From assembly GCA_001513145.1 (NCBI GenBank), contig LFSP01000038.1:1687-43276 (forward strand): a stretch of DNA of 41,590 bases. The letters run 5' to 3'. The stretch is from Clostridia bacterium DTU025 (GTDB taxonomy: Bacteria; Bacillota; DTU025). Within the stretch, counting starts at the first letter, position 1. The number at the start of each line of letters is the position of its first letter. Both the position numbers and the translations under genes were made by a program. The notes beneath the pieces were generated by a model, which was not told the origin of the DNA, ran no database searches, and saw only the letters and a list, made by a program, of their open reading frames with translations. Shown here in pieces: positions 1-41,590 of the stretch.

Positions 1-26
1 GCCGCGCGGTGCCGCCCAGCATAGGC

Positions 27-2051
27 CTACACCGCCTCGGCGAACGCCTTGGAGAACTGGCTGTTGTAAAGGTCGTAGTAGAACCCCTTGGCAGCCATGA
101 GGGACTCATGGTTGCCATGCTCGATTATGCGTCCCTGGTTCATCACCACGATGACGTCGGCATTCCTTATTGTAGACAGGCGATGGGCGATGACGAAGCT
201 GGTCCTGCGCTTCATCAGCTCGGCCATGGCCTGCTGTATCAGCAGCTCAGTGCGGGTGTCAACGGAGCTTGTGGCCTCGTCGAGGATGAGTATCTGCGGG
301 TCGGCAAGGAATGCCCTGGCGATGGTGATAAGCTGCCTCTGGCCCTGCGAGATGGTGGACGCGTCATCACCTATACGGGTGTCGTAGCCTTCCGGAAGGG
401 CTCTCACGAAGTGGTCGACGCGAGCGGCGCGTGCCGCCGCAAGTATCTCCTCCTCGCCGGGCGGGCAGCGGTCGTCGCGGCAGCCGTAGGCTATGTTCTC
501 CCTGATGGTACCCTCGAACAACCAGGTGTCCTGCAGCACCATGCCGAAGAGGCTGCGCAGGCCGTCACGGCTCATGGCGCGGATGTCGACGCCGTCGATG
601 GTGATGGCGCCATCGTCCACGTCGTAGAAGCGCATCAGCAGGTTAACCAGGGTGGTCTTGCCGGCGCCGGTGGGGCCGACGATCGCCACCGTCTGGCCCG
701 GCTCGGCCACCAAGTTCAGGTTCTCAATCAGCGGCACGTCCGGCTTGTACCTGAACGACACGTTCCTGAACTCTACGCGGCCCGCGACGCGCGGCAGGCG
801 CACGGGCTGGGCCGGGTCGGGCGTCTCTTCGGCCTCATCCAGCACCTCGAACACCCGTTCGGCGGAGGCCACGGTGCTCTGTAGCACGTTCATGATGGAC
901 GCCGTCTGAGAGATGGGCTGGCTGAACTGCCTGGCATACTGGATGAAGGCCTGAACGTCGCCGAGGGTTATCAGTCCCCTCGCAACCCTGATCCCACCGA
1001 TGACGCACACTCCCACGTAATTCAGGTTGTTGATGAAGTGCATGGCCGGCATGATGATCCCGGATATGAAATGTGCTCTGGAGGCCGCGGCGTACAGCCG
1101 CGCGTTCTCGTCGTCGAAGGCACGCAAAGCCTTCTCCTGGCCGTTGAACGCCTGCACCACTGTGTGCCCTGTGTACATCTCCTCTATGTGACCGTTGAGC
1201 TTGCCCGTGCTCTCCCACTGCGCGGCGAACTGCCTCTGCGACCTGCCCGCGATGCCCAATGTGACGATGAGGCTCAGCGGCAGCGTGGCCAATGCCATCA
1301 GCGTGAGTAAGGGACTGATGCTCAGCATCATGTAGAGCACGCCCACCACCGTGACAGCGGCAGTGATCAGCTGCGTCGTGATCTGCTGCAGCGTACTTGC
1401 GATGTTGTCGATGTCGTTGGTGACGCGACTCAGGATCTCGCCTCTGGTGTTGCTGTCGTAGTACTTGAGCGGCACGCGCGCAAGCTTCGCATCGACGTCC
1501 CTGCGCAGCCGGTACACCAGGCGCTGCGACACGCCTGCCATGATGTAATGCTGCGCCCAGCTGAACGCCGCCGATAGCACGTAAAGCATCGCGGCGGCCA
1601 GCAGCACGCTCCGGATGGCCGCGAAATCCACGCCCCGGCCTGGTACCACGTTCATCCTGCCCAGCATGTCGGCGAGCTCCTGCCGGCCGGCGGCTCTGAG
1701 CATGCGGTCCACCTGCTCCACGCTGAGCCCTGCAGGAAACTGCTTGCCTATGATCCCCTCGAACAGCAGGTTCGTGGCATTGCCCAGGATCCGCGGCCCC
1801 ACAATGGAGAAGACCACGCTCCCCAGAGCCAGCGCCACAACCATCAGCGTGGCCAACCTGTAAGGCGCCAGCAGGCGCAATAGCCGCCGAAGGGAGCCCT
1901 TGAAGTCCCTTGCCCTTTCGGCGGGCATCATCCCAGGCGGGCCGTGGAAGCCGCCTCTCCCCGGACCGCGGCCGAAGCGCGGACCCCGACCCTGCCCTGG
2001 CTCTGGCCCGGTCGCGGCCAGCCGCGGCACCCTCTCGCTACCGCCGCTCAT
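27..2051 (-). CDS. ABC exporter half-transporter, catalytic NBD subunit
   Basis: Half-transporter of 674 aa: a Pro/Gly/Arg-rich N-terminal tail (about residues 1-50), a six-helix exporter membrane domain (about 60-370) and a C-terminal nucleotide-binding domain. The NBD shows Walker A GPTGAGKTT, Walker B ILILDEATSSVD with the catalytic Glu, and an H-loop His in IAHRLSTI. Its signature motif is the divergent ISQGQ rather than LSGGQ. The start overlaps the stop of the upstream half-transporter by 4 bases, so the two are co-translated and very likely form a heterodimer of the BmrCD/LmrCD/TM287-288 kind. The MarR gene heads the operon, which suggests inducible drug or toxic-compound efflux. The substrate cannot be told from sequence. 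The tail is longer than usual for the family and looks disordered. Confidence 0.93.
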   Translation of the reverse strand: MSGGSERVPRLAATGPEPGQGRGPRFGRGPGRGGFHGPPGMMPAERARDFKGSLRRLLRLLAPYRLATLMVVALALGSVVFSIVGPRILGNATNLLFEGIIGKQFPAGLSVEQVDRMLRAAGRQELADMLGRMNVVPGRGVDFAAIRSVLLAAAMLYVLSAAFSWAQHYIMAGVSQRLVYRLRRDVDAKLARVPLKYYDSNTRGEILSRVTNDIDNIASTLQQITTQLITAAVTVVGVLYMMLSISPLLTLMALATLPLSLIVTLGIAGRSQRQFAAQWESTGKLNGHIEEMYTGHTVVQAFNGQEKALRAFDDENARLYAAASRAHFISGIIMPAMHFINNLNYVGVCVIGGIRVARGLITLGDVQAFIQYARQFSQPISQTASIMNVLQSTVASAERVFEVLDEAEETPDPAQPVRLPRVAGRVEFRNVSFRYKPDVPLIENLNLVAEPGQTVAIVGPTGAGKTTLVNLLMRFYDVDDGAITIDGVDIRAMSRDGLRSLFGMVLQDTWLFEGTIRENIAYGCRDDRCPPGEEEILAAARAARVDHFVRALPEGYDTRIGDDASTISQGQRQLITIARAFLADPQILILDEATSSVDTRTELLIQQAMAELMKRRTSFVIAHRLSTIRNADVIVVMNQGRIIEHGNHESLMAAKGFYYDLYNSQFSKAFAEAV

Positions 2052-3805
2052 GCTATCTCCTCCTCAGCGTGCTGCGACCGGACTATCTCCTTGTACACCT
2101 CGCAGCTAGTCATCAGCTCGGCATGGGTACCGATCCCCACCACCTGGCCCTTGTCCAGCACGACTATCCGGTCGGCGTCTTTGATGGTGCTCACCCGCTG
2201 CGCCACTATGAACACTGTGGCGTCCCCCACCTGCTTTCGCAGCGCCGCCCGTAACCGCGCGTCGGTGGCGAAGTCCAAGGCGGAGAAGCTGTCGTCGAAA
2301 ACGTAGATCCGCGGCCTCTTCACCAGCGCACGGGCTATAGCCAACCGCTGACGCTGTCCGCCCGATACGTTGGTGCCGCCCTGGGCGATGGCCGCCTCCA
2401 GTTGCCCAGGCATCTCGCTGACGAATCCTTTAGCCTGCGCCACGTCCAGCGCCTTCCACAGCTCCGCCTCTGCGGCGTCCTCCTTGCCGTATCGTAGGTT
2501 GCTGGCCACCGTGCCGCTGAACAGGAAGGCCTTCTGCGGCACCAACCCCACCATGCCCCTGAGCCTCTTCAGCGGGATGTCTCTTACGTCGACGCCGTCG
2601 ATAAGCAGCGCCCCGTCCGTAGCATCATAGAGCCTGGGTATCAGGTTCACCAGGGTGGACTTCCCCGATCCCGTGCTGCCTATGATGGCCGTCACCTCGC
2701 CCGGCCTGGCCACGAACGACACCCCGCTGAGAACCGGCGCCTCTGCCCCAGGATATGTGAACCCCACGTCACGAAACTCCACGATGCCTTCAGGCATTGG
2801 GTCAGCCGGCGACTCGTCCTCAGCCTCCGACGGGCCCTCCAGGGCGGCCGGACCCGCCACCGACGGCACCTCAGCCAGCACCTCCTGCACGCGCTCCGCC
2901 GACGCCACAGCTCTCGGCACCATCACCAGCATCACCACGGCCATCATCACCGACATCAGGATCTGCATCACATACGAGATGAAGGCCGTCAGGTTCCCGA
3001 GAGGCATCGCCCCGCTGTCGATCCTGTGGGCACCGAACCACATGATGGCCACCGCCGACAGGTGCATGATGAGCATCAGCGAAGGCATGACCAGGGCCAT
3101 AGTTCGCTGGATGGTGAGGGCGGTGTTGGTGAGGTCCAGGTTTGCCTCGTTGAACCTGCTCGCCTCCCTCTCAGTCGTCACGAAAGCCCTTATCACCCTG
3201 ACGCCGGCTATCTTCTCCCGCACCACCTGGTTCAGCCGGTCGATCTTCCTCTGCTGCAGCTTGAACAGGGGCATGGTGCGACGCATCACCAGCCCCACCA
3301 CCAAGGCCATCAGAGGCACGATCACGATTATAGACGCCGAAAGCGGCACGTCCTGCCTGAGGGCCATGATCACGCCGCCGACGCTCATGATGGGCGCTGA
3401 GAACATCATGTTGAACCCCATCAACACTGCCATCTGCATCTGCTGCACATCGTTGGTGGTTCGGGTTATCAGCGACGGAGCCCCGAACCTGTTCACCTCA
3501 GCCTGCGACAGGCTCTGCACCTTGGCGAACACTGCCCGGCGCAGGTCACGCCCAAACCCCATGGCCGACCGCGCAGTGAGGAACACCGCCAGCATGGAGC
3601 ACCCGGCCAGAAGAAGCGTCACCGCCAGCATCACGAGGCCGATGCGGACTATCGTGTCGATATCGCCCATGGCGATGCCCTCGTTGATGATCCTGGCGTT
3701 CAGATCAGGCAAGTACAGATTCGATAGCGACTGCACCAGCAGAAGCACGCTCACCATCGTCAGCTGCTTCCAGTACGGTTTGAGGTATCTCAGCACGTAT
3801 GTCAT
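2048..3805 (-). CDS. ABC exporter half-transporter, degenerate NBD subunit
   Basis: Half-transporter of 585 aa with an N-terminal six-helix exporter domain (about 15-300), an acidic Pro/Glu-rich linker (about 315-335) and an NBD. Walker A is GSTGSGKST and the signature VSGGQ is canonical. The residue after the Walker B Asp is Asp instead of catalytic Glu (VFDDSFSALD), and the H-loop His is Gln (VAQRVSTI). This is complementary to the partner encoded immediately downstream, which has Glu and His but a weak signature. Together they should give one consensus and one degenerate ATP site, the known pattern of heterodimeric exporters. The start overlaps the MarR stop and the stop overlaps the partner's start, 4 bases each. 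Confidence 0.93.
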   Translation of the reverse strand: MTYVLRYLKPYWKQLTMVSVLLLVQSLSNLYLPDLNARIINEGIAMGDIDTIVRIGLVMLAVTLLLAGCSMLAVFLTARSAMGFGRDLRRAVFAKVQSLSQAEVNRFGAPSLITRTTNDVQQMQMAVLMGFNMMFSAPIMSVGGVIMALRQDVPLSASIIVIVPLMALVVGLVMRRTMPLFKLQQRKIDRLNQVVREKIAGVRVIRAFVTTEREASRFNEANLDLTNTALTIQRTMALVMPSLMLIMHLSAVAIMWFGAHRIDSGAMPLGNLTAFISYVMQILMSVMMAVVMLVMVPRAVASAERVQEVLAEVPSVAGPAALEGPSEAEDESPADPMPEGIVEFRDVGFTYPGAEAPVLSGVSFVARPGEVTAIIGSTGSGKSTLVNLIPRLYDATDGALLIDGVDVRDIPLKRLRGMVGLVPQKAFLFSGTVASNLRYGKEDAAEAELWKALDVAQAKGFVSEMPGQLEAAIAQGGTNVSGGQRQRLAIARALVKRPRIYVFDDSFSALDFATDARLRAALRKQVGDATVFIVAQRVSTIKDADRIVVLDKGQVVGIGTHAELMTSCEVYKEIVRSQHAEEEIA

Positions 3806-4341
3806 GGGTTCCCGTCTCCCCTGCTCTTCACAGACAGGTTCTCGCCCAGCGACCTCAACAGCCGCTCCAGCTCAACCTGGTCTTCCTTGGGCATCCTCCC
3901 GATGCCGGAGCCGATAAACTGCCTCAGCACGTCGTCTATCTTGGACTGGAACGCCCGTCCCTCGTCGGTGACGTACACGCGGGTGATCCTCTGATCGCTT
4001 TCATCGCTTCTGCGCACGATCAGGCCAGCCTGTTCCATTCGCTGAAGCATCACAGTCACAGTTGGTCTTGATACATGTAGACGCCGAGCCAAATCGTGCT
4101 GGGGGATGCCGTCATCGTGGCGAAGTATCATGAGACACCGTGCCTGCCCGGGGTAGAGCCCCTTCTGCTTGAGCATCCTGAACAGCACCTGGCCATGCAG
4201 GCGCATCGTCTTGAAGAGTGCGTTGAACACCCTGAGGGACAGCGAATCCACACCCTTCAGGTTCTGAAACGGAAGCGTGTTTCCATCGTCGCTGCTGAAC
4301 ACGATGGCATCACCCCTATCCAACACGCGAACTATTGCCAT
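3802..4341 (-). CDS. MarR-family transcriptional regulator
   Basis: Protein of 179 aa with a MarR winged helix: the recognition region reads HDLARRLHVSRPTVTVMLQRM, followed by the wing with the typical D-x-R segment (SDESDQRITRVYVTDEG). An N-terminal extension of about 40 residues precedes the usual MarR start. The gene overlaps the first exporter gene by 4 bases, so it most likely represses the exporter operon and itself and releases DNA when it binds a ligand. The ATG at 4339-4341 has no Shine-Dalgarno sequence; either the mRNA is leaderless or translation starts at an internal GTG (for example at residue 31, VDSLSLRV). The start is therefore uncertain; the family is not. Confidence 0.88.
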   Translation of the reverse strand: MAIVRVLDRGDAIVFSSDDGNTLPFQNLKGVDSLSLRVFNALFKTMRLHGQVLFRMLKQKGLYPGQARCLMILRHDDGIPQHDLARRLHVSRPTVTVMLQRMEQAGLIVRRSDESDQRITRVYVTDEGRAFQSKIDDVLRQFIGSGIGRMPKEDQVELERLLRSLGENLSVKSRGDGNP

Positions 4342-4363
4342 GCTAACAGATAGCTAACTAACA
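4342..4363 (-). promoter_or_regulatory. Candidate MarR operator/promoter of the exporter operon
   Basis: Directly upstream of the MarR start the minus strand carries two TGTTAG repeats 15 bp apart flanking a TAGCTA palindrome. A weak -35/-10 pair (TTTTCA, 17 bp, TATCTG) would place the transcription start at or next to the ATG. This is an AT-rich island in GC-rich DNA, as expected for a MarR operator. Inferred from position and repeats only. Confidence 0.35.
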
Positions 4364-4529
4364 ATCAAGTGAAAAGGTTACCACCGTGGGGAAGCCAAGA
4401 CGGGGGTTCCGACCGCGCCCCTTCCGCCCGTCACCGCCGCAGAGGCACCACACCTGGGGTCATCGGGAGGCCGGCACGACAGAACACCGCCGGCACAACC
4501 GCCACGACCAGACTCCAGCGAACTCGACC

Positions 4530-5342
4530 TTACTGGCCCGTGACAATCGCCACGCTGGCGCTGGCCCCGATCCGGTTGGCGCCGGCCGCCACCATCCTCT
4601 CTGCGGTGGCCCTGTCCCGGATGCCGCCCGACGCCTTCACTCCGATGAAGGGCCCCACCGCGCGTCTCATGAGCACGACGTCCTCCACGGTGGCACCTCC
4701 GGAGGAGAACCCTGTGGACGTCTTCACGAAGTCAGCCCCCATGTGCTTGGCGATCAGGCAGGCCTTGACCTTCTCCTCCGGCGACAGCAGAGCAGTCTCG
4801 ATGATGACCTTTACCAGCGCCTTGCCGCGCGCTGCGTCCACCACGGCCTGCACGTCCCTCTTCACCAGCTCGTAGTTGCCGGACTTCAGCGCACCAATGT
4901 TCATCACCATATCGACTTCCCTGGCACCGCTGGCGATGGCATCCCGCACCTCAGCCGCCTTGACGAAGGAGGTAGTGGCCCCTAACGGGAAGCCTATCAC
5001 CGTGCACACCTTGACCGGCGAGCTCTCCAGCAACGACGCGCACAGGGCGACGTTGGCCGGGTTCACGCACACCGAAGCGAACCCGTGCTCAAGGGCCTCC
5101 TCGCACAGCCTCCGCACGGCTTCCTCCGTGGCGTCAGGTTTCAACAGCGTGTGGTCAATGATGCGGGCCAGATCCAACAGGCTGGGCACGGTGGCATCAG
5201 CGCCCTTTGCATCGGTGCAGGCCTTCCCCGCCGCCTTCGCCTTCAGCCCCGGCAGCACCGGCTCCATCTCTGTGGTCACCTTCTCGATGAGCTGGTCCAC
5301 GTTCAACTGCCTAGTCACCTGGAAACACCTCACAGCATCCAC
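4530..5342 (-). CDS. deoC: Deoxyribose-phosphate aldolase
   Basis: Class I aldolase that splits 2-deoxyribose-5-phosphate into acetaldehyde and glyceraldehyde-3-phosphate. Diagnostic segments are [28 protein letters not shown] with the proton-relay Asp, the Schiff-base Lys in DFVKTSTGF, and the second Lys in [10 protein letters not shown]. At 270 aa it carries about 45 residues in front of the conserved core, longer than typical DeoC. Two starts are possible: ATG at 5342, preceded by GAGAGG, and GTG at 5318, preceded by GAGGTG and overlapping the stop of the kinase gene. Either way the two genes overlap and should be translationally coupled. Confidence 0.95.
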
Positions 5343-6378
5343 ATTTCAGCCTCTCGGCACCTGCCCGGTCCACGGTCCACCGCTGGGCGATGAACTTGTC
5401 CACCTCTGACCTGGTGGGCATCGCCGCCGCAGTGCCCACCCTGGTGACAGATATCGCCGCCGCGGCATTGGCGAACCGGCACGCGTCGTCCAGGCTCATC
5501 CCCTCCGCCAGGGCCACCGCGAGGGCTCCACTGAAGGCGTCGCCCGCCCCGGTGGTGTCCACTGCGTCCACCATGTATGGCGGGATGTGCCTGCACCCTG
5601 CCGCATCTGCCACCAACACTCCGCTCGATCCCAAGGTGATCACTGCAGCATTGCAGCCCTGCGCCAGCAGGGCCTCCGCGGCCTCAGCAGCCATGGTAAC
5701 CTTAGCAGCCTTAGCCGCCTCAGCCGCCGAAGCCACACCCGACTCATCCGGCTTATCCTTCGCCCCCGGCCAATCCGGACCGTCCAGCCCCGCGATGATC
5801 CGAGCCTCCGTCTCGTTGGGGGTGAGCACGTCAACCATGGCCAGCAGTTCTCGGCTCAGCGGCCTCCCGGGAGCCGGGTTCAGTATCACCCTGGCGCCGC
5901 ACTCCCGCCCCACCCTGGCGGCGTGCTCCACAGTCTCCAGTGGAATTTCAAGCTGCATGAGCAGAACGTCGGACGATGCCAGCACGTCCCTGGCCACGTT
6001 CACGTGTTCCGCGCTGACCCTTTCGTTGGCCCCGGGGGCCACCACTATCATGTTCTCGCCGTGAACGTCGTCCACCATTATCAGCGCCACGCCGGTGGCA
6101 ACACCTTCCAGTAGCGTCACGTGGTCGACGTCCACGCCCTCGCCCGACAGCGTGGTCAGGGCCAGCCGGCCGAACTCGTCGTCGCCGAGGCACGCCACCA
6201 TCTCCACGGCGGCGCCCAGGCGCGCCGCTGCCACCGCCTGGTTCGCCCCCTTGCCGCCGGCTCCCATGTGGAAGGTGGTCCCCAGAACCGTCTCCCCTGG
6301 CACAGGCAGGCGCGGCGCCCGCACCATGAGGTCAGTGTTGAAGCTTCCTATTACTGCGATCCTTGCACCGTCAGACAT
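5311..6378 (-). CDS. rbsK: Ribokinase-family (deoxy)ribokinase
   Basis: PfkB-family sugar kinase. It has the N-terminal substrate motif ([12 protein letters not shown]), the [18 protein letters not shown] glycine motif and the C-terminal anion-hole/catalytic motif [11 protein letters not shown]. The chosen ATG at 6376-6378 begins [11 protein letters not shown] and is preceded by GGGAGGGGGC; the upstream in-frame extension lacks family similarity. Length is 355 aa, against about 300 for most ribokinases, because an Ala/Glu/Lys-rich segment interrupts the region after the N-E-T-E motif. Being coupled to deoC, it may phosphorylate deoxyribose (DeoK role) rather than, or besides, ribose; sequence alone cannot separate the two. 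Adjacent transport genes for the sugar are not present. Confidence 0.9.
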
Positions 6379-6437
6379 CTTCGAGCCCCCTCCCGGGCCA
6401 TCACGCTTGCTTGCCCCACCCGTATCCAGGCAATTAC

Positions 6438-6467
6438 ATGTTAGGCATCCCTTAGAACACGTGTCAA
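6438..6467 (-). promoter_or_regulatory. Sigma-A-like promoter of the rbsK-deoC operon
   Basis: On the minus strand a perfect -35 TTGACA (6462-6467) is followed after 18 bp by TAACAT (6438-6443). The predicted transcription start near 6431 leaves a leader of about 50 bases with a good ribosome-binding site before the ATG at 6378. An 8-bp palindrome ACACGTGT (6456-6463) overlaps the -35 edge and could be an operator for an unlinked sugar-responsive repressor. Confidence 0.5.
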
Positions 6468-6486
6468 CGCTTCGGGACCATTCCAT

Positions 6487-6959
6487 ACCGAGCTATGTAT
6501 CCCATTCCTGCGAAGTGCCCCGGCAGCGAACCAGCGTGACCGTGCTGCTTGTCCGACGGAGGTCGGCATCGGGCTCATGGGACTCATCACCTTGGGCCTC
6601 ATCGTGGCATCGTTCAGGGCAGCCGCTCCGCTCTCGCTACCCCTGTTCTTCATCGCGTCGCAGCAGTTGATGAAGCTCTCCAAGTACAGCGGTGAGAAGA
6701 TGGAGCTCGGTGCCGTTCTTGTCTGCATGTTCGAAGCGACGATCGTTCTCGTCCTCTCGTCCTCGTGTTGCTTGTGCTGGGGCTTTGGCTACTGCGCTGA
6801 TCAGCTGGTGCGAAGCGCTCAGCACCCGACGACAGCCGCCGGCCGTCGATGACGTCCAACCGCACCCGACAGCTCCCACCGGCTCCTGCCGGCTCTTGCG
6901 GGCCTCCCGCTTGCCGTCGCCTCCTCCCAGATGCTAGTATCGAGCTGAGGTGATCTCCG
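6487..6959. other. Gene-poor spacer with no convincing gene
   Basis: Open frames here (for example 91 codons from 6577 on plus, 95 codons ending at 6441 on minus) have no recognisable family and no good ribosome-binding site. One minus-strand frame around 6650-6760 reads DKNGTELHLLTAVLGELHQL, faintly like the strand after the first catalytic Asp of ISAs1/IS4-type transposases. It could be a scrap of a dead insertion sequence next to a toxin-antitoxin pair, but the match is too short to call. Confidence 0.35.
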
Positions 6960-7265
6960 ATGGAGGAGATGCTCCAGCAGATCGTCGAGGCCATCGTCGA
7001 CGCCGTGCAGCCCGACAGGATCATCCTGTTCGGCTCCAGGCTGCATCCGCCAGTCGACCCCTCGGCCGACTACGACATCCTCGTGCTCAAGCGAGGGGTG
7101 GGCAACCGCCGCCGCGCGGCTCAGCGCATCTACCTGAGCCTTGCCCACATCCCCGCTCCGGTCGACATCATCGTCGAAGACCCCGACCACGTCGACCAGT
7201 ATCGCGACGCGCCTCAGTTCCTTTACGCCGAGGCGCTGCGGGGGCGTGTCCTCTATGAGAGATAA
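6960..7265 (+). CDS. MNT-type nucleotidyltransferase (antitoxin of HEPN/MNT pair)
   Basis: Small nucleotidyltransferase of 101 aa. It has the full minimal-NTase signature GSX10DXD: Gly25-Ser26, then Asp37 and Asp39 in SADYDILVLK, with a third likely carboxylate Asp69 in PVDIIVED. In characterised MntA/HepT pairs such a protein polyadenylylates the HEPN toxin and neutralises it. The downstream HEPN gene starts inside its last codons (11-base overlap), giving the usual co-translated module. GAGGTGAT lies just ahead of the ATG. The pair stands alone, facing the minus-strand Liv operon, as mobile toxin-antitoxin cassettes often do. Confidence 0.85.
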   Translation: MEEMLQQIVEAIVDAVQPDRIILFGSRLHPPVDPSADYDILVLKRGVGNRRRAAQRIYLSLAHIPAPVDIIVEDPDHVDQYRDAPQFLYAEALRGRVLYER

Positions 7266-7677
7266 GTGGAGAGGCAAGTGCCGCCCTGAACAACCATGGA
7301 CCCAGTGGATGGTCCGCGCAGCCAGCAACCTTGCCCGCGCCCGCCAGGGCCGCCAGTGCGAGGAGGTGCTCTTCGAGGACCTGTGCTTCGACGCCCAGCA
7401 GGCGGCGGAAAAGGCCCTGAAAGCTCTACTCATCTTCTTCGGCTGCAAGGCCCCGCGCACCCACTCCATCGGTTATCTCATGCGTCTCATTGAAGACCGG
7501 ATCTGCGTTCCCATCCCGCCAGACGTGAGGCCGGCCGTGATCCTGTCAGACTACGCCGTCACCACGCGCTACCCAGGAGACTGGGAGCCCGTGGACGAAG
7601 ACGAGTACAATGAAGCCGTGAAGCTGGCGGGCCGAGTGTACCAGTGGGTGCTCGACACCATCCAGCTCCACGACTAG
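7255..7677 (+). CDS. HEPN-domain protein (putative toxin partner)
   Basis: HEPN-domain protein of 140 aa. The start ATG overlaps the end of the MNT gene; a longer upstream frame exists but covers the MNT gene in another frame. The family core is visible: the helix FDAQQAAEKALKALLIFFG, the APRTHSIGYLMRL turn, and SDYAVTTRYP near residues 98-107. HEPN toxins of this pairing are usually RNases using an R-X4-6-H motif; no such spacing is obvious here, only Arg68-Thr-His70 and the TRYP segment. It may be a non-canonical or non-RNase member. It was assigned as the toxin because of gene order and family pairing, not shown activity. Confidence 0.8.
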   Translation: MRDKWRGKCRPEQPWTQWMVRAASNLARARQGRQCEEVLFEDLCFDAQQAAEKALKALLIFFGCKAPRTHSIGYLMRLIEDRICVPIPPDVRPAVILSDYAVTTRYPGDWEPVDEDEYNEAVKLAGRVYQWVLDTIQLHD

Positions 7678-7683
7678 TCCCCT

Positions 7684-7703
7684 GGCTCGAGCCGGCTCGA
7701 GCC
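7684..7703. terminator. Perfect 20-bp palindrome between convergent genes
   Basis: GGCTCGAGCC occurs twice in tandem, making a 20-bp perfect palindrome that can fold as an 8-bp stem with a CCGG loop. It lies between the HEPN stop and the convergent binding-protein gene, where a shared terminator is expected. It lacks a T tract on either side, so intrinsic termination is uncertain. Confidence 0.35.
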
Positions 7704-7747
7704 CGATCAACCCGCGGCCAACTGGCACGCGGCTGACCACTGCCCCT

Positions 7748-8953
7748 CTAGTCTATCTTCAGCTTCACCCAGTCAGACACGATACTGATGGAGCTGCCGT
7801 CAGGCTCGAAAGTCGGCTTGGCGAACTCCATGAAGTACATCGATGCCTTGCCTGACCTGAACTCCGGCGTGTAGGTGATGCCCTTCGCCATGATGCCGTC
7901 CCAGTCCCTCATGGTCTCCATGGCCGCGATCAGGCCCTCGCGCGTGGGGTTGGCGCCTGCCCGTCTCAGCCCCTCGGTGAATACCTCAGCGGCGATGAAG
8001 CCGGCTGCCGCGTAGGCCGACGGCGCCTCGCCTGGGAAGCTGGCCTGGTAGATCTCAAGGTACTTGATGGAGTCAGGGTCGTTGCCCAGCACAGGCACCC
8101 AGCCGGGCGCCAGCACGCCGACGCACGCCTCCCCGGCAAGGGCGGGCATCTGGATGGGGTCAGCGTTCACGTAGGTGGTGGCGAACTTGGCCTCCAGGCC
8201 CATCACCTTAGCCTGCGTCAGCAGGCCGGCGGCGGGCTTCAGCGTGGAGTAGATCACCACGGCCTCAGGTCTCGCCCTGAGGAGGCGCAGCACCTGTGAG
8301 CTGAAGTCCACGTCGGCGGCGCCAAAGGTCACAGTCTCCACAGGCTCAAGGCCGTAGACGGCCAGCTGCTCCCTGACGCCCCTGCCCCCCTCGGAGCCGA
8401 TGTCAGTCTGCTCCAGGGCCAGCGCGATCCTCTTGAGGCCCAGGTTCTCCACAAGGTACGTGGTGATGATCCGGCCCTCGGCGATGTAGTTGGGCTGCAC
8501 CGGGAAGAAGTACTTCTTGGGCGGATAAGCCAGGGCGCTGATGCCGGAGCCCTGGTATATCGACGGCACCTCTTGCTCCATTATGTAGTCGATGGTGGCC
8601 TGGATGCCCGGGGTGCCTAACGTGCCCACGAGCGCGAAAACCTTGTCCTGCTCCACCAGCTTCTTGGTGGCCGCCACGGCCCTTGCCGCCTGGAATCCGT
8701 CGTCCTCCACCAGCAGCTTGATCTTGCGACCGTTCACCCCGCCCTGGGCGTTGATCCAGTTGAAGTAGGCCTCCATGCCCTTGCGCATGTTGATGCCTAC
8801 GACCGATGCGGGTCCAGACTGGTCCTGGAACGCTCCGATCAGCACCTGCGTGTCGGTGATGCCCGGCTCCGCGGCCAGCGCGGGCGCGGCAGCGGTGAGC
8901 AACAGGCTCGCCAGAATCGCAGCTGACAAGGGAACTGCAAGCTTCCTATTCAT
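7748..8953 (-). CDS. Branched-chain-amino-acid-type ABC transporter substrate-binding protein
   Basis: Periplasmic-binding-protein fold type I (Leu/Ile/Val-binding family), 401 aa from the chosen ATG at 8951-8953, which is preceded by AAGGAGG at ideal spacing. Residues 1-26 form a signal peptide ending APALAA; there is no lipobox Cys, so the protein should be released rather than lipid-anchored. Mature-domain family segments include QVLIGAFQDQSGP, NWINAQGGVNGRKI and KLLVEDDGFQ. It follows LivF after a 166-base gap and is the last gene of the run. The ligand is unknown: the operon's CoA enzymes suggest a short-chain or branched organic acid as readily as an amino acid. Confidence 0.93.
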   Translation of the reverse strand: MNRKLAVPLSAAILASLLLTAAAPALAAEPGITDTQVLIGAFQDQSGPASVVGINMRKGMEAYFNWINAQGGVNGRKIKLLVEDDGFQAARAVAATKKLVEQDKVFALVGTLGTPGIQATIDYIMEQEVPSIYQGSGISALAYPPKKYFFPVQPNYIAEGRIITTYLVENLGLKRIALALEQTDIGSEGGRGVREQLAVYGLEPVETVTFGAADVDFSSQVLRLLRARPEAVVIYSTLKPAAGLLTQAKVMGLEAKFATTYVNADPIQMPALAGEACVGVLAPGWVPVLGNDPDSIKYLEIYQASFPGEAPSAYAAAGFIAAEVFTEGLRRAGANPTREGLIAAMETMRDWDGIMAKGITYTPEFRSGKASMYFMEFAKPTFEPDGSSISIVSDWVKLKID

Positions 8954-9119
8954 GCGTTTGCCCTCCTTCTTGGGTTCAGTCTCGCGTATCGCGTATGCGG
9001 TGTGCTCGATGTGCGCGGCGTGCGCCGATGGAATGATGCGCTCGTGCGTTCCTGCATTCATGTGCTCCGGCGCCGCCGATCAGCCGTTGAGCTGCCCAGG
9101 CGCCTAGCCGATCCGGTGT

Positions 9120-9845
9120 TCAGCTGTTCAGCTGTTGGCGGCCGAAGCCAAGGTATGACCTCCTCACTTCGTCGCTGGCGGCAAGCTCGTCCGAGTCTCC
9201 CGACAGCACCACACAGCCGTTTTCCAAGATGTATGCCCTGTGAGACAGTGCCAGCGCCAGCCTGGCGTTCTGCTCGACTAAGAGTATGGTCACCCCCTCG
9301 CGATTGAGGTTGCCGATGATCTCGAATATCTGCTTGGTCACCAGCGGCGCGAGACCGAGTGACGGCTCATCGAGAAGGAGCATCTTCGGGTCGGCCATGA
9401 GCGCCCTGCCGATGGCCAGCATCTGCTGCTCACCGCCGCTGAGGGTGCCCGCCGGCTGCCTCTCGCGTTCCTTGAGGATTGGGAAGTGTTGGTATACGCG
9501 CTCGAAATCGGCAGGCACCTTGCGCCTGTCGCGCCGGGAGTAGGTGCCGATGAGCAGGTTCTCACGCACTGTGAGCTCAGGGAAGACCTGTCGGCCTTCG
9601 GGGGCCTGCACGATTCCCATTGCCACGATTCGCTCAGGCGGAAGCCAGTCAATTCGCTTTCCCATGAAGTGGATGGAGCCCGCCGAAGGCCGCACTATCC
9701 CTGATATCGCCCGCAGCGTGGTGGTCTTGCCGGCGCCGTTGGCCCCCAAGAGCGCCACGATCTCTCCCTCGCGCACCTCCAACGACACGCCTTCCAACGC
9801 TCTGACCAGGCCGTACGACACGTCGACTCTGTCGAGGACCAGCAC
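9120..9845 (-). CDS. livF: Branched-chain-type ABC transporter ATPase LivF
   Basis: Cytoplasmic ATPase of 241 aa, the usual LivF size. It has Walker A GANGAGKTT, signature LSGGEQQMLAIGRAL, Walker B MLLLDEPSLGLAP and the H-loop region, plus the LivF hallmark VAMGIVQAPEGRQVFPELTV. The start lies 2 bases beyond the LivG stop, so both ATPases are made together and pair on the LivH/LivM membrane core. Confidence 0.95.
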   Translation of the reverse strand: MLVLDRVDVSYGLVRALEGVSLEVREGEIVALLGANGAGKTTTLRAISGIVRPSAGSIHFMGKRIDWLPPERIVAMGIVQAPEGRQVFPELTVRENLLIGTYSRRDRRKVPADFERVYQHFPILKERERQPAGTLSGGEQQMLAIGRALMADPKMLLLDEPSLGLAPLVTKQIFEIIGNLNREGVTILLVEQNARLALALSHRAYILENGCVVLSGDSDELAASDEVRRSYLGFGRQQLNS

Positions 9846-9847
9846 GA

Positions 9848-10609
9848 CTACTCCCCCTCCCCCAGGTAGGCCTGGATCACCTGGGGATCCCGCTGCACCT
9901 CGGCAGGCGTTCCCTCGGCGATCTTGCTGCCGAAGTTCATCACGGTGATGCGGTCACATAGGCCCATCACGAAAGACATGTCGTGCTCCACCAGAAGCAC
10001 TGTGATGCCGTGGTCGTCCCTGATCTTCCTGATGACGCCGGAAAGCTCCACACGCTCCGTCGGGTTCATCCCGGCCACGGGCTCGTCTAGCAGCAGGAGG
10101 CTGGGCCGCAACACCAGGGCCCTGGCCAGCTCGATGAGCTTCTGCACCCCGTAAGGGAGGCCGTACGCCAGTCTCCAGGCATACTGAGAGATGCCCAGAA
10201 ACTCCAACATCTCGAGGGCCCGGCCGCGAAGCTCCTGTTCCTCCCTGACCGCCGCACGGGTCTTCAGGGCCGCCGACACGAAGTCGGTCTTGGACGCGGT
10301 GTGCAGGCCGATCATGACGTTGTCCAGCACCGTCTGGCCGCGGAACAGCTCGACGTTCTGAAACGTCCGTCCGATCCCCCTGGCCACCACCTCGTGGGGC
10401 TCGCAGTTCAGCTGCTGGCCATTGAAGAGGATGGTGCCCTCGTCCTGCTTGCGGAAGCGGGATATGGCGTTGAAGACGGTGCTCTTGCCCGCCCCGTTGG
10501 GGCCGATGAGGCCGTGGATGGCCCCTTCCTGCACGGAGAAGCTGAGATCGTTCACCGCCACCAGGCCGCCGAACCTCACGGTGACGCCGTCAAGCTGAAG
10601 CATGGCCAC
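9848..10609 (-). CDS. livG: Branched-chain-type ABC transporter ATPase LivG
   Basis: ATPase of 253 aa with Walker A GPNGAGKST, Walker B LLLLDEPVAGMNP, H-loop LLVEHDMSFV and the LivG-specific GIGRTFQNVELF segment. The usual signature motif is replaced by the LivG form LPYGVQKLIELARAL. The start overlaps the LivM stop by 20 bases; a GTG at 10607-10609 is placed about 10 bases after GGAGG, and an ATG two codons later is the alternative. Partner of LivF. Confidence 0.95.
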   Translation of the reverse strand: MAMLQLDGVTVRFGGLVAVNDLSFSVQEGAIHGLIGPNGAGKSTVFNAISRFRKQDEGTILFNGQQLNCEPHEVVARGIGRTFQNVELFRGQTVLDNVMIGLHTASKTDFVSAALKTRAAVREEQELRGRALEMLEFLGISQYAWRLAYGLPYGVQKLIELARALVLRPSLLLLDEPVAGMNPTERVELSGVIRKIRDDHGITVLLVEHDMSFVMGLCDRITVMNFGSKIAEGTPAEVQRDPQVIQAYLGEGE

Positions 10610-11582
10610 TCTTTTTCATCCTCCTTCTGGCCAGCGCGAACCTGATGATCCGCGGCAGGCTCACCAGTCCGTACGGCAGGAACAGCACCACAAGCACGAT
10701 GGACAGGCCCGCCAGCACCAGCGGAAGGTTCTTGACCCGGCTGAACAGGTGCGGAAGCAGCGTCATGAAGACCGCCCCCAGGATGGATCCCTCGATGCTC
10801 CCGAGGCCACCCACCACGATCGACGCCAGCAGGGTCATGCTAACGCTCAGGTTGAAGTCGAAGGGGCTCACGTACTTCACCAGGTGAGCGTAGAGCACCC
10901 CGGCGACGCCGGCGTAGAACGCGCTGATGGAGAAGGACGCGACCTTGTACTTGGCGAGGTTGACGCCCATGGCCTGGGCTGCCACCTCGCTGTCGCGCAC
11001 CGCCATCAGCGCGCGCCCGGGCCGGCTCCTGATGATGTTCATGGCCGCCTCGATCATCAGCCAGGCCACCGCCAGCGCCAGGAAGTAGAACTTCAGGTCG
11101 GTATCGAACCGAAATCCCAGGATCGACGCCGCTGGCACCTTCATGCCCTGGTAGCCGCCGGTGAGCTTCTCCCACACCGCCGACAGCTGGCTCACGGCCA
11201 CGCCGAACCCCAACGTACAGATGGCCAGGTAGTGCCCGCGAAGCCTCAGTGCCGGCACGCCCAGGGCCAGGCCCAGAACGGCCGCGAGCCCCGACGAGAG
11301 CACCAGGGAAGCCGCGAAGGGAACCCCGAACCTGCCGGTGAGTATGGCGGAGGCGTAGGCCGAAACCGCCATGAACCCCGCATGGCCTATGGATATCTGT
11401 CCGGTGAAGCCGGTGAGGATGTTCAGTCCGACGCAGGCGACTGAGTACACCATCAGCAGGCTGTAAATATAGACCACGTATGCCCTGTCGAGAGCCACCG
11501 TGACCAGCGGCAGCGCCACCAGGACGGCTGCCAGCGCCAGCCGCGAGCGCAGTGGAGAAAGCGTCGACTGTGTACGTTTCAC
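10590..11582 (-). CDS. livM: Branched-chain-type ABC transporter permease LivM
   Basis: Integral membrane protein of 330 aa with about nine hydrophobic segments. It has the LivM/LivH family loop (NILTGFTGQISIGHAGFMAV) and the EAA-like coupling region RSRPGRALMAVRDSEVAAQAMGV. Translation begins at a GTG six bases after the LivH stop, with an AAGGTG-type ribosome-binding site overlapping the LivH end. It forms the membrane pore with LivH. Confidence 0.94.
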   Translation of the reverse strand: MKRTQSTLSPLRSRLALAAVLVALPLVTVALDRAYVVYIYSLLMVYSVACVGLNILTGFTGQISIGHAGFMAVSAYASAILTGRFGVPFAASLVLSSGLAAVLGLALGVPALRLRGHYLAICTLGFGVAVSQLSAVWEKLTGGYQGMKVPAASILGFRFDTDLKFYFLALAVAWLMIEAAMNIIRSRPGRALMAVRDSEVAAQAMGVNLAKYKVASFSISAFYAGVAGVLYAHLVKYVSPFDFNLSVSMTLLASIVVGGLGSIEGSILGAVFMTLLPHLFSRVKNLPLVLAGLSIVLVVLFLPYGLVSLPRIIRFALARRRMKKSGHASA

Positions 11583-11588
11583 CGCAGC

Positions 11589-12458
11589 CTACACCTTCCT
11601 TCTCTGGACGGACCCCATGAGCCCGCTGGGCTTGATGAAGAGAACCACCATTATCAGGGCGAAGGCGAAGGTGCTCTTGAGTTGGGTCGAGATGTAGCCT
11701 GCCACCAGGTTCTCCAGCACTCCCAGCAGCAGCCCGCCCACCACGGCCCCGGGAAGACTGTTGAACCCGCCCAGCACCGCCGCGGTGAACGCCTTTATCT
11801 GCACCTCAGACATCATGGTGGGGCTGAGGAACGCCGTAGGCGCCACGAGGATGCCGGCCACGGCCCCCAGCACCGCGCTGATGCCCCAGGTCAGAGCGTA
11901 TACCTTCGGCACAGGCACGCCCATGAGCCGGGCGGCGCGGGCGTTCTGGCTGGTGGCCCTGATGGCCACGCCCGCCAGGGTAAACCGGAGCACCAGGTAA
12001 AGCACGAGCGCCATGAACACGGTAACCCCAAGCACCAGGAGGCTGTCGCGGGTGATGATCAGGTCGCCCACGAAGAACGGGCGCCCCGAGACCGCGCGCG
12101 GGAAGCTCACTGGATCATGCCCCCACACCCAACCCGCCGTGCCGGAAAGCACCATGAGCAGGCCCAGCGTCATGATCATCATGCTTATCAGAGGACCGTT
12201 CTGGATGGGCCGCAGGAAGATTCGCTCTACAACCACTCCCAACACGAAGGCGAAGGCCAGCGCCCCCAGGGCCGCCAGAGGGTAAGGCAGCTTCAGGCGG
12301 ACGAGCAAGGTGTAGGCGACGAACGTCGACACCATGGCCATCTCGCCGTGGGCGAAGTTGACTATATCCATGGTGCGGTATATCAGCACCAGGCCCAGGG
12401 CGGCCACTGCGTACAGGCAGCCCGCTGAAAGGCCGCTAACCACTTGCTGAGCGAACAT
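11589..12458 (-). CDS. livH: Branched-chain-type ABC transporter permease LivH
   Basis: Membrane permease of 289 aa from the ATG at 12456-12458, which has GGGAGGTGG just upstream; the longer frame reaches back over the upstream small gene and is not supported. Family marks are the N-terminal GLSAGCLYAVAALGLVLIYR, FAHGEMAMV, the coupling segment ATSQNARAARLMGVPV and the C-terminal FIKPSGLMG. It is first in the Liv block, 14 bases after the 73-aa unknown gene. Confidence 0.94.
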   Translation of the reverse strand: MFAQQVVSGLSAGCLYAVAALGLVLIYRTMDIVNFAHGEMAMVSTFVAYTLLVRLKLPYPLAALGALAFAFVLGVVVERIFLRPIQNGPLISMMIMTLGLLMVLSGTAGWVWGHDPVSFPRAVSGRPFFVGDLIITRDSLLVLGVTVFMALVLYLVLRFTLAGVAIRATSQNARAARLMGVPVPKVYALTWGISAVLGAVAGILVAPTAFLSPTMMSEVQIKAFTAAVLGGFNSLPGAVVGGLLLGVLENLVAGYISTQLKSTFAFALIMVVLFIKPSGLMGSVQRRKV

Positions 12459-12472
12459 CTGCCCACCTCCCC

Positions 12473-12694
12473 CTATTCCCTCTGCAGGAGCTCCAGCTCG
12501 CTCTGGATGAAGCACATCGCCTCGTCGATCTGGGAAAACCGCCGTTCATAGCCGCTCTGCACGTGCCTGACGACGATGCGCGTCTCGCCGGGGTCTGAGT
12601 CGGACTGCCCGCCGCCGGCGGCGATGGCTGGACCCTCGCGGCCGGGCCTTACGAACCTCAATATGAACGAGGCTATCACCGTCTCCCGAACCAT
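12473..12694 (-). CDS. Unknown 73-aa protein coupled to thiolase and LivH
   Basis: Small gene whose ATG (12692-12694) starts 2 bases past the thiolase stop, with GAGAGG embedded in the last thiolase codons, so it is translationally coupled. The 73-aa product begins MVRETVIASFILRFVRPG, has a Gly/Ser/Asp-rich middle and ends in an amphipathic acidic helix (DEAMCFIQSELELLQRE). No signal peptide, membrane segment or metal-binding Cys cluster is seen. I do not recognise the family. Its place between the CoA enzymes and the importer, with a good ribosome-binding site and tight spacing on both sides, argues that it is real and part of the pathway, perhaps as an accessory or regulatory subunit. Confidence 0.65.
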   Translation of the reverse strand: MVRETVIASFILRFVRPGREGPAIAAGGGQSDSDPGETRIVVRHVQSGYERRFSQIDEAMCFIQSELELLQRE

Positions 12695-12696
12695 GG

Positions 12697-13878
12697 CTAA
12701 CCTCTCTCCACGATCAGCGTGATCCCCATACCGCCTCCGCAGCAAAGTGTGGCCAGGCCCCGCCGCGCTCCGCGCCGCTTCATCTCGTAAAGCAGGGTCA
12801 CGAGTATCCTGGCTCCGCTGGCGCCGATGGGGTGCCCCAGGGCTATCGCGCCGCCGTTCACGTTGACTCGAGCGGGGTCCCACTGAAGTTCCCTGGAGAC
12901 TGCAAGCGCCTGCGCCGCGAACGCCTCGTTGGCCTCGATAAGGTCGATGTCGTCGAGACTCAGGCCGGCCCTGGCCAACGCCTTTCGGGTTGCTGGCACG
13001 GGACCGATGCCCATGATGTGCGGCTCCACTCCGGCCCAGGCATAGGAGGTGATCGCGGCCAATGGCTCGATCCCAAGCTCAGCGGCGCGCTCCTCCGCCA
13101 TGACCACCAGGGCCGCCGCCCCGTCGTTGATGCCGGACGAGTTGCCGGCGGTGACCGTGCCGCCCTCCTTGAAGGCAGGACGCAGCCGCGCCAGCGACTC
13201 CACTGTGGTGCCGGGCTTCGGGTGCTCGTCGACGACAAACATGACCGGCTCGCCCTTGCGCTGGGGAACGGCCATTGGAACGATCTCGTCAGCGAACTTG
13301 CCCGCAGCGACGGCGGCTGCCGCCTTAGCCTGGCTTTCAGCGGCGAAGGCGTCCTGCTCCTTTCGGCTGATGCCGTACTTCTCGGCCAGGTTTTCGGCGG
13401 TGATGCCCATGTGCGTGTCGCCGATGGCGCACCAGAGGCCGTCTCTGATCATGACGTCCGTTACCTGGCCGTGGCCCATCCTGTATCCGGTCCGGGCTTT
13501 GTCGAGGAGGTACGGGGCCATGCTCATGCTCTCGGTGCCTCCGGCTACCACGACGTCACAGTCTCCAATGGCGATATGCTGCGCGGCCATGGCCACGGTT
13601 CTCAGCCCCGACCCACAAACCATGTTGATGGTGGACGCCGGCGCCTCCACCGGGATCCCTGCCCTCAGCGCCGCCTGGCGCGCCGGGTTCTGGCCCTGAC
13701 CAGCCTGAAGTATGCAGCCGATCAGCACCTCATCGACGTCTGCCGGGCTTAGGCCGGCTCGCTCCACCGCCGCCTTGATGGCCACTGCGGCGAGGCTGGA
13801 TGCGCTAACGCCGGCCAGGGCGCCGCCGAAGGCGCCTATGGCGGTCCGTGCCGCCGACACTATCACAGCTCTTCTCAT
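12697..13878 (-). CDS. Acetyl-CoA acetyltransferase (thiolase)
   Basis: Thiolase of 393 aa, the standard length. The nucleophile Cys88 sits in INMVCGSGL, the catalytic His in [10 protein letters not shown] and the second Cys in TLCCGGGMG; all are intact. It either condenses two acetyl-CoA to acetoacetyl-CoA or, in a degradative setting, cleaves a 3-ketoacyl-CoA. With the neighbouring SDR, CoA-transferase and importer, the cleavage direction seems likelier, but this is inferred. It lies 51 bases after the KAS III-like gene. Confidence 0.95.
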
Positions 13879-13929
13879 GGCACTGCCTCCCGTTTCATGC
13901 TGCGCTGTGGCGCCGCGCCTGCCAGGCGC

Positions 13930-14931
13930 TCACCACCTGAAGGCCACTCCAGCCTGGTTGTAGCCCACTCCGGAACCCACCAGCGCCACCAGCTGGCCCT
14001 CCTTGATCAGGCCCTTCTTCACGGCGTCGTCCAGGGCCATGGGGATGCAAGCGGAGCCGGTGTAGCCGAAGTCGTGCATGACCTGGTGGGCACGCTCCAG
14101 AGGAAGGCCGAGGTCGGCCATGACTATTGATATGGAGGTGCTGTTGACCTGCGTAAAGATGATGTGGTCGATCTCATCCAGGGTGAACCCGCCGCGCTCG
14201 GCCAGCATGCGCGTGACCTTCGGCCATCCCTGGTGGTTCACCTCAGGAGGGTACCTCTCCAAGAGCCTCACCTTGGTGCGGCCTGCCTGCACCGACTCGC
14301 AGGTGGCGGGCTCGTACGTGCCGCCGGAGTAGATGCCCCAGTGCTTGTGGTAGGCGCCGTCTGCGTTGAACGCGCACGAGATGAAGCCGGGCCTGTCAGC
14401 GGCAGTGAGCACGGCGGCTCCGGCGCCGTCTCCATAGAAGAAAGACGTAAGGTCGTTCTCGTCGGCGAGCTTACTCATCATGTAAGCCCCGATGACAAGG
14501 ACGTATTTCATCCATGGGTTAGCGGCGATGTAGCCGGAGGCGGCGGAGAAGGCCGTGGGGAACGACGCGCAGGCGCAGCCGATGTCGAAGGTTCCGGCGT
14601 TCTTGGCGCCCAGTTTGTGCTGAACCACTACGGACGTCGCCGGCGTTATGTAGTCCGGGCTGTCGGTTCCAAGGATGATCAGGTCGACCTGGTCGGGGGT
14701 GAGGCCCGCGGCCTCGAGGGCGGCCTGGGCTGCGCGGGTGGCCAGGTCAGAGGTGGTCCACTCGCGGGGAGCCCGGAAGCGTCGCCTGATGCCGGAGTTC
14801 TCCTCGAACTTGAAGACTATCTGGCCAAGACCGGGGCTGAGCCTATCCATACGCGCGGCGAACTCAGCGTTGGATAGCTCCTCCTCCGGCAAGTATCGTC
14901 CGGTGCCCACTATTCGCGCGTACCGCGCCAT
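13930..14931 (-). CDS. KAS III (FabH)-like protein with incomplete catalytic triad
   Basis: Protein of 333 aa with the FabH thiolase fold. The active-site Cys121 is present in DIGCACASF, matching the E. coli FabH site. Reading against E. coli FabH, the His of PHQAN is Thr here (FTQVNSTS) and the Asn of GNTS is Tyr (GYTG), so only Cys of the Cys-His-Asn triad remains. Decarboxylative malonyl condensation normally needs His and Asn, so this is probably not a fatty-acid initiation enzyme. It may transfer acyl groups or act with the thiolase on 3-ketoacyl substrates. It sits within the CoA-metabolism operon, 76 bases after the CoA-transferase. Confidence 0.85.
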   Translation of the reverse strand: MARYARIVGTGRYLPEEELSNAEFAARMDRLSPGLGQIVFKFEENSGIRRRFRAPREWTTSDLATRAAQAALEAAGLTPDQVDLIILGTDSPDYITPATSVVVQHKLGAKNAGTFDIGCACASFPTAFSAASGYIAANPWMKYVLVIGAYMMSKLADENDLTSFFYGDGAGAAVLTAADRPGFISCAFNADGAYHKHWGIYSGGTYEPATCESVQAGRTKVRLLERYPPEVNHQGWPKVTRMLAERGGFTLDEIDHIIFTQVNSTSISIVMADLGLPLERAHQVMHDFGYTGSACIPMALDDAVKKGLIKEGQLVALVGSGVGYNQAGVAFRW

Positions 14932-14949
14932 GGCTATCCCTCCTAGTGA

Positions 14950-15003
14950 TCGGGGTGATCGGGTTTGTCGGGTCTGTCGGGTAAGTCGGGTGTGACGGGC
15001 AGA
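14950..15003. repeat. Six-unit 9-bp tandem repeat
   Basis: TCGGG recurs at exactly 9-bp steps (14950, 14959, 14968, 14977, 14986, then ACGGG at 14995), giving six units of form TCGGGTNTG in the spacer between the CoA-transferase and KAS III-like genes. No strong hairpin is apparent. Its function is unknown; slippage-prone copy number is possible. Confidence 0.75.
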
Positions 15004-15007
15004 ACAC

Positions 15008-16303
15008 TCAGAACACGTACTGCAGCCTTCGAGCTTCAGACCACAGCCAATCCCTGAAGTCGGGGTGGGCGATGGATATCAGCGCCTCAACCCGCTTTCG
15101 TATGTTCATCGACTTGAGCCGGGCAATGCCGTATTCTGTGACCACGTAGTCCACGTCGGCCCTGGGCACGGTGACCACCTGCCCGTCGAAGAAGGCAGGC
15201 ACTATGGTGGAGATGGTCCCATTCTTGGCGGTAGAGCGCAGGGCAAGGATGGACTTGCCGCCGGGCGACATCTGCGCCCCCATGCAGGTGTTGAGCGCGC
15301 CGCCGCCGCCGCTGTACTGCATGGTGCCTAGGGTTTCGGAGTTGGCCTGCCCGGTGAGGTCCACCTGCAGGGTGGTGTTGATGCTCACCATCTTGTGGTT
15401 GCGGCCGACGATCCACGGGTCGTTCACGACGTCGCCGCCGTGAAGCTCCACCCCGGGGTTGTCATCGATGAAGTCGTACAGCCTCCTGGTTCCCAGCACG
15501 AAGGTGCCGATCATCTTCTCCGGCCATAGGGTCTTGCACTTGCCCGTGATGACTCCGGCGTTGTACAGGTCCGCCATGCCGTCGGTGATCATCTCGGTGT
15601 GCACGCCCAGGTCATTCTTCTCCATGAGGCAGGCGGTGACGGCGTTGGGAATGCCGCCTATGCCCAGCTGAATGGTGGAGCCGTCCTCGATGAGGCTGGC
15701 AACGAGCCTGCCGATCTCCATCTCAACCTCGGTGGGCTGGATCGGAGGCACCTCCTTGAGGGGCACGGTGTTCTCCACAACGTGGTCCACCTGCGAGATG
15801 TGTATATGCGTGTCGCCGAGGGTTCTGGGGAGGTTCTCGTTGATCTCCAGCACAACTTGCTTTGCCGCCTTGAGCATCGCCTTCTCGTAGGTCAGGCTCA
15901 GCGAGAGCGACATGTAGCCATGCCTGTCAGGAGGGGTGGCGGTTCCCCAGTAGATGTCGGGGGGATCGTTCGCGGCCTTCTTCACGCCGCATTCGTTCAG
16001 GTGGTTTGGCATGAAGGTGACGGTGCCTCCAGGGTGCGCCCTGTAGGAGCACGGCCCGTAGTACCAGGCTTCGTTCAGGAAGTGGCCGCGCATCTCCGGC
16101 TTGAGAAAGTCGTAGTCCTCAAGGAGCAGACAGGACATGACGGTCACGTCTCTGAGCTCGTCCTTTCGGGACGCCAGGGCACGGAGTAAGCCTGGGGGCT
16201 GGGCGGCGGCCATGGCAGTGACGATGGACTGCCCCGACTTCACCTTGGAGACGGCCTCTTCGATGCTGATGAGCTTGCTCCGGTAGAGTTCCATCACGTT
16301 CAT
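15008..16303 (-). CDS. Acetyl-CoA hydrolase/transferase family CoA-transferase
   Basis: Class I CoA-transferase of 431 aa from the ATG at 16301-16303, which follows AAGGAGTG; the longer frame upstream is not family-like. It resembles 4-hydroxybutyrate or butyryl-CoA:acetate CoA-transferases. The likely catalytic glutamate is Glu237 in GVHTEMITDG, and the glycine loop QLGIGGIPNAV precedes it. It would move CoA from acetyl-CoA or another donor onto the acid imported by the Liv system. The exact acid cannot be read from sequence. Confidence 0.9.
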   Translation of the reverse strand: MNVMELYRSKLISIEEAVSKVKSGQSIVTAMAAAQPPGLLRALASRKDELRDVTVMSCLLLEDYDFLKPEMRGHFLNEAWYYGPCSYRAHPGGTVTFMPNHLNECGVKKAANDPPDIYWGTATPPDRHGYMSLSLSLTYEKAMLKAAKQVVLEINENLPRTLGDTHIHISQVDHVVENTVPLKEVPPIQPTEVEMEIGRLVASLIEDGSTIQLGIGGIPNAVTACLMEKNDLGVHTEMITDGMADLYNAGVITGKCKTLWPEKMIGTFVLGTRRLYDFIDDNPGVELHGGDVVNDPWIVGRNHKMVSINTTLQVDLTGQANSETLGTMQYSGGGGALNTCMGAQMSPGGKSILALRSTAKNGTISTIVPAFFDGQVVTVPRADVDYVVTEYGIARLKSMNIRKRVEALISIAHPDFRDWLWSEARRLQYVF

Positions 16304-16340
16304 CTGCGTCACTCCTTGTTCGACACCATATACGCGGACA

Positions 16341-16374
16341 GCAGACGGACACCAGACGGGCACCGGACGGATGC
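16341..16374. repeat. Short 11-bp imperfect tandem repeat
   Basis: GACGG recurs at 16344, 16355 and 16366 within units of form ACCAGACGGGC, three copies at exact 11-bp spacing, just upstream of the CoA-transferase ribosome-binding site. It is the second tandem repeat in a spacer of this operon. No function is assigned. Confidence 0.55.
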
Positions 16375-16411
16375 GGGTCGGGTGCTGGTAGTGCGTCCGT
16401 TCCGCGCCGGG

Positions 16412-17152
16412 CTACAGGGCCAGCCCTCCGTCCACCTGCAGTACCGCGCCGTTCACAAAGGCCGCCTCGTCGGAAGCAAGGTAGAGATATGCGTAAGCTA
16501 TGTCGCGGGGCTCGCCCAGGCGGCCGAGGGGAGTCTTCTCCCTGATGTTCGTAAGGATCTTCTCGGGCACAGTGGACATCATGTCAGTCATGATGAACCC
16601 TGGAGCTACGGCGTTGACGGTGATCCCCTTACGTCCTAGCTCCTTAGCCCACACCTTAGTCATGCCGATGACACCGGCTTTGGTGGCCACGTAGTTCGTC
16701 TGCCCGAAGTTTCCGTAGATGCCGACAACGGACGAAGTGTTGATGATCCGCCCTGAACCCTTTGCGATCATCACCGGCGCCACAGCCTTGGTGCAGAGGT
16801 AGACGCCTTTGAGGTTTACGTTGATCACGCGGTCCCACTGATCGTCCGTCATCTTCACCAGCTGCGCGTCGGCGGTGATCCCGGCGTTGTTGACCAGCAC
16901 GTCGATGCGGCCGTAACGCTCAACCACCGCGTCCACCATGGCCTGCACGCTGGCTGCGTCGGTGACGTCGACGCGGAACGCGAGCGCCTCGCCTCCGCCT
17001 GCGTTGACGGAGGACGCGACCTCCTCAGCCGACTCCTGGTTGATATCGCAGACCATCACCTTGGCGCCTTCCTTGGCGAACAGCAGGGCAGCCTCCTTGC
17101 CCAGGCCGCGTCCGGCACCGGTGATCACTGCTACCTTACCGTCAAGTCGCAC
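16412..17152 (-). CDS. Short-chain dehydrogenase, FabG/PhaB-like 3-ketoacyl reductase
   Basis: Classical SDR of 246 aa with the NAD(P) motif TGAGRGLGKEA, the NNAG motif, the catalytic Ser in NTSSVVG and the Tyr-X3-Lys pair in NYVATKAG. Asp37-type residues after strand two (MVCDINQ) suggest NAD preference, which fits oxidation of a 3-hydroxyacyl-CoA. Translation begins with GTG (17150-17152) nine bases after GGGAGG. It is the first gene of the ten-gene run; four phased TGTAAC boxes lie about 95-130 bases upstream. Confidence 0.92.
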   Translation of the reverse strand: MRLDGKVAVITGAGRGLGKEAALLFAKEGAKVMVCDINQESAEEVASSVNAGGGEALAFRVDVTDAASVQAMVDAVVERYGRIDVLVNNAGITADAQLVKMTDDQWDRVINVNLKGVYLCTKAVAPVMIAKGSGRIINTSSVVGIYGNFGQTNYVATKAGVIGMTKVWAKELGRKGITVNAVAPGFIMTDMMSTVPEKILTNIREKTPLGRLGEPRDIAYAYLYLASDEAAFVNGAVLQVDGGLAL

Positions 17153-17245
17153 GCCTATTGGCCTCCCATCTCTTATGAGATCGTGTGCAATCGTGAGGAT
17201 CCCGGTCGAGGGTACAGGGATCTAGTCTGATGTTAGGGCATGGCA

Positions 17246-17284
17246 GTTACAGGGGAGTTACAGATGGGTTACAGGCGGGTTACA
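17246..17284 (-). promoter_or_regulatory. Four TGTAAC-N5 boxes, WalR/PhoP-like response-regulator site
   Basis: On the minus strand TGTAAC occurs four times at exactly 11-bp spacing (plus-strand GTTACA at 17246, 17257, 17268 and 17279). Each adjacent pair fits the published WalR consensus TGTWAH-N5-TGTWAH and, more generally, the phased direct repeats bound by OmpR/PhoB-family dimers. The boxes lie upstream of the dehydrogenase that starts the CoA/Liv operon and about 0.7 kb beyond the kinase gene of a two-component pair. No strong -35 is seen downstream, which would fit an activated promoter. The remaining 17153-17245 and 17285-17404 hold no gene. Confidence 0.6.
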
Positions 17285-17404
17285 ATTTCATGGGAGCACA
17301 CTCTGATAGGTAACGCCACGACACGGTGTTCGGTTCTTGGGCCCATCGAGCAGAGACGGTACCGCATCGCGGCGCTGGCTAGAGCCACACCCCGACAAGA
17401 CGCT

Positions 17405-17777
17405 CTACCTTACGCTGGATCCGAAAGGCTCTTGCGTAGTCCATGAGGTGGCTAACGCTCTGTAGATCCGGATAGAGACTCCGTTCACCTCGCCCCGTGT
17501 GACGCCGAGATCCAGCAGGCTCGGACCCCAGAAGTGAACCTTGACGGGAGGGTATGCCAGTCTGACTTTGCTCACGGCAATCGTCCATGCGCTCGGCGTT
17601 CGATCCGTATAGCCATGGCAGTACAGAGCGCTTTCCATGCACACGACGGGCCCGGGGAGGAGCCGGCCGATCATCTCAAGGTCGTCTGCTGTGAACCCCC
17701 TCCCCGAGCATGTCTGAGGTTGGGGCAATGCCGCCACGTGCCTCGAATATGCGTTTGACCTGATCGTATCCGCTCAT
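17405..17777 (-). pseudogene. Broken AbiEi-type antitoxin gene
   Basis: An ATG at 17775-17777, preceded by AAGGTGG, opens a frame reading MSGYDQVKRIFEARGGIAPT and on to GEGVHSRRP before a stop; this is the N-terminal winged-helix start of AbiEi-family antitoxins. The following frame (to 17405) continues with PGPVVCMESALYCHGYT, then KVRLAYPPVKVHFWG and GEVNGVSIRIYR, the conserved AbiEi core. The wing and linker, about 35 residues in between, are missing and the frame is shifted; the C-terminal part is also lost. No AbiEii toxin gene is present nearby. The gene is a dead remnant of a type IV toxin-antitoxin or phage-defence cassette. Confidence 0.75.
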
Positions 17778-17865
17778 GGATACCACCTTCGACAAGAGTA
17801 TCCGCTTTGCGTCGACCAGTTCCCTGACTCTGTGAGGCACTTAAGTGGGTGAAGGGATGAAGGTA

Positions 17866-17889
17866 GCCCCTACCTCAGCCGGTGGGGGC
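17866..17889 (-). terminator. Probable terminator of the efflux/two-component operon
   Basis: GCCCCTACC pairs with GGTGGGGGC (nine pairs, one T-G wobble) around a six-base loop, about 100 bases beyond the kinase stop. On the minus strand it is followed by TACCTTCATCCC, a weak T-rich run. Position supports termination of the minus-strand operon; the weak tract lowers certainty. Confidence 0.4.
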
Positions 17890-17988
17890 CGCCATGATGG
17901 TCATCGAAGACTGATCCGCCTGTCTGTGGGGTCGAAGCCCATCCGTCAACCTGTCATCCTTGCGATGGCACCTTCCAACTACAACTAG

Positions 17989-19584
17989 TCACGCTGGTTC
18001 TTCACCGTCAGCAACATCGTTCTCAGCGAGATCCACGTCGAACCAGAAGGCCACTCCACCTTCGACGTTATCACACCCGCAAGCGTTCCCGTGGGCATCC
18101 TGTACAGCCTTGACTATGCTCAGGCCCAGGCCGGTGCCGCCGTGGCTTCGGGTGCGAGCCCTGTCAAGCTTGTAGAAGCTGCTCCATATCAGCTCCTTGC
18201 AGTCAGCGGGTATGTGCTCGCCGGTGTTGAACACCGATACCCGAGCCTTGTGGTCCAGCTTTTCCACTGAGATACGGATGGTACGCCGGTCGTCGATGTT
18301 GTTGATGGCGTTGGTGATGTAGTTGACCAGCACCTGTTCCATCATGTCGATGTCGGCAACTACGTCTAGGTGACTCTCCCCCTCCACCGACAGCTCGATG
18401 CGGTATTCGTCCAGGTGAAGGGAGTTCTTCTTCACGACGCGGTTGATAAGGCCCACCATATCGAAGCTGGACTTCAAAGGCTCAACATAGCCCAGCTCGA
18501 TCTGGCTGAGCTTCAGGAGCTGGCCCACCAGCCGGTTCATGCGGGCGGTCTCGTCCATGATGACATCGCAGTAGAAGGCCCTGTTCTCCTCATCCTCGTT
18601 GATGTTCAGCTTCAGCCCTTCGGCATAGCCCTGGATCAGCGCTATGGGAGTCTTCAGCTCGTGCGATACGTTCGCGATGAACTCCTTGCGCAGCTCGTCT
18701 ATCCTGCGCTCGCGCTGGATGTCCTCCTGAAGCCGAACGTTGGCCTCCCTAAGCTCCCCGATAGTAGCCTCTAGCTTCCGCGACATCTCGTTGATGCTGG
18801 AGCCCAGGGCGCCGATCTCGTCATCGGAGTCACCCTCGTACCGCTCGGAGAAGTCGAGGCCCGCCACCTTCTCGGCGATCACCTTCATGCGTTCCACCGG
18901 CCGGGTGAACCGCCCTGCGTACCAGTACGCCACCAGACTGCCGGCAACCGCAACCAAAGTGCCGCTAATAAGGAAGAACCTGTTCGCGGCCGAGGCGCTC
19001 TCCTGCACGGGAGCCACCGGCGTGCGCAACATCACGTAGCCCCCGTCAGAGAGCACCCCCAGGAGGCTGATGAACTCCAGCTTCAACCTGTCATCGAAGG
19101 TGGAGCCCATCATGATGTAGTCGGAGTCGGTCAGCTGGCCCTTGATCTGCCTCAGAGGTTCGGCAAAGAACGGCTCACTGACAACCGGGGCAGTTACGCT
19201 GACGACGAAGCCCTCTCCGGTGCCGCCGACGGCGCCGACGGCGCCGCCGCCGCCCCGCTGCGCCAGTGTGGCTATCCGGCCCAGCCTTTCAAGAGCCATC
19301 GTCGAGTAGCGCACCTGAAGATCCGCGTCCACGACAGTGATGGTCAAGCCGTCCTTGCGCTCTATGGTCTCCAGCGCGAGAGCCAGCGCCTCGACATCGC
19401 CCGCCTCGTAGAGCTGTCGGATCTGCCGGTAGCGGCTGACCAGCGACGCCGTCTTCACCCTGTGATAGTACCGCCCAAGCAGCTGCCAATTCAGCACCCA
19501 CGACAGCAGCACGAACAGTGCCACCACGCCGACGATGCCAACGAACAGCTTGCCTCGGATGGTCCGGATTCTGGGGAACCTCAC
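17989..19584 (-). CDS. Membrane sensor histidine kinase
   Basis: Kinase of 531 aa: transmembrane helix about 14-34, an extracytoplasmic sensor of about 170 residues, a second helix about 203-225, then HAMP, coiled linker, HisKA and HATPase domains. The phosphorylated His is in VSHELKTPIALIQGY. The ATP lid shows N-box NYITNAINN, a G1-type VFNTGEHIP without the usual DxGxG, and G2 GGTGLGLSIV. A Gly/Ala run (about residues 111-121) lies in the sensor domain. Start is 2 bases after the regulator stop, so the pair is co-made. Being downstream of the TolC genes, it probably senses envelope or drug stress. Confidence 0.93.
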   Translation of the reverse strand: MRFPRIRTIRGKLFVGIVGVVALFVLLSWVLNWQLLGRYYHRVKTASLVSRYRQIRQLYEAGDVEALALALETIERKDGLTITVVDADLQVRYSTMALERLGRIATLAQRGGGGAVGAVGGTGEGFVVSVTAPVVSEPFFAEPLRQIKGQLTDSDYIMMGSTFDDRLKLEFISLLGVLSDGGYVMLRTPVAPVQESASAANRFFLISGTLVAVAGSLVAYWYAGRFTRPVERMKVIAEKVAGLDFSERYEGDSDDEIGALGSSINEMSRKLEATIGELREANVRLQEDIQRERRIDELRKEFIANVSHELKTPIALIQGYAEGLKLNINEDEENRAFYCDVIMDETARMNRLVGQLLKLSQIELGYVEPLKSSFDMVGLINRVVKKNSLHLDEYRIELSVEGESHLDVVADIDMMEQVLVNYITNAINNIDDRRTIRISVEKLDHKARVSVFNTGEHIPADCKELIWSSFYKLDRARTRSHGGTGLGLSIVKAVQDAHGNACGCDNVEGGVAFWFDVDLAENDVADGEEPA

Positions 19585-19586
19585 TC

Positions 19587-20279
19587 CTAATCAGCCTCGA
19601 ATCTGTAGCCGATGCCGCGCACGGTCTGGATGAACTCAGCCGCCGGTCCCAGCTTGGATCGAAGTCTCTTCACGTGTGTATCGACTGTCCTCACGTCTCC
19701 GAAGTAGTCGTAGTCCCACACCGCGTTCAGGATCTGATCCCGCCCTAGAGCCTGCCCGGCGTTGTCGATGAAGTACGTGAGAAGCTCGTACTCCTTGGGG
19801 CTCAGGTCCACTTTCTCGCCGGCCACCGTCACCACGTGCTTTGCGTCGTCCACCTCCAGCACGCCGAAGCGGCGCACTCCCTTGCCGCCGCCGCGGACCC
19901 GGCGCAGCAGCGCCTTCGCCCTCGCTACGAGGATTGCCGGGCTGAACGGTTTGGTGACGTACTCATCCGCCCCGATGTCGAAGCCGAAAAGCTGGTCGTG
20001 CTCCTCGGCTCTGGCGGTCAGCATGATGATGGGCACCTGTGACCTCTTGCGGATCTCTCGACATACGACCCACCCATCCAGTCCCGGCATCATCACGTCA
20101 AGGATAACCAGGTCGATCTTGGGATCGGCAAGGAACATGTCCAGAGCCTGGCTTCCGTCAGCAGCCTCCAGTATGGTGAAGCCCTCTCGCCTGAAGAAGT
20201 CGGCAACGAGCCTCCTCATCCTGGCCTCGTCGTCCGCTATCAGCACTCTGGTCATGTCACCTGCCACTCCCTCCGTCAT
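19587..20279 (-). CDS. OmpR/PhoB-family response regulator
   Basis: Regulator of 222-230 aa. The receiver has the acidic pair in LIADDEARM, the phospho-acceptor Asp in LVILDVMMPGLDGW, Thr in IIMLTAR and Lys in YVTKPFSP. The C-terminal winged helix carries YDYFGDVRTVDTHVKRLRSK, whose recognition segment closely resembles that of WalR-type regulators. The ATG at 20277-20279 overlaps the TolC stop as ATGA; a second ATG at 20253-20255 begins the conserved domain directly (MTRVLIADD) and may be the true start. The WalR-like helix makes it the first candidate to bind the TGTAAC boxes at 17246-17284. Confidence 0.93.
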   Translation of the reverse strand: MTEGVAGDMTRVLIADDEARMRRLVADFFRREGFTILEAADGSQALDMFLADPKIDLVILDVMMPGLDGWVVCREIRKRSQVPIIMLTARAEEHDQLFGFDIGADEYVTKPFSPAILVARAKALLRRVRGGGKGVRRFGVLEVDDAKHVVTVAGEKVDLSPKEYELLTYFIDNAGQALGRDQILNAVWDYDYFGDVRTVDTHVKRLRSKLGPAAEFIQTVRGIGYRFEAD

Positions 20280-21385
20280 CTCGTGATCAAGCCCATGGCG
20301 TCACCGCCGGTGAGCGCGACGATCCTCAGGACCTGCAGGAACAGGTCGATCTTGGCTTGCACCGCCCTGAACTGCGCCTGCTCAGCCGAGCTCACCTGGC
20401 TATCCAGCTCGTACTGGAGCATCTCGCCGTGGTCGAACCTGATCCTCGCCACCTCTAGGTCGGCCGCCGCCAGCTCGGCTGAGATGGTCTGCATCTCCAG
20501 GCTCCTCATCAGCGACTCCAGCGTGGCCAGGGCGTTGTCGACCGAACTCACCAGTGACTTCTCAGCATCCGACAGCCTCGCCTGGGCATCACTGTCGGCC
20601 TTGGCGGCCTGATCCCGCTCGTTCTTGGTGGCTATCATCGGGTCCTTCAGCGCCTCATGCTTCCTGCGCGCGATGTCCGCCGCGGCGGCCGCCGAGAAGT
20701 ACGACGAGCTTGCCTTGCGCGCCGCCTCCAGGACCTCGTCCCTGGCGAACTCCACTTCGCCGGTGTAGAGCGAGCTCACGTCGGTGGTCAGCGCTATCGT
20801 GTCGGCAGGCTCCAACCCCGCGGCCTCGCAGAAGCTCTCCTTCACCTGCTTGATGTTGATCTCGGCCTTCACCAGAGCGTCGGTGGCCGATATGTAGGAG
20901 TTCTCCTGCTGCAGCACGGAGTCCCGGGTGGTGAGACCGGCTTCGTAGCGCAACCTCGTCACGCGGAGCCTTTCCTCGGCCACGTTCAGCGCCACGCGCT
21001 TAGCCGCAAGATCCCGCATGGCCTGGTCCAAGTCGACGTAAGCCTGAACCGCCTTAATCACCACGTTGTTAACGGTCTCCTGCAGTGCAAGCTTCCTGGT
21101 GTACGCCGTGTTCTCCAGTTCCTCTATGGTAAGGCGGGCCTGTTTCTCAGCCACAGCCCTCTGCCACTGCGTCTCGGCGTTCTCAGCGTTCTCCCTGGCA
21201 GTGGCCACCTCGTCGCTGTTGGCGACGTACGCGGCCACGTAATCTGCAAGACTGATCTCCAGGACTCCCTCGGCCTGGCCCGCAGCCACCGTGCGGCCGG
21301 GCGCCATCGTCACAGCCAACGCCACCGCCGCCAGCGCCAGCACCAATCTCATGCAGACTGCCTTGTTCAGATTCATTGATTTCAT
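20276..21385 (-). CDS. TolC-family-like coiled-coil protein lacking barrel hairpins
   Basis: Secreted protein of 369 aa from the ATG at 21383-21385, which follows a GGGGGG run. Signal peptide covers about residues 1-35 (ending near GRTVAAG). The rest is almost wholly alpha-helical heptad sequence in two repeats with the outer-membrane-efflux family marks (RYEAGLTTRDSVLQQENSY and RFDHGEMLQYELDSQ). The two beta-hairpin stretches that build the TolC membrane barrel are not visible where expected, although its neighbour has them. It may be a periplasmic or wall-spanning partner rather than a true outer-membrane channel. It overlaps the response regulator by 4 bases. Confidence 0.8.
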   Translation of the reverse strand: MKSMNLNKAVCMRLVLALAAVALAVTMAPGRTVAAGQAEGVLEISLADYVAAYVANSDEVATARENAENAETQWQRAVAEKQARLTIEELENTAYTRKLALQETVNNVVIKAVQAYVDLDQAMRDLAAKRVALNVAEERLRVTRLRYEAGLTTRDSVLQQENSYISATDALVKAEINIKQVKESFCEAAGLEPADTIALTTDVSSLYTGEVEFARDEVLEAARKASSSYFSAAAAADIARRKHEALKDPMIATKNERDQAAKADSDAQARLSDAEKSLVSSVDNALATLESLMRSLEMQTISAELAAADLEVARIRFDHGEMLQYELDSQVSSAEQAQFRAVQAKIDLFLQVLRIVALTGGDAMGLITR

Positions 21386-21409
21386 CTGATATCCCCCCAA
21401 ATCCTCTTG

Positions 21410-22909
21410 TCACATTCCACAGTAGTTCATCAGCGAATACCAGGCCTGCCAGACTCCGCCCCAGTTGGCCATGTAGTTGTTGCGGGCAGTGGTCAGGTTC
21501 AGCTGGGCCCTCTCAAGATCCACCATGAGCAGGTCTCCCTCGGCATACGCCTTAAGCGCCTCGTCGTAAGCCTTCTGCGCGTTCTCCAGCTGTGACCTCC
21601 ACTTCTCCGCCGACCAGAGGTCCAGGTTCAGCTGCTCGACGCTCCTCTGCACCTCCTCAACCACCGCCTTGCGCCGCGCCTCCACCGCCTGCCGCTGCCT
21701 CTCCACGGCGATCTCCGCCCGCCTGATGTTCAGGCCCCGCGACCCGTCCAGGCTCCAACTTGCGGACGCGCTCACCACTGGCTTGCTTCCGCCAGTCGAG
21801 AGCTGCACATCCACCGACACCGCAGGCAGCAGGCTTCTCGCCGCGTCAAGATCGCTCAGCGCGGAATCGAGTTCGAGATGGGCCTTTATCAGGTTCAGGT
21901 CGTTGTTCAGGGCCGCCTCCACCAGCGCCTCAAGCTCGGGCACCTCCATATCGAACTCCGGAAGGTCCGCGAAGGTGGCATTCGACATGTCGACGCCAGT
22001 TATCTCGGCAAGGTCTAACCTCATCCATCTCTCGTCGTTCTCCGCCCTCGCCAGGGCGATCTGGCAGTCCAGCACCTTCATGGCCGCCTGCTCCACCTCG
22101 GAATCTGCGGCTATCCCGGCCTCCCGCCGCCGCCTGGCTATCTCAAGGGCTACCTCCGCCAGGCGTAGCTCCTCCCGGGCCACAGCCGTTGCCTTCACCG
22201 ACTTGATGGCGTTGATGTACGCCTTCTGCGCCGCGAGCCTCGTCGAAGCCTCAGCGGCCCGATACTCCAGAACCGACATATTGGCCGCCTGCCGCGCCTG
22301 CGCGTTCGGCCCGAGGGCCCCGAGGAGCCTCTCTATCGTCCCAGCATCCCCCCGGACACCAGCGCCACCGTCGCCGCCGTCGTCACCGCCGCTGCCAGCG
22401 CCGGCCCCTGCCAGCCACGTCTTAGGCAGTGTATAGGAGATCTTCACCGACCCGGTCTCCCGGTCGAAGTCGTAACTCCCCGTCACGCTGATCCTTTCGG
22501 TAACGGGCACCCTCACCGACACCCGCTCCCCGTCGCTGCGGTCGCCAGAGGGCGCTCCGCCGCCAGAACCATCCTGGTTGCTTATCCCGCCCGATAGCGT
22601 GATGCTGGATGACCGCAGCGCCACGCTGAGCTTTTCCGATATTTCAGCCAGCTCCAGCCTGCTGGTGGCGTCGAGGCTTTTCCGCCAGGTCTCCACAGCC
22701 GCGTCCACAAACGAGTCGATGGTCCATAGGGTGCCCGACCCTGCGCCCGCCGCCAGCGTCTCCACATCCACCGTCCCCGCCCCGGCTGTCGGCGCAGCCG
22801 CAGCCGTGGCAGCCATAGCCGCCGTCGCCGTTTCCGCCGCAGCAGTGGCCGTCGTAGCCGCCAACACGACCGCCATCGCCACCAACACGAGTCCCCTGGC
22901 AACCCTCAT
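21410..22909 (-). CDS. TolC-family outer-membrane efflux protein
   Basis: Protein of 499 aa with an Ala-rich signal/low-complexity N-terminus (about 1-45), then two helical-hairpin repeats. Between helices of the first repeat lie strand-like stretches (RVSVRVPVTERISVTGSYDF, then SVKISYTLPK), and in the second repeat AVSVDVQLSTGG and VVSASASWSLDG, matching the two barrel hairpins of TolC. A Gly/Asp/Ala-rich loop of about 25 residues follows the first hairpin. The start overlaps the permease stop by 4 bases. It should complete a tripartite MacAB-type pump. Its presence argues for an outer membrane, although TolC-family members are reported in some monoderm genomes. Confidence 0.85.
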   Translation of the reverse strand: MRVARGLVLVAMAVVLAATTATAAAETATAAMAATAAAAPTAGAGTVDVETLAAGAGSGTLWTIDSFVDAAVETWRKSLDATSRLELAEISEKLSVALRSSSITLSGGISNQDGSGGGAPSGDRSDGERVSVRVPVTERISVTGSYDFDRETGSVKISYTLPKTWLAGAGAGSGGDDGGDGGAGVRGDAGTIERLLGALGPNAQARQAANMSVLEYRAAEASTRLAAQKAYINAIKSVKATAVAREELRLAEVALEIARRRREAGIAADSEVEQAAMKVLDCQIALARAENDERWMRLDLAEITGVDMSNATFADLPEFDMEVPELEALVEAALNNDLNLIKAHLELDSALSDLDAARSLLPAVSVDVQLSTGGSKPVVSASASWSLDGSRGLNIRRAEIAVERQRQAVEARRKAVVEEVQRSVEQLNLDLWSAEKWRSQLENAQKAYDEALKAYAEGDLLMVDLERAQLNLTTARNNYMANWGGVWQAWYSLMNYCGM

Positions 22910-24078
22910 TCGTACCTCAACCCCTCAATAGGATCTAGTTTGGCCGCCTTGTACGCGGGGTAGGCTCCGAAGAACATGCCCACCGACAGCGACAGTACGA
23001 AGCCCAGCACCACGGACTGCATATCCACTGCCGTTGGCCACCCGAAGATCCGGCTGACCACCGCGGACCCTCCGAATCCCACAGCCACCCCCAACAGGCC
23101 TCCCGTAAGGCTTATGGCGGCCGACTCCAGCAGGAACTGAACCAGTATCTCGCCTTCCTTGGCGCCCAGCGCCTTCCTTATGGCTATCTCCCTGATGCGC
23201 TCCGTCACCGACACCAGCATGATGTTCATGATCCCGATGCCGCCGACCACCAGTGACACGGCAGCGATGCCAGCAAGCAGCATCGTCATGGTGGCACTGA
23301 CGTTGGACACCACCTCCAGCATGTCCGCCTGGTTCGACACCCGGAATGCCCTCTCGTCGCCAGTGAGGCCAAGCAGCGTCGCGTACACCTGGTCGTACGC
23401 CATGCCCATCACCGACTCGTCCACCGCCTGCGCGACTATGCTGTTGAGGTTCTTGTTACCGGTGACCCTCTGCTGCATCGTGGTATAAGGCACATACATC
23501 ATGTTGTCGACGCTGGCAAACCCGCTGTCACCCTGGGCCTGCGCCACGCCTACCACCGTGAACCGCACCCGCTCGAAACGCACCCTCTGGCCTATCGGGT
23601 CAGCCTCCCCGAACAGCTCCTCGGCCAGGTCAGCCCCTAGCACGCAGTTCCACGTGTTCTGCTGGATGTCAGCCTCCGTAAGCCACCTGCCCCGAGCCAC
23701 CTTCAGGTTCCGCACCTCGGCGTAGTTCACCGACGTCCCCATCAGCGTAGTGGTCATGCCCACCGAGCCGTACGCCGCGGTCCCCGAAGTCTGCACCTGG
23801 GGCACCACCTGTCTGATGGTGCTGATGGCCTCGATATACGGCAGCACGTCGTTGTTTATCGGCGACCTCGACGTCCTGTAACCCGCGCTAACCGTGATCA
23901 GGTTCGACCCTAGCCGCTGGATCTGCGCCTCCGTCTGCCGCCTGGCGCCGGTGCCTATGGACACCACGATGATCACCGCCGACACGCCGATGATGACGCC
24001 CAGCGCTGTCAGGATAGAACGGAACGTGTTGCTGGTGATGCCTCCTAGGGCCAGCTTGAACGTGTCAGATAGCCTCAT
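22906..24078 (-). CDS. MacB-type ABC transporter permease
   Basis: Permease of 390 aa from the ATG at 24076-24078, overlapping the ATPase stop as ATGA. Topology is that of MacB/FtsX proteins: one N-terminal helix (about 19-41), a large extracytoplasmic MacB core domain (about 45-265), then three helices near the C-terminus. Family marks are LTALGVIIGVSAVI, GIGIMNIMLVSVTER and REIAIRKALGA. It works as a mechanotransmission pump with the ATPase, adaptor and TolC proteins encoded around it. The substrate is unknown: drugs, peptides and lipids all fit. Confidence 0.93.
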   Translation of the reverse strand: MRLSDTFKLALGGITSNTFRSILTALGVIIGVSAVIIVVSIGTGARRQTEAQIQRLGSNLITVSAGYRTSRSPINNDVLPYIEAISTIRQVVPQVQTSGTAAYGSVGMTTTLMGTSVNYAEVRNLKVARGRWLTEADIQQNTWNCVLGADLAEELFGEADPIGQRVRFERVRFTVVGVAQAQGDSGFASVDNMMYVPYTTMQQRVTGNKNLNSIVAQAVDESVMGMAYDQVYATLLGLTGDERAFRVSNQADMLEVVSNVSATMTMLLAGIAAVSLVVGGIGIMNIMLVSVTERIREIAIRKALGAKEGEILVQFLLESAAISLTGGLLGVAVGFGGSAVVSRIFGWPTAVDMQSVVLGFVLSLSVGMFFGAYPAYKAAKLDPIEGLRYE

Positions 24079-24788
24079 GACGCCGCACCCCCGGCCGCCT
24101 GCCGCCTGTCCTCGACGCACACGCCGTCCCTGAACGTCAGCACCCGCGGCGTGCACGCTGCCACTTCCGGCTCATGCGTCACCACGATCACCGTGATCCC
24201 ACGCCTGTTCATGTCCGTCAGGAGGTCCATGATCTCACGGCTGGCCGCAGTATCCAGGTTACCTGTGGGCTCGTCGGCCAGCACCAGCTTCGGCTCGCTC
24301 ACGATCGCCCTGGCAATCGCCACCCTCTGCTGCTGCCCGCCCGAGAGCTCGCTGGGCTTATGATGGGCCCTGTCCCCAACGCCCACCATCTCCAGCGCGC
24401 GCATCGCCGCCTCGCGCCGCTTCTTCGGCGGCACCCCAGCGTACACCATCGGCAGCTCCACGTTGCCCAACGCGTTCAGCTTCGGAAGCAGGTTGAACGA
24501 CTGGAACACGAACCCTATGGTCCTGTTCCTCACTTCCGCCAGCTCGTTGGAGCTCAGTCCCTGCACCGGCCTTCCGTGCAGCAGGTACTCGCCCGACGTC
24601 GGCCTGTCCAAACACCCCAGTATGTTCAGCAGCGTCGACTTGCCTGAGCCCGAGTGGCCCATTATCGCCAGGAACTCTCCCTCTTCCACCTGGAGACTGA
24701 CCCCTCGCAGCGCATGCACCTTCACCGCACCACGCCCCATGGAGTAGACCTTGGTCACATCTCGAAGCTGTATCATACTCACTGACAT
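24075..24788 (-). CDS. MacB-type ABC transporter ATPase (LolD-like)
   Basis: ATPase of about 237 aa with Walker A GHSGSGKST, signature LSGGQQQRVAIARAI, Walker B LVLADEPTGNLDT and an H-loop in VVTHEPEVAA, all characteristic of the MacB/LolD subfamily. ATG at 24786-24788 follows AAGG by seven bases; an upstream GTG is possible. It lies 13 bases after the adaptor stop and overlaps the permease start, giving a four-gene pump order adaptor-ATPase-permease-TolC. Confidence 0.94.
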   Translation of the reverse strand: MSVSMIQLRDVTKVYSMGRGAVKVHALRGVSLQVEEGEFLAIMGHSGSGKSTLLNILGCLDRPTSGEYLLHGRPVQGLSSNELAEVRNRTIGFVFQSFNLLPKLNALGNVELPMVYAGVPPKKRREAAMRALEMVGVGDRAHHKPSELSGGQQQRVAIARAIVSEPKLVLADEPTGNLDTAASREIMDLLTDMNRRGITVIVVTHEPEVAACTPRVLTFRDGVCVEDRRQAAGGAAS

Positions 24789-24801
24789 CACTCAGCCTTC
24801 G

Positions 24802-26043
24802 CTACCTTCCGAAGGTCGGACCGCCGCCCGGCCCTCCGCCAGTCATCGGCACGGCCGGTGCCGCTACGCCAGCCGCAGGCATTGACACGACTCCAGGCGA
24901 CGTGACCACTACCCGCTGCTGCGACTGCGACGTTCGGCCGCGCAGGTTGTTCAGGATGTTCTGCCACGAAGAGCCCCGGCTGGAGCTTGGAACGGCCCTT
25001 GGGTTCGCCACCGCCACCATCTCCCCAAGCGAGACCCCTTCCACGATCTGCGTGCCTGAGTCCGCCGATAGCCCCACCGTCACCGGCCTCATCTCCACCG
25101 TGCCGTCTGACTTGTATATCATCACGAAAGTTCTCCCACCCATGGACTGCAGTGCCGCATTGGGCACGATCAGCGCGTTCTCCACCCTGTTCGCGACTAT
25201 GCTCGCCTCCGCGCTCATGCCCGGCAGCACCCTGCCGAACGTGTCGTCAAGCCTGATGTCCACGTCGTATACCACCACGCCCTGCCTGGTCTGGCCTATC
25301 CTGCCGATGAACGACACCACGCCGGTGAACACCTGGTTGCCCAGCGCGTCGAAGGTCACCTCCGCAGGCTGGCCCACCTGGATCGTCCCGACATCGTACT
25401 CGTCCACCGTCACCCTGACCACCAGATCCGCTATCTCCGTGATCACCGCGGCAACGGCGCCCGACGCCATAGACTGCCCCGCTACAGCGTTGAGCGTGCT
25501 GACGACCCCTCCCACAGGGGCCCTGACCTCGCCCTCACCCTTACGTGTCACCAGCTTATCCAGCTTCAGCTGCGAGATCTCCAGCGCCTCCCGCGCCTGC
25601 GCCACATCTGACTCCGCCGACCTGAGCTCGGACGCCGTCGCAGCGCCCTTCTCATGCAGACCGCGGATCTTCGCCAGCTTCTCCGTGGCCGCAGCGAGGT
25701 TCTCCCGCTTCTGCCGCACGTCGGCCTCTGCCTGTTGCACGTCGGCCTCGTTGGGCTCCAGCCTCACCAGCACCTCCCCGGCACTCACCACGTCACCCTG
25801 GCCCACCAGAGTCTCCGCCACCACGCCGCCTTTGGGAGCGTACACGTTGGTGGTCTTCAGCGCCTGAACGTTCCCTGTGGCGTAGATGTCGGTGGAGAGC
25901 TGTCCCTGCCTTACCGGAATCGGAACATATGGGTTAACGGCTCCGCTCGATGCGGACTTCGACCTTGCGCGCCACACCACGCCGGCGCCGATGACTAAGA
26001 CCGCGATCAGGAGAAGGCCTACGGCCACTCGCTTTCGCCTCAT
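24802..26043 (-). CDS. Periplasmic adaptor (membrane fusion protein, MacA/HlyD-like)
   Basis: Adaptor of 413 aa with an N-terminal signal anchor (about residues 6-24), a split biotinyl-lipoyl domain around a coiled-coil hairpin (about 80-180, including ADVQQAEADVRQKRENLAAA), then beta-barrel and membrane-proximal domains (VANRVENALIVPNAALQ). A Gly/Pro-rich C-terminal tail is present. The ATG at 26041-26043 follows GGGGG; the extra upstream codons are not family-like. A perfect -35 hexamer TTGACA at 26096-26101 lies upstream without a convincing -10, so a separate promoter from the pgs genes is possible. It bridges the MacB pump to TolC. Confidence 0.92.
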   Translation of the reverse strand: MRRKRVAVGLLLIAVLVIGAGVVWRARSKSASSGAVNPYVPIPVRQGQLSTDIYATGNVQALKTTNVYAPKGGVVAETLVGQGDVVSAGEVLVRLEPNEADVQQAEADVRQKRENLAAATEKLAKIRGLHEKGAATASELRSAESDVAQAREALEISQLKLDKLVTRKGEGEVRAPVGGVVSTLNAVAGQSMASGAVAAVITEIADLVVRVTVDEYDVGTIQVGQPAEVTFDALGNQVFTGVVSFIGRIGQTRQGVVVYDVDIRLDDTFGRVLPGMSAEASIVANRVENALIVPNAALQSMGGRTFVMIYKSDGTVEMRPVTVGLSADSGTQIVEGVSLGEMVAVANPRAVPSSSRGSSWQNILNNLRGRTSQSQQRVVVTSPGVVSMPAAGVAAPAVPMTGGGPGGGPTFGR

Positions 26044-26156
26044 ACGAATAAACCCCCGTTCGTCTCTGTCTGCTATCAAGACTAACGGAGGCATGTGTCA
26101 AGTATGTGAACAAGGCATGAACGTTTATCGTTGTTGGAGACTGCGGCGGTTCTTGC

Positions 26157-27269
26157 CTACTGAGGGGGAAGGGCCCTGCGCTTCGTCTGCGGAAGTGGAA
26201 CAACCAACAGCGCCAACGCCACCACGAGACCGACGGCCGCGTACGCCTTCTGGTACCTAGTCTCATAGTAAACGAGGCTCGTTCCCGGCTCAGGCAGGGG
26301 GATAGGATCCACCGGGATGCCGCTCTTCGCCGCCAGGCCCTGGATGTTCAAGAAGTGAATGACGGGAATGCCGCGGTTGATGAACTCGTACACCAGGCCC
26401 ATATCCGGAGCGTCCACCTTCACGGGCGGTTCCAGCACCAGCCCGTTAGGGAACTCCAGCGATGCCAGGGTCGAGCCGTAGTTCGGCTCGGCCCCACCGA
26501 TGTTGATGAAGGCCCTGATCTCGCCTGCGGCGCGGTATACTTCCAGCCTCTGCCTGATGCTGTCCACCGCGTCCTCGGGAAGTATGAGCCTGTGGCCAGA
26601 CCTTTCGGCTATCTCCAGCAGGATGGGCCGTCCGTCGATGAATATCCCAACCCTGCCCGTGTCCTCGAGGCCTCCCAGCGACACCGCAGCCGGGACGTAC
26701 GGGAACACCCCGGCTTCCCGCAGGGCATCTATCATCTCCACGCACGTGATCCCCGGCACGTTGGCGCCGTACTCGGAGGCCCCAAGGGACGCTATGATGA
26801 CCGGCTCCACCCCTGTGGCCCAACACGCCGAGAGCACCGCAACGATGATCCCAGGGAAAGACCCGCTGGCTCCCACAGCCACCTTGTCGCCTGCCTCAAG
26901 CCCGAGCTCGTGGAAGTACCTCACCGTCAGCGCCGCGAAGTCGGGGTTGGTGGCGGTGCGCTTCGCCAGCAGGTTCCCAGGGGTGGTGGTGATCTCCGTG
27001 AGCTCATCGCCGATGAGTCCCGTAACATTGAGATCCTCAGGGCTCAGAGGGATTCCCACCGATAGCCTGTGGGCCTTCACCGCCTCCGATGCCTCCAGCA
27101 TCTTCCGCGCGGCTCGGAGCATGACGTCGTACTCCTCGTGCTTGCCCATATACGACGTGGAGAAGGTCAACTGCAGCGCCAACGTCACCACTGCCAGGGA
27201 CGCAACCGCCCGCAGCACGCTCCCTCTCCTGGACTTGAGTTTCACCCTTGCTACCACCATCGTCATCAT
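26157..27269 (-). CDS. pgsW: Poly-gamma-glutamate system protein
   Basis: Protein of about 370 aa of the family annotated as poly-gamma-glutamate system protein. A hydrophobic helix near the N-terminus (about 14-34) and another near the C-terminus (KAYAAVGLVVALALLVVPLP) anchor a large extracytoplasmic domain. Two adjacent ATGs (27267-27269 and 27264-27266) share a GGGTGG ribosome-binding site; the long upstream frame overlaps pgsC and is rejected. It is the third gene after pgsB and pgsC. Its biochemical role is not established; position suggests export or processing of the polymer. Confidence 0.8.
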   Translation of the reverse strand: MMTMVVARVKLKSRRGSVLRAVASLAVVTLALQLTFSTSYMGKHEEYDVMLRAARKMLEASEAVKAHRLSVGIPLSPEDLNVTGLIGDELTEITTTPGNLLAKRTATNPDFAALTVRYFHELGLEAGDKVAVGASGSFPGIIVAVLSACWATGVEPVIIASLGASEYGANVPGITCVEMIDALREAGVFPYVPAAVSLGGLEDTGRVGIFIDGRPILLEIAERSGHRLILPEDAVDSIRQRLEVYRAAGEIRAFINIGGAEPNYGSTLASLEFPNGLVLEPPVKVDAPDMGLVYEFINRGIPVIHFLNIQGLAAKSGIPVDPIPLPEPGTSLVYYETRYQKAYAAVGLVVALALLVVPLPQTKRRALPPQ

Positions 27270-27295
27270 CAGCCACCCGACATCCACATCCCGGG

Positions 27296-27724
27296 TCAGA
27301 ACATCAGTATCAACGCGAGACGGACGATCCCGGCCACCACCACGACGGACAGCGCGGTCTTGAAGAAGCCCTGCTTGTAGCTGTCGTTGGCGATGAGGCC
27401 GGGCACTATGTACCCCACCGCTCTGAAATCCTGCCCCAGCTGCGGCATCCACATCACCGCTCGGCTTACGATCCATCCCACCAGAAGGCCACCGAGAACG
27501 TTGGCCATGAACCGCCGTCTGCCGAAGAGCACCACGTAGTTGGACAACACGGTGACCAACAGATACGTAAGCCCTCCCACCGCCAAGGTGGCGGCCACTC
27601 TCACGGGCTGGTCCATGTAAAGCGCAAGGTAGCCGGGGCTGATGAGACCGCCTGACAGAAGCCCAGCGGCCTCGCTCACCACGAAACTAAGGATTATGCC
27701 AAGTGTAATTGACGCGTTGATCAT
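27296..27724 (-). CDS. pgsC: Poly-gamma-glutamate synthesis protein PgsC/CapC
   Basis: Membrane protein of 142 aa beginning MINASITLGIILSFVVSEA, the family length and pattern with about four transmembrane helices and the conserved GLISPGYLALYMDQP loop and GYIVPGLIAND segment. Its ATG (27722-27724) overlaps the pgsB stop as ATGA. With PgsB it forms the membrane synthetase that joins glutamate through gamma-carboxyl links in Bacillus-type systems. Confidence 0.92.
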   Translation of the reverse strand: MINASITLGIILSFVVSEAAGLLSGGLISPGYLALYMDQPVRVAATLAVGGLTYLLVTVLSNYVVLFGRRRFMANVLGGLLVGWIVSRAVMWMPQLGQDFRAVGYIVPGLIANDSYKQGFFKTALSVVVVAGIVRLALILMF

Positions 27725-28902
27725 GCGCTCACAGCCCCCGTCCTCGCAGCGATTTCCTCCGTAAGCGAGCTCCCTGCCCCCTTCATGTTGCCGACCAGGA
27801 ACAGGATGGCCGATCCACCCTCGGGCACGCGCGCCGCCACCTGCTGAAGTATCTCGGCGGGCCGCCTGGAGCCCAGGGCTAGAACCACTGGCGCCTTTCC
27901 CGCCGGAGTGAGCCGCACCGCCAGACGCTGCAAGTCCCCGACATAGAACAAGCAGTCCACGGGGAGGCTCGCCGCCATCCTGGACATCTCCTCCACCCTG
28001 TGCGGACGGTCGCTCCTGTTGTTCACCATTACGAACGTTCGGTCGTGGTCGGAAACGTGCGGTTCGACGAAATCTTCCCACATCTTCAGCGTGGACTCGA
28101 CGTCATTGGCGGCGAATGCGTTCACGATTCGCAGCGATCTCCCATCCACCGCCAGACTGACCACCGGGCTCACGCCTGGATCAGGCAGCGCCTGCACCAT
28201 GCCCCTCAGCGCTATGGCCCGATCCACCCCCGCCAGCTCGCACGCCAGCAGCGCCAGCGCGACGTTCTCGGCGAAAGACGTGTACCGGAACTGAGCCAGC
28301 TCCTCTTCACTCACGGAGGCCGGATCCGCTAGGTGCAGCGACGCGTCTCGCCTCGCACACTCTTGCCGTATCACGTCCAGGTGCGGCCCGTCGAGGGTCA
28401 CAAGCTTCCCCCGGTCCGGAACGGTGAGGGCCAGGGTCTCGGCCACATCCTCAAGCCCCGGCCCCATCACCTCGAGGTGGTCAGGCCTTATGTTGGTGAT
28501 GACCCCTATCGTGGAACGCACCAGCACATGCTCGTACACCGCCTGATTTTCCGGCGTCAACGCCATACACTCCACCACCAGGGCATCGGCGCCCTCGCCG
28601 AACGCGCGTTTGGCCACGGCGATGTGCTCTGATATCCTGGCGCGGCCCCTGCGTCTGATGGGTTCCTCCGAGCCGTCGGGCAGTATCAGCCTAGGGGCGG
28701 TGCCCGTCGTCTTGCCCACGGTGCGAAGGCCCCCAGACCTGAGCCCCGCCGCGATCAGCCTCGTTACAGTGGATTTGCCGCGGGTACCATTGACGTTGAT
28801 CCTGATGGGTATGGCCCTGATCCGGCGCTGGTGAAGCGTGTTCTCGACAACGCCAAGTGCGCCCAGGAGCATAGCAGCCACCGGCACAATCATACTGTTC
28901 AT
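27721..28902 (-). CDS. pgsB: Poly-gamma-glutamate synthase PgsB/CapB
   Basis: Mur-ligase-like amide ligase of 393 aa. After a hydrophobic N-terminal helix it shows the ATP-binding loop NVNGTRGKSTVTRLIAAGL, the AIIV-type VVECMALTPENQ segment and the NIRPDHLEVMGP motif. It is expected to activate the gamma-carboxyl of glutamate by phosphorylation and extend the chain. ATG at 28900-28902 follows AGAGG by five bases. It heads the minus-strand pgs operon opposite the plus-strand DUF6305 operon. Confidence 0.93.
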   Translation of the reverse strand: MNSMIVPVAAMLLGALGVVENTLHQRRIRAIPIRINVNGTRGKSTVTRLIAAGLRSGGLRTVGKTTGTAPRLILPDGSEEPIRRRGRARISEHIAVAKRAFGEGADALVVECMALTPENQAVYEHVLVRSTIGVITNIRPDHLEVMGPGLEDVAETLALTVPDRGKLVTLDGPHLDVIRQECARRDASLHLADPASVSEEELAQFRYTSFAENVALALLACELAGVDRAIALRGMVQALPDPGVSPVVSLAVDGRSLRIVNAFAANDVESTLKMWEDFVEPHVSDHDRTFVMVNNRSDRPHRVEEMSRMAASLPVDCLFYVGDLQRLAVRLTPAGKAPVVLALGSRRPAEILQQVAARVPEGGSAILFLVGNMKGAGSSLTEEIAARTGAVSA

Positions 28903-29004
28903 ATCAGCCTCTCGGCCCCCTGAACACCAATCATACTACAGCTGTGTAAATTCTTCATCTGGCAGGCAGGTTCCCTTCAGGTATTTGGTGGCCGTTCCAC
29001 TTGT

Positions 29005-29018
29005 CAATGCTAGCATTG
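29005..29018. promoter_or_regulatory. 14-bp palindrome in the divergent pgsB/DUF6305 control region
   Basis: CAATGCTAGCATTG is a perfect palindrome about midway between the divergent starts at 28902 and 29197. A second inverted repeat, ACTCCC/GGGAGT (29052-29077), lies next to it. The layout suits an operator controlling both arms. The 294-base spacer holds no convincing gene; an 86-codon minus frame crosses it without a family match. Confidence 0.45.
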
Positions 29019-29087
29019 CTTGCCATGGAGTGACTCTGGCGCCAGCAACTACACTCCCAAGAGTTCTTCTCAGGGAGTAGGCAAGTC

Positions 29088-29116
29088 TTGCTGCCCGTGG
29101 TGCATCATGATACAAT
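29088..29116 (+). promoter_or_regulatory. Sigma-A-like promoter of the DUF6305/deacylase operon
   Basis: TTGCTG (29088-29093), 17 bp, TACAAT (29111-29116). The -10 matches five of six bases. Predicted start near 29123 gives a leader of about 74 bases ending in the strong ribosome-binding site AAAGGAGA before the ATG at 29197. Confidence 0.55.
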
Positions 29117-29196
29117 TGCCATAGCTGAGGATACCTCCATAGCCTGCGCTTGCTCGGGTGTCCTGGGCATGAGCCTATTTTGAAAGGAGACTTCAA

Positions 29197-29814
29197 ATGA
29201 AGAAGATACCTATCTTATTGGCTCTGTTGGGAATCGTGATGCTTATCGGTGTGAGCCCCGCGATGGCGACGATCACCGGAACGTATCCCCCGCCCAAGTT
29301 CGAGTTCCCAATGCTTCTGAGCAACGCCGGTCAAGGGCCCGACGGCAAAGGCACGAGAACCATCATCAACTTCAATGCCGTCTCCAAGGAAGCAGTCAAA
29401 TATGAGGTAGACTACTTCTACAACGCCGAGCCACAGCCTGCCGACATCGCCGGATATAGGACCATCATCTTCGCCATAAGCTCCAGTGCCAAGGGTCTGG
29501 GAGCGTCGGGCATCACCATCGAGCAGGAGATCGCCAGGCTGAACAAGGTCGTGGATGAGGCCAAGAAGCTGGGCATCAAGATAGTCGCGCTGTGCCTCCA
29601 GTCAGGTACCAACAACCGCGGACTTCCCGGCAGCGCAGCTGAGCAGAGCATCGACGCTATAGCCCCTTACGCAGACTACATCATCGTCCACAAGGCCGCA
29701 GACAGCGATGGCAGGTTTACCTCCATAGCCGCCAAGAACAAAGTACCCATCACTTACTTCGACAACGGACTCACTGACATTCCTCAGATAGTGACAGAGA
29801 TGTTCTCCAAGTGA
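29197..29814 (+). CDS. Secreted DUF6305-like protein
   Basis: Protein of 205 aa with a clear signal peptide (about residues 1-25, ending SPAMA) and no lipobox Cys. The mature part is alpha/beta with an alternating strand-helix pattern: GYRTIIFAISSSAKGLGASG, then KKLGIKIVALCLQSG, then YADYIIVHKAADSDG and VPITYFDNGL. I recall this as the DUF6305 family; function unknown. It is first in an operon with a permease, and a stable hairpin follows its stop, a layout typical for a binding protein made in excess over its transporter. A role as ligand-binding component is inferred, not shown. Confidence 0.72.
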   Translation: MKKIPILLALLGIVMLIGVSPAMATITGTYPPPKFEFPMLLSNAGQGPDGKGTRTIINFNAVSKEAVKYEVDYFYNAEPQPADIAGYRTIIFAISSSAKGLGASGITIEQEIARLNKVVDEAKKLGIKIVALCLQSGTNNRGLPGSAAEQSIDAIAPYADYIIVHKAADSDGRFTSIAAKNKVPITYFDNGLTDIPQIVTEMFSK

Positions 29815-29820
29815 GTTACC

Positions 29821-29841
29821 TGCGCCCCGTCAAGGGGCGCA
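29821..29841 (+). terminator. Intra-operon hairpin after the DUF6305 gene
   Basis: TGCGCCCC pairs perfectly with GGGGCGCA (8 bp, five-base loop) seven bases after the stop codon. No T tract follows, so partial attenuation or 3' protection of the upstream message is likelier than full termination. The next gene's ribosome-binding site starts about 10 bases later. Confidence 0.55.
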
Positions 29842-29860
29842 ATCTGTGGGGGTAAGAAAG

Positions 29861-31159
29861 ATGTCCATGACTCTTCAGACCACGTATACGCTGGCGGCAA
29901 TGGTAGCAACGTTCGTGATCAGCAGTTGGAAATCGCGATCCCCCGAGATCTCCATGGTCATCACCGCCGTCGTCGGCGCGCTGGTCGCAGGATTCGGATT
30001 TCCGGTGCGACTGCTGGTGGAAGGCACTCTCACCTACATAGACCTGGCCCTCCAGTTCATCACCGCATCGCTCTTCATGAACTTCTATGCTGAAATAGGA
30101 GCCACCAATGCCCTGGTGCGCAACCTGGTCGCAAGGTTCTACGACAACAAGTGGCTGATGCTCTTCCTCCTGGCCTTCGTCATGTTGATCCCCGGTGCTA
30201 TCACCGGTGCCGGCAGCGTGTCGATATTGGTGGTCGGGGGCCTAGTGGCCACGGTGCTTGAGTTCATGGGCTTTCCACCTGCGCGCAGAGCCGCGTTCGT
30301 GTTCATCATGGCGATCCTTTCGGCGGCTGCGCCCCCGATCAACCTGTGGGCAATGCTCATGGCCGCTGGCGCCAACATGCCCTATGTCGGCTTCAACACC
30401 ATACTTCTCCTGCCTGTATTGGCTGTCGCAATATTCTCAGTATTCTACTTCGGCAGGGGCACCAAACCCAAGCCCAAAGCAGAGGTGCTTGCGGGACTGC
30501 CCTCCGCTGCCCGGGGGATGACCTGGTGGCGCCTGGCGCTGCCTTTCGCGCTGTTGCTCCTCTTGATCCTCCTGTCGCAGTACGCGGCGCACTCCATTCC
30601 CGTGATAGGCCTTCCCCTCACGTTCCTGCTGTGCGCGGTGCTGGTGATGCTGCTTGACCCCGAGCGCAGAGGCCTCAAGCGTTGGTACGACGTAACGATT
30701 CAGACCATGGAGAGCGTGTTCCCGTTGGTGGCGACGCTGGTCAGCGTTGGAGTACTCGTCAGCATGATGGCGCTCACTGGCGTGCGGGGCCTGATCGCCA
30801 TCAACTTCGTCACGTTGCCGATAGTCTGGATCTACGTCACCGCCCTGCTGTTCTGCCCCATAGCGCAGGGGTCCCTTTCGTACGGTAGCGCGGCGATCCT
30901 GGGAGTGCCGATCATCTTCCGGTTCAACTCGGTGGGAATAAACGTCACCGTGGTGACGGCGGCCCTTGCTTTGATGTTCCCACTCGGAGACTGCGTGCCT
31001 CCGTCGAGGATAGTGGCAAGGCTGAGCATCGAGAAAGTAGGCTTCAAAGGCTCGTACATGGAGTTCATAAGGGCCATCGCGGTGCCCTGGTGCGTTCTGG
31101 CTATCGTCGCCCTGACGATGCTCATCTTCCCGAGGGTGTTCGTCCCACTGACGATGTAG
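29861..31159 (+). CDS. TRAP/DctM-like membrane permease
   Basis: Membrane protein of 432 aa with about 11-12 hydrophobic segments, no signal peptide, and a layout like the TRAP large subunit (DctM) and other ion-transporter-superfamily carriers. Typical features are two re-entrant-like Gly/Ser/Pro-rich regions, ITGAGSVSILVVGG with SAAAPPINLWAMLMAAGAN in the first half, and a mirrored segment (LMFPLGDCVPPSR) in the second. The ATG at 29861 follows GGGGGTAAG; an upstream in-frame GTG is less likely. It probably moves an organic acid or amino-acid-like substrate, with the preceding secreted protein as possible binding partner. Confidence 0.75.
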   Translation: MSMTLQTTYTLAAMVATFVISSWKSRSPEISMVITAVVGALVAGFGFPVRLLVEGTLTYIDLALQFITASLFMNFYAEIGATNALVRNLVARFYDNKWLMLFLLAFVMLIPGAITGAGSVSILVVGGLVATVLEFMGFPPARRAAFVFIMAILSAAAPPINLWAMLMAAGANMPYVGFNTILLLPVLAVAIFSVFYFGRGTKPKPKAEVLAGLPSAARGMTWWRLALPFALLLLLILLSQYAAHSIPVIGLPLTFLLCAVLVMLLDPERRGLKRWYDVTIQTMESVFPLVATLVSVGVLVSMMALTGVRGLIAINFVTLPIVWIYVTALLFCPIAQGSLSYGSAAILGVPIIFRFNSVGINVTVVTAALALMFPLGDCVPPSRIVARLSIEKVGFKGSYMEFIRAIAVPWCVLAIVALTMLIFPRVFVPLTM

Positions 31160-31180
31160 AGAGGCAGAGGAGGGAGTCAA

Positions 31181-31354
31181 ATGGTCTTTCTGCAGGAGGT
31201 TATCAGACATATATACTTCGCCATGACCGCTTTCTTCGGGTTGCTTCTCTTGAGGGGACTGTTCAAGCGGGACACCCGTAAGAGCTTGATATACGACATA
31301 GTCTACGCATACACCATAATCCCATTTCTGCTGCGCGCGCTGCACATTAGGTGA
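31181..31354 (+). CDS. Small two-helix membrane protein (57 aa)
   Basis: A 57-codon gene with a strong ribosome-binding site (GGAGGGAG, 5 bases before the ATG), 21 bases after the permease stop and 12 before the deacylase start. The product starts MVFLQEVIRHIYFAMTAFFG and has two hydrophobic segments (about 10-26 and 38-54) split by a basic loop LFKRDTRKS. I do not recognise a family. Its place next to a DctM-like permease recalls the small DctQ subunit of TRAP systems, though it has two helices where DctQ has four. Confidence 0.75.
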   Translation: MVFLQEVIRHIYFAMTAFFGLLLLRGLFKRDTRKSLIYDIVYAYTIIPFLLRALHIR

Positions 31355-31366
31355 GGAGGAAGGCAG

Positions 31367-32524
31367 ATGAACGGCTCTAACATCAGAAAGCTCATCATGT
31401 TGCTGGCCTTCCTCGTCATCGCCGGTTTCGCGGCAGCGGAGTTCCTGGATCTGAGGCACTACAAGGAAACGGTGGTCGTATCGGAGGCCTTTACTGAAAA
31501 GCGCATGCTGTCGGAATGGCTGCCGAACCTCAAGAACACCTGGGGCGACACCCCTGTTTACTTCTATGACTCGGGAAAGCCCGGGGCCACCGTGCTGATC
31601 TACGGCGGTGCCCACCCCTATGAGCCCGCAGGTAGCCTCGCTGTCTACGTTATCATGGAGAACCTGAAGCTCAACAACGGCAGGGTCATCCTGGTACCCA
31701 GGGCCGACATGAGCGCATCCACCCAAGGCATCGTGGGGCACGCGTATCCTCAGTACCTGCATATCCCCACTTCCTGGGGGCAGAAAGTGTACAGGATCGG
31801 CGACAGGGAGACAGCCCCCCTCGACCAGTGGCCTGACCCGTTCACCTACGTGCACTACCCGTCAGGGCAGAACCTGGCCTATCAAGACCTGAGGAACTTC
31901 AACCGCACCTTCCCTGGAAGGCCCAACGGCACCCTGACCGAGCGCATGTCCTACGCCTTCATGGAGCTCATCAGGAACGAGAAGGTAGACCTCACCATCG
32001 ACTTCCACGAGGCGTCGCTGATGTACCCCGTGGTGGACACCTACGTGGCGCACCAGAGAGCTGAGGATCTCGCTTTCATGGCGGCCATGTTATGTCAGGC
32101 AGAGATGCCCATGAGGAGCGAGGTGTCGCCCAAGAACCTGAGGGGCCTGACACACCGAGAGGTCGGTGACTACAGCGAGACTCTGTGCGTGCTGGTGGAG
32201 ACCGCCGAGCCCTTCATCGATAGGGTCGTGGGAAGGGTCACAGAGCAGCTGATGATAGACGGCAAGGACGAGTTCCTGCAGCGGGCAGCTGAGAAAGGTC
32301 TGCTTTACACGGACTACGACATCAACAACGCTCAGACCATCGACACCAGAGTCGGCCGGCTGTTGACCAGCGCGATAGAGCTGATCAACGTTTTCAACAT
32401 GATGTATCCAGATAGGGCCATCGACCTCTGGTTCCCGCGGTACACAGACATCATCACAAACGGCATGGGCTACTACCTCCACAACCCAGACGAAGCAGTT
32501 CCCTCACGAGTGTTCCTCAACTGA
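31367..32524 (+). CDS. Membrane-anchored M14/AstE-AspA-type zinc deacylase
   Basis: Protein of 385 aa of the succinylglutamate desuccinylase/aspartoacylase branch of M14 metalloenzymes. Zinc ligands are His83 and Glu86 (GAHPYEPAG) and His214 (IDFHEAS); Glu279 in LVETAEP is the likely catalytic base. The NFNRTFPG segment matches the substrate-carboxylate motif of aspartoacylases. An N-terminal hydrophobic anchor (about 8-25) puts the enzyme outside the membrane. GAGGAGG lies before the ATG. Given the neighbouring pgs genes it may cut or trim gamma-glutamyl chains or other N-acyl amino acids; this is inference. Confidence 0.85.
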   Translation: MNGSNIRKLIMLLAFLVIAGFAAAEFLDLRHYKETVVVSEAFTEKRMLSEWLPNLKNTWGDTPVYFYDSGKPGATVLIYGGAHPYEPAGSLAVYVIMENLKLNNGRVILVPRADMSASTQGIVGHAYPQYLHIPTSWGQKVYRIGDRETAPLDQWPDPFTYVHYPSGQNLAYQDLRNFNRTFPGRPNGTLTERMSYAFMELIRNEKVDLTIDFHEASLMYPVVDTYVAHQRAEDLAFMAAMLCQAEMPMRSEVSPKNLRGLTHREVGDYSETLCVLVETAEPFIDRVVGRVTEQLMIDGKDEFLQRAAEKGLLYTDYDINNAQTIDTRVGRLLTSAIELINVFNMMYPDRAIDLWFPRYTDIITNGMGYYLHNPDEAVPSRVFLN

Positions 32525-32540
32525 CAGAGCTTACGACGAC

Positions 32541-32569
32541 GGGGCCGTCCTCGAGATGAGGACGGCCCC
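32541..32569. terminator. Strong hairpin between convergent operons
   Basis: GGGGCCGTCCTC and GAGGACGGCCCC form a perfect 12-bp stem with a five-base loop, 17 bases after the deacylase stop and 26 before the stop of the convergent gene. Likely a bidirectional terminator, though neither side has a long T tract. Confidence 0.7.
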
Positions 32570-32594
32570 TGGTCCATCTATCATCGGCAGTAGA

Positions 32595-33149
32595 CTACCA
32601 TCTGCGTGGCTTGCAGATGATCTCCTCCACCTTCAGATCGAACACGTTGTTGGAGTGCGCCGGCAGGACCACCGCGGCGGTATCGGCCCCAGTACCAGTC
32701 CCGCCCACAGCCACGACACGTTCGCCATAGGGCACCAACCCGGCGTCCAGCGCCATTATGGAGATCTCCACGCACACCTTCACGCCCTGGCCCAGCATTC
32801 GCAGGGCAGCCGCCATGATCTCCGGCGGATAGAGGCCTCCGAACTTGATGCGCAGGCTCCTGTCGATGCCCGCAAGAACGTGGGTTGTCGTCAGTACCTT
32901 GACTCCTTGGCTGGCAAGATACTCCCTTGCCTCCGTGCTCATGTCGTCCTTGCCGGGGGTAGGGTAACCCACGTGATGGGTCACGCAGACAATAGACAGG
33001 CCCTCTGCACCCAGCTCAAGCGCTTTCCGCACCGTGTCGCCGGTGTTGGACGCCACGACCAGCCACTTGATGCCCTCGTCCCTAGCCCGCGCCATCGCAA
33101 GCTTCAGCGTCTCCACAGTGTTAGCCGGTCCGGCAGTATCCCAGATCAT
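32595..33149 (-). CDS. Pyruvate kinase C-terminal-domain-like protein
   Basis: Stand-alone protein of 184 aa like the alpha/beta C-terminal domain of pyruvate kinase: NTVETLKLAMARARDEGIKW, VVASNTGDTVRKALELG and a closing GGTGTGADTAAVVLPAHSN segment. The catalytic barrel of pyruvate kinase is absent, so it cannot be a kinase by itself. Homologues are known as short free-standing proteins in bacteria and archaea with no settled function. It ends facing the deacylase operon and is followed upstream by the DUF554 gene, 21 bases apart, in one short operon. Confidence 0.82.
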   Translation of the reverse strand: MIWDTAGPANTVETLKLAMARARDEGIKWLVVASNTGDTVRKALELGAEGLSIVCVTHHVGYPTPGKDDMSTEAREYLASQGVKVLTTTHVLAGIDRSLRIKFGGLYPPEIMAAALRMLGQGVKVCVEISIMALDAGLVPYGERVVAVGGTGTGADTAAVVLPAHSNNVFDLKVEEIICKPRRW

Positions 33150-33170
33150 GCCTCACACCTCCTGAAATGC

Positions 33171-33848
33171 TTACGGAATAATCTGCGCCAAGACTGCCGC
33201 AAACACGATGGCGGGCAGCATGTCAGCCACACGGATCTTCTTCAGCCCGAGCATGTTGATGCCGATGCCCACTATGAGCAGGCCGCCTACGGCAGTCATC
33301 TCCACCATCGCGGCATCGGTAACCAGGGCTTTCACAGACGCCGCTGCCAGCGAGATCCCGCCCTGATATGCCAGGATCGTCACAGCGGACAGCGCCACCC
33401 CTATCCCCATCGTGGCTCCGAAAACGATGGACGATACCCCGTCCATAAGGGCTTTCGTCAGCAGGATGCTGTAGTTGCCCGTCAATCCGTCTTCAATGGA
33501 CCCAATTATGCTCATGGGCCCGACGCAGTACAAGAGGCTGGCAGCTAGGAAGCCGGCAGCAAGCCCGGAACCTTCCTTGGCGAACCGCGCCTCAAGCCTG
33601 ACCGCGCCCCTTTCAAGGCGCCCTTCGATGTCCAGAGCCGTGCCCACCACGGTTCCCAGCACCATGCTGAAGAGCATGGCCAGCATCTTCTCGGTGCCGA
33701 ACGCCATCTTCAGCCCCATGAAGCTCGTGAACAACGCAAGTCCCTGCATCACCGCACCGGACATCCTCTCCGGCATGCGCCGTTTCAACGCCATGCCTAG
33801 GATGGTGCCTGCTATGACTGTTGCCATGTTCATGAGTGTTCCGGTCAT
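33171..33848 (-). CDS. DUF554 (YdfK-like) membrane protein
   Basis: Membrane protein of 225 aa, about seven hydrophobic segments, matching DUF554: MTGTLMNMATVIAGTILGM at the start, GLALFTSFMGLKMAF, LLYCVGPMSIIGSIEDGLTG, and GGLLIVGIGINMLGLKKIRV near the end. The ATG at 33846-33848 follows GAGGAG. The family is thought to be transport-related, but no substrate is known. Co-transcribed with the pyruvate-kinase-domain protein. Confidence 0.88.
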   Translation of the reverse strand: MTGTLMNMATVIAGTILGMALKRRMPERMSGAVMQGLALFTSFMGLKMAFGTEKMLAMLFSMVLGTVVGTALDIEGRLERGAVRLEARFAKEGSGLAAGFLAASLLYCVGPMSIIGSIEDGLTGNYSILLTKALMDGVSSIVFGATMGIGVALSAVTILAYQGGISLAAASVKALVTDAAMVEMTAVGGLLIVGIGINMLGLKKIRVADMLPAIVFAAVLAQIIP

Positions 33849-34264
33849 GGGACACGCTCCTCGTTGGCGCTGAGCGCGGAACATGAGGCGCTATGAGCTC
33901 ATAATATCACACCCAACGTGCAGAGTGCACACTGGTCGGGGGCCCGGGGAGGCGCCTGAGGGCGTATGCAGGGATGCTGCCAATTCGGTAGCCGGAGCAA
34001 TCAGCGCGGGTAAACCGGAGGGTGGGCGTTACTGTCTATCGCTGGGCCGATCGAGGGTTCAGGCGGAGATCCACAGGTTTGTGGGCCTCAGACGCCCAGA
34101 TCCTCTACTTCGTGGATTTCGCCGCCTGCGCTCTCTTGACTTGCTCAGTTGGGCGCCTCGCTGAGCGCCTCGACATACACTATCATGCGTCAACCTGCAA
34201 TATCCACGCGAACGCCTCGTCCATTCCAAGCATCACCTCGGCGCAGGCGAGAGGAGCCACGCAC
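33849..34264. other. Non-coding spacer with a small palindrome
   Basis: Divergent spacer of about 415 bases between the DUF554 gene and the S-component-like gene. GTGCA-GAG-TGCAC (33918-33930) overlaps a weak -35 of a possible minus-strand promoter (TATTAT at 33901-33906). The long 5' stretch before 34265 could hold an RNA regulator, but I found no TPP, cobalamin, ZTP or other riboswitch core that I could defend. Open frames extending through it lack a ribosome-binding site. Confidence 0.4.
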
Positions 34265-34915
34265 ATGGGCGTATCATCAGAGCCCTCGAGAAGGCCAAAG
34301 GCCCCGAGCCGCAGAGTAGCCACAGTTGGATTGATGGCGGGGATATGCGCGGCGTTGCAGGTCTCGGCGGGGGTCGCCCCAGTGGTGGGCCACGTGCTCA
34401 GCGCAGTGTGCACGCTGCCTATGGCGCTGGTCTCCATGACGGGCCTGGCCCCGGGCATCGCGTGTCTGATCACGTCATCGGCGCTGGTGTTCTCGGCCTT
34501 CCCAGCGGAGGCTCCGATACTGCTCTGCATGACAGGCCCGTTGGGGGTGGCGCTGGGCGTCTCCATGCGTACAAAGGCGGGGGTGAAGGCGCAGATCCTG
34601 GCCGGAACCCTCACCCTCACCGCCGGGATGGTCCTGCTATCGAAGGTCGTCGGGATTGACCCTGCGGGCGGCCTGACGTCGCACTTGAGCTTTCTGACCG
34701 TCGCAGGTGCCTACGTGACCTTTTCCCTGTTCTATTCGGCCCTGTGGGTCATGGCCCTCAGGCGCCTCGCCCCTCGCCTACTTCGCCTGCTCGACATGTC
34801 CTGGTGGCTTTCCACAGCATCCCTGAGCCGCAGTATGGTATCACACCAGACGGGGTCCCTTCCAGGGTGCCGAAATCAAGCACGTAGAGGGCTGTTCCGG
34901 CGGGGTCGAACTTGA
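34265..34915 (+). CDS. Small integral membrane protein, ECF S-component-like
   Basis: Protein of 216 aa from the ATG at 34265, which follows GAGAGGAG by eight bases. A basic N-terminus (about 1-17) is followed by five or six hydrophobic helices to about residue 170, an arrangement like the substrate-binding S components of ECF vitamin importers or the YybS/DUF2232 type. No signature for a given vitamin is recognised. The last 50 residues or so are hydrophilic and basic and run 158 bases into the convergent beta-propeller gene, so the native stop may have been lost. No ECF ATPase genes are nearby. Confidence 0.55.
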   Translation: MGVSSEPSRRPKAPSRRVATVGLMAGICAALQVSAGVAPVVGHVLSAVCTLPMALVSMTGLAPGIACLITSSALVFSAFPAEAPILLCMTGPLGVALGVSMRTKAGVKAQILAGTLTLTAGMVLLSKVVGIDPAGGLTSHLSFLTVAGAYVTFSLFYSALWVMALRRLAPRLLRLLDMSWWLSTASLSRSMVSHQTGSLPGCRNQARRGLFRRGRT

Positions 34916-36155
34916 CGTCCACCGGCCTCTGAGGGCCCTTACCGCCGGGAAGCGGGTTCGTGCTGGCCAGGAAGTCGTGCACCTGGCAGGTGTTGAGGTC
35001 CGCTCTGACTACTTTGTACCCTGCGACGGTGCCTCCCACGGCGGGTCCGCCTGAGCCCAGCTGTGCGATGAACATCTGCCCCACGTGACCGAAGGCTGGA
35101 TTGGTGGAGACCGCGAACTTGGTGGATGCGGAGTGCGGCGCAAGGCGCAGCACAGGCTGGCCCGCCAGCGGCGGATGCTCGGCTAGGACGAACTGGGTGG
35201 GCGGCATCCCTGGCGTCTGGAACTCCGGCGCGGTGATGGGAATCCCGGATACGTAGTCGGGGAAGCCGTACCATCCACCAGGCGTTATCTCCCACAGGGA
35301 GTCAGGGGAATTGGACACCGGGCGGCTGCCGCGCCTGTCGTAGCCCTGGTCCAGCGAGTACAGGCGCCCGTTGACGAACCCGAGGCCGAAGGGGTTGCGC
35401 AGGCCGTCTGCGATGATCTGGAGGTCAGAGCCGTCGGGGTTCACCGAGTATATCACGCCGTTGGCCATGAGGTTGCCCATGACCACTTCCCCTGGCAGAC
35501 TGGGGGTGCCGAAGGGCTTGAAGGCACCGGTGACGGTGGTGCACGGAACGGTCTGTTCGAAAGTGAATGGGTCAGGGCTGGAGTAGTTCACTCCCGCAAG
35601 CACTGTTGGCCTGGCGGGCACGTCGTGTTCTGCGGGCATGGAGCCCAGCCACCCGAACATGAAGTTGTCGAACCCCACCACGGCGGAGTTGGTGAATGTA
35701 CCAACCCCGAAGTAGAGGCGGCCGTCTGGGCCGACGGCGATCTCGCCGGTGTAGTGGTCTCCGCCTGACCGGAGGCCGCATACCACAGGCTTGGTGCAGC
35801 CGCCCGGCTCGACGCGGAGTATGCGGCCTGGAAATGCGCCTTCGGCGACGAACAGAGCGCCGTCGTGGAACACGATGCCTGTGACCGGTCCGCGCAGGCC
35901 GGAGATGATCGGGGTCATGCCCCCGTTGTTATCGAGGCGCAGGACTCTGCCCTGGGCTGCGCTCTTGGCGGGGCCGTATGAGAAGCCGGCCTCAGCCACG
36001 TAAAGGCTTCCGCCGGGGTCCAACGCGATGCTGGTGGGGAACGTGAGCCCCACGGCTACGGGCTCCAGCCGGTATCCGGTCTCGATGCGGATGTCGCCGG
36101 GCTGGACGGGGAGGCGGTCTGCTGCGGGGGGCGGTGCTGACAGACGTGAGGTCAT
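34758..36155 (-). CDS. Beta-propeller protein, sorbosone/glucose dehydrogenase-like
   Basis: Protein of 465 aa from the ATG at 36153-36155 (GGAGGAG upstream). It contains repeated propeller blades: FPTSIALDPGGSLYVAEAG, VTGIVFHDGALFVAEGAFPG, EIAVGPDGRLYFGVG, IADGLRNPFGLGFVNGRLY and VDVKFDPAGTALYVLDFG, each with the strand-turn-strand look of NHL or GDH-type propellers. No signal peptide is apparent, unlike most secreted homologues. PQQ-dependent sugar oxidation is a family possibility, not something shown here. The 3' end overlaps the convergent membrane-protein gene. Confidence 0.75.
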   Translation of the reverse strand: MTSRLSAPPPAADRLPVQPGDIRIETGYRLEPVAVGLTFPTSIALDPGGSLYVAEAGFSYGPAKSAAQGRVLRLDNNGGMTPIISGLRGPVTGIVFHDGALFVAEGAFPGRILRVEPGGCTKPVVCGLRSGGDHYTGEIAVGPDGRLYFGVGTFTNSAVVGFDNFMFGWLGSMPAEHDVPARPTVLAGVNYSSPDPFTFEQTVPCTTVTGAFKPFGTPSLPGEVVMGNLMANGVIYSVNPDGSDLQIIADGLRNPFGLGFVNGRLYSLDQGYDRRGSRPVSNSPDSLWEITPGGWYGFPDYVSGIPITAPEFQTPGMPPTQFVLAEHPPLAGQPVLRLAPHSASTKFAVSTNPAFGHVGQMFIAQLGSGGPAVGGTVAGYKVVRADLNTCQVHDFLASTNPLPGGKGPQRPVDVKFDPAGTALYVLDFGTLEGTPSGVIPYCGSGMLWKATRTCRAGEVGEGRGA

Positions 36156-36251
36156 CGCCTTCTCCTCCTTCGTGATGACTTGCACGTTCCCATGGTACAG
36201 CTGGGCGTCTTCAGAGGTGATAGTAGGCGGGGCATCGGGGCGGAAAGCAGG

Positions 36252-36285
36252 CGGACGCGGCGCCCGAATGGCGGGGCCGCGTCCG
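36252..36285 (-). terminator. Hairpin downstream of the winged-helix gene
   Basis: CGGACGCGGC (36252-36261) pairs with GCCGCGTCCG (36276-36285), a perfect 10-bp stem extended by a CCC/GGG pairing across a bulge. It lies 17 bases past the stop of the 59-aa gene. No clear T tract. Confidence 0.5.
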
Positions 36286-36302
36286 TGTGTTGCGCAGCTC
36301 GG

Positions 36303-36482
36303 CTACTTCTTGATCTCCCAGAAGCACACCTTCGGCGAGACGATCTTGCCTTCTTTCTTAAGCTTGGCCATGATCTTGTCGACTTCCTTCTTGTCGAGGC
36401 CGGTGGCTTCGGCTACCTCGCCGGCCTTGACGGGCTTGCCGACTTTTTCGAAGAAGTCGAGAACCACATCGTAATTCTCCAT
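36303..36482 (-). CDS. Small winged-helix DNA-binding-type protein
   Basis: Protein of 59 aa from the ATG at 36480-36482, preceded by GGGAGGGG. The sequence, starting MENYDVVLDFFEKVGKPVKA, forms three helices and a wing: GEVAEATGLDKKEVDKIMAK is the helix-turn-helix and KEGKIVSPKVCFWEIKK the wing. It consists of only the domain, with no effector part. It could be a small regulator or nucleoid-type protein; its target is unknown. Single-gene unit between hairpins. Confidence 0.8.
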   Translation of the reverse strand: MENYDVVLDFFEKVGKPVKAGEVAEATGLDKKEVDKIMAKLKKEGKIVSPKVCFWEIKK

Positions 36483-36616
36483 GTTCGCCCCTCCCGTTCG
36501 AAGTTTCCGGTATGTGCTGAGTGTTTCCACATCGTCTAGGATAACCCTGCAACGCCAGGCGGCATTCTGCGTGCGCGGACGTCCACAGCGCGGAGGCGTA
36601 GCGGGGCAGCTGGGCG

Positions 36617-36638
36617 CCGCGGCGGCAGCCCGCCGCGG
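36617..36638 (-). terminator. GC-only hairpin after the SARP regulator gene
   Basis: CCGCGGCGG and CCGCCGCGG form a perfect 9-bp stem with a four-base loop one base past the stop codon of the 1106-aa regulator. No T tract follows. The spacer 36483-36616 holds no gene. Confidence 0.45.
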
Positions 36639-36639
36639 A

Positions 36640-39600
36640 CTAACCCTGCCTGGTTGACTGCTCCAGCGCAGCCCTGGTGCTGCGGGACGGGGCGATGCCC
36701 ATTTCGCTTCTTAGGGCTGTCTCGCAGCGCTCGTAGGCGCGCAGGGCCATGGGGCGGTTGCCCTGCTGAGCTGCGCACCTGATGAGCATGCGGTAGGCTT
36801 CCTCCCAGCAGGGGTCCTTGGATATGACCTGCTCGCTCACGGCGATGCACTCGTCCAGCTGGCCGAGGTCGAAGAGGAGCTCGGCGGTGCGCTGGGCGGC
36901 GCGGAGGTACACCGCCAGTAGACGCTCGCGCTCGGCGGTGGCCCAGTCTTCATACATGCACTCCTGGAGGAAGTCGCCGCGATAGAGGCTCAGGGCGTGG
37001 CGATAGAGGTCACAGGCGCCGGCCGGGTCGGTGGCCGCCAGGCGACCCGCCTTGGCGGCGAGGCTCTCGAACTCATCGGCGTCGGTCCAGAGGCCGGCAC
37101 GGGGGTTGATGGCGTAGAGCTGGCCGTCGCGGTGGATAGTGAAGGAGTTGAGTCGCGGCGGACGGTCGGGTTCCAGCACGTTCAGCATGGCGTTGAGCGC
37201 GACTTTGAAGTGGCGCGATGCCACGTCGGAATCGAGGCCCGGCCAGAGGGCGTCGAGGATCTGGTCGCGGTGGATGTAGCCCTTTCGGTTGACCAGGAGC
37301 AGCTGGAACAGCGCCTTCGCCTTCTCGCGCTGCCACTCGCGGTTGGGAACCTCCTCGTTGCCTCGGTAGAGCACGAACCGGCCGAGGGTGCGGACGTACA
37401 GTGTGTAGCCTGGGTGGTATTCGAGGCCTTCCAGTCCGGTGATGGAGCTCAGCCACTGCACGTGGTCGCGGTCGATGCCGAGGCGGGACGCCTCGATGAT
37501 TAGCGGGGCGAGGACGCCCAGGTCGCGCGGGCCAAACAGCGTGCGGCGCGTAAACAGAAACTCGTAGCTGTGAGTGCGCACAGTGCGCAACAGACTCTCA
37601 AGTTCACCGCGGGAGGCCGGGGACCGGGTTGGGGGCGGGGTTGCGGGCGGGCTCGAGCCGGTGCCGTTTGCGCTTGAGCTGGAGCCCGCGGCTGCAGGCC
37701 CTGCTGCGCGCAGATCGAGCACCGCCTGCCACAGCTGGCTGGCGGCGCTGCAGTACTCGTCGCCGCACCTGGCGAAGGTGGCGCGGGCAGCCTCCACCCA
37801 GGGCCGGGCGGCGCGGTCGCGGCCCGCGCCAGCAAGCCCGGATCCCACTGCAAGCTGCACGAACCCGGCCATCCACTCGTCGCCTGCGGTCTTGCAGATG
37901 TCGATGGCCTCAGCCGCGTGCGCGGAAGCCCCCACCTCATCGCCTGCGGCGGCGTGGAGCAGGGCGAGGCCCATCAGCGGTTCGGCGCGCCCACGGGTCA
38001 CCTTGAGGGAGTCGCAGATGGCCAGCGCCTCCCTGTAGCATTCTTCCGCTGTGAGACTCCCAGGTATCGCGCTGAGGTAGAGGGCATGTCCGAGGCGCAT
38101 GTAGCCCACTGCCTCGACGAAAGGCGAACGTAACTCTTTGCCCAGACGGATCCCTGCCTGCGCGCACGTGCGGGCTCGCTCGGCGTCTCCAATGAGACAA
38201 TAGATGAGAGAGAGCAAGAGCTGGGTTTCGCGGTGGGACCGGGCCGGGCGGCGGACGGGGCCGTCGGTTTCGCCGGCGAGGCTGGCGCGGCGTTCCAGGG
38301 ATGTCAGGGCGGCAGCGAGACGTCCGGTGCGGAGGTGGACGCGGATGTTGAGCTCGTCCTCCATGGCCTGGTTGATGAGCTGTTCGGCGCTGTGCAGGAG
38401 CTTCAGGGCTTCTTGGCCCTGGCCCTGGTTGGTCTTGCTCTCGGCCATCATGCGGAGAAGCGTGGCGCGCTCGAGGCGGTCTTCGGCGGGGAGGAGATCC
38501 AGGGCCTCGGCCAGGAGGGCATCACTCTTGGCGGGCTCCACGGTGTCGAGGTAGACGGTGGCTTTGCCCTTCAGGGCGCGGCTGCGGCCGGCGTTGTCGC
38601 CGCGGGCGGCGAAGATCTCGTCGGCCATGGAGTACCAGGCCAGGGCGTTCTGGTAGTCGCTGGTGAGACGGTAGGCGTCGGCGCGGTAGACCAGGAGATC
38701 GGGATGGGCTTCCAGGGAGGAGCCTGGGAGCTGGTCGACGAGATGCGCCAGGCCGTCGACGCGGCCGGAGGCGATGAGCTCCGGGGCGGCGGAAAGGAGG
38801 TGGCTGGCGGCGGCGTCGAAGTCGTCGGCCTCCAGGAGGTGGTCGACGGCGCGGACGGCGTCGCCGCGGTCGGCGTAGAAGGATGCGGCGCGGCGGTTGG
38901 CCAGGGCCCAGCGGTCGAAGTCGCGGCGGCATAGGCGCCGGAGGAAGGCCTTGATGAGGTTGTGGAACCGATAGGTGCCGGAGCCCGTGGAGTAGAGGAA
39001 CACGCCGCCGACGGAGAGCTCAGAGAGGAGCGAGGCGGCTTCGGCGTGGTCGTTGCCGGAGACGGCGGCGCAGGCTGCGGCGTCGAGCTCGTCCAGGACT
39101 GACACGTCGATGAGGAAGGCACCGACGCTCTCCTTCTGCTTGAGCAGCACCTCCTGGACGAGGTAGTCGAAGACGCTGTCGAGGGTTGCCGGCGAGCGGC
39201 TGAGCAGCTCGTCGAGGCTGAGGCCCTCGCGGAGGGCGTGCCAGATCATCTCGACGGCGATGATCCAGCCCTCGGTGCGCTCGGCCATGAGACGAACCTG
39301 GGCCTGGGTGAGCTCGAGCTGGTAGGCAGTGGCGAACAGGTCGCGGATCTCGTCGCCGGTAAAGGCCAGGTCGCGCTCGGTGATCTCCAGGACGTCACCT
39401 TTGACGCGCCAGCGCGGGATGGCGCTGAGGGCCGGGCGCTTGCGCGTGCACAGGACAAGGTGCATCTGGGGCGGCATGGTGTCGACCAGGAACTCCACTA
39501 TGTCGTGTATCTCGGGGTTGCGGGAGGCAGCGTGGTAGTCGTCGATGACTAGGACAGCGTCGGCCTGCAGCATGTCGAGCATGTCGTTGGCAAGGGCTTC

Positions 39601-39960
39601 GACGGCACGGCGGCGGGCGGTGGCGTCGAGGCCCTGGCTGATGATGGCAAGAGCTGAGCCGCCCATGCGCGGGTAGGCGGAGCGCATGGACCACACGAGG
39701 TGGCTCATGAACACGTGGGGATCGGCGTCGGTGCCAGACGTGCTGTACCAGAAGAACTGGTGTGAGCTGGAGCAAAGGTGCAGCGCCACGGCGGTGCTCT
39801 TTCCATATCCGGGGCCCGCTTGGACTATTGTGAGGCGGTGCGCGGTGATCTGGTCGAGCAGCGCCGCCACGCGCGGCCGGTGCAGAAGCTTCTTGCGCGG
39901 AAGCGGGACCAGGAATTTCGTGCGCACCACGATGGGATCGGATGTTGAGGCCACCTGCAT
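36640..39960 (-). CDS. MalT-like STAND ATPase with C-terminal SARP/BTAD module
   Basis: Regulator of 1106 aa. The N-terminus is a MalT-type ATPase: KFLVPLPRKKLLHRPRVAAL, Walker A GPGYGKST at about 49-56 and Walker B VLVIDDYHA near 135. A long helical TPR-like region (about 350-770) follows, then a Ser/Pro-rich linker. The C-terminus (about 855-1095) is a winged helix (REKAKALFQLLLVNRKGYIH, then LDALWPG) joined to a bacterial transcriptional activator domain ending LRSEMGIAPSRSTRAALEQS. In Streptomyces SARPs the DNA-binding and BTAD part is N-terminal; here the order is reversed. It probably senses a ligand through the ATPase/TPR part and activates unlinked or nearby genes. Confidence 0.9.
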   Translation of the reverse strand: MQVASTSDPIVVRTKFLVPLPRKKLLHRPRVAALLDQITAHRLTIVQAGPGYGKSTAVALHLCSSSHQFFWYSTSGTDADPHVFMSHLVWSMRSAYPRMGGSALAIISQGLDATARRRAVEALANDMLDMLQADAVLVIDDYHAASRNPEIHDIVEFLVDTMPPQMHLVLCTRKRPALSAIPRWRVKGDVLEITERDLAFTGDEIRDLFATAYQLELTQAQVRLMAERTEGWIIAVEMIWHALREGLSLDELLSRSPATLDSVFDYLVQEVLLKQKESVGAFLIDVSVLDELDAAACAAVSGNDHAEAASLLSELSVGGVFLYSTGSGTYRFHNLIKAFLRRLCRRDFDRWALANRRAASFYADRGDAVRAVDHLLEADDFDAAASHLLSAAPELIASGRVDGLAHLVDQLPGSSLEAHPDLLVYRADAYRLTSDYQNALAWYSMADEIFAARGDNAGRSRALKGKATVYLDTVEPAKSDALLAEALDLLPAEDRLERATLLRMMAESKTNQGQGQEALKLLHSAEQLINQAMEDELNIRVHLRTGRLAAALTSLERRASLAGETDGPVRRPARSHRETQLLLSLIYCLIGDAERARTCAQAGIRLGKELRSPFVEAVGYMRLGHALYLSAIPGSLTAEECYREALAICDSLKVTRGRAEPLMGLALLHAAAGDEVGASAHAAEAIDICKTAGDEWMAGFVQLAVGSGLAGAGRDRAARPWVEAARATFARCGDEYCSAASQLWQAVLDLRAAGPAAAGSSSSANGTGSSPPATPPPTRSPASRGELESLLRTVRTHSYEFLFTRRTLFGPRDLGVLAPLIIEASRLGIDRDHVQWLSSITGLEGLEYHPGYTLYVRTLGRFVLYRGNEEVPNREWQREKAKALFQLLLVNRKGYIHRDQILDALWPGLDSDVASRHFKVALNAMLNVLEPDRPPRLNSFTIHRDGQLYAINPRAGLWTDADEFESLAAKAGRLAATDPAGACDLYRHALSLYRGDFLQECMYEDWATAERERLLAVYLRAAQRTAELLFDLGQLDECIAVSEQVISKDPCWEEAYRMLIRCAAQQGNRPMALRAYERCETALRSEMGIAPSRSTRAALEQSTRQG

Positions 39961-40221
39961 ACCTCCCTCTGGTTTGCTGCGGTTGCCTCAGAATGTCTCG
40001 CAATTGGGTTCATTCGCGTGGCGGGGCTCCAACTCCTGCATGTGTGCACGCTGCATGGCTGCATGGGGCGGGGCGGAGGCCAGGGGCGAGGCGCGAGTGT
40101 GGGGGCGACCGCGGTTCGCCCCGGGGCTGGCAGCAGGGTTACGAACGCGGCTGTAGAAATTGGGCGAAGTAGAGATGGGAAAACGAGGCCGCGGGCGTTG
40201 GCGTGGGCTGGAGGGATGGAC

Positions 40222-41247
40222 ATGAGAGTGCTTGTGGCCGGGGGCGCCGGATACGTTGGAAGCCATGTGCTGCGCGCGCTGGTGGCGGCGGGATGGGAAG
40301 CTGTGGTTCTGGACAACCTCAGCACCGGGCATGCCGCAGCTGTAGCGCGGGCGACGGGAGGGCGCGCGGAGCTCGTCGTGGGAAACGTCGGAGACTGCGA
40401 GCTCGTGCGGGACGTGCTGATCTCGCGCAAGATCGACGCGGTCGTGCATTGCGCTGCGGCGAGCTTGGTGGGAGAGTCGATGGCGAACCCGTCCAAGTAC
40501 TGGCGCAACAACGTGCAGGAGGCCATCGGCCTTCTGGACGCGATGGTGCTGGCAGGCGTGGACAAGATCGTCTTCTCGTCCAGCGCCGCGGTGTACGGAG
40601 AGCCGGTGGCCGTGCCCATAGAGGAGACGCATCCAAAGAGCCCCACCTCGACGTACGGCATGACCAAGCTGGCCATCGAACACATGCTGCAGAGCTACTC
40701 GGCGGCGCACAGCATGAGATGCGTGTCGCTACGGTATTTCAACGCGGCGGGGGCTGACGAGCCTGGAGATATCGGAGAGGCTCATAACCCCGAGACGCAC
40801 TTGATCCCCATCGTGCTCCAGGCAGCGCTGGAGCAACGTGCCGAGGTCAGGGTGTTCGGTACCGACTACGATACCCCGGACGGCACGTGCGTGCGCGACT
40901 ACATCCACGTAAGTGACCTGGCCGACGCCCACGTGCTGGCGCTGCAAAGGATGCACGAGATGGAGATGTCCGGCCGGGCGGCACGAGCGGAAGCGTTCAA
41001 CCTGGGCAGCGGAACAGGGTTCACAGTGCGCCAGGTGATCGAGTGTGCCCGTGAGGTGGTGGGCACGGAGGCAACGATCCGGGCGGTGGATGGGCAGCGC
41101 AGGCCCGGAGACCCGGCGGTTCTGGTGGCAAGCTCGGAAAGGGCCAAATCGGAGCTGGGCTGGGCCCCGCGGCGAACGTCTCTGGCGGAAATCGTGCAGT
41201 CGGCGTGGAAGTGGCACAGGGCGCACCCGCATGGGTACAGTGGATGA
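40222..41247 (+). CDS. galE: UDP-glucose 4-epimerase-like NAD-dependent epimerase
   Basis: Extended SDR of 341 aa with the NAD motif GGAGYVGSHVL at the N-terminus, SSSAAVYGEP, the catalytic Tyr-X3-Lys in STYGMTKLAIEH, and GalE-family segments RYFNAAGADEPGDIGEAHNP and GTCVRDYIHVSDLADAHVLAL. The ATG at 40222 lies seven bases after GGAGG; an ATG at 40216 is too close to it and the long upstream frame is not family-like. It interconverts UDP-glucose and UDP-galactose (or N-acetyl forms) for envelope glycans. It diverges from the SARP gene across a 261-base spacer in which no promoter was confidently seen. Confidence 0.93.
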   Translation: MRVLVAGGAGYVGSHVLRALVAAGWEAVVLDNLSTGHAAAVARATGGRAELVVGNVGDCELVRDVLISRKIDAVVHCAAASLVGESMANPSKYWRNNVQEAIGLLDAMVLAGVDKIVFSSSAAVYGEPVAVPIEETHPKSPTSTYGMTKLAIEHMLQSYSAAHSMRCVSLRYFNAAGADEPGDIGEAHNPETHLIPIVLQAALEQRAEVRVFGTDYDTPDGTCVRDYIHVSDLADAHVLALQRMHEMEMSGRAARAEAFNLGSGTGFTVRQVIECAREVVGTEATIRAVDGQRRPGDPAVLVASSERAKSELGWAPRRTSLAEIVQSAWKWHRAHPHGYSG

Positions 41248-41300
41248 TGCGAGATGGCGTAGCAGAGCGGGCTGAGGCGAAGCGAGGCGAGGCAAGGTGT

Positions 41301-41590
41301 TCCTCGGATTCGAGGAGATGAGTGAGTTGTGCTCCTCGGAAAAGAGGAGCACAGGCCGTGTTGCTCCGCGAAACGTAGGAGAACTCGGGAAATGTGTGCA
41401 CTTGCTCCATCGCGGCCTGCGAGGTCGCCGAGGCATAACACGCGTAGCTGGGAGTATATGAAGGCGGCGCAAGGCGCCGCTTACCTTTTTGTGGCATGCT
41501 GCGTCCCGGGATGACGTTGACTCACTCAGGACGGGGGTTCTCCTCCGTTTGGAGGAGCAAGTCAGGTTCCACTCCTCCAAACGGAGGAGT
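41301..41590. repeat. Cluster of CTCCTC/GAGGAG palindromes
   Basis: At least four hairpins share the arms CTCCTC/GAGGAG: 41301-41316 (TCCTCG/CGAGGA), 41328-41353 (10-bp perfect stem, GGAAAA loop), 41540-41557 (CTCCTCC, loop GTTT) and 41571-41590 (ACTCCTCC, loop AAAC). The last two have the same 18-bp core in opposite orientation. A degenerate fifth lies near 41362-41382. The array reaches the window edge. It resembles REP/BIME-type intergenic repeats; no gene is supported in 41248-41590. Confidence 0.75.
41464..41490 (+). terminator. Intrinsic terminator downstream of galE
   Basis: GCGGCGC and GCGCCGC form a 7-bp stem with an AAG loop (41464-41480) followed by TTACCTTTTT. It is the most canonical intrinsic terminator in the window. 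It lies about 215 bases after the epimerase stop, beyond the first palindromes. Confidence 0.65.

Follow-up and report, generated by a model that had tools for sequence, protein, structure and literature searches.

Operators of SARP regulators are made of 11-bp direct repeats, and at the AfsR operator the 3' repeat lies 8 bp from the -10 element, where AfsR, instead of a -35 element, holds sigma region 4 (PMC10936776). The operator of PimR, a SARP-LAL regulator, has three heptamers separated by 4-nt spacers, of which a minimum of two is required (PMC5930380). Here we analyzed a stretch of 41,590 nucleotides from Clostridia bacterium DTU025 (the window), in which four phased TGTAAC boxes precede an operon for CoA metabolism and branched-chain-type (Liv) transport. 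Judging by the array sequence and how it is conserved, by the geometry of the promoter, and by the way in which regulator and array co-occur and adjoin each other, we consider it very probable that the array is the operator of a MalT-SARP regulator encoded at 36640–39960, which would activate the CoA/Liv operon. Searches of the open-licence literature turned up no account of MalT-SARP regulators, or of operators for them, in Bacillota.

The minus strand of the window from 17246 to 17284 reads TGTAACCCGCCTGTAACCCATCTGTAACTCCCCTGTAAC and contains four identical boxes at exact 11-bp steps: the distal box 1 (17279–17284), box 2 (17268–17273), box 3 (17257–17262) and the promoter-proximal box 4 (17246–17251), separated by the spacers CCGCC, CCATC and TCCCC. 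This corresponds to the earlier note's description of four TGTAAC motifs at strict 11-bp steps on the minus strand with varying spacers. Estimated from base composition, a 2.0-Mb genome should contain about 7e-10 such TGTAAC arrays, and about 2.5e-4 arrays with four copies of one hexamer, of whatever sequence, at 11-bp steps. A search of the window against Rfam found no RNA.

The array ends 94 nt upstream of the GTG start codon of a FabG-like SDR gene (16412–17152, minus strand, with the ribosome-binding site GGGAGG), the first gene of the controlled operon. It is followed on the same strand by genes for an acyl-CoA:acetate-type CoA-transferase (15008–16363), a KASIII-like condensing enzyme (13930–14931) and a thiolase (12697–13878), and by those for a branched-chain-type ABC importer consisting of LivH, LivM, LivG, LivF and a periplasmic binding protein (7748–12515). 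The operon therefore has nine clear genes; the earlier note had placed its start at 17152, which holds, and had counted ten genes, the tenth of which is not clear. The operon is predicted to act in organic-acid uptake and breakdown, the pathway substrate likewise being a prediction.

To compare the upstream regions of orthologous operons, as the earlier note had suggested, we searched related genomes with the CoA-transferase and then with the pattern GTWAC-N6 repeated three times. In G000, G003, G005, G006 and G007, the only place per genome with this pattern was in front of this operon. Widening the pattern to GYWAC plus a -10 element added G001, with two promoters, and G008, a member of another family. 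In total, three to four GYWAC-N6 boxes precede the SDR/CoA-transferase/KASIII/thiolase/Liv operon at eight promoters in seven genomes of the order; the additional promoter arises because the operon of G001 is split and the array stands before both halves. G002, G004 and the CoA operon of G010 were not judged for the array, as their contigs break off upstream of it. The boxes, their 11-bp step and their spacing from the -10 element are kept from genome to genome, including the position of box 4 in all eight promoters, and the flanks diverge. In the window, the predicted -10 element is TAACAT (17230–17235, minus strand), located 10 nt after box 4. In 8/8 arrays, a TANNNT element follows the last box at a distance of exactly 10 nt, and no other TANNNT offset in these arrays was common to even two of them. 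An alternative -10 element in the window, TAGATC, 21 nt after box 4, was dropped because the element at 10 nt is common to all eight promoters. No recognisable -35 element was found in these promoters and the last box stands at about its place, which is the geometry of an activator-dependent promoter. The TGTAAC boxes are thus supported as a conserved phased operator placed for control of the CoA/Liv operon, and conservation and promoter geometry both agree with the earlier note's proposal of a phased operator of the OmpR-type winged-helix kind.

The predicted regulator of the array is a protein of 1106 amino acids (36640–39960, minus strand), in which a MalT-like STAND ATPase/TPR sensor is followed by a C-terminal AfsR/SARP winged helix and BTAD domain. 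At its N-terminus, 410 residues align with E. coli MalT (8BOB, E 6.5e-60), and the NCBIfam MalT model aligns over residues 12–531 without the full model being passed (228.7 vs 537). The P-loop AGPGYGKS of the STAND ATPase is invariant in seven regulator proteins, and the TPR sensor region is present as in MalT. The C-terminus carries no LuxR-type helix-turn-helix; the SARP module (about residues 845–1106) occupies its place. This module contains a BTAD domain (Pfam, 2.7e-26) and matches AfsR in sequence, and its winged-helix segment FKVALNAMLNVLEP is strongly conserved. The AlphaFold model of the C-terminal 267 residues (pLDDT 93) has AfsR (8K60) and EmbR (2FF4) as its best solved matches, with a TM score of about 0.8, and these matches span both domains in the order winged helix, then BTAD.

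In G006, G007, G001 and G008, the gene that immediately precedes the array encodes the regulator orthologue. In G006 and G007, this gene lies 5' of the array in the same direction and encodes a protein of 1084–1114 amino acids; in G006, whose orthologue is 61% identical to the window regulator, its stop codon falls inside the first box. The copy in G008 is damaged or incompletely assembled. Orthologues are also present in G002, G003 and G004. In the window, the regulator gene lies 19 kb from the array and a two-component system is the direct neighbour, as in G005. The array is present in G005 and the regulator was not found there, the contig ending about where the syntenic gene is expected. 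At the start of this contig (L192, G005:C36), the genes from DUF554 to the CoA operon follow the order seen in the window, so that the MalT-SARP gene not found in G005 is probably located past the end of the contig.

Across the phylum, a blind scan of 399 Bacillota genomes with the DNA pattern found the array in 12 genomes, compared with 0 for the reversed pattern used as a control. In two of these genomes that lie outside the order, G255 (GC 32%) and G121 (GC 64%), the array adjoins a homologue of the regulator and an operon with KASIII and CoA-transferase genes; in G255, the regulator is flanked by two arrays, one preceding the KASIII operon and the other a divergent thiolase. The matches in G397, G204 and G327 have no such adjacent regulator and were taken as chance or unrelated. 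Conversely, a profile search with the regulator protein found it in 26 genomes. For a reverse test, we used 11 further loci that were found by the protein only and have an adjacent KASIII/CoA/Liv cluster; a locus counted if two or more boxes plus N9/10-TANNNT stood between the regulator gene and the operon. The motif GYWAC-N6-GYAAC-N9/10-TANNNT was present in the gap at 7/11 loci, against 0.001 expected from shuffles; the N9 spacing was allowed after inspection of the sequences, and with N10 only the count is 4/11. The spacing to TANNNT is N10, but N9 in one other family. The other four strict matches in these loci precede LivK-like or alpha/beta-hydrolase genes, which suggests a small regulon. 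The distant homologues in G179, G348 and G390b have degenerate boxes only, and in G382, G184, G322, G172, G156 and G193 no such operon was found beside the regulator gene. Separately, two-box GTAAC arrays stand before alpha/beta-hydrolase genes at L182 6454–6485 (G007:C136) and L253 11008, and hydrolases also occur near the regulator in G121, G348 and G390, suggesting that a hydrolase is part of the pathway.

The earlier note had assigned the array to another protein of the window, a WalR/PhoB-like response regulator (RR; 19587–20279, minus strand), which would link an envelope sensor to acid uptake. The RR gene and that of its histidine kinase (17989–19584, minus strand) stand at the end of a HlyD/MacA-MacB-TolC efflux operon, the remainder of which encodes HlyD/MacA, an ABC ATPase, the MacB permease and two OEP proteins (20276–26094, minus strand). 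This operon adjoins the array operon in G000 and G005, boxes phased at 11 bp are bound by OmpR-family proteins, and the recognition segment YDYFGDVRTVD, which the earlier note had pointed out and which we confirmed, is identical in a Bacillus WalR-like RR. The published WalR box is reportedly TGTWAH-N5-TGTWAH, which agrees with the array. The term for this box occurs in PMC4168254 and PMC9210968. Nevertheless, we consider control of the array by the RR very unlikely. The RR scores 197.6 bits against the NCBIfam WalR/YycF model NF040534, below its cut-off of 340. A scan of the whole 2.0-Mb genome for TGTWAH-N5-TGTWAH, another check that the earlier note had proposed, returned a single place, the TGTAAC array before the CoA/Liv operon, instead of the many sites at cell-wall genes expected of a WalR regulon, and a WalR regulon was rejected on this ground. 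Furthermore, the RR and the array do not consistently occur together: no close RR orthologue (69–83%) was found in the array-bearing genomes G006 (93% complete; best match 51%) and G008 (97%; best match 49%), G009 and G011 have an orthologue (55%) together with CoA operons that are about 50% identical, rearranged and array-free, and no relative of the two-component system was seen beside the array in the distant genomes. Moreover, the promoter of the co-encoded efflux operon bears a different 11-bp array of the type GTTCAY-N5, GTTCAT-N5-GTTCAC-N5-TGACAC-N10-TAGTCT (26079–26122, minus strand), which is kept in G005 and G001 and has TTCAC-type counterparts upstream of the RR genes of G009, G010 and G011. 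We regard this array as a candidate autoregulatory operator of the RR. The mismatch between orthologues and TGTAAC arrays and the RR's own array leave the proposed control of the CoA/Liv operon by the RR unsupported. With respect to the efflux promoter, the longest-ORF start of the HlyD/MacA gene (24802–26094, minus strand) overlaps the 26079–26122 array, and its real start is probably the ATG at 26043 (MRRKR...). A four-box array (ATCAC, TTCAC, GTAAC, GTAAC, N10, TACGCT) at L180 5333–5386 (G010:C122) precedes the gene of a 659-aa secreted repeat-rich protein, a possible RR target in the family of G010.

Alternatively, both proteins could act in the lineage of the window, with the MalT-SARP regulator as the main activator and the RR adding a further input. 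In Streptomyces, sites are shared between AfsR and PhoP, and the RR and SARP operators considered here have an 11-bp step and an AC-ending box in common; the two-component system also adjoins the operon in G000 and G005. However, the boxes of these two genomes are not more RR-like than those of genomes lacking the RR, none of them being GTTCAC, and we judge such dual control to be very improbable. The array could also be a minisatellite without function, as the earlier note had cautioned, given that two spacers of the same operon (14959–14999 and 16335–16371) hold further short tandem repeats with 9/18-bp and 11-bp units. This can practically be dismissed: the boxes and their distance to the promoter are kept across genera, families and distant Bacillota, and the spacers between the boxes differ, in line with a weak Tandem Repeats Finder score (82% matches).

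For the MalT-SARP regulator, we propose a mechanism in which the sensor takes up ATP and a ligand, probably the pathway substrate or its CoA thioester, and the ligand-switched MalT-like part then releases or assembles the SARP protomers on the array. The winged-helix protomers would bind next to one another, each on its own 11-bp TGTAAC repeat. Since the last box lies 10 nt before the -10 element, the SARP module would stand in for the missing -35 contact of sigma region 4, and RNA polymerase would be recruited to transcribe the SDR/CoA-transferase/KASIII/thiolase/Liv operon. That the regulator binds the array and that it activates rather than represses are, like the ligand and the pathway substrate, proposed by analogy. 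More broadly, MalT-SARP fusions are likely to form an uncharacterised class of ligand-gated catabolic activators that is widespread in Bacillota and whose operators follow a readable code of GYAAC-N6 repeats, N9/10 and TANNNT; in the window, the class would control a KASIII/CoA-transferase/Liv pathway that acts on an organic acid. A candidate operator is thereby assigned to an unstudied regulator class outside actinomycetes, and because the DNA pattern by itself was enough to locate regulator and operon in distant Bacillota, the regulon and the transported substrate can be approached by genome scans. The window also illustrates that assigning a response regulator to phased boxes because they are neighbours can mislead, as it holds two 11-bp arrays of different box types, each with its own better partner.

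Compared with known systems, the array and its regulator appear to work like a SARP-operator pair, judging by the testable SARP features of sequence and fold. The regulator shares the winged-helix plus BTAD fold with AfsR and other Streptomyces SARPs (8K60, 8HVR; SARP-LAL PimR), which likewise use 11-bp direct repeats, possibly several, close upstream of the -10 element. The TGTAAC array consists of 11-bp direct repeats with the 3' repeat near the -10 element, and the gap is 8 nt if the repeat is counted as 8 contacted bp, following the convention of PMC10936776. In contrast to AfsR, where the SARP part is N-terminal before NOD/TPR, the SARP module of the window regulator is C-terminal behind STAND/TPR. 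The boxes also differ, TGTAAC (GYWAC) here versus CGGCAAG or the afs box in Streptomyces SARPs, as does the setting, a catabolic and transport operon in Bacillota rather than antibiotic genes in Actinomycetota. With E. coli MalT, the window regulator has the N-terminal STAND ATPase and sensor region in common. MalT has a LuxR-type helix-turn-helix at its C-terminus and recognises other boxes; in the window regulator, the SARP module replaces this part. Boxes of the WalR/PhoB type (TGTWAH-N5, pho) exhibit the same 11-bp phasing and a similar box-to-minus-10 geometry, and TGTAAC fits TGTWAH. Unlike in WalR/PhoB systems, however, no phospho-receiver partner travels with the TGTAAC array, and the local RR has its GTTCAY array. 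A MalT-SARP fusion over a catabolic operon in Bacillota is therefore a new variant on the SARP theme.
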